Below the pieces are notes generated by a model, which was not told where the DNA came from, made no database searches, and was given only the letters and a program-made list of their open reading frames with translations. A stretch of DNA of 50,164 nucleotides, from positions 1 to 50,164 of the IMG/VR virus record IMGVR_UViG_3300031669_000043; one strand, 5' to 3'. This document shows positions 1-50,164 of this stretch, piece after piece; within the stretch, counting starts at the first letter, position 1, and every line of letters starts with the position of its first letter. The position numbers and the translations under genes were made by a program. The DNA is from a virus.

Positions 1-323
1 GCCGCGAGGTCCGCATAGACGCTCCGGGTGTGCTCGTTGCGTTGATTGGCGACGATAGGGACGATCTTCGATTGAGCTCGCGCCATCGCGTCGTTAAACG
101 CGGACTCGGCCTCCTTCGCCATCAATTGCTGGTGCATGGCGAAAAGACGCTCGATCTTTTCAATGTCCATGTCCGGGTTCGATGCGACACGCTCGATTGC
201 GATAAGCAGGGAGCCAGCGTTGCCTTGTGAGCGAACAGCAGGAAGCGCCCGCTCGTCGTTTCGGGTGAAACTTCCCTGCGGCATTTCGATAACGCGGCCT
301 TCGTCTTTTGCTGCTGTTTCCAT
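1..323 (-). CDS. ERF-family single-strand annealing protein, 3' end cut by window edge
   Basis: The first 107 residues are present; the gene runs off the left edge. The start is set by a GGAGG ribosome-binding site five bases before the ATG. After a variable leader comes a region with the residues MHQQLMAKEAESAFNDAMA and then ANQRNEHTRSVYADL, the typical N-terminal core of ERF (essential recombination function) proteins such as P22 Erf. These bind single-stranded DNA and anneal homologous strands in phage recombination and genome circularisation. It is the last visible gene of a short leftward operon that also encodes a clamp-like protein, consistent with a replication/recombination role. The family call is from recognised motif spacing, not a search. 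Confidence 0.82.
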   Translation of the reverse strand, partial: METAAKDEGRVIEMPQGSFTRNDERALPAVRSQGNAGSLLIAIERVASNPDMDIEKIERLFAMHQQLMAKEAESAFNDAMARAQSKIVPIVANQRNEHTRSVYADLA

Positions 324-333
324 ACTTCCTCCG

Positions 334-417
334 TTAAGGTGACAAATTCCAATAGCAAGCGGCAATGGACAACGCTAAAGCCGCAAGCCAAAAAAGGACG
401 ATGAAGCGATGGCTCAT
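334..417 (-). CDS. 27-residue membrane peptide
   Basis: This short ORF starts MSHRFIVLFWLAALALSIAA and is essentially one hydrophobic helix with a short polar tail (CYWNLSP). Its ATG overlaps the stop of the preceding gene (AAATGA), and it ends just before the Shine-Dalgarno of the ERF gene, so it fits the coupled operon exactly. Function unknown; a small inner-membrane peptide is the only thing the sequence supports. Confidence 0.5.
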   Translation of the reverse strand: MSHRFIVLFWLAALALSIAACYWNLSP

Positions 418-596
418 TTCGCAATCCTGCGCACTTTCCGCTCCTGTTCCGCCGTCGCCGCTTCCTCCTTCGCCTTCTTCGCAGCTTCTTGCTCGCGCAG
501 TTCGCGGCGGATACGGTCGAATTTTGCCTTCAAGTAGCCGGGCTTGCGCGATTCCTCTGCCGTGCTGTAAGCGTATGCTCTGCAAATCTTTCCCAT
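414..596 (-). CDS. 60-residue basic/coiled-coil protein, unknown
   Basis: Starts MGKICRAYAYSTAEESRKPG and continues as a highly charged K/E/R/A-rich helix that would form a coiled coil or bind nucleic acid. The ATG overlaps the upstream stop (TGATG), and the stop overlaps the next start. I do not recognise a family. Its place between a clamp-like gene and an ERF gene suggests an accessory early protein. Confidence 0.6.
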   Translation of the reverse strand: MGKICRAYAYSTAEESRKPGYLKAKFDRIRRELREQEAAKKAKEEAATAEQERKVRRIAK

Positions 597-772
597 CACG
601 CCCTCCTGATAATCGGTTTGCCGTCCGCGCCCAAGTCCGAAGGGCCGGTGCTGATGTGGCGGTCTGCGCGTTCGTCGGGCTTGTCGTCGTGCCATTCGGC
701 TGCGTCGTTGTCGCGCTTGAGCATCGCCGTCGCTTCGTCCAGTAACGGCGGAATGTCTTTCAGTGGGATCAT
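596..772 (-). CDS. 58-residue acidic protein, unknown
   Basis: Begins MIPLKDIPPLLDEATAMLKR; soluble, acidic and without cysteines. The chosen ATG overlaps the stop of the clamp-like gene by four bases (ATGA). An upstream in-frame ATG exists but would overlap the clamp gene by 49 bases and has no better ribosome-binding site. No family recognised. Confidence 0.55.
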   Translation of the reverse strand: MIPLKDIPPLLDEATAMLKRDNDAAEWHDDKPDERADRHISTGPSDLGADGKPIIRRA

Positions 773-1377
773 GAACGCGGCTTCTTTTCCGTATGCGCCC
801 ACGCCGGAGCCCTGCATTCGTCAGAAGTACGCATTGGCATAATGACGCCAAGGAAACTGTCCAGATTTCGATAAGTGACGAGTCCAGATTTGTCGCCATT
901 CGGCCATATCGTCGGACAATTGAAACTGCGATTGCCATATGCTAATTTCACCGCTTTCTGGAATTGGGCGACATACTCTGGGTTATAGTGGGCGACTTCC
1001 TTGGACGGAACAAGGCCCGCTTCTACCGCTTGTTGATAATCGGGGAATCTGCCATCTATCGGCTTGAAACAGATTTCAAGTGCGCCGTATTCCAGCGAAC
1101 ATTTCACACCGTCTCCGTAGTGGAAGTTGATGTTCGTAATCTTCGGTTTGCGCTTTATGGCGTCGATTGCCTCATTGGGGATGATGAATTTCCCGGTGTG
1201 TTCGCTGGCCGTCTCGGTGCGGAATATGATGAGCTTATGTCCGTCCGTTGCAACGATGCGAAATTCCTTCGGCATGATTTCAATGCAGACGCCGTTTATG
1301 TAATAGAGAATGTCAATCTTCGCTGCCATGATTTGCGCCGCCTTCAACCATGCAATAGGAAAACTGATTTCGTTCAT
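769..1377 (-). CDS. DnaN-like sliding clamp (DNA polymerase III beta-type), short
   Basis: 202 residues with two hallmarks of bacterial beta clamps: ATDGHKL at residues 43-49 and IDGRFPDYQ around 107-115, both nearly identical to conserved DnaN segments. Beta clamps are rings that tether the replicative polymerase and other factors to DNA. This protein is little more than half the usual ~370 residues, so it would need a different subunit number or could be a clamp-interfering decoy. It overlaps its neighbours by four bases on both sides in a leftward operon with ERF. No polymerase is visible in the window, so the partner is either encoded outside it or is the host enzyme. Confidence 0.8.
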   Translation of the reverse strand: MNEISFPIAWLKAAQIMAAKIDILYYINGVCIEIMPKEFRIVATDGHKLIIFRTETASEHTGKFIIPNEAIDAIKRKPKITNINFHYGDGVKCSLEYGALEICFKPIDGRFPDYQQAVEAGLVPSKEVAHYNPEYVAQFQKAVKLAYGNRSFNCPTIWPNGDKSGLVTYRNLDSFLGVIMPMRTSDECRAPAWAHTEKKPRS

Positions 1378-1553
1378 TTCGCCTCCTTCTTCTTCGCCCT
1401 CGTCTTGACCTCGCGCTCGGCGCCGCAGCGCGAACAGACAGAATGATAGCGTGCTATTTTAGGGTGAGCGCCGTCCGTCACGTATTCCTTGATGCGGCGG
1501 CGCCACTTGTGCGGGCGCACTTTGCATAGAATCGCGCCTAGAAATTCAAACAT
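1374..1553 (-). CDS. 59-residue zinc-knuckle protein, DUF1660-like
   Basis: Starts MFEFLGAILCKVRPHKWRRR and has C10, H15 and a second pair CSRCG at 40-44, the C-x4-H...C-x2-C layout I associate with small phage DUF1660 proteins. A four-Cys/His zinc site is likely; the function is unknown. It is the first gene of the leftward operon, with its promoter 30-60 bp upstream. Its stop overlaps the ATG of the clamp-like gene. Confidence 0.62.
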   Translation of the reverse strand: MFEFLGAILCKVRPHKWRRRIKEYVTDGAHPKIARYHSVCSRCGAEREVKTRAKKKEAK

Positions 1554-1584
1554 TCGTTGCTCCGGTTGGTTGGTGTACGATTAC

Positions 1585-1614
1585 AGAATAGCAAACAGTT
1601 TTTCGCGTTGTCAA
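1585..1614 (-). promoter_or_regulatory. sigma70-type promoter for the leftward operon
   Basis: Read on the minus strand: TTGACA (perfect -35) with an 18-base spacer to TATTCT. Transcription would start near 1578, leaving a ~25-base leader before the zinc-knuckle gene. It lies back to back with a rightward promoter starting at 1622, so one regulator could control both. Confidence 0.7.
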
Positions 1615-1621
1615 GAACTAA

Positions 1622-1650
1622 TTGCAAAATCGTTTGGCGTGTGCTATGTT
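1622..1650 (+). promoter_or_regulatory. sigma70-type promoter for the Cro-like gene and rightward operon
   Basis: TTGCAA, a 17-base spacer and TATGTT. The expected start is near 1657, about 25 bases before the Cro-like ATG. It faces away from the minus-strand promoter at 1585-1614, with only seven bases between the two -35 boxes. Confidence 0.6.
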
Positions 1651-1681
1651 GGCATCTGCGTTACAAATTAAAGGACGAGCG

Positions 1682-1852
1682 ATGACGCCGAAGCAGATTA
1701 TAAAATTCTATGGGGGCCGAACGAAGGCGGCAGGCGTTCTCGGCTTTACGCTACAGACATTCAGAAATTGGGAGAGGAGCGGAATCCCGCTTCGATCTCA
1801 ACAGGTAATTCAGTACATCAGCGGTGGGGCGCTCAAGGTGTCGAAAAAATGA
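1682..1852 (+). CDS. Cro-like helix-turn-helix regulator
   Basis: 56 residues. MTPKQIIKFYGG is followed by a helix-turn-helix stretch (residues 13-33, with KAAGVLGFTLQTFRNW) of the Cro/YdaS kind. Small dimeric proteins of this type bind operators in phage control regions. The AAAGGA ribosome-binding site upstream decides the start; an earlier ATG at 1622 would sit inside the promoter. It lies beside a divergent promoter pair, the classic place for a Cro or repressor gene, and overlaps the next gene by four bases. Target sites were not identified. Confidence 0.72.
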   Translation: MTPKQIIKFYGGRTKAAGVLGFTLQTFRNWERSGIPLRSQQVIQYISGGALKVSKK

Positions 1853-2607
1853 GCGTCCGTCTGGTCACTTACGAAGCTGCCCGCGTAGCTCTCAAGCAGG
1901 CCGTCGAAATAGACGACGTAAAAGACATTCGGGACAAGGCGCAGGCGATGGCCGCGTATGCCTTGCAGATTAAAAACGACGATATGTACCAGTGGGTGAA
2001 AGATATAAAACTTCGAGCCGAACGCAGGATGGGGGAATTGCTCGAAGAAGTAGGGCCAAATAAGGGCGCGGCGACCCCCCGCACAGTCGAAATCGACAAC
2101 GCGGTAACTGACAGTGACCGCGTTAAGCCGACACTGGCCGAAATCGGCATTTCCAAGAAGCAGTCCACTGATTTCAAAGCGATTGCATCAATTCCAGAAA
2201 AGGAATTTGAAGAAGCGGTAAGCGCCGGAAAAGAGACAACCGCGAGTCTCGTTAGAAAGAGCCCAAAAAAGGCCAAAGCCCTCAAGGAAGCCAAAGAGAA
2301 AAAGCCGAAGTTGCCGAAGAAGCCGAGCGCGGCGAAACCGGCTGGCGATGTGGAAAAGCGCCTCGCTAAACTCCAGGCCGACTATGACGAACTGAAAGAA
2401 AACCGCGACGATCTTGCGGACGAGTTGAAAACGTGCCTCGCAATCAGCGAAGGCAAGGACGCCAAAGTAATGAACACGCTACGCGAAGAATTGCGGATCT
2501 GCACAAGGCGAAAGAACGAGTTGATGGCGAATCTCGCAGAAGCGAAAAAGTCCGCGACGTATTGGATGGGGCAGGCTAAGAAACTTGGTTGGAAGCCGAA
2601 GAAATGA
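1849..2607 (+). CDS. phage protein with basic linker and coiled-coil C-terminus, unknown
   Basis: 252 residues. The N-terminal part (RLVTYEAARVALKQAVEIDD, then a KDIRDKAQAMAAYA-type helix and RAERRMGELL) matches a family common in phages and plasmids of Proteobacteria that I know only as hypothetical or replication-associated. Residues ~140-170 are a lysine/proline-rich linker, followed by a coiled coil and a basic tail. The start is fixed by ATGA overlap with the Cro-like gene; its stop overlaps the helicase start. The position between regulator and helicase suggests a replication accessory role, which is inference. Confidence 0.7.
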   Translation: MSVRLVTYEAARVALKQAVEIDDVKDIRDKAQAMAAYALQIKNDDMYQWVKDIKLRAERRMGELLEEVGPNKGAATPRTVEIDNAVTDSDRVKPTLAEIGISKKQSTDFKAIASIPEKEFEEAVSAGKETTASLVRKSPKKAKALKEAKEKKPKLPKKPSAAKPAGDVEKRLAKLQADYDELKENRDDLADELKTCLAISEGKDAKVMNTLREELRICTRRKNELMANLAEAKKSATYWMGQAKKLGWKPKK

Positions 2608-4142
2608 TCGAGCTTCGGCAATATCAGCAGGACAGCATCGACGCGCTGCGTGAGGGCATACGCGCAGGCCACAAGCGGCAAATCCTCTGTTCTCCGACTG
2701 GCTCGGGGAAAACAGAAATTGCGATGGCGCTCAGCCAGGATGCGTTGAAGAAGGGAAGCAAGACAGCCTTCATCTGTGACAGAATTGCGATTTTGGATCA
2801 GACCTCTCAGCGGTTTGACTCCAATCAAATTCCACACGGAATAATCCAAAGCGGTCACTGGCGCTGGAGACCTTCTGAGCCGGCGCAGATTTGCTCTGCG
2901 CAAACATTAGCCAGGCGTGGCGTAATGGAAGGGCTTAAACTAATCATCGTTGACGAGTGCCATACGCTATACAAGTCCACCGTCAAGTTCATCGAAGCGC
3001 ATCCTGAGATTGTCACCATCGGACTATCGGCCTCGCCGTTTTCGAAAGGACTCGGGGCGCTCTATTCAAACATCGTGAACGTCACGACGACGAATAAGTT
3101 GATCGAGGAAAAATACCTTACCGGACTGCGGGTGTTCGCTGCAAAGGCAATCGACATGCGGGGCGCTAAACTGAAATTCGACGGGGAGTGGATGGACGCG
3201 GAGATTGAAAAACGCGGACTTGAAATCGTTGGCGACATAGTTCAGGAATGGGTCACAAAAACAGGGGAGATATTTGGTGGCCCGGTAAAGACAATTTTAT
3301 TCTCCGCGACCGTCGCGCACGGCGAGGAGCTGTGCAGGCAGTTTCAAGCGGCTGGATTCAATTTCCAGCAGGTAAGCTACAAGGACGGCAACGACGACTC
3401 GCGCAGGGTCTTGATTGAGGAATTCCGTCAGCCGGATTCCGAAATAATGGGGCTGGTATCTGTCGAGGCGCTGGCGAAGGGCTTTGACGTTCCCGACATT
3501 CGGTGTCTCGTCTCAGCGAAGCCCTATCGCAAAATCCTCTCCGGTCACATTCAGCAAATTGGCCGCGGAATGAGGATTTCGCCCGATAAGGAATTTTGCT
3601 TGCTGCTAGATCACTCTGGAAACTTTCTCCGGTTCTACGACGATACGATGAGTTTCTTTGAGCGCGGGCTTGAGGGGCTTGGCGAGGGGCATCTTGATTC
3701 AACCGCAAGACAGGAGCCGGAAGAAAAGCAAGTCCGAGAACTCGTCTGTGGCAATTGTCGCGCAGTTATTCCGCCTGGGTCATCGTCTTGCGCGGTGTGT
3801 GGTTTGGTAAAGCCGAAAAAGCAAAACGATACAGAAAGCCTCCCCGGAGAAATGGTCGAGCTTGAACTGAACTCTAAGGGAAAACCGCTTCCCGATTTTT
3901 TGCAGGACAAGGATCGCGTGTGGCGTCAAATCTGCCAACTGTCTCTTGATCGAAAAAGCGGTGACGAGATTGCGGCGGAACGATTTGCTAAAGCGCAGTA
4001 CATGAATATCTACGGAACATGGCCGCGTCACGCGATGAGAAACATCACGCCGGAAGAACCGAGCTTGCAGCTTCAATCGAAAATCAAGGCGAACCTGATT
4101 CGATATTTCAAGGGTAAGGCGAAACGCGAGGCGCAGGCATGA
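2604..4142 (+). CDS. superfamily 2 DEAD/DEAH-type helicase with zinc ribbon
   Basis: 512 residues. Walker A PTGSGKTE at 31-38, motif II DECH at 117-120, motif III SAS at 142-144, and motif VI QQIGRGMR at 317-324, which together define an SF2 helicase of the UvsW/RecG-like branch. After the helicase core, C382/C385 and C396/C399 form a four-cysteine zinc ribbon. ATP-driven remodelling of branched DNA or replication initiation is the usual role of phage members. The C-terminal ~110 residues are of unknown function. Coupled to both neighbours by four-base overlaps. Confidence 0.9.
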   Translation: MIELRQYQQDSIDALREGIRAGHKRQILCSPTGSGKTEIAMALSQDALKKGSKTAFICDRIAILDQTSQRFDSNQIPHGIIQSGHWRWRPSEPAQICSAQTLARRGVMEGLKLIIVDECHTLYKSTVKFIEAHPEIVTIGLSASPFSKGLGALYSNIVNVTTTNKLIEEKYLTGLRVFAAKAIDMRGAKLKFDGEWMDAEIEKRGLEIVGDIVQEWVTKTGEIFGGPVKTILFSATVAHGEELCRQFQAAGFNFQQVSYKDGNDDSRRVLIEEFRQPDSEIMGLVSVEALAKGFDVPDIRCLVSAKPYRKILSGHIQQIGRGMRISPDKEFCLLLDHSGNFLRFYDDTMSFFERGLEGLGEGHLDSTARQEPEEKQVRELVCGNCRAVIPPGSSSCAVCGLVKPKKQNDTESLPGEMVELELNSKGKPLPDFLQDKDRVWRQICQLSLDRKSGDEIAAERFAKAQYMNIYGTWPRHAMRNITPEEPSLQLQSKIKANLIRYFKGKAKREAQA

Positions 4143-4330
4143 GCCACAAGTTCGCCCTGCACAGTTTCCTAGCCGCTCCATATTACGGCAATTCGGAGTT
4201 TGAGCAACCTGATACCAAACCCGTTCGCGTGGTGCTCTATGAGCCTGTTGCGGCGCTCAGAAAGGAACTGCAGGCGGCGAACAAGCGGATTCAGGAATTG
4301 CAGGGTCCGAGAAAACCGAAGCGGGCTTGA
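4139..4330 (+). CDS. 63-residue protein, unknown
   Basis: Begins MSHKFALHSFLAAPYYGNSE and ends in a short basic coiled coil (KELQAANKRIQELQ). Its ATG overlaps the helicase stop (ATGA). No family recognised. The stop overlaps the -35 box of the next promoter, so this is the last gene of the first rightward transcription unit. Confidence 0.55.
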   Translation: MSHKFALHSFLAAPYYGNSEFEQPDTKPVRVVLYEPVAALRKELQAANKRIQELQGPRKPKRA

Positions 4331-4354
4331 CTTTTCATAATGAAAGCGTATTCT
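4327..4354 (+). promoter_or_regulatory. sigma70-type promoter
   Basis: TTGACT, a 16-base spacer and TATTCT, just at the end of the upstream gene. Predicted start near 4361. It would read into a ~420-base stretch with one weak ORF and then the ParB-like gene. Confidence 0.6.
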
Positions 4355-4375
4355 ACAAACAACAGAGCCCCGAGG

Positions 4376-4762
4376 ATGATTGGTCCCCGAGGCTCTAATC
4401 CTGTGTCGATCGTGACTCGGCCACAGAACAATGTAATCAGTCTAAATTGTTCCGTTCCTGCTGTCAATCCCCCCAGGCGCATAGCGGCGTTACAGCGCGT
4501 TGACGGAGCTACGTTACATCCGGGCATGGCAGGGGGCCTAATATCTGCCGGCGCTACACTGAACCCCGGCGCATTGGGCGGTAGGCTGGTTAACCGCTGC
4601 CCTCGTAAAACCCGCGCCTATGTGCAGAGTGCTTTCGAAAAGAGCATTCTGCGGATGGGCTTGCTGCCTTTCGCGGGACAAACGAACGAGAGTAACCGCC
4701 GGTACGCTGGCAACAGTTCCTGCTTAATTAGCACGAACGGGGTTCGGTATGGGGAGTGGTGA
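4376..4762 (+). CDS. possible 128-residue protein with an internal repeat, unknown
   Basis: This stretch between the promoter at 4327 and the ParB-like gene has one open frame. A point in favour is an internal peptide repeat, GATLHPGMAGGLIS followed directly by a second copy GATLNPGALGGRLV, whose DNA copies differ mostly at third codon positions. Against it, there is no proper Shine-Dalgarno (GAGG touches the ATG) and no recognised domain. The 5' part contains an imperfect hairpin (about 4365-4397) and an inverted repeat GAACAAT/ATTGTTC (4426-4432, 4446-4452). It could instead be a structured leader RNA. Confidence 0.38.
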   Translation: MIGPRGSNPVSIVTRPQNNVISLNCSVPAVNPPRRIAALQRVDGATLHPGMAGGLISAGATLNPGALGGRLVNRCPRKTRAYVQSAFEKSILRMGLLPFAGQTNESNRRYAGNSSCLISTNGVRYGEW

Positions 4763-4785
4763 AGTGTCAACTTTTGGAGGAATTT

Positions 4786-5589
4786 ATGCAACTCGAACTG
4801 ATTAGCGGAAATGTCAAACAAGCGATGGCCGGGGCTTCGTCGAGAGACCTGTGGCAAGTGCCTCTCGATAAACTGAACGTCATCGACGGATTCAACGTGC
4901 GCGTCGATCGCGCGGAGCACAAGGCGCATTTGCAAGGGCTCGTCGACTCGATCATGGCGAACGGCTTTTATCAGAACAAGCCGCTTTCCGGCTACGTCGC
5001 CCTGGAAGATGGCGAACAGGTGATCTACGTCACCGATGGTCATTGCCGCCTAGAAGCCGCTACCGAAGCGGTGCGGCTTGGTGCCGAAATCAAAGCCCTG
5101 CCGGTGGTGGTGAGCCCGAAAGGGACCAGCGTCGAGGATCTGACCGTCGGCCTCGTTACAAACAATTCCGGGCATCCTCTGACGCAGTACGAAATCGGCA
5201 TCGTCTGCAAAAGGCTCATCGGATTCGGATGGAATGAAAAAGAAATCGGGAAACGTCTCGGAATGCCGGCGAGCCGGGTGCGTGACTTGCTCGATTTGGT
5301 TGGCGCTCCCGCGTCGGTGCGCGATGCGGTTGCTGACGGGGCGGTTTCCGCTACCCAAGCGATTGCGACTATTAAAAAGCATGGCGAGAAGGCTGGCGAG
5401 GTATTGCGGGCGGGCGCGGCGAAGGCGAAGGCCAAGGGAAAGAAAAAAATAACACGCCGCCACATAGAGTCTGCGCTTACGCCGAGGGCGGTAATAAAAG
5501 CACTATTGGTTTGGTACGACGCCCCCGCCGGAACGAAAAAGGAACTTGAAAACATCGTCAAATTGGCGAGAGAGTCTATTGCGCGATGA
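4786..5589 (+). CDS. ParB/Spo0J-like nuclease-domain protein
   Basis: 267 residues. A ParB N-terminal domain is shown by DGHCRLEA at 84-91 (the DGHRR-type motif, here with Cys) preceded by the usual PLSGYV strand, followed by a helix-turn-helix region around 145-185 (KEIGKRLGMPASRVRDLL). Such proteins in phages are not always partition factors; several act as regulators or DNA-binding nucleases. The start is set by GGAGG six bases before the ATG; a longer frame upstream lacks this. The C-terminus has a lysine-rich linker. No ParA is visible nearby, so partition is unlikely. Confidence 0.82.
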   Translation: MQLELISGNVKQAMAGASSRDLWQVPLDKLNVIDGFNVRVDRAEHKAHLQGLVDSIMANGFYQNKPLSGYVALEDGEQVIYVTDGHCRLEAATEAVRLGAEIKALPVVVSPKGTSVEDLTVGLVTNNSGHPLTQYEIGIVCKRLIGFGWNEKEIGKRLGMPASRVRDLLDLVGAPASVRDAVADGAVSATQAIATIKKHGEKAGEVLRAGAAKAKAKGKKKITRRHIESALTPRAVIKALLVWYDAPAGTKKELENIVKLARESIAR

Positions 5590-5897
5590 ATCCTTGTAGG
5601 GTATGCGGTAAGCTATTTGACGCATCCTGCTTTTCGTGCAGAGCGAGAATGGGCATGAATGGGGGTGAATTATCCAAAAATTTAGTCGCAAAATTATTTA
5701 AACTGCAAGGCGGTCAATGCGCCTGCGGATGCGGAGGCGATTTAGGGGAGGACTACCATCTGGATCATCGTATGCCGTTGGCGCTTGGTGGTTCCAATAC
5801 TGACGGGAATATGCAGTTGTTGCGGAAACGGTGCAATCTTAGGAAGGGGGCAAAACACCCTATTAAATTCATGCAAGAGAATGGGTTTTTGCTGTGA
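5586..5897 (+). CDS. HNH endonuclease, copy 1 of 3 paralogues
   Basis: 103 residues. An N-terminal zinc knuckle (CRVCG...CFSC) is followed by an HNH domain with YHLDH at 57-61, a GGSNTDGNMQLL strand and HPIKFMQENGFLL at the C-terminus. The closing block is almost the same in the genes at 12501 and 23628. HNH enzymes of this kind are usually freestanding homing endonucleases. One cysteine of the second CxxC pair is arginine here (LRKRCN against LLCPPCN), so the zinc site may be weakened. ATGA overlap with the ParB-like stop. AT-richer than its neighbours. Confidence 0.82.
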   Translation: MNPCRVCGKLFDASCFSCRARMGMNGGELSKNLVAKLFKLQGGQCACGCGGDLGEDYHLDHRMPLALGGSNTDGNMQLLRKRCNLRKGAKHPIKFMQENGFLL

Positions 5898-6055
5898 AAA
5901 ATCCTGAAATCTGGACCGACAGCGACGGCACGAAATACCGCCTCATCAATCCTGAGATCGTGAGCTACGCGCAAAAGCCGGTGAAGATCAAAGGGCGATT
6001 GGTGGAACAGCCCAATGCGGAATTTACCATCGTGACAGCGGAGAAGGTGGAGTGA
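5894..6055 (+). CDS. 53-residue protein, unknown
   Basis: GTG start overlapping the HNH stop (GTGA), reading VKNPEIWTDSDGTKYRLINP and onwards. Its stop overlaps the GTG of the methyltransferase. Soluble, mixed charge, likely a small beta-rich protein. No family recognised. Confidence 0.55.
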   Translation: MKNPEIWTDSDGTKYRLINPEIVSYAQKPVKIKGRLVEQPNAEFTIVTAEKVE

Positions 6056-7755
6056 GCGTGCAGATCATTCGCGGCGACTGCCTCGACGTGCTGAAAACGC
6101 TGCCGGATGCGAGCGTGGATTCCTGCGTAACCGACCCGCCCTATGGCCTAAAATTCATGGGCAAACTGTGGGATCACGGAATCCCTGCAGCGCCGTATTG
6201 GGTCGAGGTGCTGCGTGTCCTGAAACCCGGAGCGCACTTGCTCGCCTTTGGCGGAACGCGCACCTATCACCGCCTAGCCTGCGCGATTGAAGATGCGGGC
6301 TTTGAGATCCGCGATCAAATCGGCTATGCGTTCGGTTCTGGTTTCCCGAAAAGTCATAATCTCGATCGTCATCGGGGTGCGCTGTTTTGTGGATGTGGAG
6401 ACAATCACCATGAGAAGCCTGGGCCTGTCGCTGGAGCAAATGAAACTGCGAAAAAAAGAGCAACACCTGAAAGTAAAGAGGAAGCCAAACACGGAATGCG
6501 ATCACTGTGGGACGAAAATATATCGGCGCCCGAATGTGCTCCGCAAGAACGCGACGAAGTGCTGCAGCCATACCTGTCAGAACCGGCTATTGGGAAATGC
6601 ACACCTGCACACGCCAGCAGTGGTAGCGAAGCGCGCCAAGGCGTTTCTGGGAGACAAGAATCCAGCGTGGAAGGGCGGAGTAATTCAGCGGCATCGGCAC
6701 GGGAACTATGTACAGGTCCGGTATGTGAGAGCGCCAGAATGGGCACGGCTGATGGCGAGGAAGGACGGCTATGTGATGGAGCATCGGCTTGTGATGGCGA
6801 ACCGGATAGGCCGGACTCTGCTGCGCATGGAGGTGGTTCACCACGACGATCATGCGCCGCTGAACAACGCGACGACGAACCTGGAGTTGTGGCCGGACAA
6901 TCGGAGCCACAAACTCTGGGAGCATGGCCGAATTGCGGAAGGTGCGGCCTGCCGATTATTCCATCTGGGCTAGGCACCGCCCTCAAGCCGGCATGGGAGC
7001 CCATCGTTATGGCGCGCAAGCCGCTGGTGGGGACTGTTGCGGCGAACGTCGAGCGATTTGGAACCGGCGGGCTGAATATTGAAGAGTGCAGAGTTGGAAC
7101 TGCAGTCGAGACATGGCCCATTTCGCGCAGCTACGCGCCGGGCCAGATGCAGCCGGGGCATTCAGGTGAAACGCAAGGCACCGGTGATGCGCCCCCCGGC
7201 CGCTGGCCGGCGAACCTGATTCACGACGGCAGCGAGGAAGTGCTGGCATGTTTTCCTGCCAATGCCGGCGCAGCGGCCCCGGTCCACAAGCGCAACGGCG
7301 ACAAGTTCCGCAACACGTTCGGCGCATTCGCTGGAGACGTCGACGAGGCAGGCAGCACATTCCAAGGCGACAGTGGAAGCGCAGCGCGGTTCTTCTACTG
7401 CGCAAAAGCCTCCCGTCAAGACAGAAACGAGGGCCTGCGAGGGCGCGACAAGAAGCTGCTGAATTGGTCTAGCGGCACGCAATCACCCGGCACATTCCAA
7501 GCGCCCGGCACCGACAGAACCAGCGAGAACCATCACCCGACCGTCAAGCCGACCGACCTGATGCGCTACCTGTGCAGGCTGGTGACGCCGAAGGGCGGGA
7601 CGGTGCTTGATCCATTTATGGGCAGCGGCAGCACCGGGCGCGGCGCGATACGCGAGGGCTTCGGCTTCATTGGAATCGAGATCGACGCGGAGTATTGCGA
7701 GATCGCGTGCCTTCGCATTCATGCCGATGCGCCACTGTTTGCCGAGGTCGCATGA
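6052..7755 (+). CDS. site-specific DNA methyltransferase (N6-A/N4-C type) with a ~200-residue insert
   Basis: 567 residues. Motif IV DPPY at 28-31 and the SAM-binding motif DPFMGSGSTG at 520-529, in beta-class order, define a DNA amino-methyltransferase. The segment GLGTALKPAWEPIVMARKP is typical of phage members. Between about residues 105 and 305 there is a low-complexity insert rich in R, E, S, A and G that does not look like a folded domain. It coincides with a complete HNH gene in the +1 frame. The methyltransferase frame stays open through the whole insert, so a single full-length protein can be made. Probable role: protecting phage DNA from restriction. Confidence 0.85.
   Translation: MSVQIIRGDCLDVLKTLPDASVDSCVTDPPYGLKFMGKLWDHGIPAAPYWVEVLRVLKPGAHLLAFGGTRTYHRLACAIEDAGFEIRDQIGYAFGSGFPKSHNLDRHRGALFCGCGDNHHEKPGPVAGANETAKKRATPESKEEAKHGMRSLWDENISAPECAPQERDEVLQPYLSEPAIGKCTPAHASSGSEARQGVSGRQESSVEGRSNSAASARELCTGPVCESARMGTADGEEGRLCDGASACDGEPDRPDSAAHGGGSPRRSCAAEQRDDEPGVVAGQSEPQTLGAWPNCGRCGLPIIPSGLGTALKPAWEPIVMARKPLVGTVAANVERFGTGGLNIEECRVGTAVETWPISRSYAPGQMQPGHSGETQGTGDAPPGRWPANLIHDGSEEVLACFPANAGAAAPVHKRNGDKFRNTFGAFAGDVDEAGSTFQGDSGSAARFFYCAKASRQDRNEGLRGRDKKLLNWSSGTQSPGTFQAPGTDRTSENHHPTVKPTDLMRYLCRLVTPKGGTVLDPFMGSGSTGRGAIREGFGFIGIEIDAEYCEIACLRIHADAPLFAEVA
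6410..6973 (+). CDS. HNH endonuclease nested in the methyltransferase gene
   Basis: 187 residues in the +1 frame inside the methyltransferase. It has its own ribosome-binding site (GGAG nine bases before the ATG). Features: a zinc finger C-x2-C...C-x3-C (CDHCG near 30, CCSHTC near 51), the NPAWKGG motif common in phage HNH proteins, YVMEHRLVM, and the HNH core VVHHDDHAPLNNATTNLEL...H. Its TAG stop falls in the codons that give GLGTAL in the methyltransferase, where related enzymes usually have GWGTAL. It probably acts as a homing endonuclease that carries the surrounding DNA into phages lacking it. Confidence 0.8.
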   Translation: MRSLGLSLEQMKLRKKEQHLKVKRKPNTECDHCGTKIYRRPNVLRKNATKCCSHTCQNRLLGNAHLHTPAVVAKRAKAFLGDKNPAWKGGVIQRHRHGNYVQVRYVRAPEWARLMARKDGYVMEHRLVMANRIGRTLLRMEVVHHDDHAPLNNATTNLELWPDNRSHKLWEHGRIAEGAACRLFHLG

Positions 7756-8222
7756 GCGAAATCTTTCTTCGCAAACTAGCGAACGGCACGCTCGCGCCGG
7801 CGACCGAGGAAGATCAGGAAGCGCTGAAACGGTTCAAAATGGGCGTCGTGGTTCGGTGCGAGGTCAAGCAGGTAAGAAATTACGAGTTCATGAAAAAGTG
7901 GTTCGCCTTGGTAAATTTCGCGTTCGACCAATGGAGTGAATTTCCGATGCCCGAGTACAACGGGGAAGCAGTCCAGCCAAACAGAGACAAGTTCAGGCGG
8001 GATGTTACGATTCTCGCTGGTTATTTCCATCCGGTCGTGAATGTTCGCGGCGAGGTCCGCGTCGAGGCCGATTCGATTTCCTTTGCGAACATGACCGAGG
8101 AGATATTCGAGAAGTTGTATTCCAAAACCATCGACGTAATCCTGCAAAAAATCCTGTACCGCAAAGGCTATAGCGAGAAGCAGTTGCGGGATTTGGTTGA
8201 TCAAACATTGGCGTTTTCATGA
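7752..8222 (+). CDS. DUF1367-family phage protein
   Basis: 156 residues starting MSEIFLRKLANGTLAPATEE, with RNYEFMKKWFALVNFAFDQW and an FRRDVTILAGYF region, features I associate with DUF1367 (a family found near NinB-type recombination genes in lambdoid phages). No catalytic motif is visible. Coupled by ATGA to both neighbours. Early DNA-metabolism context. Confidence 0.72.
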   Translation: MSEIFLRKLANGTLAPATEEDQEALKRFKMGVVVRCEVKQVRNYEFMKKWFALVNFAFDQWSEFPMPEYNGEAVQPNRDKFRRDVTILAGYFHPVVNVRGEVRVEADSISFANMTEEIFEKLYSKTIDVILQKILYRKGYSEKQLRDLVDQTLAFS

Positions 8223-8653
8223 AGGGCGGTCTGCATTGGGACGAACAGCGCCTTCTGGAATTCCAGAAGCGCATAGGCGCGAGTAAGGGGCGCGTCGTTC
8301 ATCTGCTGGATAAGCCGAAGCCGAACAAGCACAAAGCGATTCCGCGGGTCGTAGATGGCGTGAAGTTCGCCAGCGGTCTTGAGGCGCAGTTATGGGTCGA
8401 TTATCGTCTGCTGGAAAAGGCGGGGCAGATCAGGAATCTCAGGCGGCAGGTACGATTCAGCCTGTTTGCCAACGGGGGCGAGCACATCGGGACGTACAAG
8501 GCGGATATGGTGTTCGAGGAATTGCGGGAAGGGGTCTGGAAGCGCGTCGTGAGCGATGTGAAGTCCGAACATACCCGGAACCTTCCTGCGTGGGCCAGGA
8601 CGAAGAAATTGATGCTTGCCTGCCACAATATCAGCGTGAGGGAGTTGCCGTGA
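8219..8653 (+). CDS. DUF1064-family PD-(D/E)XK-like nuclease
   Basis: 144 residues. The core reads FASGLEAQLW, then a strand with YKADMVFEE, then VSDVKSEHT, giving the E...D...(D)xK arrangement of a restriction-endonuclease-like fold. That layout fits DUF1064, a phage family of predicted endonucleases. The GASKGRVVHLLDK segment near the N-terminus is basic. Coupled to both neighbours by four-base overlaps. Confidence 0.7.
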   Translation: MKGGLHWDEQRLLEFQKRIGASKGRVVHLLDKPKPNKHKAIPRVVDGVKFASGLEAQLWVDYRLLEKAGQIRNLRRQVRFSLFANGGEHIGTYKADMVFEELREGVWKRVVSDVKSEHTRNLPAWARTKKLMLACHNISVRELP

Positions 8654-8916
8654 CTGAATCCGAATATCTCCTTCGCGTGAAGAACTGCCGCTGCGTTATC
8701 TGCTGGTACAAACTCGGGGTGAAAACTTCGCCGTGTGACGCGCATCATGTCGGGACCGGAAACGAGCATAACGATTTCGCCACGGTTGCTCTATGCAAAG
8801 AGCATCACCAAGGCGCGACCGGGGTGCATGGGAAGCATCGCAAGGCGTTTCATTTGCTGTGGAACACCAGCGATATTTTACTGTTGGCGTGGACTGTGAA
8901 GGAGGTCATGCGATGA
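8650..8916 (+). CDS. small HNH/Ref-like zinc nuclease
   Basis: 88 residues, GTG start overlapping the previous stop. Contains C-x2-C (CRCVIC), PCDAHHVG, LCKEHHQG and GVHGKH, the Cys/His pattern of the recombination-enhancing nuclease (Ref)/HNH-like family seen in phages. These act in DNA recombination or processing together with nearby annealing proteins. Coupled to the next gene by ATGA. Confidence 0.7.
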   Translation: MTESEYLLRVKNCRCVICWYKLGVKTSPCDAHHVGTGNEHNDFATVALCKEHHQGATGVHGKHRKAFHLLWNTSDILLLAWTVKEVMR

Positions 8917-9101
8917 AAGAAAAGGACTATCTGCCGAGCGATTTTATCAGCGAGGTCAACAAATGGAAAATGGAACTGACCCGGCCTGCCGAGCCGCCGA
9001 AGTACGAGTTCAAACCGCCAAGGCCGGTATTCCCTTTTGCGCCTCATCCTCGGCAAGATGAGCTTGACGCGCAAAAGGCAATTCCGAGCCTAGTTCGGTA
9101 A
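8913..9101 (+). CDS. 62-residue proline-rich protein, unknown
   Basis: Starts MKEKDYLPSDFISEVNKWKM and has a Pro/Phe-rich middle (PPRPVFPFAPHP). No cysteines or membrane helix. ATGA overlap with the preceding gene. No family recognised. Confidence 0.55.
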   Translation: MKEKDYLPSDFISEVNKWKMELTRPAEPPKYEFKPPRPVFPFAPHPRQDELDAQKAIPSLVR

Positions 9102-9121
9102 CGCTCGAAGATTCAACGTGG

Positions 9122-9181
9122 TTGTTTGCTGGCCTGCTGATTGCGGCGCTGGTGTTTTGTTGGTGGTGGGGAACGAAATAA
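9122..9181 (+). CDS. possible 19-residue membrane peptide with non-standard start
   Basis: Between the previous stop and the NeuB-like gene there is a short open stretch ending LFAGLLIAALVFCWWWGTK, a convincing membrane helix. The reading frame (open from 9068) contains no ATG or GTG; TTG at 9122 is the only usual start. It could be expressed from TTG or from a rarer codon, or be a remnant. Confidence 0.25.
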   Translation: MFAGLLIAALVFCWWWGTK

Positions 9182-9192
9182 CGGGAGGATGA

Positions 9193-10023
9193 ATGTACCT
9201 GATCGCAGAGTGCGGAATAAACGGAAATGGCAGCGAGGAACTTGCGAAGCTGATGATTCGGCACGCGCACGAAGCTGGCTTTGACGCTGTGAAATTCCAA
9301 AAGCGCAGCCTTGAGCAATGCTATACCAAGGAATTTCTCGATTCTCCGCGCGAGTCACCGTGGGGAAAAACGCAGCGGGCGCAGAAGGAGGCGCTTGAGT
9401 TCTCGCGGTTGCAGTACACCCTGATCGACGCTTACTGCAAGGAATTGGGTGTGGCGTGGTCGGCGTCAGCCTGGGACTTGGATTCTCAGGAATTTATTCA
9501 CTCGTTCAATGTTCCGTTCAACAAAGTGGCGTCACCAATGCTCGGTAACTGGCCGCTATTGCGGAAGATCGCCAGCGAGCGCAAGCGCACCTTCATTTCT
9601 ACCGGCATGAGCACGCTGGCCGAAATAGACGAAGTGGTTGCGCTGTTCCGCAAGGCCGATTGCCCGTTCGAGTTGATGCACTGCAATTCGACCTATCCGA
9701 TGCCGGAAGATCAGGCGAACCTGAACTGCATTCCGATGCTGCGCGATCGGTACGGGTGTGAGGTCGGCTACTCGGGCCATGAAACCTGCCTCACGAAAGT
9801 CTGCGTTGCTGCGGTTGCTCTCGGGGCGAGTTCAATCGAGCGCCATATCACGTTGGAGCGGGCGATGTACGGGAGCGACCAAGCCGCCTCAATCGAAACA
9901 CACCATCTGCGGGATTTCGTCGAAACGGTGCGGGCGATTCCTGCGATTCTCGGAACGGGGATCAAGGACGTTACCGAAAGCGAATGGCCGGCGCGGAAGA
10001 AACTGCGGGTAGAAGTCGCATGA
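9193..10023 (+). CDS. NeuB-like nonulosonic acid synthase without SAF domain
   Basis: 276 residues of the NeuB TIM-barrel: LIAECGINGNGSEELAKLM at the N-terminus, DAVKFQKR, ISTGMSTLAEID, the metal-ligand segment MHCNSTYPMPEDQANL, GYSGHE (usually GYSDHT) and GASSIERHITL. NeuB enzymes condense phosphoenolpyruvate with an N-acetyl sugar to make sialic, legionaminic or pseudaminic acid. The protein stops right after the barrel (ARKKLR), where normal enzymes of ~340 residues continue into a C-terminal SAF (antifreeze-like) lid. GGGAGG lies just upstream of the ATG. First gene of the sugar cassette. Confidence 0.88.
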   Translation: MYLIAECGINGNGSEELAKLMIRHAHEAGFDAVKFQKRSLEQCYTKEFLDSPRESPWGKTQRAQKEALEFSRLQYTLIDAYCKELGVAWSASAWDLDSQEFIHSFNVPFNKVASPMLGNWPLLRKIASERKRTFISTGMSTLAEIDEVVALFRKADCPFELMHCNSTYPMPEDQANLNCIPMLRDRYGCEVGYSGHETCLTKVCVAAVALGASSIERHITLERAMYGSDQAASIETHHLRDFVETVRAIPAILGTGIKDVTESEWPARKKLRVEVA

Positions 10024-10718
10024 ACGTCGTTTGCATAATCGGCGCTCGTTCTGGCTCCAAGGGCGTTCCGGGGAAAAACATTCGCCACTTGTCCGGTCAT
10101 CCCCTGCTCGCTTACTCAATCCGTTCGGCCCAGGAAGCGGGCATTGCCGAAATCGTCGTATCGACCGATTCAATCGAATACGCCAGCATCGCCAAAAAGT
10201 ACGGTGCGCGTGCGGTCTTGAGACCAGATGCGATTTCTCAGGACAATTCGACCGATTTCCAGTACATCGCTCACGCGATTTCGACGTTTGACCCTCCTGC
10301 GGATTTGATCGTCCACCTTCGGCCGACTACACCTCTGCGAGACCCGCTGTTGATCCAAGGGGCGGTCAATGATCTGAAAGCGTGCGAGTCTGCAACGGCT
10401 TTGCGGTCCGTGGAGGAAATGAGCGAGTCTGCGTGGAAGTGCTTCGAGATATTTTCCGGTAAGCTGATCGGATTGGGCGGGGAGGCTTCGCTGGATCAAT
10501 TCAACGATCCGCGTATGGAATTCAAAAAGACATTCAGGCCGAACGGCTACGTCGATGTGATTCGCACGTCAATGATTTACAAGGGGCTTCTTCACGGCGA
10601 TGCGGTTCTCCCGTACATCACGCCAGTCGTTACCGAAATCGACACTGAGGAAGATTTTGAGTTTGTGCAGTATCAGGCCCGCAAGCATCCTGAGTTGGTG
10701 CGGGCGTTTTTCCCATGA
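10020..10718 (+). CDS. NeuA-like CMP-nonulosonate cytidylyltransferase
   Basis: 232 residues. The nucleotide-binding loop reads IGARSGSKGVPGKNIRHL near the N-terminus, followed by VVSTDS and LRPTTPLRDP, the set of motifs of CMP-N-acetylneuraminate synthetases and close relatives. The enzyme would activate the acid made by the NeuB-like protein with CTP. Length is normal for the family. ATGA overlap with the NeuB-like gene. Exact sugar specificity cannot be read from the sequence. Confidence 0.88.
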   Translation: MNVVCIIGARSGSKGVPGKNIRHLSGHPLLAYSIRSAQEAGIAEIVVSTDSIEYASIAKKYGARAVLRPDAISQDNSTDFQYIAHAISTFDPPADLIVHLRPTTPLRDPLLIQGAVNDLKACESATALRSVEEMSESAWKCFEIFSGKLIGLGGEASLDQFNDPRMEFKKTFRPNGYVDVIRTSMIYKGLLHGDAVLPYITPVVTEIDTEEDFEFVQYQARKHPELVRAFFP

Positions 10719-12067
10719 GCGCATATTCTTTTTCGCGTGAGTCTCGGGCGGTGCCGTTTGTGAACACCGAGCACAGACACATTCACACCGAAATTCCGGC
10801 GCCTGGGGCGAAGGAAATCCTTGAGCGTTTGGATGTAGTCGAGTCCAGATCAATGCACGGCCAATTGCCGATTGTGTGGGATCATGCTTTAGATCACTAC
10901 GTAGCGGACAATTGCGGAAATATGTTTCTGGATTTCACGTCCGGTATTTTCGTTGCGAACGTCGGGCATTCAAATCTGGCGGTCGTGGAAGCGGTGCGGG
11001 AAGCAATGAATATCGAGCCGCTTCATTCCTACGCATACGCTACCGAAATCCGCGCCAAGTATCTCGAACGTCTAACGCAATGGTCCGGTTTCGAAAAAGC
11101 CTTCCTGCTATCGTCTGGAACTGAGGCGACTGAAGCGGCCTTGAAGCTCATTCGGATGCGCGGCCAAAAGCTCGGAAAACGGAGACCGGGAATTCTCTGC
11201 ATCGACGGAAACTGGCACGGTCGGACGATGGGCGCGCAGTTGATGAGTTCCAATGCCGCACAAAAGGCGTGGATCGGTTTCGACGACCCGAGCATTACCC
11301 ATTTTCCGTTTCCTACGCAGGAAATTCTGACTATCCGCCAGCAGACAGCGGCCGAGTTTTTCCGCGATTGGTTGCCGCGGATTCTGGCGGCGAAGGGGAT
11401 TGATGCGCGCAGGGACTTCTGCGGAGTGATGCTTGAGGCTTTCCAAGGGTGGTCGGCGTGGTTCTATCCTCCCGATTTCGTCCAAGAGATTGAAAAGTGG
11501 TGCCGGGAAAACAGTCTCCTGCTGTGCTTTGACGAAATGCAGGCAGGATTCGCCAGGACAGGCCGGAAGTTCGGTTATGAGCACTACGCGGTCAAGCCTG
11601 ACCTGATCTGCGTCGGCAAGGGCATGGGCGGCGGATTGCCCCTTTCCGGCGTTCTGGGCAGGGCTGAGATTCTCGATCTGCCGGAAGTCGGTAATATGTC
11701 GAGCACGCACGGCGGGAATCCGCTTTGCTGCGCGGCCGGTCTTGCGGTGATTGACGAAATCGAGCGGCTGGATTTGGTGAACGAAACGGCGAGAAAGGAA
11801 ATGATCCTTTTCCCGGCGTTGGCGAATTTGCGCCTGAGTTGCTGGAGCCGAGTAACCGGCTTCTGGGGGCATGGCTTGATCGCAGCGGTGCATTTCGATT
11901 CTGCGGAACTGGCAAGCCGTGTTGCCGAGCGGTGTATGGAGAAGGGCGTATTGGTGGTGCATACGGGGCGCGAGAGTATCAAACTCGGGCCTCCGCTTAC
12001 AATTCCAGATGCGGCGTTGATCGAGGGCGTCGAGGTCATCGCTGAGGCGATAAAGGAACTGGCGTGA
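10715..12067 (+). CDS. class III PLP-dependent aminotransferase
   Basis: 450 residues with normal family features: SSGTEATEAALKL at 133-145 (phosphate-binding), FDEMQAGFARTG from 272 (PLP aspartate D273) and the Schiff-base lysine in CVGKGMGGGLPLSG (K302). Glutamate-1-semialdehyde and acetylornithine aminotransferases share this fold. In a NeuB/NeuA cassette it most likely aminates a sugar or a side-chain precursor, but the substrate is unknown. Coupled by ATGA to the NeuA-like gene. Confidence 0.87.
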   Translation: MSAYSFSRESRAVPFVNTEHRHIHTEIPAPGAKEILERLDVVESRSMHGQLPIVWDHALDHYVADNCGNMFLDFTSGIFVANVGHSNLAVVEAVREAMNIEPLHSYAYATEIRAKYLERLTQWSGFEKAFLLSSGTEATEAALKLIRMRGQKLGKRRPGILCIDGNWHGRTMGAQLMSSNAAQKAWIGFDDPSITHFPFPTQEILTIRQQTAAEFFRDWLPRILAAKGIDARRDFCGVMLEAFQGWSAWFYPPDFVQEIEKWCRENSLLLCFDEMQAGFARTGRKFGYEHYAVKPDLICVGKGMGGGLPLSGVLGRAEILDLPEVGNMSSTHGGNPLCCAAGLAVIDEIERLDLVNETARKEMILFPALANLRLSCWSRVTGFWGHGLIAAVHFDSAELASRVAERCMEKGVLVVHTGRESIKLGPPLTIPDAALIEGVEVIAEAIKELA

Positions 12068-12504
12068 TGCTCGGATTGCGTCATGTCGGCATTGTCGTAT
12101 CTGACCTGAATGAAGCTATCGGGTTCTATTGCAGCTTGCTCGGTTTTCAGCACGTTCAAAAAGCGTATGAGTTCGGACATTCTCTCGATTCGATGCTTGC
12201 GCTTGATGGAGCGAAAGTAACCACGGTAAAACTGATTGCGCCGAACGGCGGCATGATCGAGTTGTTGAAATTCGATGAGCCAGGGAGCTCTCCGGTAGGC
12301 CGCGCGATTTTCGACCTTGGCATTTCACACATTGCGATCACGGTGCAAAACTTGGACAAGGAATATCAGCGGTTGAAACTGTGTGGCGTGGAGTTCGTTT
12401 CCGCGCCTGTGCAATCTGGGGCGGCGCGGGTTGCGTTCGCTATCGACCCGGAGGGGAATCGAGTCGAGCTGGTTCAGGATGTTACTTTTCCAAGGGCGGC
12501 GTGA
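12067..12504 (+). CDS. VOC-superfamily metalloprotein (glyoxalase/epimerase-like)
   Basis: 145 residues in two beta-alpha-beta-beta-beta modules. The expected metal ligands are in place: H6 (LRHVGIVV), E65 (MIELLKF), H88 (SHIAITV) and E134 (NRVELVQ). Members include glyoxalase I, methylmalonyl-CoA epimerase and dioxygenases; an epimerase or isomerase step in sugar synthesis is plausible but unproven. The stop of the aminotransferase overlaps the ATG (TGATG); a GTG three bases earlier is an alternative start. Confidence 0.83.
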   Translation: MLGLRHVGIVVSDLNEAIGFYCSLLGFQHVQKAYEFGHSLDSMLALDGAKVTTVKLIAPNGGMIELLKFDEPGSSPVGRAIFDLGISHIAITVQNLDKEYQRLKLCGVEFVSAPVQSGAARVAFAIDPEGNRVELVQDVTFPRAA

Positions 12505-13202
12505 AAGTTTGTAAGAAATGTGGCGGGACTGATTTTGTGCCTAGCGGGTATTGCAGACCGTGTGCAAAAGTGCGTGTTGCTAAATGGCAAAAAGAGCATC
12601 CAGAGAGAGGTATAGCGGCGTCTAAAAAGTGGCGCGAAGCGCATCGAGAGAAATCGAGAGCAAACACAAAAAAATGGCAAGAAAAAAATAAAGAATATCG
12701 CGCTGAGTATGGGCGCAAGTGGAGAGAGGAACATCAGGAAGAACATAAAGCTGCAAAAAAGAAGTGGCGTGAAAAGAACAAAGATAGACACGAGCAATAT
12801 CAAATAGCGTGGGAAACAGCGAATCGCAAGCGTCGTAGTGCCGGCCGTAAGGAATGGCGAGAACAGAACAGGGAGAGAGATCGTAAAAATTTAATTGAGT
12901 GGGCAAAAAAGTATCCCGATAGAGTTCGCATCAAAGCGCAGAACAGAAGGGCGAAAAAGAAAAGTAATGGCGGCAGTCTGTCGAGAGATATAGTCTCAAA
13001 ATTACTGCAATTGCAAAAAGAGAAATGCGCGATCTGCCGCGTTCCGCTTAATGGGGAGTACCATCTAGACCACATATTGCCTTTAATCCTCAAGGGCAGA
13101 AATGAAGATAAAAATATGCAATTACTTTGTCCTCCATGTAACCTGTCTAAGTCGAGCAAGCATCCTATAGAATTCATGCAATCGAGAGGGTTTCTATGTT
13201 GA
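12501..13202 (+). CDS. HNH endonuclease, copy 2 of 3 paralogues
   Basis: 233 residues, GTG start overlapping the VOC stop. An N-terminal zinc knuckle (CKKCGGTDF...CRPC) is followed by several short repeats of the KKWREKN/RKWREEH type, a basic helical array likely to bind DNA, and then a full HNH domain: KCAICR, YHLDH, GRNEDKNMQLLCPPCN and HPIEFMQSRGFLC. It lies between two sugar-cassette genes and overlaps the next start by seven bases, so it looks like an insertion that kept translational coupling. AT-rich compared with its neighbours. Confidence 0.85.
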   Translation: MKVCKKCGGTDFVPSGYCRPCAKVRVAKWQKEHPERGIAASKKWREAHREKSRANTKKWQEKNKEYRAEYGRKWREEHQEEHKAAKKKWREKNKDRHEQYQIAWETANRKRRSAGRKEWREQNRERDRKNLIEWAKKYPDRVRIKAQNRRAKKKSNGGSLSRDIVSKLLQLQKEKCAICRVPLNGEYHLDHILPLILKGRNEDKNMQLLCPPCNLSKSSKHPIEFMQSRGFLC

Positions 13203-13999
13203 GCGGCTTATCCCAAATCAACGTTGAGTTGACTTCCCGTTGTTCTAAGAAAACGGCCTGTTTTATGTGCGGTCATCAATCGGCGGTCGTCAATCCTCTG
13301 TTGAATTTTGGCGATATGGATTTTGCTCTTGTCGAGTCAATAGAGCGGCAGATTGGCGCAGGGGTTATCGTGAGTCTGCACAAAGATGGAGACCCAGTAG
13401 ATTATGAGAGATTGGGAGACGTGCTCCGCGTGTTAAAAAAGCACCCTATTTCTGTGGTCACGCATGGCGAACGTCTGAACGAAAAAGCGGCAGAAATTAT
13501 AGGTCTGTGCACCACGGTAACTTGCAGCGTGATACCGAACGACCCGGACAGGGAGATACAGTTAGAGTCGCTGCGCGGATTCCTCGCCAAGAAAGGCGCT
13601 CGGGCGCCGATGGTGCAGTTGAAATTTGTCGGGATCGTACAGAATCCTGAACCTTATCTAAGCCTAGGATTACCCGTTATAGGGCGTGCCCTACATTCAA
13701 AAAAAGGCAATTGGAACTATTACAAAATCGACCCGATCATTCCAGAGGTCCGCGTGTGCCTCGATTTCCTCGGCCGGCCGACGGTCGATTGGAAGGGCAA
13801 TCTCTACAATTGCAATCGGTTGGACGTAAAAGGCGAAGGACTGCTCGGGAACTTGAACGAAAGTACGCTAGAGGCGCTATGGAACGGTCCCGAGCGTGCC
13901 AGGATGCTTCGGGCGCACTTGGCGGGGCGGCGGCAGGATGCTAACCCGTTGTGCGCTTCCTGCCAATTCTACGGGGTCAGCACGCCATCGGGCGGTTAG
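13196..13999 (+). CDS. radical SAM/SPASM-domain protein with unusual cluster motif
   Basis: 267 residues. The N-terminus INVELTSRCSKKTACFMCGH supplies three cysteines (C16, C22, C25), the position of the radical-SAM [4Fe-4S] motif, but spaced C-x5-C-x2-C and not C-x3-C-x2-C. A SPASM-like tail has C188, C206 and C-x2-C at 253-256 around WKGNLYNCNRL and EALWNGPERARM. I remember similar proteins in phages and bacterial surface-polysaccharide clusters. Likely a radical-based modification of a sugar or peptide; substrate unknown. Last gene of the cassette. Confidence 0.8.
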   Translation: MLSGLSQINVELTSRCSKKTACFMCGHQSAVVNPLLNFGDMDFALVESIERQIGAGVIVSLHKDGDPVDYERLGDVLRVLKKHPISVVTHGERLNEKAAEIIGLCTTVTCSVIPNDPDREIQLESLRGFLAKKGARAPMVQLKFVGIVQNPEPYLSLGLPVIGRALHSKKGNWNYYKIDPIIPEVRVCLDFLGRPTVDWKGNLYNCNRLDVKGEGLLGNLNESTLEALWNGPERARMLRAHLAGRRQDANPLCASCQFYGVSTPSGG

Positions 14000-14002
14000 T
14001 CC

Positions 14003-14137
14003 TTAATCCGCAAGAACGAGACCGAACAGCACACCAGCAACGGCGCCAGTGGCCCCGAATATCGAAAATCCTACCCATCCGAACAGACAGGGCAGCGGAA
14101 AGCACACAATCGCCAGGATGATAAGCACGGTGTACAT
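14003..14137 (-). CDS. 44-residue two-helix membrane protein
   Basis: Starts MYTVLIILAIVCFPLPCLFG and continues with a second hydrophobic helix (GATGAVAGVLFGLVL). The ribosome-binding site GAGG lies nine bases upstream. It is the last gene of the leftward accessory operon, and its stop lies three bases from the end of the convergent radical SAM gene. Function unknown. Confidence 0.58.
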   Translation of the reverse strand: MYTVLIILAIVCFPLPCLFGWVGFSIFGATGAVAGVLFGLVLAD

Positions 14138-14138
14138 G

Positions 14139-14282
14139 CTATTTCCTCAAAAGTCGTGAACGGATAAGCTGCAGCAGGGCGGCAAGCTCGTCCAGGCGGG
14201 CGGCGAGTGCTATCCTACCGCCGGCCGAGATCGAGCGCCAAAAGGCCCGGAATCGCGTCCTAGTGGCCGAAAACATAAACAT
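14139..14282 (-). CDS. possible 47-residue basic protein overlapping the lipoprotein gene
   Basis: Starts MFMFSATRTRFRAFWRS and ends in a leucine/arginine-rich amphipathic helix (LDELAALLQLIRSRLLRK). The first 23 bases overlap the end of the lipoprotein gene in another frame, and its stop sits between the next gene's Shine-Dalgarno and ATG. No clear ribosome-binding site of its own. It fills an otherwise empty gap, but support is limited. Confidence 0.38.
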   Translation of the reverse strand: MFMFSATRTRFRAFWRSISAGGRIALAARLDELAALLQLIRSRLLRK

Positions 14283-14610
14283 TCCGCGCTGCCATACCCG
14301 ATTCGATTACCACGGCGGCGGCGGTCAGTTTCGGGTTATCTACCCAGGTAATGATCTTGTACGCGGCTATGCCGGCCATCACCGAACAGACAATAATCCC
14401 GGCGTGCGGGCCGAACGGTAGAGCCTTGGCGCACCCTGCCACCAGCGGGTTAAGCTCCGTCCTGGTGGTGAATAGCTGAGTCGCGGTGGTCGTTGCCACA
14501 TCAGCCCCGATTGCGCGCTTTAGGTTCTTGTGTGTCCCGATCTGTTCCATGGTCGGCATTGAAGTACATCCGACAAGTGCGGCGATTGCGAAAATTGCGA
14601 TGCGTTTCAT
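14260..14610 (-). CDS. lipoprotein with one membrane segment, paralogue of the gene at 47274
   Basis: 116 residues. A lipoprotein signal peptide ends in LVGC with the cysteine at 15. The mature part has ADVATTTATQLF, ELNPLVAGCAKAL, a hydrophobic helix (HAGIIVCSVMAGIAAYKIITWVD split by a few small residues) and MAARNVYVF. The gene at 47274-47609 has the same length, lipobox position and motif order (FDVATTT, EIDPLAKAL, a helix ending KWLDKPAVTA, and AGRNLYLI). Probably an envelope protein on the inner or outer membrane; an exclusion or lysis-control role is possible. Confidence 0.72.
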   Translation of the reverse strand: MKRIAIFAIAALVGCTSMPTMEQIGTHKNLKRAIGADVATTTATQLFTTRTELNPLVAGCAKALPFGPHAGIIVCSVMAGIAAYKIITWVDNPKLTAAAVVIESGMAARNVYVFGH

Positions 14611-14616
14611 GGTAAA

Positions 14617-15345
14617 TTACTCCTTGGGTTTTACTACCATTAAGGCAAGTGCCATTGCTGCGCGGTACTGTTTTTCGTAGGCGCTTGATTTGTGCGTTTT
14701 GGTAACAGCGGCAGACAATTCCGATTCAGAACCCGAAAAGCATCCGGTCGTGAACCGTATGCCGATTTTCGCGTCAGCGTGAACCGTCAGTTGATCCTTA
14801 CGCGAACCGATAGGGCCGACAAAGAAAAAGTCGGCATCGCCGGACACCCGCGCATTGCCGGACACCTGCGCACCGCCGGACACCCACGCATTGCCGGACA
14901 CCTGCGCAGTGCCGGACACCTGCGCACCGCCGGACACCCACGCATTGCCGGACACCCACGCACCGCCGGACACCCACGCATTGCCGGACACCTGCGCATT
15001 GCCGGACACCCACGCATTGCCGGACACCCACGCATCGCCGGACACCTGCGCATCGCCGGACACCCGCGCATTGCCGGACACCTGCGCATTGCCGGACACC
15101 CACGCATTGCCGGACACCCGCGCACCGCCGGACACCCACGCATTGCCGGACACCCACGCATCGCCGGACACCCACGCATTGCCGGACACCCACGCATCGC
15201 CGGACACCCGCGAAAGATTCTTGTCGCTCTCGATCCATCCGCCAAGTTCTCCTTTTGCGATAAGACCGAACGAAACGAGCGCGCGAATGCGTTTTAACGT
15301 AACTCCGCAAAATACTTTTGTGTCTCCGGTAAATTCATATTTCAT
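14617..15345 (-). CDS. hexapeptide-repeat beta-helix protein, phage family
   Basis: 242 residues. A conserved head (MKYEFTGDTKVFCGVTLKRI and GELGGWIESDKNLS) is followed by 21 tandem hexapeptides of the form VSG-(N/D/G)-A-(W/R/Q) at residues 47-172, and a tail with VGPIGSRKDQLTVHAD and GCFSG. The repeats would stack as a left-handed or similar beta-helix. I know this architecture from many phages, without a defined function. CAGGAG upstream of the ATG. Repeat number may vary because each DNA unit is 18 bp and keeps the frame. Confidence 0.78.
   Translation of the reverse strand: MKYEFTGDTKVFCGVTLKRIRALVSFGLIAKGELGGWIESDKNLSRVSGDAWVSGNAWVSGDAWVSGNAWVSGGARVSGNAWVSGNAQVSGNARVSGDAQVSGDAWVSGNAWVSGNAQVSGNAWVSGGAWVSGNAWVSGGAQVSGTAQVSGNAWVSGGAQVSGNARVSGDADFFFVGPIGSRKDQLTVHADAKIGIRFTTGCFSGSESELSAAVTKTHKSSAYEKQYRAAMALALMVVKPKE
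14830..15207 (-). repeat. 21 tandem 18-bp repeats coding for hexapeptides
   Basis: Each unit is close to GTGTCCGGCAATGCGTGG on the minus strand, with variation mainly at the codons for residues 4 and 6. Because the unit is a multiple of three, all other frames stay open too, which makes spurious long ORFs on both strands here. Expansion or contraction by recombination or slippage would change the length of the helix without frameshift. Confidence 0.92.
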
Positions 15346-15363
15346 AGCATTGTTCTCCTGTGG

Positions 15364-15486
15364 TTATTGGTTCAGCCAAATAGCCAAACCGATATAAAAA
15401 GCCGCTTGCGGCCAGCGTTTCCAAGCGGCTGAGGCAAGGGCGGCGACTAGGGCGAAAAGGGATAGAACGTAGCAAATTGTTTTCAC
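15364..15486 (-). CDS. 40-residue membrane protein
   Basis: GTG start (overlapping the upstream TGA as GTGA), reading VKTICYVLSLFALVAALAS followed by a short basic loop and a second hydrophobic stretch (AAFYIGLAIWL). Two short membrane helices. No family recognised. Confidence 0.5.
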   Translation of the reverse strand: MKTICYVLSLFALVAALASAAWKRWPQAAFYIGLAIWLNQ

Positions 15487-15689
15487 AGTAGCGCCTCCTG
15501 TTTCGGTGCTGGCGCGTTGTGCTTGTCCCAGGCGGCGAGGGCGGCGCTGGCGTCGGCGTATGCGTTCGCGGCGGCTGAGTGCGGGCGCGGTTTCTGTTCC
15601 GGCGTCATCGCATTAAGCCGGATTTCGTGCATACATACCATTTCGCGCAATGCCTCGGCAAGTTGTGCGGCGTGGTCGTGGGTTTTCAT
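15483..15689 (-). CDS. 68-residue helical protein, unknown
   Basis: Starts MKTHDHAAQLAEALREMVCM and ends with ADASAALAAWDKHNAPAP. This pattern, a short alpha-helical protein ending in ALAAWD, is common in phage early regions, but I know no function for it. Coupled to both neighbours. Confidence 0.6.
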   Translation of the reverse strand: MKTHDHAAQLAEALREMVCMHEIRLNAMTPEQKPRPHSAAANAYADASAALAAWDKHNAPAPKQEALL

Positions 15690-15949
15690 GATGTTTCGCT
15701 GATACTGTGATTAATTCCGGGTGCACCGTAAGCCCGCTGCATGTCCTCCGGCGCCTCGCGTCCGCTGATCCAGCCCGCACATTTTGGACAGAGGCCGTAG
15801 CCTTCGTCTCGATTCCACCATTGCCGCCCTCGCGTGGTCGAGCCGCAGCAACAGCATTCGAGCCGACGAATCGGTTTTTGCAGTTCTGCGACCTGTGCGT
15901 TTATGCTTCGAGCAGTCGTGCGTTGTTCTTCTAGCTCGGCCGCGTTCAT
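15686..15949 (-). CDS. 87-residue zinc-ribbon protein, unknown
   Basis: An N-terminal helix (MNAAELEEQRTTARSINAQV) is followed by ECCCCGS and LCPKCAGW, a CxxC...CxxC zinc ribbon at about residues 33-61. ATGA overlap with the upstream stop sets the start; an ATG 15 bases earlier is in frame but less well placed. Function unknown. Confidence 0.6.
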   Translation of the reverse strand: MNAAELEEQRTTARSINAQVAELQKPIRRLECCCCGSTTRGRQWWNRDEGYGLCPKCAGWISGREAPEDMQRAYGAPGINHSISETS

Positions 15950-16374
15950 GCTACCGCCCTGCACGCGGTAATGATGTCGTCGTGCTTCATGTGGATGCTG
16001 TCCTGCATCTCAAAGTGCCGCTCGCCGATGCGGCAGAATATCGCCGTGATATTGCCGCTGGTGCGCTCGGACAGCTTGAATGTTTCCTCTTCCGTTCCGA
16101 TGCCGCGCCAAGCAACCGGAGGCAGGACTTCGAGCATTTCCATGTAGCGATCGGCAGTTATTTCGACCGGCGGTGATTTCCACGATTCGTCCGACGCCGC
16201 AGATACAGGGCCAAGCTCGCCAAGTTGTACGCCAGGATAGCGCAGGGCGATCTGTGGTAGTGTTTCGCCTGAGTAACCGCCTACCTGCTCACCGTTGCGC
16301 ATTACCGCGAGGTCGATGATGCCGGGGCGACCGGGAACGTAGAAAACTGGTGTGTTGTCGTCAAGTATGTTCAT
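15946..16374 (-). CDS. 142-residue phage protein, unknown
   Basis: N-terminal half begins MNILDDNTPVFYVPGRPGII; the C-terminal half has ITADRYMEMLEVLPPVAW and FKLSERTSGNITAIFCRIG, a block I remember from small phage proteins of unknown function. Soluble. Coupled to the zinc-ribbon gene by ATGA. Confidence 0.65.
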   Translation of the reverse strand: MNILDDNTPVFYVPGRPGIIDLAVMRNGEQVGGYSGETLPQIALRYPGVQLGELGPVSAASDESWKSPPVEITADRYMEMLEVLPPVAWRGIGTEEETFKLSERTSGNITAIFCRIGERHFEMQDSIHMKHDDIITACRAVA

Positions 16375-16396
16375 GGTGTGGGCCTCTTGCGTTGGG

Positions 16397-16546
16397 TTAG
16401 ATTCGGATTACAATGTAAGTAGTGCCTGCTGCTGTGGTCTGGGCGTGGTGCGGCAAGTAACGGTTAGCGGCGCACCAAACGCTGAGGTTGCCGGCCTCGA
16501 TTGTGGCGATATGCCTCCGGGTGTTGTAGTCGTATAGTTTGAGCAT
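16397..16546 (-). CDS. 49-residue protein, unknown
   Basis: Starts two bases after the preceding stop: MLKLYDYNTRRHIATIEAGN and onwards to TYIVIRI. A small beta-strand-rich protein without cysteine pairs. Its place between two coupled genes supports it; no family recognised. Confidence 0.5.
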   Translation of the reverse strand: MLKLYDYNTRRHIATIEAGNLSVWCAANRYLPHHAQTTAAGTTYIVIRI

Positions 16547-16548
16547 GG

Positions 16549-16761
16549 CTAGACGGCGAAGGCAAGATACTCGCGGGTATCGATGTGTTTGAACAAGTCA
16601 TGGCCGTCTTGGGTGCCCATGTACATGTAGTTACCGGCATAGCGGCTGTTTTGCTTGTCGGGGCTCATGCGGCCGGTATTGATCGCATCCTCGAAGGCTT
16701 CGACCGGATCGCGGAAACCGAGCGCGTAGGCTTTGCGGATGGGCAGATGGTCTTGGGTCAT
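16549..16761 (-). CDS. 70-residue protein, unknown; first gene of the accessory operon
   Basis: Reads MTQDHLPIRKAYALGFRDPV and ends DLFKHIDTREYLAF. The AAAGGACG ribosome-binding site just upstream decides this ATG over one 48 bases earlier. It is the promoter-proximal gene of the leftward operon running to 14003. No family recognised. Confidence 0.6.
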   Translation of the reverse strand: MTQDHLPIRKAYALGFRDPVEAFEDAINTGRMSPDKQNSRYAGNYMYMGTQDGHDLFKHIDTREYLAFAV

Positions 16762-16832
16762 GATTCGTCCTTTCGTGGTGGTGGGTGGATGTTGACCAGA
16801 TACATGCAATTCCGGTGCCAGCTTTTGAAAAT

Positions 16833-16860
16833 AATTTATCCTTATAAATCAGTGCGTCAT
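16833..16860 (-). promoter_or_regulatory. possible promoter for the leftward accessory operon
   Basis: On the minus strand: ATGACG, a 16-base spacer and TAAATT in an AT-rich stretch about 70 bases before the first leftward gene. A moderate match only; the surrounding AT-richness is the better argument. Confidence 0.35.
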
Positions 16861-16908
16861 TTTCTTGACAGATCACAATCGCGTCACTAAGTACTTCAAT
16901 TTGCGTCA
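16854..16908. repeat. three direct GCGTCA repeats in the divergent control region
   Basis: GCGTCA occurs at 16854, 16881 and 16903, all in the same orientation and spaced 27 and 22 bases, between the leftward and rightward promoters. Possibly half-sites for a regulator. A short motif, so chance is not excluded. Confidence 0.35.
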
Positions 16909-16914
16909 CATTCC

Positions 16915-16942
16915 TTGAATCTTTACGCCTAGCGTCTATAAT
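16915..16942 (+). promoter_or_regulatory. sigma70-type promoter reading right into a gene-poor region
   Basis: TTGAAT, a 16-base spacer and a perfect TATAAT. Transcription would start near 16949. The first convincing gene is 780 bases downstream and has its own promoter, so this promoter may make a leader or a small RNA. Confidence 0.62.
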
Positions 16943-17690
16943 GTAAGTGTCGTCTCCTCGATTGCATCAAATCGGGGTCGTTTCGGCGCCTCGGATGGTT
17001 CAAGCTGCAGGCGACAAGATCGCGGGAAGTGGCCAGATCAAGCGGGCGTCTCCTCGATCAAGCGGTATGCGTTCATGGTGCGCCGAAAGCCCGGTTAGCC
17101 TTCCTGCCTCGCTCCTCCTTTCCCCTATGTACCATTAAGCCTTCAATCGGTCAGTCTGTACGGTCTCGACCTCCACCAGCACCAGCGCAAAGCAAACAGG
17201 CGGCGGGCGTTCTGGCGGTCGGTCAATCAGCCCATACCAGACAGGCAGGGGCGAGGAAATATCTGGAGGCGATGATCCCCCCTCTCCCGAATTGTCATCC
17301 AAGCGACAATGGTTAAAGTAAAGTCTCACCCAATGTCATCCGGGCGACAATTGCCTCGGCCAGCGTTCGCGGCGTTCTGGTTGGCGTCGATCGGGCTCGG
17401 GCGCTCGGGCGGTTTATTGCATTGCATCAATGTGATATGGGCCGGATGGTGTACATATATGTGATTATGTTAAATGAGTTATTGCGAACTGTTCTCGGCG
17501 GTGGTGCGGTGCGGCAGGGGCGCCCAGGCGCTGCAGGCTGGGTTCCCCGATCAAGCTCGGGGCGCTCGGCGTCCAGGCCTGCACGGATTCGCGGCGCTCG
17601 GCCGGTGGCGACGGGTCGCGGTCGGCGGCATTTGCGGTCCCCCTTTCTCCATTGCCCCAAAAAAAATCCTGTGATTTCCCCATTCAACCC
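16943..17690. other. gene-poor 750-base region
   Basis: No convincing coding sequence. Two open frames exist at the left end (about 16947-17138 and 17029-17316), but they lack ribosome-binding sites and recognisable motifs. The stretch holds a strong promoter at its left end, two operator-like palindromes at 17293-17349, and GC-rich segments with repeated GATC/CTCGGGCGCTCGG-like words around 17390-17580 that can form hairpins. An untranslated RNA, an origin or a decayed gene are all possible. Confidence 0.45.
17293..17349. promoter_or_regulatory. pair of 16-bp quasi-palindromic operator-like sites
   Basis: TGTCATCCAAGCGACA at 17293-17308 and TGTCATCCGGGCGACA at 17334-17349. Both are TGTC(A/G)YYY inverted repeats, and they differ only at the two central-right bases. 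Start-to-start spacing is 41 bp, close to four helical turns, so bound dimers would face the same side of the DNA. Probably binding sites of a phage regulator. Confidence 0.55.
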
Positions 17691-17718
17691 TTGACTTCGT
17701 AAGACTAACGGTTAGACT
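17691..17718 (+). promoter_or_regulatory. promoter of the C5 methyltransferase, leaderless arrangement
   Basis: TTGACT, a 16-base spacer and TAGACT. The -10 box ends six bases before the ATG at 17725, so the expected start is the A of the ATG itself and there is no Shine-Dalgarno. A perfect palindrome CTAAC-G-GTTAG (17705-17715) overlaps the spacer and -10 and could be an operator, perhaps for autoregulation. Confidence 0.6.
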
Positions 17719-17724
17719 AACAGC

Positions 17725-18423
17725 ATGAGACCTCTGGCAATAGACCTCTACTGCGGCCTTGGCGGCTGGACCGACGGCTTGCTGGCCGAGGGCTACGATG
17801 TGGTCGGCTTCGACATTGAACGGCACGACTACGGAACCGGCGGATACCCGGCGCAGCTCGTCCTGCAAGACGCCCTGACGCTGCACGGTAGGCAGTTCAA
17901 GGATGCCGCACTGATCGTCGCCAGCCCTCCCTGCCAGGAATACAGCTACATGGCGATGCCGTGGTCGAAGGCGAAGGCCAAAGAGAGAGACTTGCTTGAA
18001 GGCCGCGACGATCCGAAGCGCCTGACCGCCCTGTTCGATGCCTGCTTCCGCATACAGCGCGAGGCCATCGAAGCCGCCGGCCACTTCATCCCACTGGTAG
18101 TCGAGAACGTGCGCGGGGCGCAGAAGTGGGTCGGGCGCAGCAAAGCTAATGCTGGCCCGTATCACCTGTGGGGAGATATTCCGGCCTTGTTGCCTTCGAT
18201 GGAAGCCGCGAAACAGCCGGGTCATTGGTTCAAGGATTCAGGAACGGCGAGTGGGAGCGCCAGGTTCGGCTCCAAGAGCAAGGAACGCAAGGCGTGGTCT
18301 GCCGCCATAGCCAAGATACCGCTGCCGCTGGCGCGATATATAGCAAAGGTATATTATCCATTGCATGAAACCAAACATAATCAAGCCAGGCGACAAGTTC
18401 AACAGGTGGACGGTAATCCGTGA
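17725..18423 (+). CDS. DNA cytosine-C5 methyltransferase
   Basis: 232 residues. Motif I LYCGLGG (8-14), catalytic SPPCQEYS with C70, and VVENVRG with the ENV motif at 126-128. The protein is much shorter than full C5 methyltransferases and has little room for a target-recognition domain, as in other short phage members. The last ~20 residues after the usual end (LARYIAKVYYP) run into the next gene in another frame and look acquired. No ribosome-binding site: translation is probably leaderless. Role: methylating phage DNA against host restriction. Confidence 0.85.
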   Translation: MRPLAIDLYCGLGGWTDGLLAEGYDVVGFDIERHDYGTGGYPAQLVLQDALTLHGRQFKDAALIVASPPCQEYSYMAMPWSKAKAKERDLLEGRDDPKRLTALFDACFRIQREAIEAAGHFIPLVVENVRGAQKWVGRSKANAGPYHLWGDIPALLPSMEAAKQPGHWFKDSGTASGSARFGSKSKERKAWSAAIAKIPLPLARYIAKVYYPLHETKHNQARRQVQQVDGNP

Positions 18424-18961
18424 AGAAGAACAGCGTTGTGCTCATCGAATGTTCTTGTGTAGATGCGTTTGTGGCACAAAAAAGACGGTCACTCTCCAAT
18501 CTATTAAACGAGGAATCAGCAAATCGTGCGGGTGCCTACTTAAAGAGACAAACACGAAACATGGAATGTGGAAGTCGCCGGAATACCATACGTGGGCGAA
18601 GATCAAGCAGCGGTGTCACAACCCAAAAGATAACTCTTGGCATAATTACGGACGCCGAGGAATCAAGGTATGCAAGGAATGGCGGAAATCGTTCGAGGTT
18701 TTCTATGCTTACGTCGGAAACAGGCCGTCATCGAAGCACTCTCTTGATCGCTATCCGAACAATGATGGAAACTACGAGCCTGGAAATGTACGCTGGGCAA
18801 CTGCATCAGAACAACGCATGAACAAGCGGCCAAATGCAGCGGAACGCATCTTGTTGTTGCTCGCTGGATCAGGGGCGCAAGAGGTTATAAAAATGATAGC
18901 TCGGCATGAGTCTGATGAGGCTGTGGCCCGTCATATCGCGCGGTATTGGGCGCCGCAATAG
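18365..18961 (+). CDS. freestanding HNH/AP2-type endonuclease
   Basis: 198 residues. The order GDKFNRWTVI, CRCVCG, SCGCLLKETNTKHG, YHTWAKIKQRC, NYGRRGIKVCKEW, SLDRYPNNDGNYEPGNVRWA and EQRMNKR matches a very common phage family of predicted homing endonucleases with zinc and AP2/HNH elements. It starts 59 bases inside the end of the C5 methyltransferase. The last ~35 residues (from RILLLLAGSGAQEV) are not part of the usual family and may come from a gene that stood here before. Confidence 0.8.
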   Translation: MKPNIIKPGDKFNRWTVIREEEQRCAHRMFLCRCVCGTKKTVTLQSIKRGISKSCGCLLKETNTKHGMWKSPEYHTWAKIKQRCHNPKDNSWHNYGRRGIKVCKEWRKSFEVFYAYVGNRPSSKHSLDRYPNNDGNYEPGNVRWATASEQRMNKRPNAAERILLLLAGSGAQEVIKMIARHESDEAVARHIARYWAPQ

Positions 18962-18962
18962 C

Positions 18963-19361
18963 ATGGAACGACCATTTTGCCCGCTGTGTAAGACTAACCA
19001 CTTTGCGCGGGAGGATCACGACTTCGGGAAGGACACCAGTGCCGAGAGAGGCGAAGCGCCTCGAGGCGGGGAACGCAGGCCGGGACGCAGCGGCGATTGT
19101 TCGAGTTCTCGTTTAACTGCGCAGGCCGGTGGAACGCCGGTCAAGGATACATCGAGGGAAGGGCACCGCGTTCTGAAGGCAGAGGGCGTAAGCTCCGACG
19201 CTACGCGGACAGCAGCTACGGCGAAGGCCCGACCCGCCTCACGACCCCGCAAGCCTTGGGGCGACGGCACCGCGGCTAAGCCGGAAACCGCGCCGAAGTT
19301 TGACCGTACTGCGTATCAGCGCGAGTACATGAGGGAATACCGGAAGCGGAAAAAGTCGTAA
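18963..19361 (+). CDS. 132-residue zinc-knuckle protein with disordered middle, unknown
   Basis: Starts MERPFCPLCKTNHFAREDHD (a CxxC...H knuckle), then a long low-complexity Ser/Arg/Gly/Pro linker, and ends in a basic helix (DRTAYQREYMREYRKRKKS). I remember this head-and-tail pattern from several phage proteins without known function. It ends at a hairpin terminator. Confidence 0.58.
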   Translation: MERPFCPLCKTNHFAREDHDFGKDTSAERGEAPRGGERRPGRSGDCSSSRLTAQAGGTPVKDTSREGHRVLKAEGVSSDATRTAATAKARPASRPRKPWGDGTAAKPETAPKFDRTAYQREYMREYRKRKKS

Positions 19362-19384
19362 GGGTGCAATCGTTGCACCCTTTG
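19360..19384 (+). terminator. rho-independent terminator-like hairpin
   Basis: A perfect ten-base-pair stem, AAGGGTGCAA and TTGCACCCTT, with a three-base loop TCG, immediately after a stop codon and followed by TTT then GG. The T-run is short, so termination may be partial. Confidence 0.6.
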
Positions 19385-19409
19385 GTGGTTTAATCACATT
19401 GGAGGAATC

Positions 19410-19868
19410 ATGGTTGAAAATGCGGAAAAAGTAGTTGAAGTGGCGGGTGAGCATTTCGGCGTTCGCACCGGAGTCGAAAAGCCGGTGAAAATGCCCGAGG
19501 GCAAGAAGCCGATCGAACTTCCCGACAGCCCGTTCGAGGGCTTTCGCTGCGGGGCGAATCTGGATCTTCGCGTCCGTTTGGCGATGGACATGCTCACGCA
19601 TAGCCCGATGTTCGCGCCGGGGAAAGACTCAGCGGGAACGCCGGAAGAAGCGGCGTTGTTCGCCCTGGACGCGGCGACGTACCTGTTCGATACCGCCCAT
19701 GAGCGCGGCTTAATCAAGCCCTTCGGGACTGTCAAGGACGACGTTCATCTGATGGCCCACATCGACCGGCAGATCGAGTTTCAAATAACGTCGCAGAAAC
19801 GAAGCGTCACGGCGACAGAGGACGCAAACCGCATCAAGACGGCGGTTCGCGGGGCGTTCAACCAATGA
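19410..19868 (+). CDS. 152-residue protein, unknown
   Basis: Starts MVENAEKVVEVAGEHFGVRT after a good GGAGG. An acidic N-terminal helix and linker are followed by a helical domain (LRVRLAMDMLTHSPMFAPGK; AALFALDAATYLFDTAHERG). No cysteines except one, no membrane segment. No family recognised. First of eight tightly coupled small genes upstream of the terminase. Confidence 0.65.
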   Translation: MVENAEKVVEVAGEHFGVRTGVEKPVKMPEGKKPIELPDSPFEGFRCGANLDLRVRLAMDMLTHSPMFAPGKDSAGTPEEAALFALDAATYLFDTAHERGLIKPFGTVKDDVHLMAHIDRQIEFQITSQKRSVTATEDANRIKTAVRGAFNQ

Positions 19869-20068
19869 GCGAAGAACTTACGCCGTGGTTCCCGCCAGAG
19901 ATCAAGCCTGTACATGTTGGGATGTACGAATGTGAACTTTGTGCACGTCGCCTCCCTCCTGACAATCTCCATTACTGGAACGGCAAAGAATGGCGCTGCA
20001 GCAGAAGCGATATTCTAGGCGATTCGCTGCGTGAGTTTACGTGGCGCAGACTAGCGAGGAAACCATGA
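19865..20068 (+). CDS. 67-residue protein, unknown
   Basis: MSEELTPWFPPEIKPVHVGM and a CELC knuckle, then WNGKEWRCS. The WFPP-IKPVHVG-YE pattern is common in small phage proteins. ATGA overlap with the preceding gene. Confidence 0.6.
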   Translation: MSEELTPWFPPEIKPVHVGMYECELCARRLPPDNLHYWNGKEWRCSRSDILGDSLREFTWRRLARKP

Positions 20069-20223
20069 AACCCGAAATCGACGAAGCGCGTATGCTCTGC
20101 GCCGCAATCGCCATGCACGGCCTTCTCGCCAGCCCGATTGATTTCAAGAAAGACGAAATCGTTTCTGAGGCTGTAGAGTTGGCCGACAAGCTCATCAAGC
20201 GGCTGGAGGAGACGACGAAATGA
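20065..20223 (+). CDS. 52-residue protein, unknown
   Basis: MKPEIDEARMLCAAIAMHGL and a C-terminal acidic helix (EAVELADKLIKRLEE). The start is set by GAGGAAACC just before the ATG, and it overlaps the previous gene by four bases. No family recognised. Confidence 0.55.
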   Translation: MKPEIDEARMLCAAIAMHGLLASPIDFKKDEIVSEAVELADKLIKRLEETTK

Positions 20224-20504
20224 GCGACAGGCCGATTCAGAAAGGTGATTTGGTGATGGTGGTGAAACCGTCCTTTTGCTGTGGGACGGAAGATTTTATT
20301 TCGCGTATTTTCACCGTCGCCTATGTCGTCATGGGCGCGAAAGGAATGTGTCGCCATTGCGGAGACATTTCGTTCAACGACACAGCCGCTACCGGAGAAA
20401 TAACGAGCGTCGGTCCCGAAGGCTGTGATATTCGCCGCCTCAAGCGTCTCGACCCCGGCAATCTCTCCGAAGAAATCCCAACAAAAGAGGAACTGACAGC
20501 ATGA
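20220..20504 (+). CDS. 94-residue small beta-barrel-like protein, unknown
   Basis: MSDRPIQKGDLVMVVKPSFC followed by CCGT and CRHCG; the QKGDLVMVV start suggests an SH3-like strand order with a possible CxxC metal site. ATGA overlap on both sides. Function unknown. Confidence 0.58.
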   Translation: MSDRPIQKGDLVMVVKPSFCCGTEDFISRIFTVAYVVMGAKGMCRHCGDISFNDTAATGEITSVGPEGCDIRRLKRLDPGNLSEEIPTKEELTA

Positions 20505-20824
20505 TCCTGAAAATCGGAATCCCCGACTACCCCTTTACCTGCCTTCACGAAATCGCCGGGGCAAGTCTAAAAGGGCGAAAGGTGGGCAAGGACGTTCCCG
20601 TGACGCTCATCACGCACGACGACATGAAAGCGGCGCACGAAAAATGGCCCAACATGCGCGGCTGCCCAACCAAAGTTTCGTTCGACCAGAAAAAGCAACG
20701 CATCTGGCTTCACCCGAACCCGGACGGAGAGTACGAGTTGATCGTTGACCGGGGCGAGCCGAAGCGGGAAATCGTCGGGACGATCACGAAGGCGGTGCTG
20801 AAGGGGCATTCAAATGCCGGGTGA
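20501..20824 (+). CDS. 107-residue protein, unknown
   Basis: MILKIGIPDYPFTCLHEIAG, then HDDMKAAHEKWPNMRGCPTK and a strand-rich C-terminus (RIWLHPNPDGEYELIVDRG). Soluble, mixed alpha/beta. No family recognised. The next gene starts inside its last 11 bases. Confidence 0.58.
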   Translation: MILKIGIPDYPFTCLHEIAGASLKGRKVGKDVPVTLITHDDMKAAHEKWPNMRGCPTKVSFDQKKQRIWLHPNPDGEYELIVDRGEPKREIVGTITKAVLKGHSNAG

Positions 20825-21008
20825 GGTCAGCAGGCAGAGCAAGGGGCCGGGGCCGGAATCGCCCTACGTCCCGTCATGGTGCTACGACAATAACTTGCCT
20901 CCGATGTGTTCCTGTGGACACCATCACGGCTACCACAACGACGCAGGCGAATGCAACCAGAGGCACAAATGCAAATGCGCAGGATATGACGGCGAACCGG
21001 CAGAATGA
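20814..21008 (+). CDS. 64-residue Cys/His-rich zinc protein, unknown
   Basis: Central block CSCGHHHGYHNDAGEC then HKCKC gives five Cys and several His in 30 residues, a likely zinc-binding module. Overlaps the previous gene by 11 bases and couples to the next by ATGA. Function unknown. Confidence 0.58.
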   Translation: MPGEVSRQSKGPGPESPYVPSWCYDNNLPPMCSCGHHHGYHNDAGECNQRHKCKCAGYDGEPAE

Positions 21009-21178
21009 CTCTCGATGAGCGCATAGCCAAGGAGCGCAAGGCCGTAGCGTTTCACCAGCGGGCCATAGAGCGCGGTCGTATGCCTGCGCGTAAGCTCGTT
21101 CGCCACGGCAGGGAACGACGCGCTGCGCTGGCTATCCTCGCCGTTTTGGAGAAGGTCAAACAGCTTCCGGGGATGTGA
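21005..21178 (+). CDS. 57-residue basic protein, unknown
   Basis: MTLDERIAKERKAVAFHQRA continuing as a strongly basic helix (RMPARKLVRHGRERRAALAI). Nucleic-acid binding is plausible. ATGA overlap upstream, and its stop shares a base with the next ATG. Confidence 0.52.
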   Translation: MTLDERIAKERKAVAFHQRAIERGRMPARKLVRHGRERRAALAILAVLEKVKQLPGM

Positions 21179-21396
21179 TGGCCGAACTTGTCTTGCTTAA
21201 AACGCCCGGTGTTCTTCAAGCCGAAAGCGTCAACAAGTGCTTGGACGAAGCGCGGGACAAATCCTTTCAGTCAATCCTGATTATTGGGGTAATGGCCGAC
21301 GGAACCTTCTGCACGTCGTCGTCACAACTCAAGGGAAAGCTCCAACTGATCGGCGCTCTTGAGTGCATCAAGCACGACATTCTCGATCTCGAATGA
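21178..21396 (+). CDS. 72-residue protein, unknown
   Basis: MAELVLLKTPGVLQAESVNK, then ILIIGVMADGTFCTSSSQLK and LECIKHDILDLE: a small alpha/beta protein of a type that recurs in phages without known function. TGATG junction with the gene before; a GTG three bases earlier is in frame. Confidence 0.58.
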   Translation: MAELVLLKTPGVLQAESVNKCLDEARDKSFQSILIIGVMADGTFCTSSSQLKGKLQLIGALECIKHDILDLE

Positions 21397-21680
21397 CGTA
21401 TAGAGGCGTTTCCGGCAACAACAAAAAGCTCGGCATCAAGCCCACTGACGAAGATCGGGCGTTCGTCCATACTCTTGCTCGAATGAAACTCGGCGTCAGA
21501 AGAATCGCGGTGCTGATGGGCGAGCGGTATGGGTTGGGAAAGTCGATGAGCCGCATGGCGCTCTATTACCATCATCGGGAAGACCTGAAAGTATCCGAGA
21601 ACGAAAAGAAACGGTTTAAACTTCGTTTGGAGAAGGGCGTCATCGAAGCGATCGAGAGAGTGATTAAATATGGCTCGTAA
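21393..21680 (+). CDS. candidate terminase small subunit
   Basis: 95 residues. A possible helix-turn-helix lies at about 29-55 (VHTLARMKLGVRRIAVLMG then GLGKSMSRMALYYHH), followed by a basic C-terminal helix. Position directly before and overlapping the large terminase by 11 bases is the standard place for TerS, which recognises the packaging site. The length is short for TerS, so this rests on context and the DNA-binding look. Confidence 0.5.
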   Translation: MTYRGVSGNNKKLGIKPTDEDRAFVHTLARMKLGVRRIAVLMGERYGLGKSMSRMALYYHHREDLKVSENEKKRFKLRLEKGVIEAIERVIKYGS

Positions 21681-23532
21681 GAAAAAGAACGAAGCTCTGC
21701 CGGCGCAGCCGCGGTGGTTGGACCTGTTCCTTAACTTCATATCTGTGTTGTCGATCGACAGTAAAGAGACCGGGGTAAGCACGCTGAATTTGTACGGGTC
21801 TCAGAAACGGTATCTCGCTGAACTGATCGACGGGCTTGACCGCGATATTCACACCTTCGTATTCCTCAAGGCACGGCAGTTGGGTATTTCAACCGTTGCC
21901 CTGGCGGTGGATCTGTTCTGGCTCATCGCGCACCCTGGTATGCAGGGCGCGATTGTCACCGACACCGATGGCAACCGCGACAAGTTCAGAATCATCTTGA
22001 CCCGTATGCTCGCCTCACTTCCTGCTGGATACCGTGTCGATGTGAAGCTGCACAACCGGGCGAACCTCGTTCTAGGAAACGGAAGCACGCTGGACTATCT
22101 CGTAGCGGGGACAAGAAAGACAGCAACCAAGGTAGGGATTTCTCGGGCGTACAACTTCCTTCACGCGACGGAAATATCAAACTTCGGCGCGATCGAGGGC
22201 ATTCAATCGCTGTTCGCTACGCTCGCGCAGAAGCATCCAGACCGCCTTTATATGTTCGAGTCCACGGCCCGCGGATTCAACCTGTTCTATACCCTCTGGC
22301 AGCAAGCCAGAAGCGATCCGATGACGCAGAAAGCCGCCTTCATCGGCTGGTGGGCGAACGAGCAATATGCGCTTGATGAAAACTCCGAACTGTTCAAGCG
22401 GTATTGGGACGGAATGGTGGAGGTCGAAGAACAGGAACGCATCAACAACGTCTGGGCGAAGTACGGGGTCAGAATCACGCCTCAGCAGATCGCGTGGTAT
22501 CGGTGGATGGAGGAGACTCAATCAGGCTCAACAGGTCTGATGGACCAGGATTATCCGTGGGACGAGGACGATGCCTTTCTTAAAACCGGGGTGACGTTTT
22601 TCCCGATCAAGAAAATGGTCTCGCTCATCAAAGGGATCACGTCGAGTCCAGTCCCGTTCCTGGGCTACGCCTACGAGTTTGGCGAAAACTTCATGGACAC
22701 GAAAGTTCATTCCGTGGACGACGCCGACGAAGCGGAGTTGAAGGTCTATGAGGAACCGTCAGAGATAGGCCAGTACGTCATCGGAGTTGACCCGGCATAC
22801 GGCGACAGCGACAACGCTGATAACTCGGCTATCGAGGTCTATCGCTGCTATGCGGACAAGTTGGTTCAGGTCGCTGAGTTCGCTTCGGCAAACCCGATCA
22901 ACGTACAGGTCGCGTGGGTGCTCGCGCACTTGGCCGGCCTCTACAAGAACGTGATGATGATTATTGAGTTGACCGGGCCGGGTGAGGCGACGGTTCTTGA
23001 ATTGAAACACCTTCGCCAATTGTTCGATGCCGGTGCTTTGCCGATTCCCGGTGACGGCGGGATGGAGGACATATTCGGAAACGCCCGTTGGTTCATGTAC
23101 CACAGGTCAGATTCTCCCGGCGCGGGTTACGTTTTCAACTGGAAAGCCAATCAGGACTCCACGACGACGAACTACACCCAGGCGAAAGACTTGATCGTTC
23201 TCGATATGCTGGTAATCAATTCGATTCAGTGTGCTTTGGAGTTTCAGGGGATTGTGCAAGAGGGCGGGTCGTTCGAGCCTGCTGTGACGACCGGGAAGAA
23301 AGACAGGGTATCAGCGACGACCTATGCTGTACGGGCATGGGGGGATTGGTGCCGCCCGTCTATGATTGCCAACAAAGAAACATTCGAGAATGAAATGCAG
23401 CGCGAAAGGGCGCTAGAAGCGCAGAGAGAAGCTGGCGGGCAAGCTACTATGGTGAGCCACGTCATCGCGGATTTTTTTGACAAAAAGGAGCAACAAAGAG
23501 AGGACGACGAAATAGATAGGATGTGGGAGTGA
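21670..23532 (+). CDS. terL: terminase large subunit
   Basis: 620 residues. The ATPase half has a Walker A variant KARQLGIST (67-75), a Walker B region FLHATEIS (163-170) and the coupling motif FESTARG (196-202). The nuclease half has GVDPAYGD (372-379) and a second acidic strand MMIIELTG. The enzyme pumps DNA into the prohead through the portal and cuts the concatemer. Normal length. The next gene in the packaging order, the portal, is displaced by about 2.8 kb of inserted genes. Confidence 0.93.
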   Translation: MARKKKNEALPAQPRWLDLFLNFISVLSIDSKETGVSTLNLYGSQKRYLAELIDGLDRDIHTFVFLKARQLGISTVALAVDLFWLIAHPGMQGAIVTDTDGNRDKFRIILTRMLASLPAGYRVDVKLHNRANLVLGNGSTLDYLVAGTRKTATKVGISRAYNFLHATEISNFGAIEGIQSLFATLAQKHPDRLYMFESTARGFNLFYTLWQQARSDPMTQKAAFIGWWANEQYALDENSELFKRYWDGMVEVEEQERINNVWAKYGVRITPQQIAWYRWMEETQSGSTGLMDQDYPWDEDDAFLKTGVTFFPIKKMVSLIKGITSSPVPFLGYAYEFGENFMDTKVHSVDDADEAELKVYEEPSEIGQYVIGVDPAYGDSDNADNSAIEVYRCYADKLVQVAEFASANPINVQVAWVLAHLAGLYKNVMMIIELTGPGEATVLELKHLRQLFDAGALPIPGDGGMEDIFGNARWFMYHRSDSPGAGYVFNWKANQDSTTTNYTQAKDLIVLDMLVINSIQCALEFQGIVQEGGSFEPAVTTGKKDRVSATTYAVRAWGDWCRPSMIANKETFENEMQRERALEAQREAGGQATMVSHVIADFFDKKEQQREDDEIDRMWE

Positions 23533-23627
23533 TATACTGAAATTGTCGGGACAGGGCCGCGCAGCCTTTTTGATGCCAACACATCGAATTACCGACCACA
23601 ATCAAATTACCTTGTTGGAGGTATCGA

Positions 23628-24278
23628 ATGAAAACTTGCAGGAATTGCGGAACGCTGTTTGAAACGCGATGCAAAAAATGCTTTAACGCATACCAAAGAA
23701 AATGGAGCAAATATAAAGCGCTCGGCCTTAAGGTTCCTAAAAAGAACAGGCCAGTAAAAGAGGTTTGCAATAAATGTGGAGGAACGGATTTATATACGGA
23801 TGGGCATTGTCGCGCTTGTAAATTTGAATACAGGAAAAAATGGTATGTAACCAATAGAGAAAAGCAAATCGACAAGGCCAGAAAAAATCGTAGTGACAAC
23901 AAGGAGAAAGTAAGGGAAAGCAAAAGACTATATTATGCCGAAAACAGAGAAGCACGAATGGCCTATCACAAAAAATGGTTGTCGGAGAACCCTGAGAGAA
24001 ATCGTATATATCTATTAAACAGGAGGGCCAGAAAGAAAAGTAGCGGAGGAAAGTTGTCCCCTGGATTGGCGGAAAGGCTCTTGGCGCTTCAAAAATGCAA
24101 GTGCGCGGTATGCAGAAAGTCTCTAAAAGACGGATATCATTTGGATCACATGATGCCGCTAGGTTTACAAGGCAGGAACGAAGACAGGAACATGCAATTG
24201 CTTTGTCCTCACTGCAATCAAAGCAAGCACGACAAGCATCCGATTGATTTCATGCAATCGAGGGGATTTTTACTATGA
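23628..24278 (+). CDS. HNH endonuclease, copy 3 of 3 paralogues
   Basis: 216 residues. It carries two zinc knuckles in a row: CRNCGTLFETRCKKC (like copy 1 at 5586) and CNKCGGTDLYTDGHCRAC (like copy 2 at 12501). A basic helical array and an HNH domain follow: KCAVCR, YHLDH, GRNEDRNMQLLCPHCN and HPIDFMQSRGFLL. GGAGG precedes the ATG. It lies in a 95-base gap after the terminase and overlaps the J-domain gene by four bases. AT-rich relative to its surroundings. Probably a homing endonuclease. Confidence 0.85.
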   Translation: MKTCRNCGTLFETRCKKCFNAYQRKWSKYKALGLKVPKKNRPVKEVCNKCGGTDLYTDGHCRACKFEYRKKWYVTNREKQIDKARKNRSDNKEKVRESKRLYYAENREARMAYHKKWLSENPERNRIYLLNRRARKKSSGGKLSPGLAERLLALQKCKCAVCRKSLKDGYHLDHMMPLGLQGRNEDRNMQLLCPHCNQSKHDKHPIDFMQSRGFLL

Positions 24279-24895
24279 GCTTGTACGAAGACTTGGGCGT
24301 TCACAAGGACGCTCCGAAAGCAGAAATAAAGAAAGCCTACCGCAAGAAGGCGATGAAGCTGCATCCTGATCGAAAGGGTGGAGACCCGGAGAAGTTTCAC
24401 GCCATTCAGAGAGCTTACGATGTTCTCAACGACGACGCGCGCAGAGCCCACTACGATGCGACTGGCGAGGAGGGTAAGGCAGATAAGCAGGGCGCTTTGA
24501 TTCAGCGGCTTGCGGCCTTGTTTATGCACTTCGTCGAGACTGCGGACGTAGATCATGCCGACATTATCGTGCTGATGCGACAGGCGTTGCTTGATGGAAA
24601 GAACAAGACTCTCATTGCGTTACAGCAGCAGCACAAGAAAATCGAGCGGTACGAGCGAACGAAAAAGCGGCTCAAGAAAAAAGGCGACGGTGAAAACCTG
24701 TTGGCGCAATTGATTGACGGACAGATCAGCATTGTCCAAAGAGGCATCGAACTCGGCAAATCCGAAATCGGCGTGGTCGAGGAATTGATTAAGATGGTGG
24801 ACGGGTATTCGTATGCGGCCGACGCCGGAAGTCAGTACGCGACCATGCAGGGGCTTGCTGGAATAGCGTTTGGCCCCGGAGTGTGGCAGCGATGA
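24275..24895 (+). CDS. J-domain (DnaJ-like) protein
   Basis: 206 residues. An N-terminal J domain: SLYEDLGVHKDAPKAEIKKA, the HPD motif at 30-32, and FHAIQRAYDVLND. The rest is helical and charged (RYERTKKRLKKK) without zinc or substrate-binding DnaJ domains. J proteins stimulate host DnaK. Placed among packaging genes, it could recruit DnaK to head assembly or terminase. Coupled to both neighbours by four-base overlaps. Confidence 0.85.
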   Translation: MSLYEDLGVHKDAPKAEIKKAYRKKAMKLHPDRKGGDPEKFHAIQRAYDVLNDDARRAHYDATGEEGKADKQGALIQRLAALFMHFVETADVDHADIIVLMRQALLDGKNKTLIALQQQHKKIERYERTKKRLKKKGDGENLLAQLIDGQISIVQRGIELGKSEIGVVEELIKMVDGYSYAADAGSQYATMQGLAGIAFGPGVWQR

Positions 24896-25815
24896 TCGGC
24901 GCCGTCTGCCCGCTGTGCCATGAACTGACCGGAGACGTTCTTGCAAGCACGCTGCGCCGTGGCGTCGGAACGGTTTTTCATTGCTCGAAGTGTGACCTTG
25001 GGTTTCTGGTTGGGGCGATGCGAGAAGGCTATTACCATCGTGAGTACCGCGATACGGTCAATCACAAGGCCGAAGGGGGCGAGACGACACCGCGGGAGAT
25101 ATTCGATGTGTATTCGAGATATCAGGGCGGGCGTTTGGCATTTGTTCGACCGAAAATGGAATTCGGCGGTTCAATCCTTGAGATCGGCGCGAGCGCAGGG
25201 CAGTTCATTACCGGGTTCGGCCAGTGTCGCCGCTGCGCTATAGAGCCTGACCCGCGTTGCTGCGCCTTCATGCAGGCAGCGGGAATCGAGACCGATGCAA
25301 ACTATCTGAAGAACTCACGATTCTACAACGAAAAGTTTGATGTTGTCTGTGCGTTCCAAGTGCTTGAGCATGTCGATGAGCCAAGATCGTTCCTCTCGGA
25401 AGTGAAGCATGTCCTGAAACCCGGTGGCACGGCGTTCATCGAAGTACCGAACCTATATGATCCGTTGCGATCGGTGTGGGGCATTCCCGAGTACGAGAAA
25501 TTTTACTTTCACGCGGACCACCTATTCTATTTCTCTTGGAAGTCGCTGGTGAAGTACGCAGTGAAGGCCGGATTCACAAAGCCGCAAGTATTCTTCACGC
25601 AGGACTATTCGTTGCTCAATCACATCCACTGGCTCATGAACAAAGGCCCGCAAGCCGACTGTCACGTTGGCCTAGGGCCGGTGAAGTTCGAAGGCAAGGA
25701 CTCGGGCATGGCGGCGTGGCTGTCGCATAAGATGTCCGCGTTGAACGAGGAATACATTTCCATGCTGGAATCGACTGGCGAGACTTCGAATTTAACTCTC
25801 GTCTTGACCAATTAG
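24892..25815 (+). CDS. class I SAM methyltransferase with N-terminal zinc site (sugar C-methyltransferase-like)
   Basis: 307 residues. CPLC at 6-9 and CSKC at 31-34 form the zinc-binding start typical of sugar C-methyltransferases, followed by SAM motif I ILEIGASAG (95-103), then FDVVCAFQVLEHVDEPRSFL and LKPGGTAFIEVPN. Related enzymes methylate nucleotide sugars. Placement in a head-gene block is unusual. It could belong functionally with the NeuB/NeuA cassette and the DUF115 protein, which is inference. Confidence 0.78.
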   Translation: MIGAVCPLCHELTGDVLASTLRRGVGTVFHCSKCDLGFLVGAMREGYYHREYRDTVNHKAEGGETTPREIFDVYSRYQGGRLAFVRPKMEFGGSILEIGASAGQFITGFGQCRRCAIEPDPRCCAFMQAAGIETDANYLKNSRFYNEKFDVVCAFQVLEHVDEPRSFLSEVKHVLKPGGTAFIEVPNLYDPLRSVWGIPEYEKFYFHADHLFYFSWKSLVKYAVKAGFTKPQVFFTQDYSLLNHIHWLMNKGPQADCHVGLGPVKFEGKDSGMAAWLSHKMSALNEEYISMLESTGETSNLTLVLTN

Positions 25816-25832
25816 CCCAAAAAGGCTATGTT
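25804..25832 (+). promoter_or_regulatory. sigma70-type promoter for the portal unit
   Basis: TTGACC, a 17-base spacer and TATGTT, overlapping the end of the SAM methyltransferase gene. Predicted start near 25839, 17 bases before the next ATG. Confidence 0.62.
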
Positions 25833-25855
25833 AGGGTGTCAAAAAAGGGCGTTTT

Positions 25856-26299
25856 ATGGCGATAGTGCGCACGTATCAATGTGGCGATTGTGGCTGCAAA
25901 TTCGACCATTTTCATGCTACCCGAGACGAACCGCCTCCAGAATGTCCGGGTTGCAAGGCTCTCGAATCCCAAAAAGTCCCCTCAGGATTCACCATCGGCG
26001 GCGGCGCAGCGTCAAGGGCGGGAGATATTGCCCAGGACATAATCGAGAAAGACTTCGGCATGACGAACATGAAAGATCGTCTGCGCGAAGGCGATGTTGC
26101 GACGATTACCCCGCCTCATCTTCGGCCGGCCGTCGAGAATATGTGGAAAGCCGGCGGCGATGTGATTGCCGCGGCGAAATTAGGAGCCAAGGCAGCGGCG
26201 GCTGAGGGAAGAAACCCGCTAGGACTGATGCAGCGGGCCTCGAAAGAACGAAACGGCGCCTCGCACCGCGTTCCGATAAGCATCGTTGACCAGAAATGA
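25856..26299 (+). CDS. 147-residue protein with FmdB-like zinc ribbon
   Basis: N-terminal zinc ribbon: YQCGDCGCKFDHFHATRDE then CPGCKALESQKVPS, as in FmdB-family regulators. The C-terminal two thirds are alanine-rich helices (DVIAAAKLGAKAAAAEG). This architecture occurs next to portal genes in some phages; function unknown. ATGA overlap with the portal gene. Confidence 0.68.
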   Translation: MAIVRTYQCGDCGCKFDHFHATRDEPPPECPGCKALESQKVPSGFTIGGGAASRAGDIAQDIIEKDFGMTNMKDRLREGDVATITPPHLRPAVENMWKAGGDVIAAAKLGAKAAAAEGRNPLGLMQRASKERNGASHRVPISIVDQK

Positions 26300-27963
26300 A
26301 AATCCCAAACTCGGCCTCATCGCTTTTGACGTTCGCGCGAGAACAGGTCGAGATTTGCACGCACTCTCAGGCTCAGCGAGCGCAGGACGCGGCGATTTAT
26401 CTAGCCTATTACGAGAACGGCGCGGGAGGCGATAAATCTTCCCTCTACAACCGGACAGGGGTGCATATCGACCGCACTGCGAGCTACCTTTACGCTCCGG
26501 GTGAAGTCAGGTATTCGATCGCCTACGATGCGACAGACGGGGAACCGTGGCTTGCAAGGGCTTTGGTGGCAGCTAAGTACCTATCGAGGGAGTATCGCAG
26601 GGCGGACGCCGATGTGACGTTCTCTCAAGGCGTGGATACCTCCCTCATCAAAGGCTGTAGCCTCCTCAAGCACAACTGGAACGACCAGACAAGTCTGTAT
26701 CCGGGCTTCAATCCCGAACTCGTCCATCCAGAGTTTTTCGGCGTCGAACGCGAGGATCTTCAACGGCTAGATCAGCAGCAAGTTTTTTGCCACACGATGT
26801 ACCTCTCGAAAGACCAGATCAGCCAGATCATCGAAAATCGCGCCGATGAGGAGGAGATAAAGAAAAAACTCAAGAGCCTCGGCGGTGGGTCGGATGGGCA
26901 ACTTCGGCAGAACTGGCTTCATCAAGTGGTAATAGGCGGGGTTCAGCCCGTCACCGACACAACGCCGCAAGGGTCAATGGGTCAAGTCTCAATGTCCCCT
27001 TCTTCGAGGACGGACTTCGCGCCTGAGATGATGGCTGACCTTCTCCGAATGGATGAGCTTTGGGTCGTCGATAGCGCGAGGGACGACTACACCACGATTC
27101 AACTCGTCGAGGGCGAAGTCATCCTCGAAGGAAAATACCGCCACGTAAACCTGACCGGCGTAAAAGGTCTGCATCCGTTCTCGAAAATATGCCCTGATCC
27201 GGTATCCGGTTACTTCTGGGGGAGATCGGAAGTCGGGCGAGTCATGTTGCTCCAGGACTTGCTGACTGCCGCGATAGAAGATATTCAAAAACTGATGAAG
27301 CTAAGGGTCAAGCCTCCGAAAGCATTCATCGGTTTTGGCTCGATCACGAATCAGAAACGCCGCGCGATGACTGCGCCGGGTGGTTACATCGTCGAGAACA
27401 ACCCAGGCGCAAAGATCGAAGACCTCGCGCCCACCATACCGCCGGAACTGTTCGGTGAAGTTCAAGAAATCTCCTCGATGTTCGATGAAGTGGGGGGCTT
27501 TAAGCCGATTCTGCAAGGGCAGGGCGAGTCCGGCGTGCGTGCGAATGCTCACGCCAAGACCCTCATGCGGACGGCCAGCCCTAAGTTACGCGAGCGTGCG
27601 CTTCGTGTCGAGAGAGACGCGGAGACCTCGGCACACATTTCCTTCCAACTCATGCAGCACAAGAGCGAGCGGGTATTCAAGAACGCCGAAGGTGAAGAAT
27701 TCCGCCTCATGCAAATGCCAGAGGACATGTACGTGGAAGTGGATTCCCATTCCTCAAGCCCCGCGTTCGTCGATGACGCAAGGGAACTCGGTGTGACGCT
27801 CAAAAAGCTCGGCTCAATCGACGACTCCGATTTCATTCGCATGATGCACCCGCCGAACGAAGATGCCTTGATTGCCGCCGTGGACAAGAGGCAGAAGGCG
27901 CGAGCCGAAATGATAAAGCAGCACCCCGAGTTGCTGGAGAAAGGCGGGGCGAAGAAAAAATAA
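26296..27963 (+). CDS. portal protein
   Basis: 555 residues. Assigned from size, position after the terminase, and sequence character: LYNRTGVHIDRTASYLYAPG near the N-terminus, a SGYFWGRSEVGRVMLLQDLL stretch and the long helix region (IQKLMKLRVKPPKAF) typical of podovirus-type portals. It forms the dodecameric ring through which DNA enters and leaves. The gene is followed by a strong terminator. Confidence 0.82.
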   Translation: MKIPNSASSLLTFAREQVEICTHSQAQRAQDAAIYLAYYENGAGGDKSSLYNRTGVHIDRTASYLYAPGEVRYSIAYDATDGEPWLARALVAAKYLSREYRRADADVTFSQGVDTSLIKGCSLLKHNWNDQTSLYPGFNPELVHPEFFGVEREDLQRLDQQQVFCHTMYLSKDQISQIIENRADEEEIKKKLKSLGGGSDGQLRQNWLHQVVIGGVQPVTDTTPQGSMGQVSMSPSSRTDFAPEMMADLLRMDELWVVDSARDDYTTIQLVEGEVILEGKYRHVNLTGVKGLHPFSKICPDPVSGYFWGRSEVGRVMLLQDLLTAAIEDIQKLMKLRVKPPKAFIGFGSITNQKRRAMTAPGGYIVENNPGAKIEDLAPTIPPELFGEVQEISSMFDEVGGFKPILQGQGESGVRANAHAKTLMRTASPKLRERALRVERDAETSAHISFQLMQHKSERVFKNAEGEEFRLMQMPEDMYVEVDSHSSSPAFVDDARELGVTLKKLGSIDDSDFIRMMHPPNEDALIAAVDKRQKARAEMIKQHPELLEKGGAKKK

Positions 27964-28019
27964 CCACAAGAAAGGCTGCGCGCGGGCTCCTCCTCCCCCT
28001 GCGACGTTCAGCCGGTTCG

Positions 28020-28048
28020 GGCCGACCTTAATCAGTCGGCCTTTTTTT
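28020..28048 (+). terminator. rho-independent terminator after the portal gene
   Basis: Stem GGCCGAC / GTCGGCC, loop of eight bases and seven Ts. The stop codon of the minus-strand RHH gene lies in the loop, so the hairpin sits between convergent genes, but the minus strand has no T-run. Confidence 0.88.
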
Positions 28049-28177
28049 CGCCTGCTTTTTCAGGTAATCCTCTATGGAGCGTCGTATCAGGTCGGACACC
28101 TTTAGGCCGGTTTTTTGGGAGAGCGATTTCAGTGCTGAAATCATTTGAGGCGGCATAAAGAAATTGAACTGATCCAT
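28028..28177 (-). CDS. ribbon-helix-helix (Arc/CopG-like) DNA-binding protein
   Basis: 49 residues: MDQFNFFMPPQMISALKSLS followed by QKTGLKVSDLIRRSIEDYLK. A short N-terminal strand and two helices with the VSDLIRRSIEDYL pattern make a clear RHH fold, the Arc/CopG type that binds DNA as dimers. It is divergent from the promoter of the capsid operon and could repress late genes and itself. There is no Shine-Dalgarno; the -10 box ends six bases before the ATG, so translation is probably leaderless. Confidence 0.8.
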   Translation of the reverse strand: MDQFNFFMPPQMISALKSLSQKTGLKVSDLIRRSIEDYLKKQAKKRPTD

Positions 28178-28183
28178 GCGAAA

Positions 28184-28213
28184 AGTATAGCAATTTCACT
28201 CTGCGTTTGTCTA
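28184..28213 (-). promoter_or_regulatory. promoter of the RHH gene, leaderless arrangement
   Basis: Minus strand: TAGACA, an 18-base spacer and TATACT, then exactly six bases to the ATG. This is the same -10 to ATG distance as at the C5 methyltransferase (17718 to 17725). Confidence 0.6.
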
Positions 28214-28249
28214 TATAAGCAATATAAAGTAGTAAAATCAATAACTTGC

Positions 28250-28278
28250 TTGACTTTTTGAAACGGCAGGAATACGAT
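28250..28278 (+). promoter_or_regulatory. late promoter for the capsid operon
   Basis: TTGACT, a 17-base spacer and TACGAT, reading right into the virion genes. About 37 bases separate its -35 box from the divergent RHH promoter. The AT-rich interval between them (about 28214-28249) would be a natural RHH operator. Confidence 0.55.
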
Positions 28279-28342
28279 TGCGCTTGAAATAACGGTTTGG
28301 CTGCACCGTACAAATGTGGCCCCAACGCAATAAGGAGCCATC

Positions 28343-28390
28343 ATGGCCCGCAAAGCACGCAAAGCCAAACGCAGTCACAAGCGCAAGTAA
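28343..28390 (+). CDS. 15-residue highly basic peptide
   Basis: MARKARKAKRSHKRK, with ten Lys/Arg and one His, behind an excellent TAAGGAG ribosome-binding site seven bases before the ATG. It is the first translatable unit after the late promoter, about 60 bases from the expected start. It could be a genuine DNA- or RNA-binding micropeptide or a leader controlling translation of the next gene, which has no good Shine-Dalgarno. Confidence 0.5.
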   Translation: MARKARKAKRSHKRK

Positions 28391-28395
28391 TCATC

Positions 28396-28821
28396 ATGCC
28401 GGATATGCCAACAGGTATGCCGATGCCAGGGGCTCCCGCTCCGGGTGCTGGCATTGTCCCTCGTCCGATGGGACCGCCTGCGGCTTCACCCGGCATCATG
28501 ACCCCAACCCCAGCGGCAGCGCCGAGTGCCAACCTTGGCGCTCAGGCGCACGCCGCCGGCCAAATGAAGCAGGCATTGCACATGGTTGAAATGGCATTGC
28601 CGAATCTTCCGCTCGATTCTCCGTTGCACAAAGTCGCAACGTCGTTCATCACCGGAACCGCGAAGCATCTTGGAAGCGCAGGCGGGGGAGATCAAGGAAT
28701 TCAAGCGTCGATGTTGAGAGACCTCGCGCTGAAAGCGCAGCAATCTGCGCCCCCACTCAGACCCGCCGGTCCTCCCGGCGCACCACCCGGCGCACCAGCG
28801 CCATCACCAGCAGGAGCCTGA
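28396..28821 (+). CDS. 141-residue Pro/Ala/Met-rich virion-operon protein, unknown
   Basis: N-terminus rich in Met-Pro-Gly (MPDMPTGMPMPGAPAPGAGI), a helical middle (QMKQALHMVEMALPNLPLDS) and a Pro/Ala-rich tail. The ATG follows the basic peptide stop by five bases and probably depends on coupling. An upstream in-frame ATG exists at 28297 but lies right at the predicted transcript start. Possibly a head or scaffold accessory protein. Confidence 0.6.
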   Translation: MPDMPTGMPMPGAPAPGAGIVPRPMGPPAASPGIMTPTPAAAPSANLGAQAHAAGQMKQALHMVEMALPNLPLDSPLHKVATSFITGTAKHLGSAGGGDQGIQASMLRDLALKAQQSAPPLRPAGPPGAPPGAPAPSPAGA

Positions 28822-28822
28822 A

Positions 28823-29017
28823 ATGTTCAAAAAACAAGACACCGCCTTTCCGACGACTCAGTACAACAGCCTGATCGAGAACGATCCGATGATCGTCAAG
28901 GTTCCGATGGACAACGTGGACTTCGGTTCGCGCAAAGGCACGATGGCGAAAGTCAGAAACCCGGCAAGCGGCGGAAACGGTCGCCTCGGCATTCGTCACG
29001 TCGAAAGCAAGAAGTAG
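28823..29017 (+). CDS. 64-residue virion-operon protein, unknown
   Basis: MFKKQDTAFPTTQYNSLIEN, then VPMDNVDFGSRKGTMAKVRN and a Gly-rich basic end. AGGAG before the ATG. Small size and position between head genes suggest a minor head or decoration component. No family recognised. Confidence 0.6.
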   Translation: MFKKQDTAFPTTQYNSLIENDPMIVKVPMDNVDFGSRKGTMAKVRNPASGGNGRLGIRHVESKK

Positions 29018-29023
29018 ATCGCC

Positions 29024-29602
29024 ATGGCCGAGATCAACGATTTCGAGCTTGCCGAACTACGCAAGCTGCAAGCGTTCCACAAGTCGCTGTATGACGACGC
29101 GGCTGTGGGAATGGACTTCCGCAAACTGATCCGCCGGAAATACCCGCAGGCTTCAATCCCCGAACTCGACGCGCTGGCGAAGGCCGAAGAAACCGGCAGC
29201 GCCATCGAAAAGAAATTCGAGGAACTGTCCAAAGGGGCGACGGAGAAGATCGACAAATTCCTGACCGACCGGCAAAAGGAACAGGACGACGCCGCTGTTG
29301 CCGCTTACCAAGAGCGGTTCGACAAGATGGTGAAAGCCCGTGGATACACCGAAGACGGACAGAAGAAACTCATCGAACTGATGAAAGCCAAGGGCATTCG
29401 GGAACCCGAAGACGCGGCGATCATTTTCGAGACGATGCAGCCGAAAATCAAACCGGCGGCGAAACAATTTTCCTCGCGCATGGCGTTCGTCTCGCCTGAC
29501 GGGAAAGATGACGAGTCGTTTAAAGATTTGATGCGCGATCCTGACCAATGGATGGGCGATCAACTGATGACGGCCATTGCGGAAAACCACGAAGAAGAAT
29601 AA
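29024..29602 (+). CDS. probable scaffolding protein
   Basis: 192 residues, strongly charged and mostly helical (AIEKKFEELSKGATEKIDKF; MVKARGYTEDGQKKLIELM), with an acidic C-terminus ending NHEEE. This composition, length and the position directly before the major capsid gene are typical of phage scaffolds. A hinge segment of prolines (MQPKIKPAAK) precedes the C-terminal part. Not proven by motif. Confidence 0.62.
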   Translation: MAEINDFELAELRKLQAFHKSLYDDAAVGMDFRKLIRRKYPQASIPELDALAKAEETGSAIEKKFEELSKGATEKIDKFLTDRQKEQDDAAVAAYQERFDKMVKARGYTEDGQKKLIELMKAKGIREPEDAAIIFETMQPKIKPAAKQFSSRMAFVSPDGKDDESFKDLMRDPDQWMGDQLMTAIAENHEEE

Positions 29603-29613
29603 AGGAGTAAATC

Positions 29614-30633
29614 ATGCCAGTTTTGAACACGGGTTTAGTCCCCGGCGGAAGTGTCGGTGCCGAGCTAACCGCCGCAACACGCAGAGCAGTCGTCCCGGCC
29701 CTGTTCGTCCAGATCTACAAAGCCACTCCGATGCTGAACCTGCTTTTTGGCACAGCCCAAAGAGCGAAAGGCGGCATGTCCCAAGTCACCGTTCCGGTGC
29801 AGGGATCGTCGTTCGTGAACTTCGCATGGACGGACTACTCGGGCGGCTTCCCTCAACCAGCGGTGCAGCCTGGAATGCAGAACGCGGAATTCAACCTCTG
29901 CGTTGGCGTGGTTCCGATCTCCTTTATGGGGATGGAAGCCCTGATTCAATCCTCGGAAGCCATCGTACCGCTGATGCGGGCTAGAATGGCCGATGCGAAG
30001 ACTGTCGCTGTCCAGGCCATGTCCACAGCGCTTTTCACCAACTCCTCGAACCTGCCGAACGCTTCTCAGATCATCAATGGTCTGCCGCAGGCTTTCGATG
30101 ACGGGACCAACGTCAACAGTTACGGCGGAATTTCCAGGACTGCCAGCCCGTTCTGGAAGTCAACGCTGGTTACCGCAGCCGGCGCAGTCAATACCCGTTC
30201 CGCGATGCTCTCCTACCTCGTCCAAACTACTGCCCTGAACGGCGGCGAAGCTCCTGACTTCTGCGTGATGAGCCCTTCGGACTGGACGACTCTGATGCAG
30301 GACTTCCTGACGCTGGAACGGTTCAACACCACCCCGGCCTCGAAGTACGGCAAGGACGAATCGGTGAACGCCGGCTTCCGTGGTCTGATGCTCGGTGACA
30401 CCCCGTTCTTCATGGACCCGTTCTGCCCGAAAGGGACGGCGTACATGCTGAACACGAAGTATTTCGCCGCCTACGTCTCGGAAGACGCTCCGTTCGCCTT
30501 CTCTGGGTTCTACTCGGCAATCCCGAATCTGCAAATCGCAAATGTGGGGGTCGTGATCATAGCTATGCAAACGGTCTGTGCCAAGCCCGTTAGTGGGATG
30601 CAAATTTCTGGAATAACAGGCGGCGCGTTCTAG
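29614..30633 (+). CDS. major capsid protein
   Basis: 339 residues. Assigned by position after a scaffold-like gene, size, strong ribosome-binding site (AAGGAG) and low-charge, Gly/Ala/Thr-rich sequence. Segments such as RAVVPALFVQIYKATPMLNL, QVTVPVQGSS and a central DFCVMSPSDWTTLMQDFLTL (peripheral-domain-like) fit an HK97-fold capsid. It would form the shell. I cannot name the subfamily. Confidence 0.78.
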   Translation: MPVLNTGLVPGGSVGAELTAATRRAVVPALFVQIYKATPMLNLLFGTAQRAKGGMSQVTVPVQGSSFVNFAWTDYSGGFPQPAVQPGMQNAEFNLCVGVVPISFMGMEALIQSSEAIVPLMRARMADAKTVAVQAMSTALFTNSSNLPNASQIINGLPQAFDDGTNVNSYGGISRTASPFWKSTLVTAAGAVNTRSAMLSYLVQTTALNGGEAPDFCVMSPSDWTTLMQDFLTLERFNTTPASKYGKDESVNAGFRGLMLGDTPFFMDPFCPKGTAYMLNTKYFAAYVSEDAPFAFSGFYSAIPNLQIANVGVVIIAMQTVCAKPVSGMQISGITGGAF

Positions 30634-30666
30634 GCCAACAACGACAAAAAGCAAGGAGAAAGAATC

Positions 30667-31794
30667 ATGATGTTAGGCGGAAGCGGAATCGGCCTCGGTC
30701 TGAGGGGGAAAGTAACCAACGCACTGACGTTGCCGGCGGGGGAGACTTACATCGTCCCTGCGGGGAACTACGCCGTCAATCTTGGTCCATACACTGAGCT
30801 TCAATATCTCGATCCTGTTACCGGGATTTGGAGAACTCAGTTATGGCCGGGGCAAGACGGGCAATTCGCAATCGACGGCGCGAACTACCGCCTTGCCAAT
30901 CTCACCGGCTGCCCCGTAGCCGCTGTCATCACGACCGCGCTTGCGACTGGCGCAGCGACCGGCATCGGCGTAACTGCAACGCTCATGACCGTCACGGCTT
31001 CGTCCGGTTCTTCGACCTGGTGCCCGATTGTCGGCGGTGCGCTTTCGCTGACCTGCGTTACCGGCGTCACCGGATCGAGCGTCGGTGCTGGCTATCTTTT
31101 CCCGCCAACAGCGATCATTTCGGCGCCGCCTCCCGGCGGTCTTCAGGCGACGGCTCACGTTACCGGAATTCCGACGACCGGCGCGTTGCTTGCCGCTCAA
31201 GTCATCATCGACAACCAGGGCGCGGGTTATCCTGTAGCCTCGACCGGGATTTCGACGGCGACCATCACCTTCGTCAACGACCCTCGGGACACCGCAGGCA
31301 GCGGCGCCACTGTTCGCCTTGGCGCGACCGGAACCGGGCAGTTGACGGCTCTGTATCCGCTGACCCAAGGCGTTCCGCTGACGGGGGCTCCGACGCTGGC
31401 GTTCGGCGTGGGCGCGGCTGGCGCTACGTCGATCATGAACTTCACCGTGACTGCGATTGCCTCTGGCACGACGAACACGCAGACCTACGCCACGGGCACA
31501 ACCCCAATCGTTACCACCATCGGGAACATCGTTTCGGCTACACCTGCCTGGACGAATCCGATTCACGAAAAAGCCTCCACCTTCCCGCGGCCGGCGCGGA
31601 TTCAGGCGGGTCTGGCTTCGAACGTCGTTACCTCAACGGGCGCCGTTGTCGAAGATGGCGGGTTCGGGATTCAACAAGCCCCGAGCGCGATTGTCATTGG
31701 GCAACTGCTGGCGATTACCGGCGTGACGCTGGGGACCGCTCCGCTGCTTACGATTGGCGGCGTGACGGACACAAGTTGGCTGCAGCCGATCTAA
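30667..31794 (+). CDS. 375-residue Gly/Thr/Ala-rich virion protein (decoration or head fibre candidate)
   Basis: N-terminal part: LTLPAGETYIVPAGNYAVNL and ELQYLDPVTGIWRTQLWPG. The remainder is low-charge beta-rich sequence with several AGYPV/GAGY-like turns, similar in style to the insert in the gene at 32668 (GNYAGTPTVVITGPGSGA). It follows the major capsid gene with a good AAGGAG, so a capsid decoration, vertex or head-fibre protein is likely. Surface exposure also makes it a possible glycosylation substrate for the next gene. Confidence 0.6.
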   Translation: MMLGGSGIGLGLRGKVTNALTLPAGETYIVPAGNYAVNLGPYTELQYLDPVTGIWRTQLWPGQDGQFAIDGANYRLANLTGCPVAAVITTALATGAATGIGVTATLMTVTASSGSSTWCPIVGGALSLTCVTGVTGSSVGAGYLFPPTAIISAPPPGGLQATAHVTGIPTTGALLAAQVIIDNQGAGYPVASTGISTATITFVNDPRDTAGSGATVRLGATGTGQLTALYPLTQGVPLTGAPTLAFGVGAAGATSIMNFTVTAIASGTTNTQTYATGTTPIVTTIGNIVSATPAWTNPIHEKASTFPRPARIQAGLASNVVTSTGAVVEDGGFGIQQAPSAIVIGQLLAITGVTLGTAPLLTIGGVTDTSWLQPI

Positions 31795-31808
31795 CCTCAT
31801 GAGGCTTC

Positions 31809-32663
31809 ATGGAACAGCCTCAAGGGTATGTCGATACGGTGCTCGATGATGGTCGTGTTACGCCTCTGACGATTCAGACGTACACGCTCATCGAGCAAGG
31901 GCATCTAGCCAAAAACATCGTCGAGAACCTTGGGAGGGACATTCCAAGGTTCGTCAATCGTGTCGGGCTGGGTCAGATCAGGCACGCCCCTCTTGCGATA
32001 GTCTGCGCGGGGCCGACTCTCGTTGAAACAATCGACCGGGTACGCGACTTCGAAAACGTACTCGTCTGCGGATCTGCTCACGATTTCGTTGTTCGTCAAG
32101 GCATCATCCCGAACTACGCCGTGGTGTGCGACGGCGGCAAAGATGACAAGGGCAATCTGTCACTGCCTCAGAAAGATACGACCTACCTCATCGCCTCTCA
32201 GTGCGATCCGAGTTTGTTCGATCACCTGTCTGACTACCATGTGGAAATGTGGCACTACCGCGGCCAAGCTGCGCCCACAATAGAGGAAGAAGGCAGGGTG
32301 CTTAACGGGGAGCCGTCCTTGGCGTGGGGGTCAAGCGTCGGCATCGTTTCGATATCGCTTGCGATGCACCTTGGATTTCAGCACATCCATTTCTTCGGTC
32401 TTGACTCGTCCTACGGAGACCACGGGATGAGCCATCACTGCTGCAAAATAGCAGGCAGCATGGAGTACAAGAAAGTGCCAGTCAAAGTCGGAGAGAAAGT
32501 TTTTATTTCCGACTTGGCATTGATGGAACAGACCAATCAATTTTTCCGTTTTATTGAAACGCAGCATCAATTCATCCACGGCACTATTCACGGCAACGGT
32601 TTAATCGCTGAAATGGCGAGACAAGGAGAGCCTGGGCTAGAGAAGTACATCAGCCTCGCATGA
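31809..32663 (+). CDS. DUF115/MptE-like protein (Maf glycosyltransferase-type fold)
   Basis: 284 residues. Diagnostic segments: LAIVCAGPTLVETIDRV (nucleotide-binding GPSL-like loop), VLVCGSAHDFVVRQGIIPNY, VVCDGG, SSVGIVSISLAMHLGFQHIH and FFGLDSSYGDHG. This is the DUF115 core found in archaeal MptE (a pterin pyrophosphokinase) and in Maf flagellin glycosyltransferases, which transfer sialic-acid-like sugars to protein. Located between a surface-protein gene and the head connector. With NeuB- and NeuA-like genes in the same genome, protein glycosylation of the virion is an attractive inference. Confidence 0.75.
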   Translation: MEQPQGYVDTVLDDGRVTPLTIQTYTLIEQGHLAKNIVENLGRDIPRFVNRVGLGQIRHAPLAIVCAGPTLVETIDRVRDFENVLVCGSAHDFVVRQGIIPNYAVVCDGGKDDKGNLSLPQKDTTYLIASQCDPSLFDHLSDYHVEMWHYRGQAAPTIEEEGRVLNGEPSLAWGSSVGIVSISLAMHLGFQHIHFFGLDSSYGDHGMSHHCCKIAGSMEYKKVPVKVGEKVFISDLALMEQTNQFFRFIETQHQFIHGTIHGNGLIAEMARQGEPGLEKYISLA

Positions 32664-32667
32664 AAAC

Positions 32668-33555
32668 ATGCTTGCTAAATATCTTTCAAGAACGTCGATC
32701 CTCCTACACGACGCTTCGTTTCAATTCTATCCGCAAGCCAATGTAATCTCGTTCATCAACGAGGCGAGGGGACAGGTAGCGGCCGAAGGACAGTGCATCA
32801 AAGTCCTGCCTCCCGGAACGAACGGAATCGCCTCGATTACCGTCAACACTGGCGGGAATTATGCGGGAACTCCTACGGTCGTCATCACCGGGCCTGGAAG
32901 CGGCGCCGTAGCGACTGCGCACATGACCGGGAGTGCCGTAACCAGCATCACCGTTGGCACGGCTGGAAGCGGTTATGACAACACCACGGTTATCAGTTTC
33001 ACAGGCGGGACTCCCACGGTTCAGGCCACCGCAACCCCTGTCATCAACTGCGTCAACACCGTCGCCAATCAGGAAATCTACACCTTCTCCTCTGTCAATA
33101 CGCTTGCTCAACTGACTGCGGGCGTCGCATCAATCCTATGGGTTTCGTCTGTAGCCGTTTCTTGGGGCGCGTTGAAGCCGACTCTGAGGCAGTGGAATTG
33201 GGACGACCTCCAAGCCTACATCCGGTCCTATCCCGTCGTCTCCGGTCAACCTGCGATGTTCGCTCAATTCGGCCAAGGCGAGGGCGGTTCGATTTATCTT
33301 CAACCCGTTCCAACTCAAGCCGCGGCGATGGAGTGGAACTGCGTCTGCACGCCGATTGATCTTGTTGATGACACGACGGCTGAGGCTATTCCTTATCCGT
33401 GGACCGATGCCGTCCCTTACTTCGCTGCGTATCTAGCGTTCCTGAGCGGAAGAAGGCCAATCGAAGCGAAAGGGATGTACGACATTTACGACGCGACGAT
33501 GAAACGCTCGCGTTCCCAGAGCGAGTCTAGCTACATACCAGATTTCTACGCATAA
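32668..33555 (+). CDS. head-tail connector (adaptor) protein with beta-rich insert
   Basis: 295 residues. The N-terminus (SRTSILLHDASFQFYPQANV; ISFINEARGQVAA) and C-terminus (PYFAAYLAFLSGRRPIEAKG; MYDIYDATMKRS) are helical, as in P22 gp4/T7 gp11-type adaptors. An inserted Gly/Thr-rich domain follows residue ~50 (TVNTGGNYAGTPTVVITGPG and a second similar unit). It would sit under the portal. It overlaps the nozzle gene by one base. Confidence 0.68.
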   Translation: MLAKYLSRTSILLHDASFQFYPQANVISFINEARGQVAAEGQCIKVLPPGTNGIASITVNTGGNYAGTPTVVITGPGSGAVATAHMTGSAVTSITVGTAGSGYDNTTVISFTGGTPTVQATATPVINCVNTVANQEIYTFSSVNTLAQLTAGVASILWVSSVAVSWGALKPTLRQWNWDDLQAYIRSYPVVSGQPAMFAQFGQGEGGSIYLQPVPTQAAAMEWNCVCTPIDLVDDTTAEAIPYPWTDAVPYFAAYLAFLSGRRPIEAKGMYDIYDATMKRSRSQSESSYIPDFYA

Positions 33556-35321
33556 TGGCCCAACTCGATCAAATCCTCGCGCAAGAAACGCCGCCGCTTT
33601 TCTACCTTCAAGGTTTCGACGGAGTTAACCTTCACGACGACCGCAGGGCTATAGGCGATCAAGAATGTTCGTGGATGGAGAACTTCATTCCCCTCGGGGC
33701 GGGGAATGCGAGGACGCTCTACGATAACGCGACAATCCTTTACACCGCTGCCCATACCATCGTCTATGACTTTTCGTTCAACATCGGGACGACGTTTTAC
33801 AAGGCCCTGTTTCTTTCCAACGGCTCTGCAATAGCGGTCAATCTCGCTGGCGGCACGACCTCGATGGGCGGGGCCGGGACGTTCGCTGTTTCTCCAAGCC
33901 TTCCTGCGTGCGCTCAGTGGGGCGCCTCAGGCATAGTCATTGTGACCTCCGCTGGATACTACGCTTGGGACGGTACGCTTTATTCTCCCGGTGCCTTTGC
34001 TCCCGCGTGGCTGTGCGGGTTCACTACTCTGGTTACAACCGGAACGACGCATACCAACACGACGCTTGACTCGGTTGGAAGCGTGGTGGGTATCGTTACC
34101 GGAATGACGGTCACAAGCGGGACCGGAGATATTCCTGTCGGGACTCTGGTTCAAACCTTCACTTCGGGGCCGAACGTCATTACGCTGACTCAAGCTGCGA
34201 CGGGCTCTAATTCAGGCGAAGTGATTAACGTCGGCTGGGCGATGCCCTCTGGTCTTACCGGAACTGCAATCGAGTTCTACCAGCAAAGAGCATGGGTAGT
34301 GAACGGCGCTGAGATTTCGTTTTCCGCTCCAGCGAACGGGGCGAACTTTTCAACGGCGAATGGCGGCGGGACGATTATCTCAAGCGATGGTTTCCTGAAA
34401 ACCGCTTTCCTGAACGTCAAGCAGTGCAATAGCTTTTTGTACCTCTTTGGCGACGGCTCGATCAATGTCGTCTCGAATGTGCAGACTTCGGGCTCCCCAT
34501 CGGTAACGACGTTCAACAATCAGAACGTGGACCCTCAGACCGGATTGGGATGGAGGGACGCATTGACCGTTTTGGGAAACTCGGTGTGCTTCGTGAATCC
34601 TACCGGGGTGTACCAACTCTACGGCGGTAACGCAGTTAAGATTTCGAGCAAGATCGACAAACTCTTTGAGAAGGCGAATTTCTCCACGATAAAGCCGACC
34701 CTGTTCGTGACCTCGCTTTTCGGCGTTCGCTGTTTGGGCATGGTGATAAATACCCTGGACCCGACGACGGCCACGCAAAGAACGTTGATGTGCCTGTGGA
34801 ACGAAAAGAAATGGTTCATCGCTTCGCAGACTTTGACCGGCATTTACGCGACGACGATGCAGGTAGGGGCAAATCCGCAAGGGTGGGCGAACGACGGATT
34901 GAATGTATTTCAGCTTTTCCAAACACCATCGAATACGTTGCAGAAAAAGATTCAGTCGAAGCTCTGGGCTGGACGCTCTAACCTCATCTTCAAAACGGTC
35001 ATGGACGTTTATACGGAGGCGCAAGACGAAAGCAATACAGGCGTCGTTTTGAGCGGGACACTGGATTCTGACACGCAGGCAGCGGTACCGTTCACGATCA
35101 ATTCAAACATCACGTTCCAGAATAATGCGCTTGGCACGATCACCTTCGTCAACAATGCAAATCAGGCTTTGAATTTCACGACCAATCCGCAAGGGGTTCA
35201 AGGATCTGGCGCAAGTCAAGTCGGGATGAGACTCGGGCTTACTTTTACCTCTACATCTGAGGACTTCACGCTGATCGGGTGTGGCGTGAGTTATTGCGAA
35301 GAAAGCTACTATGGACATTGA
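33555..35321 (+). CDS. tail nozzle (tubular protein B-like)
   Basis: 588 residues. N-terminus LFYLQGFDGVNLHDDRRAIG and QECSWMENFIPLGAG is typical of podovirus nozzle and DNA-stabilisation proteins. Beta-propeller-like repeats follow (LFGDGSINVVSNVQTSG; TGLGWRDALTVLGNSVCFVN; GVYQLYGGNAVKISSKID). It would form the exit channel below the adaptor. Position directly after the connector supports the call. Confidence 0.75.
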   Translation: MAQLDQILAQETPPLFYLQGFDGVNLHDDRRAIGDQECSWMENFIPLGAGNARTLYDNATILYTAAHTIVYDFSFNIGTTFYKALFLSNGSAIAVNLAGGTTSMGGAGTFAVSPSLPACAQWGASGIVIVTSAGYYAWDGTLYSPGAFAPAWLCGFTTLVTTGTTHTNTTLDSVGSVVGIVTGMTVTSGTGDIPVGTLVQTFTSGPNVITLTQAATGSNSGEVINVGWAMPSGLTGTAIEFYQQRAWVVNGAEISFSAPANGANFSTANGGGTIISSDGFLKTAFLNVKQCNSFLYLFGDGSINVVSNVQTSGSPSVTTFNNQNVDPQTGLGWRDALTVLGNSVCFVNPTGVYQLYGGNAVKISSKIDKLFEKANFSTIKPTLFVTSLFGVRCLGMVINTLDPTTATQRTLMCLWNEKKWFIASQTLTGIYATTMQVGANPQGWANDGLNVFQLFQTPSNTLQKKIQSKLWAGRSNLIFKTVMDVYTEAQDESNTGVVLSGTLDSDTQAAVPFTINSNITFQNNALGTITFVNNANQALNFTTNPQGVQGSGASQVGMRLGLTFTSTSEDFTLIGCGVSYCEESYYGH

Positions 35322-35323
35322 TC

Positions 35324-35665
35324 GTGTCTGAAATCATCGGCCTCATCGGATTCGACGCCGAAGACCAAGGCGCTTCGGACAGGTGGGCGTTCTCGAACGC
35401 AAACCATCATACTGCGGTTCACGCCGCAATTCAGGCGGCGGGAAAGGGGAATCTTGCCGTCACTGAAATCTACCCTTTTCGTTGGGAAAACCCGAGCCAA
35501 TTTCTGTTGCGGCATCAAAGTTTGCACAATGCGGTGAACCAGACATTAGGTGTTGCTGGAACGGACCTTACGGGTATAGACTTCAAGAACAAAGCCCAAT
35601 TGGATCAATGGAATCAGGCGCATTTCGATGAACACAAAACTTGGGCGGCTTTACTAGGAATTTAA
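35324..35665 (+). CDS. 113-residue tail-region protein, unknown
   Basis: GTG start two bases after the nozzle stop: SEIIGLIGFDAEDQGASDRW, with the C-terminal block LDQWNQAHFDEHKTWAALLG. I remember similar short proteins in the nozzle region of podoviruses, without assigned function. A TTG six bases upstream is an alternative start. Confidence 0.6.
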   Translation: MSEIIGLIGFDAEDQGASDRWAFSNANHHTAVHAAIQAAGKGNLAVTEIYPFRWENPSQFLLRHQSLHNAVNQTLGVAGTDLTGIDFKNKAQLDQWNQAHFDEHKTWAALLGI

Positions 35666-35667
35666 TC

Positions 35668-36012
35668 ATGGACACCAGTGCGTCAAACGGCCCATTTTCG
35701 GATATGTTGGCAAGTACATCTGCGGGAGATTCAGGTGAAATTCACGATGCCGCACAGGCAGCGTTAAAATCTCATGGATTATCTGGTGGATGGACCGGAA
35801 CCGTTGAACATGACGGGGAGCAAATAGGTGTTAAAAATGGGTTGGCACATTTTAACGGGCAAGTGTATATCGTAAGTGACGACGGGCGATTAGTTGTAGA
35901 TCAAAATAAAAGATTGGTCGGGGTGATACAAAATGGCAAGGTAGAAAACCCAACGCCGGAAATCATAGATCAACTACAGCGTCAAGGAGCAACGCAGAAT
36001 GGGCCATCTTAA
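35668..36012 (+). CDS. 114-residue protein, unknown, AT-rich segment
   Basis: MDTSASNGPFSDMLASTSAG followed by a Gly-rich beta region (GLSGGWTGTVEHDGEQIGVK; GQVYIVSDDGRLVVDQ). Base composition from here to about 36700 is clearly more AT-rich than the flanking virion genes. ATTAG stop and an AGGA ribosome-binding site. No family recognised. Confidence 0.55.
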   Translation: MDTSASNGPFSDMLASTSAGDSGEIHDAAQAALKSHGLSGGWTGTVEHDGEQIGVKNGLAHFNGQVYIVSDDGRLVVDQNKRLVGVIQNGKVENPTPEIIDQLQRQGATQNGPS

Positions 36013-36370
36013 TGAATGGTTAGTAAAGCGTCGCGGGCGATTTTATTCTGGAGAAACGCTCCGTCAATCTGTTGATGCTTTTTTAAGCATGGTTGAGAAT
36101 GGCGCTACCGTACATGAGTTTCCGGATGCAATTATAGTTCTTGAGAACTATGGGCTACCAGGAAACGTAAGAGGTTGGTTGTTGTTTGATAAATTTACAA
36201 GAGGCACGGCTAAAGCAATAAAAAAAGTGTCTGACGAATTCGATGGAAAAGCTATTTATGCCTCTACGCACGATGAAAGGATAGCAAATCTTCTGAAACA
36301 GTTTGGCTACATCGAATATGAAAAAGATGAGCACGATTTCTTTTTAAGAAAGGATTGTCATGGGCTGTAG
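35999..36370 (+). CDS. GNAT-like/internal virion protein A-like protein
   Basis: 123 residues. The core strand-helix pattern (IIVLENYGLPGNVRGWLLFD; TRGTAKAIKKVSDEFDGKAI; ASTHDERIANLLKQFGYIEY) resembles the acyltransferase-like fold of T7 gp13-type proteins needed for ejectosome assembly. AAGGAG upstream. It overlaps both neighbours and sits directly before three large internal virion genes, which supports this role. Confidence 0.6.
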   Translation: MGHLNEWLVKRRGRFYSGETLRQSVDAFLSMVENGATVHEFPDAIIVLENYGLPGNVRGWLLFDKFTRGTAKAIKKVSDEFDGKAIYASTHDERIANLLKQFGYIEYEKDEHDFFLRKDCHGL

Positions 36371-38420
36371 CTTTTTAGCTCCCGTACAAAACGCTCTTGG
36401 AGGAGCTGTATCTGCTGCTGGTCCAATTTTAACAACAGTTGCCGGTACATTCTTAGGTCCAGTTGCAGGCGCTGCAGTAGGGGCGGTAACCGGCGCTATT
36501 GCAGCTAAACACAATGGCACATCGGCAAATGCGGGAGCATTAAAAGGTGCCATCAGTGGCGGCATTAGTGGTGCTATAGGAGATTTTACTGGTACGTCAA
36601 GCAACGCTGCATCTGCTGGACTAAATTCTATGACAGGTGGGGTAGCTGGGGTTGCCCCAACGTACGCACCTGTTGCCGATCTATCCGGGGCCTTTAACGG
36701 CGGTGGTGTATCGGCCACTACTGGCGGGATGGTAACTCCAGGAAACTTTAACACTGGCGGTCTGGTGGACAGCACGACTGGCGCAGTCGGCGGAACGGGC
36801 GACACAGCTTCAAACTTCGGAAATTTACTCAACAGCACAAGCGCAGTTGACCCGCTTACGGGGCTGCCCGCTGACGCTACGCAAACGGCTATAAACAGCA
36901 TCGGAACCTCTGCGAATACAGGACTGCCCGACTTAGGTACGGGGCTTCCTACGACGCCAGGAATGCCCGGCACAAGCACAGGAAACGCGGCGATCGACAG
37001 CTACCTGACAAATTCAGGGGTCAATCTCGCCAATAGCGGGGGTGCGCTTGTTCCCGGTCTTGGTTCTGCGGCGGCTATGCCGGAATTAGGTTCTACCAGC
37101 GGCGTCAGTGTGCCGAGGGTTTCTGGTGCGACTACTGTTCCTAGTGGTACTGTTCCGGGCGGTACTGGCGCTGGAAGTAGCGGCGGTTCAGGCGCGGGCG
37201 GCACGAATCTAGGAAGTCTCGCTGGAATATCCGCCCTCATCCCTGGTCTTGCGATGATCGGATCTGTCGCTGCTGGAAATAAAGGCGCGGACACGTCGAA
37301 TCTATCAGGCATCGCGGGAGATTTGACGACGATGGCCGGGTCGAACAAGCCGGATACCTCAGCCCTGAGCGGGATAGCGAACCAACTGACGACGGCGGCG
37401 GCAAATACGACGCCCGATACTTCGGGCCTGAGTTCTCTTGCAAGCCAATTGTCCACGAAGGCGGCAAACGAGCAACCGGATACATCGGCCTTGAGTGGCT
37501 TGGCATCCCAACTGACGACTGCCGCCGGAAATGCAACGCCTGATACATCGGCGCAAAGCGCATTGGCGGGACAACTAACCGGGGCTGGTTCGCTTGAGGC
37601 GCTTTTAACCTCGCAGGCAAATTCGTTGATTCCGAGCGTGTCAACCGGGAATCTTCCTCCGGGCGCGCAGACGCTTGTGAATAACGCATTGAACGACGCG
37701 ACTACCTCGATCAAGTCAAAGTACGCACAACTAGGGCTTACCGGCTCTACGATGGAATCTCAGGAGCTTGCTTCTGCGAACGCTCAAGCTCAGGCTCAGT
37801 CATTCCAATACGCTCAACAATTGACGCAGATTGGCCTATCGGAAGCTGGTGCGGCGACCGGGGACATTACCAGCGCGGCGGGCATCCAAAGTTCAATCGC
37901 GCAGGAAAAACTCGCGGGTGCTGGTCTCTCGGCCTCCGACCTATCGAGCGCGGCGAACATTCAACAAGCGATAATGAACGGGAAGCTCCAAGCCTCCAAT
38001 TTGTCGTCAAGCGATTTGGCAAGTTCAGCCAATATCCAGCAGGCGATCATGCAGGGGAAAATATCCGCTGCCGGGTTGTCGGCGTCTGATTTGGCGAGCG
38101 CAGCGAATGTCCAAGGAACTATCATCAATGCCGGTCTGTCCGCTGCGGGTCTATCCGCAAGCGAACTCGGTACGAGCGCGACGATCTACAACGATATTCT
38201 CCAACAGCAAGTCGCGCAGGACACAGCCCTTCAACAAGCTCTTGCGAACTTCGCCTCGGCTTCGGCTATCGGTGTGGGTCTTGCGGCGGGCGGTGGAGGC
38301 AGCGGAAGCAACGCGAGCGGCGTCGTCAATTCATTGTCCGGTTTAGGGACGGGGTTTAGCAACCTGCTCGGGTCGATTGGGACCGGGGTGAGCAATCTAT
38401 TTAGTTCAGCAACGAGTTAA
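36360..38420 (+). CDS. internal virion/DNA-ejection protein 1, repeat-rich
   Basis: 686 residues, very rich in Gly, Ala, Ser and Thr. The N-terminus is a glycine-zipper-like hydrophobic stretch (GPILTTVAGTFLGPVAGAAV; GAVTGAIAAKHNG), suitable for membrane insertion. Two tandem repeat arrays follow: a 21-residue unit starting (P/A)DTS and a 25-residue unit starting GLSASDL. Such proteins are ejected with DNA and form a channel in the cell envelope. The first ~350 bases are AT-rich compared with the rest. Confidence 0.65.
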   Translation: MGCSFLAPVQNALGGAVSAAGPILTTVAGTFLGPVAGAAVGAVTGAIAAKHNGTSANAGALKGAISGGISGAIGDFTGTSSNAASAGLNSMTGGVAGVAPTYAPVADLSGAFNGGGVSATTGGMVTPGNFNTGGLVDSTTGAVGGTGDTASNFGNLLNSTSAVDPLTGLPADATQTAINSIGTSANTGLPDLGTGLPTTPGMPGTSTGNAAIDSYLTNSGVNLANSGGALVPGLGSAAAMPELGSTSGVSVPRVSGATTVPSGTVPGGTGAGSSGGSGAGGTNLGSLAGISALIPGLAMIGSVAAGNKGADTSNLSGIAGDLTTMAGSNKPDTSALSGIANQLTTAAANTTPDTSGLSSLASQLSTKAANEQPDTSALSGLASQLTTAAGNATPDTSAQSALAGQLTGAGSLEALLTSQANSLIPSVSTGNLPPGAQTLVNNALNDATTSIKSKYAQLGLTGSTMESQELASANAQAQAQSFQYAQQLTQIGLSEAGAATGDITSAAGIQSSIAQEKLAGAGLSASDLSSAANIQQAIMNGKLQASNLSSSDLASSANIQQAIMQGKISAAGLSASDLASAANVQGTIINAGLSAAGLSASELGTSATIYNDILQQQVAQDTALQQALANFASASAIGVGLAAGGGGSGSNASGVVNSLSGLGTGFSNLLGSIGTGVSNLFSSATS
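37287..37592 (+). repeat. 63-bp tandem repeats (21-residue unit) in the internal protein
   Basis: Four full units and one partial unit of the type PDTSALSGIANQLTTAAANTT with variation at about a third of positions. Likely heptad-like helical repeats (three heptads per unit). Confidence 0.85.
37923..38222 (+). repeat. 75-bp tandem repeats (25-residue unit) in the internal protein
   Basis: Four units beginning G/N-L-S-(A/S)-S-(D/E)-L and continuing SSAANIQQAIMNGKLQA or a variant. A helical stalk is likely. The last unit is more diverged. Confidence 0.82.
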
Positions 38421-38422
38421 TC

Positions 38423-39685
38423 ATGGCCGATAATTTTTCCTCTGTAGTCGATTCCGCGATGACCCCGCCTGCGTCCACTTCACCGCGCGACATGATTATG
38501 ACGCTGCCTGCGGAGATCGAGAAAAAACAAACAGCGGCGCTCGGTGAATTGAAGGCGAAAGAACAGGCTTCGATGACGAAGCAGGACGCCCTCTATTCCG
38601 ACGCCATGAAGAAGTACAACGCGGCAATGTCGAACGTCAAGCCGGTGGAGGACGCGAATCTTCAAAACCCGCCTGACGCGCCAAATCAGAAGTTCCAAGA
38701 TCCCACTCAAGTTCTCGGGAGCCTCGGAACGGTCCTCGCTATTTTCGGTTCGATGAAAACGCGCGCACCGATGACCTCGGCGTTGAATTCGATGGCCGCT
38801 GCGATGAAAGGATTTCATCAAGGCGATCAGGAGGCGGTCAAACTCAACACGGAGAAGTGGCAGAACGATTTCAAAAAATCCCTCGCTCAAAACCAGATCG
38901 AAATGCAGCGATACACCACGGCGCTCGAAAAGAACAAATTCAGCATGGAATCGGCGCAATCCGAGTTGCGCGTTCTCGCTGTTGAAATGCAGGACAAGCA
39001 GATGCACGACGCGATAGAACAGGGCGACTATACGAAGCAGTCCGCTATTTTGTCTGGCCGGCTGAATGCTGGGATGAAAGGTGCGGAGACGTTGGCGAAG
39101 ATGGATGCGACCAAGGCGCAGCAAGCGCAGACGAACGAAATGCGTAAGGAGTCGCTGGATTTGCGCCGTCAAGAACTTTACGCAAAGTCCGACAAAGCCG
39201 CTCAAAAAGTCGTTGACGAAGGAAAGGCAGGGGACAGGGCGGTGCAGATCATCGAAGAAATGAAGGGGATTCTTCAAACCAATTCCGGTGTTACCGGCAT
39301 GGCTGGTATGGTCAAGCGCCCGATGGAAAGCGTTCTCTCGATGCTGGGTCAAGGCGAGGGTGGGCCAGCGCACGAATACGAGTCTTTGGCGCGCGAACTC
39401 CAGACCATTCTTCGGCAGACGCCGCAGTTCAACTACAAGGGGCGTATGCTGTCTCGGGACGTTGCGAATCAGGACACCATCGTTCGCGGGATGAAGTTCG
39501 GTGATACAGGCTCTATCTCGATGGATCAACTCAACCACGTTGAAAATCTTCTAACAGGTCAAGGGGCTGGTTTTTCAGATCCGGGCGGTAAGGCGACTGG
39601 CGGCGGAATCGGAACTGAGCGTAAAATACTCGACGGGGTGGGATACACCAAGCGAAACGGTGAATGGTTTCAGGACACACCATGA
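38423..39685 (+). CDS. internal virion protein 2, coiled coil
   Basis: 420 residues. A Pro/Lys-rich start, a short hydrophobic segment (VLGSLGTVLAIFGSMKTRAP) and then long amphipathic helices (QEAVKLNTEKWQNDFKKSLA; MRKESLDLRRQELYAKSDKA). The C-terminal part is a compact domain ending NGEWFQDTP. Position and helical nature fit a DNA-ejection protein of the P22 gp16/gp20 or T7 gp14/15 kind, but no specific family is recognised. Confidence 0.6.
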   Translation: MADNFSSVVDSAMTPPASTSPRDMIMTLPAEIEKKQTAALGELKAKEQASMTKQDALYSDAMKKYNAAMSNVKPVEDANLQNPPDAPNQKFQDPTQVLGSLGTVLAIFGSMKTRAPMTSALNSMAAAMKGFHQGDQEAVKLNTEKWQNDFKKSLAQNQIEMQRYTTALEKNKFSMESAQSELRVLAVEMQDKQMHDAIEQGDYTKQSAILSGRLNAGMKGAETLAKMDATKAQQAQTNEMRKESLDLRRQELYAKSDKAAQKVVDEGKAGDRAVQIIEEMKGILQTNSGVTGMAGMVKRPMESVLSMLGQGEGGPAHEYESLARELQTILRQTPQFNYKGRMLSRDVANQDTIVRGMKFGDTGSISMDQLNHVENLLTGQGAGFSDPGGKATGGGIGTERKILDGVGYTKRNGEWFQDTP

Positions 39686-42561
39686 GCGAAAACGCACCTG
39701 CTGTTGCTCAACCGGACACACCAAAGCCGGTAACGGACCCAGAACTTATCAAGAAGCTGGACGCGGCTCCCGTCGCTTCCCCTTCTCCAGTTTCAGAGTC
39801 GTCCGTTAAGCCAGTAACAGATCCAAGGTTGATTAGGCTGCTTGATGGAGCGGAGCCTGCCGGTGCTTTCTGGAAAGACAAAACTTCGACAAAGATCAAG
39901 GATTGGGCAGACACCGCTGCGACAAGAGAACTAAAGCAGATGGACAAGGGCGTGGACTATGCTGGAGTGAATAGTCCGACCCTGAGAGCGGAGTATAGTT
40001 TTTTGGACACGCCAGAAGAAAAAACGGCGTTCCTTCAAAAGCACTTCGGGGCAAAAAACGTCACCAAGGATTCGTTTGGCCGTGATGTCGTAGTAATCAA
40101 CGGGCAAAAAGTATCTTTTCTTCCTAGGGGCAATCAGCCTCAAGGCCCATTCGTCGGTGAACCTGGATCGAAGATATCGAAGTGGGCTGACTTGGCTGGC
40201 GACGTCGCGCCTGTAGCCGGAATGGTCGTTGGCAGCTTGGCGACCGCGCCTGTCCCCGGAGCGTCGATCGCTGGTTCTGCAGTGGGGGCCGCAGGTGGAA
40301 GGGGGATCAACAAGCTCATCAAGGAAGTGATGGGCGACAACCTCCAAACTACGCCAGAAATCTCCAAAGACATTGCAATGGAAATCCCGAAAGGTGCCGC
40401 GGCGCAGGCGGGCGGCGAGGCGATCGGGATAGTCGGAAAGTCGCTCTTGCGAGGGCCGTTCCGCGAAGGGTCAATTTTCGGCCCGATCACGAAAAGAGGG
40501 AAAGAGGCGTTTGCCAAAGCCCAGACTGAGGTAGCCGGGGCTAGGGCTGAGGGGCTTATCCCAAAGGTGGGGACGTACTCTCCGAATGCTTCCTTCACGC
40601 AGCGGGTTCAAAACGCCGGATTTCGACTGTTCGGTGATGACACGACGATAAAAAACCGCCCGGTCATTGAGGCAGGGGCGGCGAAATTGACTGGCGGCGG
40701 GATAAAGAACACGACGGACGCCGCAGAAGCCGCGAATCGTGCGATCGAGGCGAGGACAAATCAGATCGTCAAGACATACCAAGCCGTTGCGGACGCCGCG
40801 AAGGTGGACGCAGAAACGCTTTTGAAGGGCGCTGAGGCGTCGATCACGTCGCGCGTGGGCGAGCCATCCGGGGAACTCGCTTATCACGCTGGCGCGGACA
40901 TTCAGGCGGCGAAAACGGCATTCACCAGCAAGGCAGCGGAGATATACGGTCCTGTTGATGCTCTTGCTGGAAAGCCCGTCGTCCCGTATGCCGGCGTCAA
41001 GGGCATGATGAAACAGATTTTGGACGAAATGCCGCAGACCGCAAGCGGACAACCGGCGTTTGTTTCACCAGAACTCAAGCGGTTTGCGTCCGAGATAGCC
41101 GCGCTTCCAGACTTCGGCACGTTCCAGCAAATGCAAGTGGTGCGTACTACGCTTCGGGATTACTCCGCTGTCCAGGCGTTGAACGCTGGCCTATCCGAGC
41201 GTCAAGCTGGCAGATTGGCGATGGCCGCTGATGACGCATTCAACGATGCGCAATCGGAACTGATTACCCGCGTGACGGCGCCGACCCCTCCTCCGATGCC
41301 TGAATTCAAGGCAAAGTGGGAAATGGAAAACAGGGGGCGTGAGCAAGCCGCCTCTGAGCCTCCGCTTGTGCTTGAAACAAGGACTGTCACTCCGGGGGTG
41401 GAGGAAGCTAAAACTGCCTTGCGCGAGGGCGACAAGTTCTATCGTGAGGGCATCCAGAAATTCCACGACCTCTCGACACTTGCTATGGTGAAAGACGCCT
41501 CTCAATCAGGGTTTGTAGAACCCGAGAAAGTGGCATCACGGCTTGCGATGCCTGGGCAAAACGACAAACTGCTCCGCATCAAAGAGCTCGTCACGCCGAG
41601 TACGTTCGGTGAGATCGGTGCGCAGAAGTGGAGCCAAATGCTCGACAAGTCTCGGGACGCCATGACGGGCAATGTTTCCGGTAAGACGCTCGCGCGACAG
41701 TTGAAGCAAATGGGGCCGGTGCTGGAAACGCTTTACGGCAAAGCCGAAGCGGGGAGAATGGTTTCGTATGCAGAACACCTTGCCGCATTGAACGGGGATT
41801 TCGACGCCGCTGCGCTTGAGCCTGGGCGGCTGTCCAGCGTGATAAAAGACGCGATCATGAAGAAAGAGGCGTCGGATGCCATCATGTCTCGCGGGTTCGT
41901 GAAGGCGCTTCAATCCGATGGTCCTCAATCGCTTACCGCGGTCAAGTGGTTGACTGAGCCTGAACATCGTTTGGCGCTGCGTCAGACGTTGGACGTTTTC
42001 GGGAAAGATTCTGCGGAAGCGAAAAACATCAAGGAATATCTGGCAAGGCGGATATTGACCAGCATGGAGGTTCCAGCGACTCGCGGAGCCGAAAAATACG
42101 GCACGACAGAATTGATGGGCGAGCCGTTGTTGAAAGAACTTGACCGATACGGAAAGCCGTACCTGAGCGAAGTGTTCGGGAAAGACTGGACCGATGCAGC
42201 GTACAAGTTCGCCAACAACGTAGAGGTCGCAACGCGGAAGAATCCAACAGACTCGGGTGGGCTGATCGCGGCGCAACTCGGGCTTCACTGGATTCGACAC
42301 CTCGGGGAGATCGGGAAATACTTCACGGCCGGCGAAGCTCTTACTCGGCCATCGGTTATTACCTATCTCTCGAAGGGGTTCGGTAAAGAAGGCGGCGTGA
42401 TGGACTTCATGCAGAAAGCCCTTGGGACCGGGACGAAGATAGGGCTTGCCTACGAAGCCGAGGAAATGCCAAAAAAGACCGCAGACTACACAAGCGGGAT
42501 AGCAACGCACGCTCAAAGCCAGTTCGGAAACATGATTAACTCAACGGGGGTGAGACCATGA
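39682..42561 (+). CDS. large internal virion protein 3
   Basis: 959 residues. Starts with two similar short units (PVTDPELIKKLDAAP and PVTDPRLIRLLDGAE), then a helical domain and a membrane-like Gly/Ala stretch (LAGDVAPVAGMVVGSLATAP; GASIAGSAVGAAGGRG), followed by ~650 residues of mainly alpha-helical sequence. This fits the large ejected protein of podoviruses. No transglycosylase motif is seen. The start is fixed by ATGA overlap. Confidence 0.62.
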   Translation: MSENAPAVAQPDTPKPVTDPELIKKLDAAPVASPSPVSESSVKPVTDPRLIRLLDGAEPAGAFWKDKTSTKIKDWADTAATRELKQMDKGVDYAGVNSPTLRAEYSFLDTPEEKTAFLQKHFGAKNVTKDSFGRDVVVINGQKVSFLPRGNQPQGPFVGEPGSKISKWADLAGDVAPVAGMVVGSLATAPVPGASIAGSAVGAAGGRGINKLIKEVMGDNLQTTPEISKDIAMEIPKGAAAQAGGEAIGIVGKSLLRGPFREGSIFGPITKRGKEAFAKAQTEVAGARAEGLIPKVGTYSPNASFTQRVQNAGFRLFGDDTTIKNRPVIEAGAAKLTGGGIKNTTDAAEAANRAIEARTNQIVKTYQAVADAAKVDAETLLKGAEASITSRVGEPSGELAYHAGADIQAAKTAFTSKAAEIYGPVDALAGKPVVPYAGVKGMMKQILDEMPQTASGQPAFVSPELKRFASEIAALPDFGTFQQMQVVRTTLRDYSAVQALNAGLSERQAGRLAMAADDAFNDAQSELITRVTAPTPPPMPEFKAKWEMENRGREQAASEPPLVLETRTVTPGVEEAKTALREGDKFYREGIQKFHDLSTLAMVKDASQSGFVEPEKVASRLAMPGQNDKLLRIKELVTPSTFGEIGAQKWSQMLDKSRDAMTGNVSGKTLARQLKQMGPVLETLYGKAEAGRMVSYAEHLAALNGDFDAAALEPGRLSSVIKDAIMKKEASDAIMSRGFVKALQSDGPQSLTAVKWLTEPEHRLALRQTLDVFGKDSAEAKNIKEYLARRILTSMEVPATRGAEKYGTTELMGEPLLKELDRYGKPYLSEVFGKDWTDAAYKFANNVEVATRKNPTDSGGLIAAQLGLHWIRHLGEIGKYFTAGEALTRPSVITYLSKGFGKEGGVMDFMQKALGTGTKIGLAYEAEEMPKKTADYTSGIATHAQSQFGNMINSTGVRP

Positions 42562-42776
42562 TTGAAATGAAAGCGCCACGCAATCCAAGTTCGCAGGTAA
42601 TGAGCATGGGATACGACGCCGAGACTCAGACAATGGCGGTTCAGTTCTCGCGCGGAGGCGTGTACCATTACGAAGGCGTCAGTCCGCAGACCTTCGAAGC
42701 GATGCACGCGCACGAATCGCCGGGGACGTACCTGCATCAAAATATCAAGGGCAAATACAAGTTTCAGAAAAGGTAA
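42558..42776 (+). CDS. KTSC-domain protein
   Basis: 72 residues with the layout of the KTSC domain: PSSQVMSMGYDAETQTMAVQ, FSRGGVYHYEGVSPQTFEAM and ESPGTYLHQNIKGKY. Found in phages and sometimes fused to synthetase-like proteins; function unknown, RNA binding has been suggested. ATGA overlap with the internal protein gene. Confidence 0.8.
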   Translation: MIEMKAPRNPSSQVMSMGYDAETQTMAVQFSRGGVYHYEGVSPQTFEAMHAHESPGTYLHQNIKGKYKFQKR

Positions 42777-42778
42777 TC

Positions 42779-43240
42779 ATGGCAGAGGACACAAAAGAGG
42801 AAGCGACGGCAAAACTCGTAGCCCGCATGGACGGGGTAGCCGATGCGTTGCTTGCGCTGATCGGGAAAGAGGAGACTTCTGACGCGCAGAAGGGCCGACT
42901 TTTCACCACGGTTCAATCCTGGATGAAACTGCGGCAGACCTTGGTGCCTTCGAGTGAAGGCGATAAACTTAAAGGAATGCAAGATGCCATCAAATCTGGC
43001 GGTAGTAGCGGAAAGAGAAATTCCAGAGGCGCCGGTTCAGATCGAACAGCCGAAGATGGAAAAGCCATCGCAGCGATTATCCGAAAACTCCCAAAGCCCG
43101 GAAACGCTCGCGCTGCTGATGGAGATAAGGAGGGTGCTAAATGCGAAGGCGGCGGCGGTCTTGGCGCTGGTGGCGAGCTTCGTATTAACGGCGGCGGCGA
43201 TGTGGTTGGGAACGTGGATGGCGCTCGGAATCTCAATTAG
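42779..43240 (+). CDS. 153-residue protein overlapping the next gene by 257 bases
   Basis: The first ~70 residues look like a real helical domain (EEATAKLVARMDGVADALLA; RLFTTVQSWMKLRQTL). The rest, where it overlaps the downstream gene in another frame, is low-complexity Gly/Ala/Lys sequence and looks like read-through of the other frame. The ribosome-binding site is weak (AGG). The true functional part may be only the N-terminal domain. Confidence 0.55.
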   Translation: MAEDTKEEATAKLVARMDGVADALLALIGKEETSDAQKGRLFTTVQSWMKLRQTLVPSSEGDKLKGMQDAIKSGGSSGKRNSRGAGSDRTAEDGKAIAAIIRKLPKPGNARAADGDKEGAKCEGGGGLGAGGELRINGGGDVVGNVDGARNLN

Positions 43241-43310
43241 CTTCGACGTTCTGATTGCGATACCGATTTTCTTGATCGCGTACAAAGGAGGTCATCATGC
43301 CTCTCCATAA
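42984..43310 (+). CDS. 108-residue two-helix membrane protein
   Basis: The start [20 protein letters not shown] follows AAAGGAATGCAAG. A soluble N-terminal half is followed by two membrane helices ([35 protein letters not shown]). Proteins with this design occur near the tail-fibre and lysis genes of podoviruses. Function unknown. Confidence 0.68.
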
Positions 43311-43455
43311 GGGCAGAAGCGATGCGGTGAGGTCCGAAAACATCCGAGAAATGGTGCGGGCAGGCCATCCTCAGAATCAGGCGGTAGCGGCGGCATACAG
43401 GGAACAACGGCAATCGAAGCGCAAGAAACGCACACACAGGAGAAAGGCAAGATGA
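43297..43455 (+). CDS. 52-residue basic protein, DUF6496-like
   Basis: [20 protein letters not shown] followed by [15 protein letters not shown] and a Lys/Arg-rich end. The KG-S-x-NI-x-x-x-x-x-AG-P-QAVA pattern is what I remember from DUF6496 and similar phage proteins. A strong AAAGGAGG precedes the ATG. The stop overlaps the next start. Confidence 0.68.
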
Positions 43456-43850
43456 GAACAATAATCGCGGTACTGCTGGCCCTTGTTTGCGGGCTCGCCC
43501 AGGCGCAGGTGTCTCAACTCGGGGCGTTTACGCCGAACGGGAATACCATTGTTTTTACCGCCAACACAAGCGGCAACCTTCCGGCTCCGGTTCAGGCGAC
43601 CGGCTGCTCAACCGGCTCTCAATGCCAGTACCTGATTTCAAACTCTGGCGTCAACAACGTCTGTGTCGGGTATGGCACTTCGGCAAACGCCACTGCGAAC
43701 GCGGTGATTCCGACCGGCACGCCGACCTTTTGCACTTGGGCGTTTGCTAACACGCAGATCATCATTACGACTGGACCGAACAGTTACTTCACCGGGATTA
43801 CCGCGTCGGGGACTTCGGTCGTGTACGTTCAGGCCGGCAACGGGACTTAA
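43452..43850 (+). CDS. 132-residue fibre-region protein with signal peptide
   Basis: A classic Sec signal peptide: [18 protein letters not shown], with cleavage expected after AQA. The mature part is Thr/Ser/Asn/Gly-rich beta sequence with four cysteines ([27 protein letters not shown]), compatible with disulfides in an oxidising compartment. It precedes two larger proteins that also carry signal peptides. Possibly a fibre tip, chaperone or secreted adhesin. Confidence 0.62.
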
Positions 43851-43855
43851 TCTAA

Positions 43856-45706
43856 ATGAAGCGCCTGTTTTCATTCCTGCTCGCGTTATTGCTTACGCTT
43901 ATCAGCGTAGCGGTTCCGGCTGCGCCTTCGGTATCTCAACAGGTAGGTGAGCGCATCGGCAGCGTCGTCTATGACGTAACGCACAAGGACGAGTTTTCTC
44001 CGTTCGAGCAAAAAACCGGACCTCCGACTCTCGCTCTTTCTGCAACACAGCACTTTCGCCCGCGCTGGGTTTTCGCGCAGAACAATCCTTCGTTCGTTGC
44101 TCCGCTTCAGACGACGCTTGTCCCAGACTTCTCCCTCGGCTCCGGCACCCCCACCTTCACCCGCGCCACAGCCGCAACGCAGACCGACTTCGAGGCCAAG
44201 CTAAACGTAGTCCTCTCCGGCGAAGCTAGGATGCAGGGGGCGAGGCGGGTAGCGAATAAGGCAGTCAATAGCGGAACGCTCACTGTTGCTGCTGGATGGA
44301 ATAGAACAGGGACTCCGACAATCACATCAGGTAAAACTGACCCAGACGGAGGAACAACTGCTTACAGAATAAGCGCCACAGGTGCAGGCGATGAATGGTT
44401 TTACAACGCTACCGCCGCTATTGGCACGCAGGGTATTTCTTCTCTGTGGATTAAGCGCGTAACTGGAACAGGAAACATCAAGTTTCTTACAGTGAATGGT
44501 GCGACTGGAACTGCCCTTACGCTCACAACATCATGGCAACGGTTTGCAAACGCTGTCTCTACCTCCACTGGCGTGAATTTTGATATTGGAATAAACATCT
44601 CTACGAGTGGCGATGAGGTAGATATTTGGCATCCACAACTCGAAGGTGTCACCGGCCAAGCCAACCAGAACCCATCCGAATACGTCAGCGTCGGCGTTCT
44701 CTCCGCACCCTACCACGGCGCAGGTGTAGATGGTGTCCAGTACTTCAACTACCTCAACGGCAACACGGTTGCATCGAACGTGGTTACGCAGGCTCAGGGA
44801 CTTCCAATCGTCGCGGGCCAGTCAGGAGTTTCCGCGTCCGCACCAGTAGATGCCAAAGGTCCGTATGGCTATCTGGCAGAGGGCGCGAGGACGAATTACT
44901 TCCTGCAATCACTCACGCCTGCAACGCAGACGATTGCAACTCTCGCAACTGGAACATATACCGCATCGGTTGGTGCTGGCGGTACGCTTGCTATCAGTGC
45001 AGGAACAGCAACAATAACTGGTGGTGGCACAGCTACCAGCACGACGCCTCTGACCTTCGATGTACAAGTATCTGGAACGGTCGTAGCCACTGTCGCATCT
45101 GCTCCTGCTTGGGGACAAGTAGAACTAGGTGGTTTTGCAAGCTCGCTAATCCCGACGACCACAGTTGCGGTGACGCGGAACGCGGATTTGCTGACTTACG
45201 CGAGCGCGGGGAATATTAGCGGGACGGTGGGGACGGCGTATGCGGAAGTCACCACAGCCTACCCATCTCCTGCTGTCGGCGCAGGGCGCATTATAGCGTC
45301 GTATCCGGCAGCAGATTTTATCTTAGGAGCGGACAGCACATTCTTTGCAATCTACGACGGAACAGGGTGGAATGGATTAGGCACATATCTCTACTCAGCT
45401 ACAACACCAATAAAATCGGCTGGCACATGGGGAGGAAGTACAACTCAAACTGCGCAGAGTGGAATAGCTAATGCGACAGCAGCATTCGACGGAGATGCTG
45501 GAGTTGGAACATTGTTTGCGGTAGGGGGTCAGTCGGGGGGTGGGTCAGAACTATTCGGCACCATTAGGAATATCCGCATCTACCCGGCCGCGCTCTCGAC
45601 GCCATATCTCCAAAACTTGACCGCCGACGCGACCGACTTCCTCGGAGATCCGATGTGGCGCTACGCGGCGAATGATGACTACTACAGAAAGGTGGCAAAC
45701 CAATGA
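43856..45706 (+). CDS. 616-residue tail fibre/spike-like protein with signal peptide
   Basis: Signal peptide MKRLFSFLLALLLTLISVAV with an Ala-rich cleavage region (PAAPS). Mature part: TLVPDFSLGSGTPTFTRATA (a start common in phage fibre proteins), a jelly-roll-like carbohydrate-binding region (GDEWFYNATAAIGTQGISSL; LTTSWQRFANAVSTSTGVNF) and a C-terminal LamG-like module ending FGTIRNIRIYPAALSTPYL. Probable receptor-binding or sugar-binding protein. The signal peptide is unexpected for a virion protein. Confidence 0.7.
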   Translation: MKRLFSFLLALLLTLISVAVPAAPSVSQQVGERIGSVVYDVTHKDEFSPFEQKTGPPTLALSATQHFRPRWVFAQNNPSFVAPLQTTLVPDFSLGSGTPTFTRATAATQTDFEAKLNVVLSGEARMQGARRVANKAVNSGTLTVAAGWNRTGTPTITSGKTDPDGGTTAYRISATGAGDEWFYNATAAIGTQGISSLWIKRVTGTGNIKFLTVNGATGTALTLTTSWQRFANAVSTSTGVNFDIGINISTSGDEVDIWHPQLEGVTGQANQNPSEYVSVGVLSAPYHGAGVDGVQYFNYLNGNTVASNVVTQAQGLPIVAGQSGVSASAPVDAKGPYGYLAEGARTNYFLQSLTPATQTIATLATGTYTASVGAGGTLAISAGTATITGGGTATSTTPLTFDVQVSGTVVATVASAPAWGQVELGGFASSLIPTTTVAVTRNADLLTYASAGNISGTVGTAYAEVTTAYPSPAVGAGRIIASYPAADFILGADSTFFAIYDGTGWNGLGTYLYSATTPIKSAGTWGGSTTQTAQSGIANATAAFDGDAGVGTLFAVGGQSGGGSELFGTIRNIRIYPAALSTPYLQNLTADATDFLGDPMWRYAANDDYYRKVANQ

Positions 45707-47274
45707 AACGACTACTCGCTCTGATCCTCGCCTTCTCGGTCAACGCATTTGGCGCAACCGCGATCCCGAACATTTTCGCCACTCAGCCCTCGGGCAACGT
45801 CCCTGCGTCTTATCTGGACACGAACTTTGCGCTGATATCGAACTACAACACGTTCTCGAACTACCTCGTCGATAGCGGGGCGGCGAATGCGTATGTGGTG
45901 ACGTTTCCTGCCGGGACTACAGGATCGCTCGCTGCGGGCCTTCTGATTAACTTCAAAGCCGGGGCCGACAACACCGGAGCCTCGACCCTTGCCGTCAACG
46001 GAATGACGGCCAAGAACATCACGAACTACGATGCAACCGCTTTGGCTGCGGGACAGATAAAGGCTGGAGCGATTGTCAGCGTCATCTATGACGGGACGCA
46101 GTTCAAATTGGCGGGTCAGCCTGGGGGTGTTGCTCCTGCCAATCTGACGCCACAAGCGACGAATACCGTTCTTGGAAATGCGACTTCTGGGACGGCTGTT
46201 CCGACTGCGCTTGCCGTTGGAACGTGTAGCACGGCCTCTAGCGCATTGATCTGGACGACGAATACGGGGTTTGGTTGCAATACTAGCATCACGGCGAATA
46301 CCGCAGCTACAGCGACAACGGCCACAAATTTCAACAACGGCACTAGCTCCTCAAGCGGGGGCACAGTCACGGCCACGACTTTCTCCGGCGCTCTATCAGG
46401 TAATGCTTCAACTGCTACGACCGCCGGAACTGTCACGACCGCCGCACAGCCCGCCATTACCTCCGTCGGCGCATTGACTGGCGGCAGCATTGGCAGCGGC
46501 TTCGGCGCAATCAACATCGGCTCCAACTCCCTCACCGCAGGCGCGATCAGCGGGACGACGGGGACGTTTAGCGGCGGCGGAACAGATCAAGTTGCCATTT
46601 TGAAATCTACTGCTGGTGCTTACGCAACTTTCCAGAAAGGGACAACTGATAAGGGATATATTGGGTTGGGTCTTGGAGTGACGGGGGCAACGACCGACTC
46701 AATGATTGTGCGCGGTGTTGCTGATGTGCAGATTGCCGCTGGATCAAGTACGATCGTATCAACATTCTCCTCCACCGGCCTCTCCGTCACCGGGACGACA
46801 AGCTCCACAGCTTTTTCCGGTCCGTTGACCGGCAACGTGACCGGTAATGTCTCAGGCACTGCCGCTACCGTAACCGGGGCGGCGCAGTCTGCAATAACGT
46901 CAGTCGGAACGCTAACAGGACTTTCGTCGTCATCCTATAAAGACGGCGCAGGCAATCTAATAATCTCCTCCACCGCCCCGGCAATCGCCAGCGGCTTCGG
47001 GACTTCGCCTAGCATTCTGGCGAATAATACGGCGGCGTTTCAGGTGACGGTGGGAACTGCCACTAGTACGACCTACTACGGAACGCTTACTATGCCGGCC
47101 GCTCCAAATGGGTGGGTCTGCAATGTCCAGAATGTGTCAACTCCAACCATTTCCTCTCGACAAACCGCCAGCAGCACCACCAGTGTTAGCATAAGCGATT
47201 TCAGCTCATCTACAAACAATCTTATTCAATGGTTGACGGGTGACGTTTTGCTATTTCAATGCACCGCCTTCTAA
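45703..47274 (+). CDS. 523-residue tail fibre-like protein with signal peptide
   Basis: Signal peptide MKRLLALILAFSVNAFGATA. The next ~130 residues are a typical phage fibre collar (SGAANAYVVTFPAGTTGSLA; INFKAGADNTGASTLAVNGM; AIVSVIYDGTQFKLAG). A long Thr/Ser/Gly/Ala repeat-like shaft follows (several TSVG-LTGG units), and a compact C-terminal domain with two cysteines. ATGA overlap with the previous fibre gene. Likely a trimeric fibre; the N-terminal export signal is unusual. Confidence 0.72.
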   Translation: MKRLLALILAFSVNAFGATAIPNIFATQPSGNVPASYLDTNFALISNYNTFSNYLVDSGAANAYVVTFPAGTTGSLAAGLLINFKAGADNTGASTLAVNGMTAKNITNYDATALAAGQIKAGAIVSVIYDGTQFKLAGQPGGVAPANLTPQATNTVLGNATSGTAVPTALAVGTCSTASSALIWTTNTGFGCNTSITANTAATATTATNFNNGTSSSSGGTVTATTFSGALSGNASTATTAGTVTTAAQPAITSVGALTGGSIGSGFGAINIGSNSLTAGAISGTTGTFSGGGTDQVAILKSTAGAYATFQKGTTDKGYIGLGLGVTGATTDSMIVRGVADVQIAAGSSTIVSTFSSTGLSVTGTTSSTAFSGPLTGNVTGNVSGTAATVTGAAQSAITSVGTLTGLSSSSYKDGAGNLIISSTAPAIASGFGTSPSILANNTAAFQVTVGTATSTTYYGTLTMPAAPNGWVCNVQNVSTPTISSRQTASSTTSVSISDFSSSTNNLIQWLTGDVLLFQCTAF

Positions 47275-47609
47275 TGAAAACGCTGATTCTTTTCCTGCTT
47301 CTCGGATTGTCCGGCTGCGCGACAGTCGATAGGCTTGGTACGCCGCAGAATTTCGCCAAGTGCGCGACGTTCGATGTGGCGACTACGACGATTGGGCTGG
47401 CGACGAACCGTATGCACGAAATCGACCCGCTCGCCAAGGCGTTGACCATTCACGGCATTGGACGCGTGGCCGGAATTGTCGTCCCGGTAATCGGTCTGAG
47501 CATCGCCGCCTACTACGCGCTCAAGTGGCTCGACAAACCGGCAGTCACCGCGACGGCGGCGGCATTGACTTGCGCGAGCGCGGGGCGTAATTTGTACCTG
47601 ATACGGTGA
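47274..47609 (+). CDS. lipoprotein with one membrane segment, paralogue of the gene at 14260
   Basis: 111 residues. Lipoprotein signal MKTLILFLLLGLSGC with Cys15. Mature part: FDVATTTIGLATNRMHEIDP, LAKALTIHGIGR, a hydrophobic helix and RNLYLIR. This is the same plan as the leftward lipoprotein at 14260-14610. It opens the lysis region right after the fibre genes. An inhibitor of superinfection or a lysis component is possible. Confidence 0.72.
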   Translation: MKTLILFLLLGLSGCATVDRLGTPQNFAKCATFDVATTTIGLATNRMHEIDPLAKALTIHGIGRVAGIVVPVIGLSIAAYYALKWLDKPAVTATAAALTCASAGRNLYLIR

Positions 47610-47629
47610 CAAGAAAAAGGGAATGAATA

Positions 47630-47860
47630 ATGTCTTCCTCGGAGGAATTTCAAGATGCCTCAACAGACTTTGGACCTCTTACTCAACGACAGGCGGAAAA
47701 CCTCGCAGACTTCGTGTATCGCAGGAATGAAGAACGCATGTACGCGAAAGTCGGACGCTCAGTGGTTGGTCGCTCTATATACGCGATTGGGGCGGCTGTG
47801 TGTGCGTTGGCTGTCTGGTTGAGTGGCTGGTTTCATGTGACACTAGGACCGCCGAAATAA
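47630..47860 (+). CDS. 76-residue single-pass membrane protein (holin-like candidate)
   Basis: A charged N-terminal half (LTQRQAENLADFVYRRNEER) and one membrane helix (YAIGAAVCALAVWLSGWF) near the C-terminus. Its place before the endolysin, with a second membrane protein following, suggests a holin or holin partner. No family recognised. Confidence 0.52.
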   Translation: MSSSEEFQDASTDFGPLTQRQAENLADFVYRRNEERMYAKVGRSVVGRSIYAIGAAVCALAVWLSGWFHVTLGPPK

Positions 47861-47869
47861 GGGGACGCG

Positions 47870-48277
47870 ATGGACTATCTTAAACTTCTGATTGAGTATT
47901 TCGACTTCCCGACAGTCGTTCTTTCCTTCATGCTGGTCGGCATTGCCTATGCCATGTCGCAGGCGCAGAAGAAGCCTGGCTTCGATTGGGGCGACGGCTT
48001 CCGCGATGGCACCGGCAAGGTCAGCTACACGCATGCCGCCGTGCCGATCGCGCTGGCACTGTCCTCTTGGGTATTGTTGTACGTCACGATCAACGGCATA
48101 AAGTCAACATTCAGCGGGCAGGAAATGTCGCAGGTGCTGCAATCTCTCCTATACTGGTACATCGCCTACATGGTGGTGTGGGCGGGAACGAAGACCGTGG
48201 ATAAGTTGGTGGAGTTGGCGCAGACGTACCTCAATCGGGACCGGCCGGAAGGCGAGCACCATGAACACCAGCCCTAA
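47870..48277 (+). CDS. 135-residue three-helix membrane protein (holin candidate)
   Basis: Hydrophobic stretches at about 13-29 (TVVLSFMLVGIAYAM), 57-74 (AAVPIALALSSWVLLYV) and 90-106 (LLYWYIAYMVVWAG), with a charged C-terminus (DRPEGEHHEHQP). Three helices, short loops and a charged tail upstream of the endolysin fit a class I holin, though the length and loop are on the long side. Confidence 0.55.
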   Translation: MDYLKLLIEYFDFPTVVLSFMLVGIAYAMSQAQKKPGFDWGDGFRDGTGKVSYTHAAVPIALALSSWVLLYVTINGIKSTFSGQEMSQVLQSLLYWYIAYMVVWAGTKTVDKLVELAQTYLNRDRPEGEHHEHQP

Positions 48278-48288
48278 AGGAGCGTGCA

Positions 48289-48690
48289 ATGGCTTTTGAC
48301 AGAGAAATTGCAGCGATGACGATTTTCTGTGAGGCGTCAAGCGAGCCGCACGAAGGACGAGTCGCAGTGGCTGCGACGTTTTTCAATCGCTTGAAGTCGG
48401 GCAAGTTCGGAAAAACTATTGCGAGCGTGTGCCTTCATCGCTACCAGTACAGCGAGTGGAACGCAGACCGCGCAGACAATGCGAATCTGCTGCGGGCTGC
48501 CGAGGCTGCCGGCAATGAGCCGATGATCGTGGATTCCCTTGCCGCCTACGATGAGGCTGCGGGCGGAAGCGACCCAACGGACGGCGCGACGCACTACTAC
48601 GCCGAATACATCCAAGAGCCAGACTGGGCAAAGGTGGCCCAATTCACGATTCAAATCGGACGGCACAAGTTTTTCAAGAACGTCCCTTAA
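48289..48690 (+). CDS. endolysin, SleB/hydrolase-2 family
   Basis: 133 residues. The segment AMTIFCEASSEPHEGRVAVA followed by ATFFNR and VCLHRYQYSEW is the SleB-type cell wall hydrolase core, with E15 as probable catalytic glutamate. Members are lytic transglycosylases or amidase-like enzymes that cut peptidoglycan. No signal peptide, so it depends on the holin. It lies between the holin candidates and the spanins. Confidence 0.8.
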   Translation: MAFDREIAAMTIFCEASSEPHEGRVAVAATFFNRLKSGKFGKTIASVCLHRYQYSEWNADRADNANLLRAAEAAGNEPMIVDSLAAYDEAAGGSDPTDGATHYYAEYIQEPDWAKVAQFTIQIGRHKFFKNVP

Positions 48691-48706
48691 CCATAAGGAG
48701 ATTCAA

Positions 48707-48916
48707 ATGGCAACGATACGCGAAGAACTGCAAGCAAAACGGGACGCCTTGACGGCTGAGTTCATGGCCGCAATCAAGCCAATCGATGAGGAACTGGCAA
48801 AGACCGAATCCTGGTTGGAAAAGGAATACGAGGCGTTTAAGGCCGAAATCGACTCGCTGGTGGCAAAGGCTCGCGGAACGCCTCCAGCCCCTCCTGCGGC
48901 GCCTACGGTGGCATGA
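48707..48916 (+). CDS. 69-residue coiled-coil protein, unknown
   Basis: MATIREELQAKRDALTAEFM continues as a charged helix and ends in a Pro/Ala tail (PPAPPAAPTVA). AAGGAG lies seven bases before the ATG. The stop overlaps the next gene's ATG. No family recognised. Confidence 0.6.
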   Translation: MATIREELQAKRDALTAEFMAAIKPIDEELAKTESWLEKEYEAFKAEIDSLVAKARGTPPAPPAAPTVA

Positions 48917-49302
48917 TGAGGCGATCACAGCGCGGCGTAATCACTCTGGCTATTGCCGCTGCCCTCGCCGCTGCGGCGACCTACGCCATGGTGCCCAGGA
49001 AGTTCGACGCGGGCGAATACGGCTACTACGTGCTGCTGGACGTGCAGGCGCAGCGCCTAGCCGCGCACTGCCCCTACCGGCCCGAGGATGTAGCAGGCTT
49101 ACGCGATACGACCGCCCTGCTACAGACCTGGGTCAAGTACCGCGACAAAGCGGCGGAACAGGGCAACGCTGCGACGGCGGCGAAGCAGCTCGCGGACGCG
49201 ACTACCCCTGCCCCGACCGTCAAAGCGGACTGCGACTGGAATGCCTCGCACCTGGAGCGCCAGTACGCCCGCGTGCTGACCACGTTAGGAAAGGGGAAGT
49301 GA
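48913..49302 (+). CDS. 129-residue protein with N-terminal membrane anchor
   Basis: MMRRSQRGVITLAIAAALAA is a signal anchor or uncleaved signal peptide. The periplasmic part has two cysteines (AAHCPYRPED; VKADCDWNAS) and helical segments. GC content is higher here than in the fibre region. Lysis context; function unknown. Confidence 0.58.
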   Translation: MMRRSQRGVITLAIAAALAAAATYAMVPRKFDAGEYGYYVLLDVQAQRLAAHCPYRPEDVAGLRDTTALLQTWVKYRDKAAEQGNAATAAKQLADATTPAPTVKADCDWNASHLERQYARVLTTLGKGK

Positions 49303-49303
49303 C

Positions 49304-49540
49304 ATGACCCTCGACGACCTACTCCAAAGCCCGGACCCGTACATGCGCGACATCGGGACCGAGGCGCAGCAGCTCAAGAACGACCACGACCTGAAGATCC
49401 TCGACGATGCCCGGTACGCCAGTCGCCGGCAGCAGCTGCTCGACATGGTATCGCAGGGGCAGCAGACCGACATCGAGGACCAGAATTTGCAGCTAGATGA
49501 AATCGTGGGCTATCTGGCGCAGTTTCTGGCGGCAGCGTGA
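49304..49540 (+). CDS. 78-residue helical protein, unknown
   Basis: MTLDDLLQSPDPYMRDIGTE, then LDDARYASRRQQLLDMVSQG. Acidic, soluble, no cysteine. Start one base after the preceding stop; the next gene starts on its last bases (GTGA). No family recognised, but similar small proteins sit before spanin genes in other phages, as I remember. Confidence 0.55.
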   Translation: MTLDDLLQSPDPYMRDIGTEAQQLKNDHDLKILDDARYASRRQQLLDMVSQGQQTDIEDQNLQLDEIVGYLAQFLAAA

Positions 49541-50112
49541 GTCCGCTCTCGATCTTTACCGGCCCTTACGCCTTCCTCGCGCGGATGGGGGTATTCTTCC
49601 TCACGCTGTTCGTGGCGATCGCTTTTGGCTTTTACGAGGGCTGGAAGTGGGAGCGGCCTGCGGTGAAGGTCGCCCAGGACAAGCTGACCGCCTTTGCCGC
49701 CCAGATCAAGACCATCGGCGATGAGTCGGCCAAGACCGCCGCCGCGAAGGATTTAGCCAATCAACAATCGAAGGAGAAAGCTGATGCCGAACACACGAAG
49801 GATGTTGCCACTCTTGCTGCTAATTGGGCTGCTGAGTATGACCGGCTGCGCAAGTCAGCCGCAGCTAGTGCCAGTCGCGGTCCCGTGCCCAAAGTCGCCG
49901 TCAATTCCGGCCTGTCTTGCAGCGCCACCGCAAACGCAGCAATTTCTGCCGCAGTTTCAACAAGCATCGCAGGCGCTAGAGCAGCGCTTGACGAATGCGA
50001 ATCGGGTGCTCGACAGTTCCGAGACTCAGTTGCGCAGCAGCTTGAGCAAGCCGACAGGAACACAGAAGCCCTAGTCTGCGGCGTTAAATGGGCGCATAGT
50101 ATAGGGCAATGA
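49537..50112 (+). CDS. inner-membrane spanin (Rz-like)
   Basis: 191 residues, GTG start. N-terminal membrane helix (ARMGVFFLTLFVAIAFGFYE), then a long periplasmic coiled coil (AQDKLTAFAAQIKTIGDESA; QQSKEKADAEHTKDVATLAA) and a C-terminal helical part. This is the i-spanin plan. The outer spanin lies entirely inside in another frame, as in lambda Rz/Rz1. Spanins fuse inner and outer membranes in the last step of lysis. Confidence 0.85.
   Translation: MSPLSIFTGPYAFLARMGVFFLTLFVAIAFGFYEGWKWERPAVKVAQDKLTAFAAQIKTIGDESAKTAAAKDLANQQSKEKADAEHTKDVATLAANWAAEYDRLRKSAAASASRGPVPKVAVNSGLSCSATANAAISAAVSTSIAGARAALDECESGARQFRDSVAQQLEQADRNTEALVCGVKWAHSIGQ
49784..50074 (+). CDS. outer-membrane spanin lipoprotein (Rz1-like), nested
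   Basis: 96 residues in the +1 frame (relative to the i-spanin) inside the i-spanin gene. Lipoprotein signal LPLLLLIGLLSMTGC with Cys22, then a Pro-rich segment (VAVPCPKSPSIPACLAAPPQ) and a short helix. AAGGAG precedes the ATG by eight bases. Lipobox, proline-rich region and nested position together identify the o-spanin. Confidence 0.85.
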   Translation: MPNTRRMLPLLLLIGLLSMTGCASQPQLVPVAVPCPKSPSIPACLAAPPQTQQFLPQFQQASQALEQRLTNANRVLDSSETQLRSSLSKPTGTQKP

Positions 50113-50164
50113 AGATTTGCTCAGACTGTAAGCGCCCCCTGCTATTGGAAATGTTTAGCAGGAA
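50109..50164 (+). CDS. N-terminus of a zinc-knuckle protein, probably another HNH endonuclease; cut by window edge
   Basis: Only MKICSDCKRPLLLEMFSR is visible. A CxxC knuckle followed by a Phe in this spacing is the usual start of phage HNH endonucleases with N-terminal zinc knuckles. ATGA overlap with the spanin stop. Confidence 0.4.
   Translation, partial: MKICSDCKRPLLLEMFSR

Follow-up and report, generated by a model that had tools for sequence, protein, structure and literature searches.

Genes for HNH endonucleases hidden out of frame within methylase genes have been described in mycobacteriophages, where the unit is termed the ShiLan domain (Arsenault, Gosselin and Gogarten, 2025, PMC11855218; earlier, Gosselin et al., 2023, PMC9957025). 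A further hidden-HNH case is also on record (PMC12613952). The ShiLan-domain papers provide computational evidence for mobility; no ribosome-binding site was found and no two-frame selection test is included (PMC11855218).

The locus described here is found in an IMG/VR virus record of 50,164 bases, the whole of which is referred to as the window. As in the ShiLan domain, an HNH gene lies out of frame in an open phage DNA methylase (methyltransferase, MTase) of the same family; intron and intein features are absent, the distribution is patchy and the length is ∼200 codons. Site and frame are not shared. In ShiLan and in Mantra the HNH is found further downstream, close to ARKP/FEPIVVARKP, and in frame +2; that of the window is in frame +1 between GFPKSHNL and GWGTALKP. 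The ShiLan and Mantra nucleases are ∼28–32% identical to the window nuclease, and the window, unlike ShiLan, displays a CxC...CxxC motif and a Shine-Dalgarno-like (SD-like) site. The window element resembles the ShiLan domain in the way it works but represents a variant of its own.

In the mycobacteriophages Molly, Lamina13, StellaBean and Optimus, the HNH occupies the same MTase site as in the window and is likewise in frame +1. Similar CxC...CxxC flanks are present and GTALKP is preceded by Leu in place of the Trp of insert-less MTases, but the nuclease belongs to an unrelated HNH family (PF01844, 7e-10). Applejack is annotated as Molly type (PMC12613952).

Relatives of the window gene nested in MTases are of two kinds: class I, without an intein, as in the window, and class II, where the MTase frame around the HNH gene is itself an intein. 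The known mycobacteriophage methylase intein (e.g., in ShiLan gp65) has the insertion point of class II (YG/C...GN/SGFPKS, slashes marking the junctions) and a related splicing domain. It carries an in-frame LAGLIDADG-type nuclease, whereas class II has an out-of-frame HNH and the window no intein. Phage group I intron nucleases of the I-HmuI type resemble the present family in the HNH_3-like catalytic region (8e-7, above cut-off, in the class II locus L074), but no intron is detected in the nested loci and the host frame appears to be read through. New here are the two-frame selection test, an HNH stop codon TAG that dictates Leu or Ile within GWGTAL, a range of hosts that extends far outside the mycobacteriophages, and class II (48 loci), with the HNH out of frame in an intein.

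The nested locus

Features of the locus are listed in Table 1. The MTase matches N6_N4_Mtase in Pfam (3.3e-26) and phrog_67 in PHROGs (4e-72), and its AF2 model matches CcrM, M.BceJIV and M.MboIIA; with TDPPYG preceding DPFMGSG in the translation, motif order, Pfam match and fold all place it in the beta class. A megablast search of the window gene against named phages gave no match. Relatives without the insert read GSGFPKSHNL...GWGTALKP in the same region. In the model, residues 120–289 have pLDDT < 50 and are predicted to be disordered, while the conserved core is mostly > 90; the alignments used for AF2 modelling are shallow (35 and 27 rows). The insert shows no splicing motifs in translation and is modelled as disordered; there is no case for an intein in the window. 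The CxC and CxxC pairs at the two ends of the insert, a pattern matched in 53 nested loci, suggest a zinc clamp at the base of a loop, a proposal drawn from the cysteines alone.

Table 1. Features of the nested MTase/HNH locus (window positions)
Feature	Position	Strand	Details
DNA MTase gene (host frame), beta-class N6/N4	6052–7755	+	567 codons, GTG start, open
Insert in MTase frame	6364–6966	+	201 codons, ∼residues 105–305; from comparison with L008, L009 and L014
CxC (C113, C115), first half of putative zinc clamp, MTase frame	6388–6396	+	5′ of HNH start; from sequence
GGAG, possible HNH ribosome-binding site	6397–6400	+	9 nt 5′ of ATG; from sequence
Antisense ORF	6405–7121	-	238 aa, open; rarely open in relatives
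HNH endonuclease gene	6410–6973	+	187 aa, ATG start, TAG stop; frame +1 within MTase ORF
Zinc-finger-like CxxC...CSxxC region of HNH protein	6497–6577	+	C30, C33 and C56 nearly invariant
HNH catalytic region, VMEHRL...VVHHDDH...NN...N...HK	6779–6925	+	from comparison of 27 homologues
CxxC (C295, C298) in WPNCGRCGLP, putative second half of clamp, MTase frame	6934–6945	+	overlaps HNH C-terminus
CTAG, Leu codon of GLGTAL plus next base	6970–6973	+	holds HNH stop TAG (6971–6973)

The nested protein matches several HNH families in PHROGs (best, HNH endonuclease, 8e-16), but Pfam HNH_3 only weakly and below the cut-off (E 0.008); a PDB sequence search with the HNH profile gave no matches. Residues H144, H145, N153, N157 and H167 are invariant among 27 homologues, as expected of a catalytic site. 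An earlier note on this DNA had described an MTase frame open across a whole HNH gene that lies in the +1 frame with its own GGAG site and TAG stop, and every one of these elements is found as claimed. It had also placed the HNH stop within the codons for GLGTAL, where relatives have GWGTAL. The TAG is indeed read as cTA/G across the L and G codons, and insert-less MTases have W at this position in 16 of 18 cases; class II MTases have W, Y or F in 30 of 30. Twelve class I loci have the stop as NTA/G, which forces Leu or Ile in the motif, and in many other loci the stop is 12 bases downstream, inside conserved Leu-Lys codons. The antisense frame that the note reported as open is so in the window, but this does not extend to relatives, since antisense frames are open in only 4/40, 0/40 and 4/40 class I loci; the antisense ORF is judged to be a by-product of composition.

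Other features of the window and of the MTase loop are as follows. The MTase region is directly preceded by a small HNH gene (5586–5897; PF01844, 9.6e-7), and 3′ of it an ORF (8392–8916) contains the HNH-like motif CVICW...HHVGTG; there are perhaps three HNH genes within 3.4 kb. Overlapping ORFs on the same strand (30667–31794 and 30828–31802; 375 and 324 aa; frame +2) are found just after the major head protein, and neither has a PHROGs match. Other phages (L011, at 3001–4548, L021, L024 and L036) carry longer in-frame sequences in the MTase loop between GFPKS and GWGTAL, that of L011 being HTH-like by eye; the loop is possibly a general insertion hot spot.

Selection on both reading frames

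Relatives were gathered from viral contigs and from prokaryotes, each species of which was represented by a single genome, on the basis of similarity to the HNH. The set comprises 138 homologue-bearing loci, the window and records of named phages among them. Loci were each found via a few short peptide patterns, and therefore their frequencies are not population estimates; class labels also rest on pattern matching. In-frame MTase halves flank the HNH gene in 117 of the 138 loci, with the HNH in frame +1 in 116 and in frame +2 in one (Mantra). No MTase-frame stop is found across the HNH gene in any of the 117; a single locus among the 116 is interrupted by a stop in another part of the MTase interval. 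The 116 loci were chosen without a condition on openness, and near-copies are included.

In the +1 arrangement, an HNH codon followed by AA, AG or GA is a danger position, where an ending in T creates a host stop. Danger codons end in T in 0/5,474 cases, compared with 3,211/14,321 (22%) elsewhere in the same genes. The window alone has 0/49 against 25/137 (Fisher p = 2.5e-4). Among 74 relatives non-redundant at 90% identity, picked only by the HNH frame relative to the upstream MTase half, none of 12,177 MTase-frame codons is a stop, compared with 1.6–6% of codons in the other non-HNH frames. Synonymous resampling of the HNH proteins predicts 546–811 stops. It was used in place of dN/dS because third positions are probably saturated at these divergences. 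MTase motifs are largely kept in the nested frames by strict patterns (DPPY in 112/126, DPFxGSG in 93/126), and several of the misses are on truncated contigs or in separate downstream ORFs. The sequences thus show selection for openness of both frames, in the window as well as in the other 115 loci; the open MTase frame is not due to chance. The earlier proposal of a recurring dual-coding module is borne out and also has a precedent (PMC11855218). None of the host-frame stops is unavoidable in +1, compared with a mean of 0.8 per HNH protein in +2; as every +1 stop can be removed by a synonymous HNH change, the +1 frame may be favoured.

Homologues not nested in this manner provide natural controls. 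They show 2–36 stops in the equivalent frame and T at 164/600 danger codons (27%), against 25% elsewhere; where the host-frame demand is absent, stops are present. The HNH gene of L164 is free, although 74% identical to a nested query; it shows 23 stops compared with 0 in nested L060 (p = 1e-7). In L050 (2155–3664) and L154 (1124–2704), the MTase is divided into two ORFs that flank the HNH, and the equivalent frame has 20 and 36 stops, respectively. These three HNHs sit inside a clade of otherwise nested HNHs with a support of 98 in the HNH tree. The earlier note had named an MTase frame interrupted at the HNH as a refuting case. Such interruption does occur in L050 and L154, but the nested form is left unrefuted because the MTase there has become two ORFs flanking the HNH.

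In both L050 and L154 the 3′ end of the HNH is overlapped by the ORF for the C-part of the MTase. In L077 (2893–3949) the HNH and an N-terminal fragment of the MTase are on opposite strands, the ORF of the fragment overlapping the end of the HNH ORF, and matches to the MTase C-part are found further along the minus strand.

The intein-borne form and initiation of the HNH gene

The class II insertion point is ∼10 codons upstream of the class I site. Hallmarks of an intein are present (e.g., in L074), namely an invariant Cys1, a TxxH block and a C-terminal GN/S. A profile search of PDB finds the AceL intein structure (1e-6), and the AF2 model has pLDDT > 90 at both ends with disorder between; by Foldseek it matches solved inteins (best E 5e-5). 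Introns were at first suspected in this long class (L067–L118), but translation showed inteins. Among named phage records class II is found only in L007, a 484-kb metagenomic phage.

The HNH frame is not open over the whole class II intein. Columns 1–48 have 64 stops (51 expected), but the frame is stop-free from about column 51, with 0 observed and 42 expected over columns 51–100 in 27/27 loci. As columns 51–100 encode the splicing domain, including the block-B histidine, two functional sequences overlap there. The evidence leans towards a Hint domain in the MTase frame with the HNH in +1, its stop-free frame starting inside the splicing domain, and with the same nuclease lineage also found nested without an intein (as in the window), between split MTase halves and free. 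This would represent an intein architecture absent from the literature consulted and a general way to inhabit a host gene without breaking it; overlap with a preprint on actinobacteriophage inteins of 'non-canonical architecture' (10.1101/2025.01.02.630785) is not ruled out.

The stop pattern also bears on how the HNH protein might be made. Instead of internal initiation, programmed +1 frameshifting from the MTase N-terminus could produce an MTase–HNH fusion. The HNH frame is open for 132 nt 5′ of its ATG in the window, and no ATG, GTG or TTG is found 5′ of the core in L051, its near-copy L052 and one contig-edge locus. SD-like motifs, moreover, are not universal: an SD-like candidate start is present in only 48/126 nested loci, and a universal Shine-Dalgarno sequence for the HNH is not supported. 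Such a fusion is nevertheless unlikely. A start codon lies 5′ of the core in 123/126 nested loci, and in class II the +1 frame is stopped over intein columns 1–48 and becomes stop-free only from about column 51, with ATG commonest at column 49 (13/27 loci). Among candidate ATGs upstream of nested HNH genes, 13% have an SD-like motif compared with 6% of control ATGs, which provides weak general support for an HNH ribosome-binding site.

Conservation of the loop and distribution of the element

Identity of the MTase frame within the overlap is 0.300 in class I, with 0.274 forced by the HNH protein. Selection on this frame thus appears to be mainly for openness, with amino acids conserved barely beyond what the HNH imposes; strong amino-acid selection is supported only at the insert end and not across the whole MTase-frame insert. 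There, in W-P-x-C-x-x-C-G-x-P, the residues W, P, C, C, G and P are conserved with z ∼6–11 beyond the HNH constraint. Since residues of the insert are otherwise mostly unconserved beyond this constraint, the loop has no evident function.

The HNH and MTase trees are quick trees with many weak branches. On the HNH tree, classes I and II interleave with at least 6 changes, and L068 (class II) sits inside a class I clade with a support of 100, although class II as a whole is clustered (9 changes vs 36 when shuffled). On the MTase tree, element type is only slightly clustered (24–28 changes vs 31–34 shuffled). The MTases of L056 (class I) and L068 are 41% identical, their HNHs 75%, and of 3,051 pairs compared, 80% are more alike in the HNH than in the MTase (R2 of the two identities, 0.05). 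Within the sequences compared, the element is patchily distributed over MTases and its divergence is nearly independent of that of the host gene. This disjunct pattern fits homing, although cleavage and homing are inferred. Bacterial genomes with the element include Cupriavidus necator (L119), Antribacter gilvus (L128) and metagenome-assembled genomes (MAGs) of several phyla.

These observations can be set against the possibility that the MTase has domesticated the insert, e.g., as a target-recognition or anti-restriction loop, and that the HNH is no longer mobile. A homing cycle is expected to leave decayed HNH frames inside open MTase inserts, yet none was found in one search for MTase-frame inserts by their own sequence; all had an open HNH frame, including that of L194, the only new contig recovered. 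Domestication is still quite unlikely, given a loop whose middle is unconserved beyond the null and disordered in the model, and given the patchy distribution and near-independent divergence described above.

The nested HNH of L194 (2199–2507) has VVNH instead of VVHH at the catalytic site with both frames open, and is possibly an inactive copy. In L130 (293–2461) the host gene of a related +1 HNH belongs to another family of DNA MTases, and cysteine motifs flank the HNH here as well. This and the unrelated HNH of the Molly type at the site used in the window point to a probable repeated origin or re-use of the arrangement.

Splicing and composition

HNH nucleases are frequent in phage group I introns (PMC11855218 and references therein), and the insert might likewise be an RNA intron, of group I or another type, that carries the HNH ORF and is spliced from the MTase mRNA, its open host frame being incidental. 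This is very unlikely. No group I or II match was obtained with Rfam, either in a permissive search of the window region or at gathering thresholds on 40 loci. A spliced insert would have no reason to avoid host-frame stops, yet none is present in 116 loci; MTase-frame residues at the insert end are conserved beyond the HNH constraint; and class II loci have a protein-splicing intein in this region. Intron splicing is unsupported by Rfam but not excluded by experiment.

That the open host frame is merely a by-product of GC-rich composition in a dead MTase is scarcely tenable. The open antisense frame of the window would fit this view, but AT-rich nested loci (37–46% GC) have 0 stops where close non-nested relatives have 20–36, other frames are stopped, resampling predicts hundreds of stops, and the MTase motifs are kept.

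Proposed mechanism and significance

The preferred and probable reading is that of a mobile HNH homing-endonuclease gene in a variable loop of the MTase, placed in frame +1 with the host frame kept open. Its insertion would be tolerated because read-through of the host frame gives no more than a disordered loop, although the evidence for translation, cleavage and homing is by inference. The MTase would be translated straight through the insert, whose long disordered loop may be pinned at its ends by the CxC...CxxC zinc clamp. Internal initiation (GGAG-9-ATG in the window) would yield the HNH protein, which would end at a stop supplied by host codons, either NTA/G or a +1 stop inside the conserved Leu-Lys codons. 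The nuclease is envisaged to cut insert-less MTase alleles near GFPKS/GWGTALKP, after which recombinational repair would copy the element in. In frame +1, synonymous HNH changes could remove every host-frame stop.

In the usual view, a homing endonuclease can leave its host gene unharmed only from within a self-splicing intron or intein or from an intergenic position. The present nuclease family appears to take another route, a codon choice that keeps the host frame open. Gene callers can overlook a nested HNH when the longer gene around it has been annotated, as has happened in the ShiLan, Mantra and Bipolar records. The class II inteins may represent a new architecture. As nested, intein-borne, split and free forms are all found in one tree, the keeping and loss of overlapping genes become directly testable in this family.

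Follow-up and report, generated by a model that had tools for sequence, protein, structure and literature searches.

The window, that is, the whole 50,164-nucleotide stretch of viral DNA analysed here, carries between positions 9193 and 13999 a plus-strand cassette in which genes for a NeuB-type synthase, a NeuA-type synthetase, a class III aminotransferase, a VOC protein, an HNH endonuclease and a radical-SAM enzyme follow one another in that order and are coupled. Each of the in-frame starts at 10020, 10715, 12064 and 12501 overlaps the preceding stop by 4 bases; between HNH and radical SAM the overlap is 7 bases. A sequence-only reading of this DNA had named these genes and described their overlapping stops and starts, with one HNH gene in between; the coupling is as described, and Pfam supports the names at the same positions (from 1.7e-80 for the aminotransferase to 1.5e-7 for HNH, with NeuB at 1.5e-66 and SPASM at 7.7e-9). 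These E-values and the recurrence of the same genes together elsewhere (30 loci examined) exclude a chance arrangement. The cassette sits among early-type genes, at a distance from the capsid block.

Enzymes of the cassette

The NeuB-type, PEP-dependent sugar-acid synthase (9193-10023, +) has 276 residues and matches the Pfam NeuB profile over its full length (1-241 of 241), with 224.8 bits against the PF03102 cut-off of 22.1 for the catalytic domain. Its closest relatives in the PDB are 6ncs, 8h2c, 1vli and 1xuu, the best of which, 6ncs, is a 290-residue chain. The protein ends at residue 276 and Pfam finds only NeuB in it, so the family named earlier stands but is corrected to a type lacking the C-terminal SAF (antifreeze-like) domain. 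Its kin in other cassettes are likewise about 276-300 residues long, apart from N-terminally extended ORF calls in L003, L017 and L027 and a gene cut by the contig in L026. His196 and His218, which we take to be metal-ligand positions, are invariant (13/13 aligned). Position 11 is Gly (GGA) in the window and His in the 12 other aligned sequences, a replacement that could weaken the window enzyme.

The NeuA-type CMP-sugar-acid synthetase (10020-10718, +; CTP_transf_3, 2e-21) scores 77.2 bits against the PF02348 cut-off of 22.6, and its closest PDB kin are the CMP-Neu5Ac synthetases 1qwj, 6ifd and 1eyr. Its start, which overlaps the NeuB stop as ATGA, is more likely at 10020 than at 9984. Pfam and PDB relatives support placing the two proteins in the families of sugar-acid synthases and CMP-sugar synthetases, as first read. 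The curated models that identify particular sugars are another matter: the synthase reaches 231.7 of the 399.65 bits set for N-acetylneuraminate synthase (NCBIfam NeuB_NnaB, TIGR03569) and 163 of the 340.25 set for pseudaminate synthase (TIGR03586), and the synthetase 104.5 of the 205.7 set for pseudaminate cytidylyltransferase (NCBIfam PseF). We rejected Neu, Leg or Pse as the product because these equivalog cut-offs are missed, and the nine-carbon product proposed earlier is not borne out by proteins that fall below the Neu and Pse cut-offs, with a synthase that lacks SAF.

The class III PLP aminotransferase (10715-12067, +; Aminotran_3, 1.7e-80) is 54% identical to that of L003, and Asp273, Glu274 and Lys302 are invariant in the five sequences of alignment A11. 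The VOC metalloprotein (12064-12504, +; Glyoxalase, 2.3e-18) keeps a two-His/two-Glu site, His7, Glu66, His89 and Glu135, in 8/8 sequences, a ligand pattern presumably of the VOC isomerase/lyase type. Across the 30 loci, VOC is present in all 12 with a class III aminotransferase and in none of the nine with a class IV enzyme; the remaining nine have neither class. The VOC protein is likely an isomerase or epimerase partner of the class III aminotransferase. The HNH endonuclease gene (12501-13202, +; HNH, 1.5e-7; PHROG endonuclease VII, 6.3e-20) is a passenger within the cassette and stands outside the pathway. Other cassettes hold passengers too: a C5 methylase-like gene in L003, HNH-like and N6 methylase-like genes in L023, and an HNH-like gene upstream of the radical-SAM gene in L026.

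The radical-SAM enzyme (13196-13999, +; SPASM, 7.7e-9) is BtrN-like. A three-sequence profile (A1) found no match in the PDB; the wider profile A8, run against 177635 PDB sequences, placed BtrN (4m7t) first at 4.5e-16. Foldseek also ranked BtrN best (1.6e-9) and SpeY second, and VIA gave BtrN 4m7t a Z of 20.9 (223 aligned, 2.8 Å), with the next protein other than BtrN at 17.7 and SpeY at 13.2. Cys16, Cys22 and Cys25 and the auxiliary Cys188, Cys206, Cys253 and Cys256 are invariant in 16/16 sequences. The first motif is CX5CX2C instead of CX3CX2C, as it is in 5/6 phage proteins of its group. Four auxiliary cysteines indicate the single-cluster 'twitch' type of BtrN, so the earlier radical-SAM assignment is right while its SPASM part needs correcting. 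A radical SAM/SPASM peptide maturase was set aside, since sequence and fold both point first to BtrN. BtrN oxidises DOIA to amino-DOI, an aminocyclitol alcohol to a ketone (PMC9012708), and we propose from these matches that the window enzyme is a predicted alcohol dehydrogenase.

An uncharacterised module shared with cells

The cassette is an uncharacterised module, and it is widespread in cells, a point that the first reading had missed. It was found in 22 cellular loci and eight viral contigs, the window counted among the latter, and its genes do recur together. In the cellular loci, for which the radical-SAM gene served as anchor, NeuB is present in 19/22, NeuA in 19/22 and an aminotransferase in 14/22; their labels include Omnitrophota, Lentisphaeria, Actinomycetota, Deltaproteobacteria and archaea. 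Several cellular copies, judged by eye, are surrounded by glycosyltransferase- or flippase-like genes. In L003 the cassette lies within the structural block. Duplicate records were counted once (L024, L030, L037 and L070 are L003's record, L029 is L002's, L066 is L025's, which is also G014, and L008 apparently repeats L007), and genome hits G544 and G681, with broken or cut genes, were left out.

Several searches returned little or nothing. Among 50,697 phage records there were no matches to the cassette by blastn or to the radical-SAM and Maf proteins, and NeuB matched three records at 29-40%; in scans of viral contigs, the single radical-SAM sequence matched nothing and the class III aminotransferase only L003's record. 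In a tree of 30 radical-SAM rows (those below 300 bits left out; 26 NeuB rows were used with a limit of 150 bits), those from six viral contigs cluster in one group with support of 100/99.

The combination still answers to no named pathway, as first stated. Also as first stated, precursor enzymes are missing: Pfam finds no hexosamine-precursor epimerase or dehydratase among the 36 window ORFs scanned, and the host may supply the precursor.

A Maf-like gene in the capsid block

Some 18 kb from the cassette, behind the major capsid gene (29614-30633, +; PHROG major head protein, 1.1e-23; 87% identical in L003), lies a gene that had been overlooked. It encodes a Maf/MptE-like protein (31809-32663, +) with 62.2 bits against the PF01973 cut-off of 34.6 (6.7e-17). 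The best VIA match of its low-confidence model (pLDDT 58.7) is the Maf glycosyltransferase 5mu5 (Z 14.5, 210 aligned, 4.1 Å); with the same model SteA (Z 12.5) and the MptE/HPPK kinases (Z 11.9) score nearly as high, and GT29/GT42 sialyltransferases reach 7.5-8.8. The three-domain architecture of Maf is absent: PF01973 spans residues 32-203 of 284 with no further domain, and the 5mu5 chain has 666 residues. We propose that this protein may move a CMP-activated sugar to a virion protein, and a Maf-like transferase in the capsid operon gives the cassette sugar a likely destination.

Between the capsid and Maf genes is encoded a Thr/Ser-rich protein (30667-31794, +; S+T 21.1%, T 15.7%), 70% identical in L003 and without a match in Pfam or PHROG, which we consider a candidate sugar acceptor. 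Proteins encoded at this place reach 16-22% S+T, where 138 ORFs have a median of 11% and a 90th percentile of 18%. We do not take this richness in Ser/Thr to prove an acceptor role, because other structural- or tail-block proteins of the window are equally rich or richer (20-29%) and homologues of the 30667-31794 protein also occur in Maf-less sisters.

A PF01973 gene stands downstream of a major capsid gene in the window, L003, L054, L055-L060, L068 and L066/G014. L068 shares its metagenome number with L023, a contig that holds the cassette, and the two may come from a single phage. Within the window's capsid family, 4/16 phages in which the position is covered have it, the window included, and 12/16 do not; capsid identity is at least 77% in all four Maf-bearing phages and 51-67% in the twelve Maf-less ones. 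Both Maf-bearing records of at least 30 kb carry NeuB and radical SAM, whereas none of the seven Maf-less ones carries either, a contrast that amounts to few independent events because the Maf-bearing sisters are closely related and several Maf-less ones look like near-copies of one another. G014, from a different capsid family, has both cassette genes and a Maf-like gene. In 13 other Maf-like viral records of the A7 scan (besides L003 and G014), several of which are fragments, NeuB was matched in one and radical SAM in none, so phage Maf genes are often present without the cassette; L027 and L028, which have both NeuB and radical SAM, show no PF01973 match. No capsid gene was recognised near 6/15 Maf scan hits, one of them cut at a contig end.

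Proposed pathway and competing explanations

Our preferred reading, to which we give about an even chance, is that this is a podovirus-like phage whose cassette and Maf-like gene form a self-supplied virion glycosylation system. Family membership argues strongly that NeuB would convert a host aldose and PEP to a 3-deoxy-2-ulosonic acid, and as strongly that NeuA would activate this acid with CTP. The BtrN-like enzyme would probably oxidise one hydroxyl to a carbonyl, before or after the NeuA step, and the aminotransferase would probably turn that carbonyl into an amino group; in the class III version, VOC might perhaps correct a stereocentre. The likely product is a 3-deoxy-2-ulosonic acid that is CMP-activated and has been oxidised and aminated at a single position. 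The first reading had the aminotransferase, VOC and radical-SAM enzymes tailor the sugar; tailoring remains, refined to an apparent oxidise-then-aminate pair, with VOC tied to the class III enzyme only. Judging by fold, position and linkage, the Maf-like protein would take the sugar off CMP and attach it to Ser/Thr of a protein associated with the capsid, perhaps the 30667-31794 protein or the major capsid protein itself. A charged virion coat of this kind could affect adsorption, stability or recognition.

The sugar might instead be destined for the host's LPS or capsule rather than the virion, for instance as a defence against rival phages. Cellular copies of the cassette lie among glycan-type genes, the Acinetobacter prophage genes epaA and epaB alter a nonulosonic acid of the host capsule (PMC12053666), and the window cassette is in an early-type block apart from the capsid genes. 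We nevertheless judge this destination unlikely: Pfam finds no membrane glycosyltransferase, acetyltransferase or flippase among the 36 window ORFs, the sole transferase candidate is the Maf-like gene of the capsid block, and L003's cassette is inside its structural block.

It is rather improbable that the Maf-like protein works with a different donor, a host CMP-sugar for instance, and that the cassette has some separate purpose, such as making a small metabolite. As far as the long records show, cassette and Maf gene are present together or missing together within this phage lineage, and G014 has both in another capsid family; on the other side stand the 12/13 other Maf-bearing viral records that lack a NeuB match and the fact that pterin diphosphokinases also belong to PF01973. 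That the window cassette is decaying or non-functional cargo, as the His-to-Gly change at the conserved NeuB position and the inserted HNH gene might suggest, seems very unlikely given frames that are all open and coupled, the other checked residues, which are kept, and the single radical-SAM group of six viral contigs, a sign of long maintenance in phages. Least likely, and rejected here, is that the cassette feeds DNA hypermodification and not a glycan: there are methylase-like genes embedded in the L003 and L023 cassettes and two methylases in the window, but the embedded genes vary between phages and, like the window HNH gene, appear to be passengers, and the inspected cellular copies lie in glycan-type loci without such genes.

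Relation to known systems

Beyond virion glycosylation in this one phage, we tentatively suggest, at somewhat less than an even chance, a new CMP-ulosonic pathway with a radical-SAM step and class III/VOC or class IV amination, common to bacteria, archaea and phages, in which the capsid-operon Maf of phages glycosylates the virion with the self-made sugar. If true, this would place radical-SAM chemistry, which our literature search did not find there, within the synthesis of sialic-acid-like sugars, and give a job to a module of Omnitrophota, Lentisphaeria, Actinomycetota, Deltaproteobacteria and archaeal loci. A phage would both make an unusual acidic sugar and attach it to its own capsid. 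The idea could also be tested simply, as an account of why Maf-like genes adjoin the capsid genes in some phage lineages and are missing from their sisters.

Known Neu, Leg and Pse operons (NeuB/NeuA, SpsE/SpsF, PseI/PseF) likewise pair a NeuB-type condensing enzyme with a NeuA-type CMP-transferring one. The window differs from them in lacking precursor enzymes and SAF and in adding a radical-SAM dehydrogenase-like enzyme, a class III aminotransferase and VOC. The Leg pathway of Bacillus subtilis, as described, takes six enzymes from UDP-sugars (PMC7439481).

The best sequence and fold matches of the radical-SAM enzyme, BtrN of butirosin and SpeY of spectinomycin biosynthesis, are twitch radical-SAM dehydrogenases. 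BtrN and the window enzyme both have three plus four cysteines, by a BtrN numbering that is partly presumed and partly taken from the profile A8 alignment, and the BtrN pathway has an aminotransferase step next to BtrN. In contrast, the two proteins are 19% identical, and the window gene is found beside NeuB and NeuA rather than cyclitol genes.

With the Maf flagellin glycosyltransferases (5mu5; CbMaf) the window protein shares the PF01973 domain, but it is a single-domain protein without their N- and C-terminal domains, encoded beside capsid genes rather than flagellin. Maf enzymes are described as transferring CMP-nonulosonic acids to Ser/Thr and as accepting other donors, for example Neu5Ac and KDO (PMC11339370). 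Glycans have been found on the major capsid proteins of mycobacteriophages Che8 and Rita (PMC11256854, citing Freeman 2023). That account is framed in terms of glycosyltransferases, and our literature search found no description of a self-made phage CMP-sugar acid with a radical-SAM step. The epaA-epaB pair of the Acinetobacter prophage is also a phage-borne change of a nonulosonic acid, but it is described as a CTP_transf_3/aldo-keto reductase fusion and a short-chain dehydrogenase that act on host-made Pse, with the host capsule as target (PMC12053666).

The cassette and its recurrence

Translation, Pfam, PHROGs and NCBIfam bore out the six coupled genes that the sequence-only reading had claimed at 9193-13999 (NeuB, NeuA, class III aminotransferase, VOC, HNH and radical SAM), and with the preferred starts of NeuA (10020) and HNH (12501) these genes make 4-base overlaps. 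The cassette product is very probably a CMP-activated sugar acid. The chief doubt over the window's own NeuB copy is position 11, which is Gly (codon GGA, 9223-9225) where the 12 other members of one NeuB alignment (A9) and the 10 others of a second (A2) have His; all other checked positions are kept.

The module recurs in viruses and in cells. Scanning viral contigs with NeuB gave 12 loci, the majority of them distant and within glycan-type clusters of other phages. The order in viral locus L003 is NeuB-NeuA-class III aminotransferase-(methylase-like)-VOC-x-radical SAM, and L002 holds NeuB, radical SAM, NeuA and an aminotransferase of class IV. The radical-SAM alignment, used in further scans, picked up 9 cellular loci and 7 viral ones, 2 of the 7 in records already found. 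A genome search at a threshold of 1e-40 found matches, anchor genomes counted, in 9 of 193 genomes from the phylum of G020 (the genome of L016), 3 of 288 (G018), 6 of 297 (G019) and 1 of 194 (G021); every full-length match scored 1e-120 or better, weaker scores came from broken or cut genes only, and 13 of these loci were fetched.

Composition was compared across 30 loci anchored on the radical-SAM gene (the window, 7 other viral records and 22 cellular loci). The class III aminotransferase goes with VOC: all 12 loci with class III have a VOC gene, as against none of the 9 with class IV, and 3 of the 9 with neither class also carry one. Treating the 21 loci as independent would give the class III/class IV split a probability of 3.4e-6; because the loci are related, this figure is illustrative only. 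NeuB and NeuA are each present in 19/22 cellular loci, and the three lacking NeuB (L021, L041 and L048) all have their radical-SAM gene close to a contig end (within ~2 kb).

The module's NeuB copies are of the short, SAF-less type; longer NeuB-like ORFs occur elsewhere in L050 (334 aa) and L042 (347 aa). A 428-aa ORF in L027 (6340-7626) has a NeuB-like stretch in its second half and a start that by eye resembles a thiamine-diphosphate enzyme, being either a fusion or an assembly join. The GT29 (sialyltransferase) family is best known from animals; phage contigs L004 (7255-7899), L005 (6028-6621) and L007 (10003-10677) carry GT29 genes (Pfam 3.2e-27, 6.8e-20 and 1.1e-33), with SAF-less NeuB genes within a few kb.

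Six viral radical-SAM sequences fall on one side of a strongly supported tree branch (100/99), away from all cellular ones, and L027 and L028 are placed inside the cellular sequences. The NeuB tree unites the copies of the window, L002 and L003 (98/95), and these adjoin a deltaproteobacterial copy (100/100 with that copy). Since the NeuB copies of L025 and L026 are placed outside this group, the NeuB and radical-SAM histories are not shared throughout.

A BtrN-like radical-SAM enzyme

The radical-SAM enzyme has a predicted BtrN-like fold. Against 177,635 PDB sequences, a 16-member profile matched BtrN best (4.5e-16) and NifB second (3.9e-7). The AlphaFold model (pLDDT 86.7, pTM 0.85) likewise gave BtrN as best match, both in Foldseek (1.6e-9, SpeY second) and in VIA (Z 20.9; the next different protein, DesII, 17.7; SpeY 13.2). 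Seven cysteines are invariant in the enzyme alignment. BtrN, according to PMC9012708, catalyses the two-electron oxidation of DOIA to amino-DOI and holds its auxiliary cluster with four cysteines. Given this likeness and this chemistry, we infer with moderate confidence that the radical-SAM enzyme would oxidize an alcohol to a ketone, which the aminotransferase would then aminate.

A Maf-like gene beside the capsid genes

A PF01973 (Maf-like) gene (31809-32663; 6.7e-17) sits in the capsid block of the window. The model, built from three sequences, is weak (pLDDT 58.7); the top VIA match is nevertheless the Maf glycosyltransferase of Magnetospirillum (Z 14.5 over 210 residues), and SteA (12.5), MptE/HPPK (11.9) and sialyltransferases that use CMP (8.8 at most) score lower. 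Foldseek placed HPPK first (1e-5) and sialyltransferases at 7e-4 and weaker. The sequence profile reached the Maf structure 5mu5 at E 0.033 only. With moderate confidence, the protein may transfer the cassette sugar to a virion protein.

The order capsid protein, Thr-rich protein, Maf, 32668-type gene is common to the window, L003, L054 and L068. Twelve other members of this capsid family also span the position (L073-L076, L079, L080, L082, L083, L085, L087, L088 and L090), and in each of them the 32668-type gene comes next after the Thr-rich protein, with no Maf detected; the L071 contig (capsid 84%) has an incomplete Maf gene starting at its end. G014, the record of L025, has a capsid of another family, whose C-terminal piece matches phrog_334, and likewise encodes capsid, Thr/Ser-rich proteins and Maf, with NeuB, a class IV aminotransferase and radical SAM elsewhere. 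Capsid genes also lie upstream of the Maf-like genes of L055-L060; against this, none was found near Maf in L061, L063-L065 or L067, and L062 is cut. The L055-L058 phages have two PF01973 domains downstream of the capsid genes, as two genes or one 1000-aa protein (near 5.3-8.5 kb in L055-L057; 3760-6762 in L058), and L057's is the only one of these four records to match NeuB.

Both long Maf-bearing records (the window and that of L003) have NeuB and radical SAM, against 0/7 for each gene in Maf-less capsid-family records of at least 30 kb (G1012, G1013, G1018, G1024, G1026, G1027 and G1029; the radical-SAM profile detects 9/9 known genomes), a sample that is small and non-independent and in which any record may be a fragment. 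Counting against linkage, only G998 among 13 further Maf-bearing records matches NeuB, and the ORF concerned (339 aa) belongs to the longer type. Cassette contig L023 and Maf/capsid contig L068 come under a single metagenome number (3300036760) and perhaps derive from one phage.

The phage and its other genes

The virus contig (50,164 bases, 55% G+C) encodes a terminase-like protein (21670-23532; PHROG 4.8e-15), an SU10-portal-like protein (26296-27963; 9.7e-7, slightly under the Pfam cut-off), a major capsid protein (29614-30633) and tail proteins, which by inference make it a podovirus-like phage. A DnaJ-domain protein (24275-24895) and a SAM methyltransferase (24883-25815), the latter also present in the record of L003, precede the portal gene, and a YdcK-type beta-solenoid protein with many similar short repeats is encoded on the minus strand (14617-15345; Pfam 1.5e-31). 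HNH genes are scattered (5586-5897, 12501-13202 and 23628-24278), and one directly precedes the radical-SAM gene both in the window and in L026 (1466-2035). A short C5-methylase-like gene lies 3.7 kb past the cassette (17725-18423; Pfam 9.6e-5), and its L003 counterpart (11092-11994; 76% identity across 164 residues) stands within the cassette.
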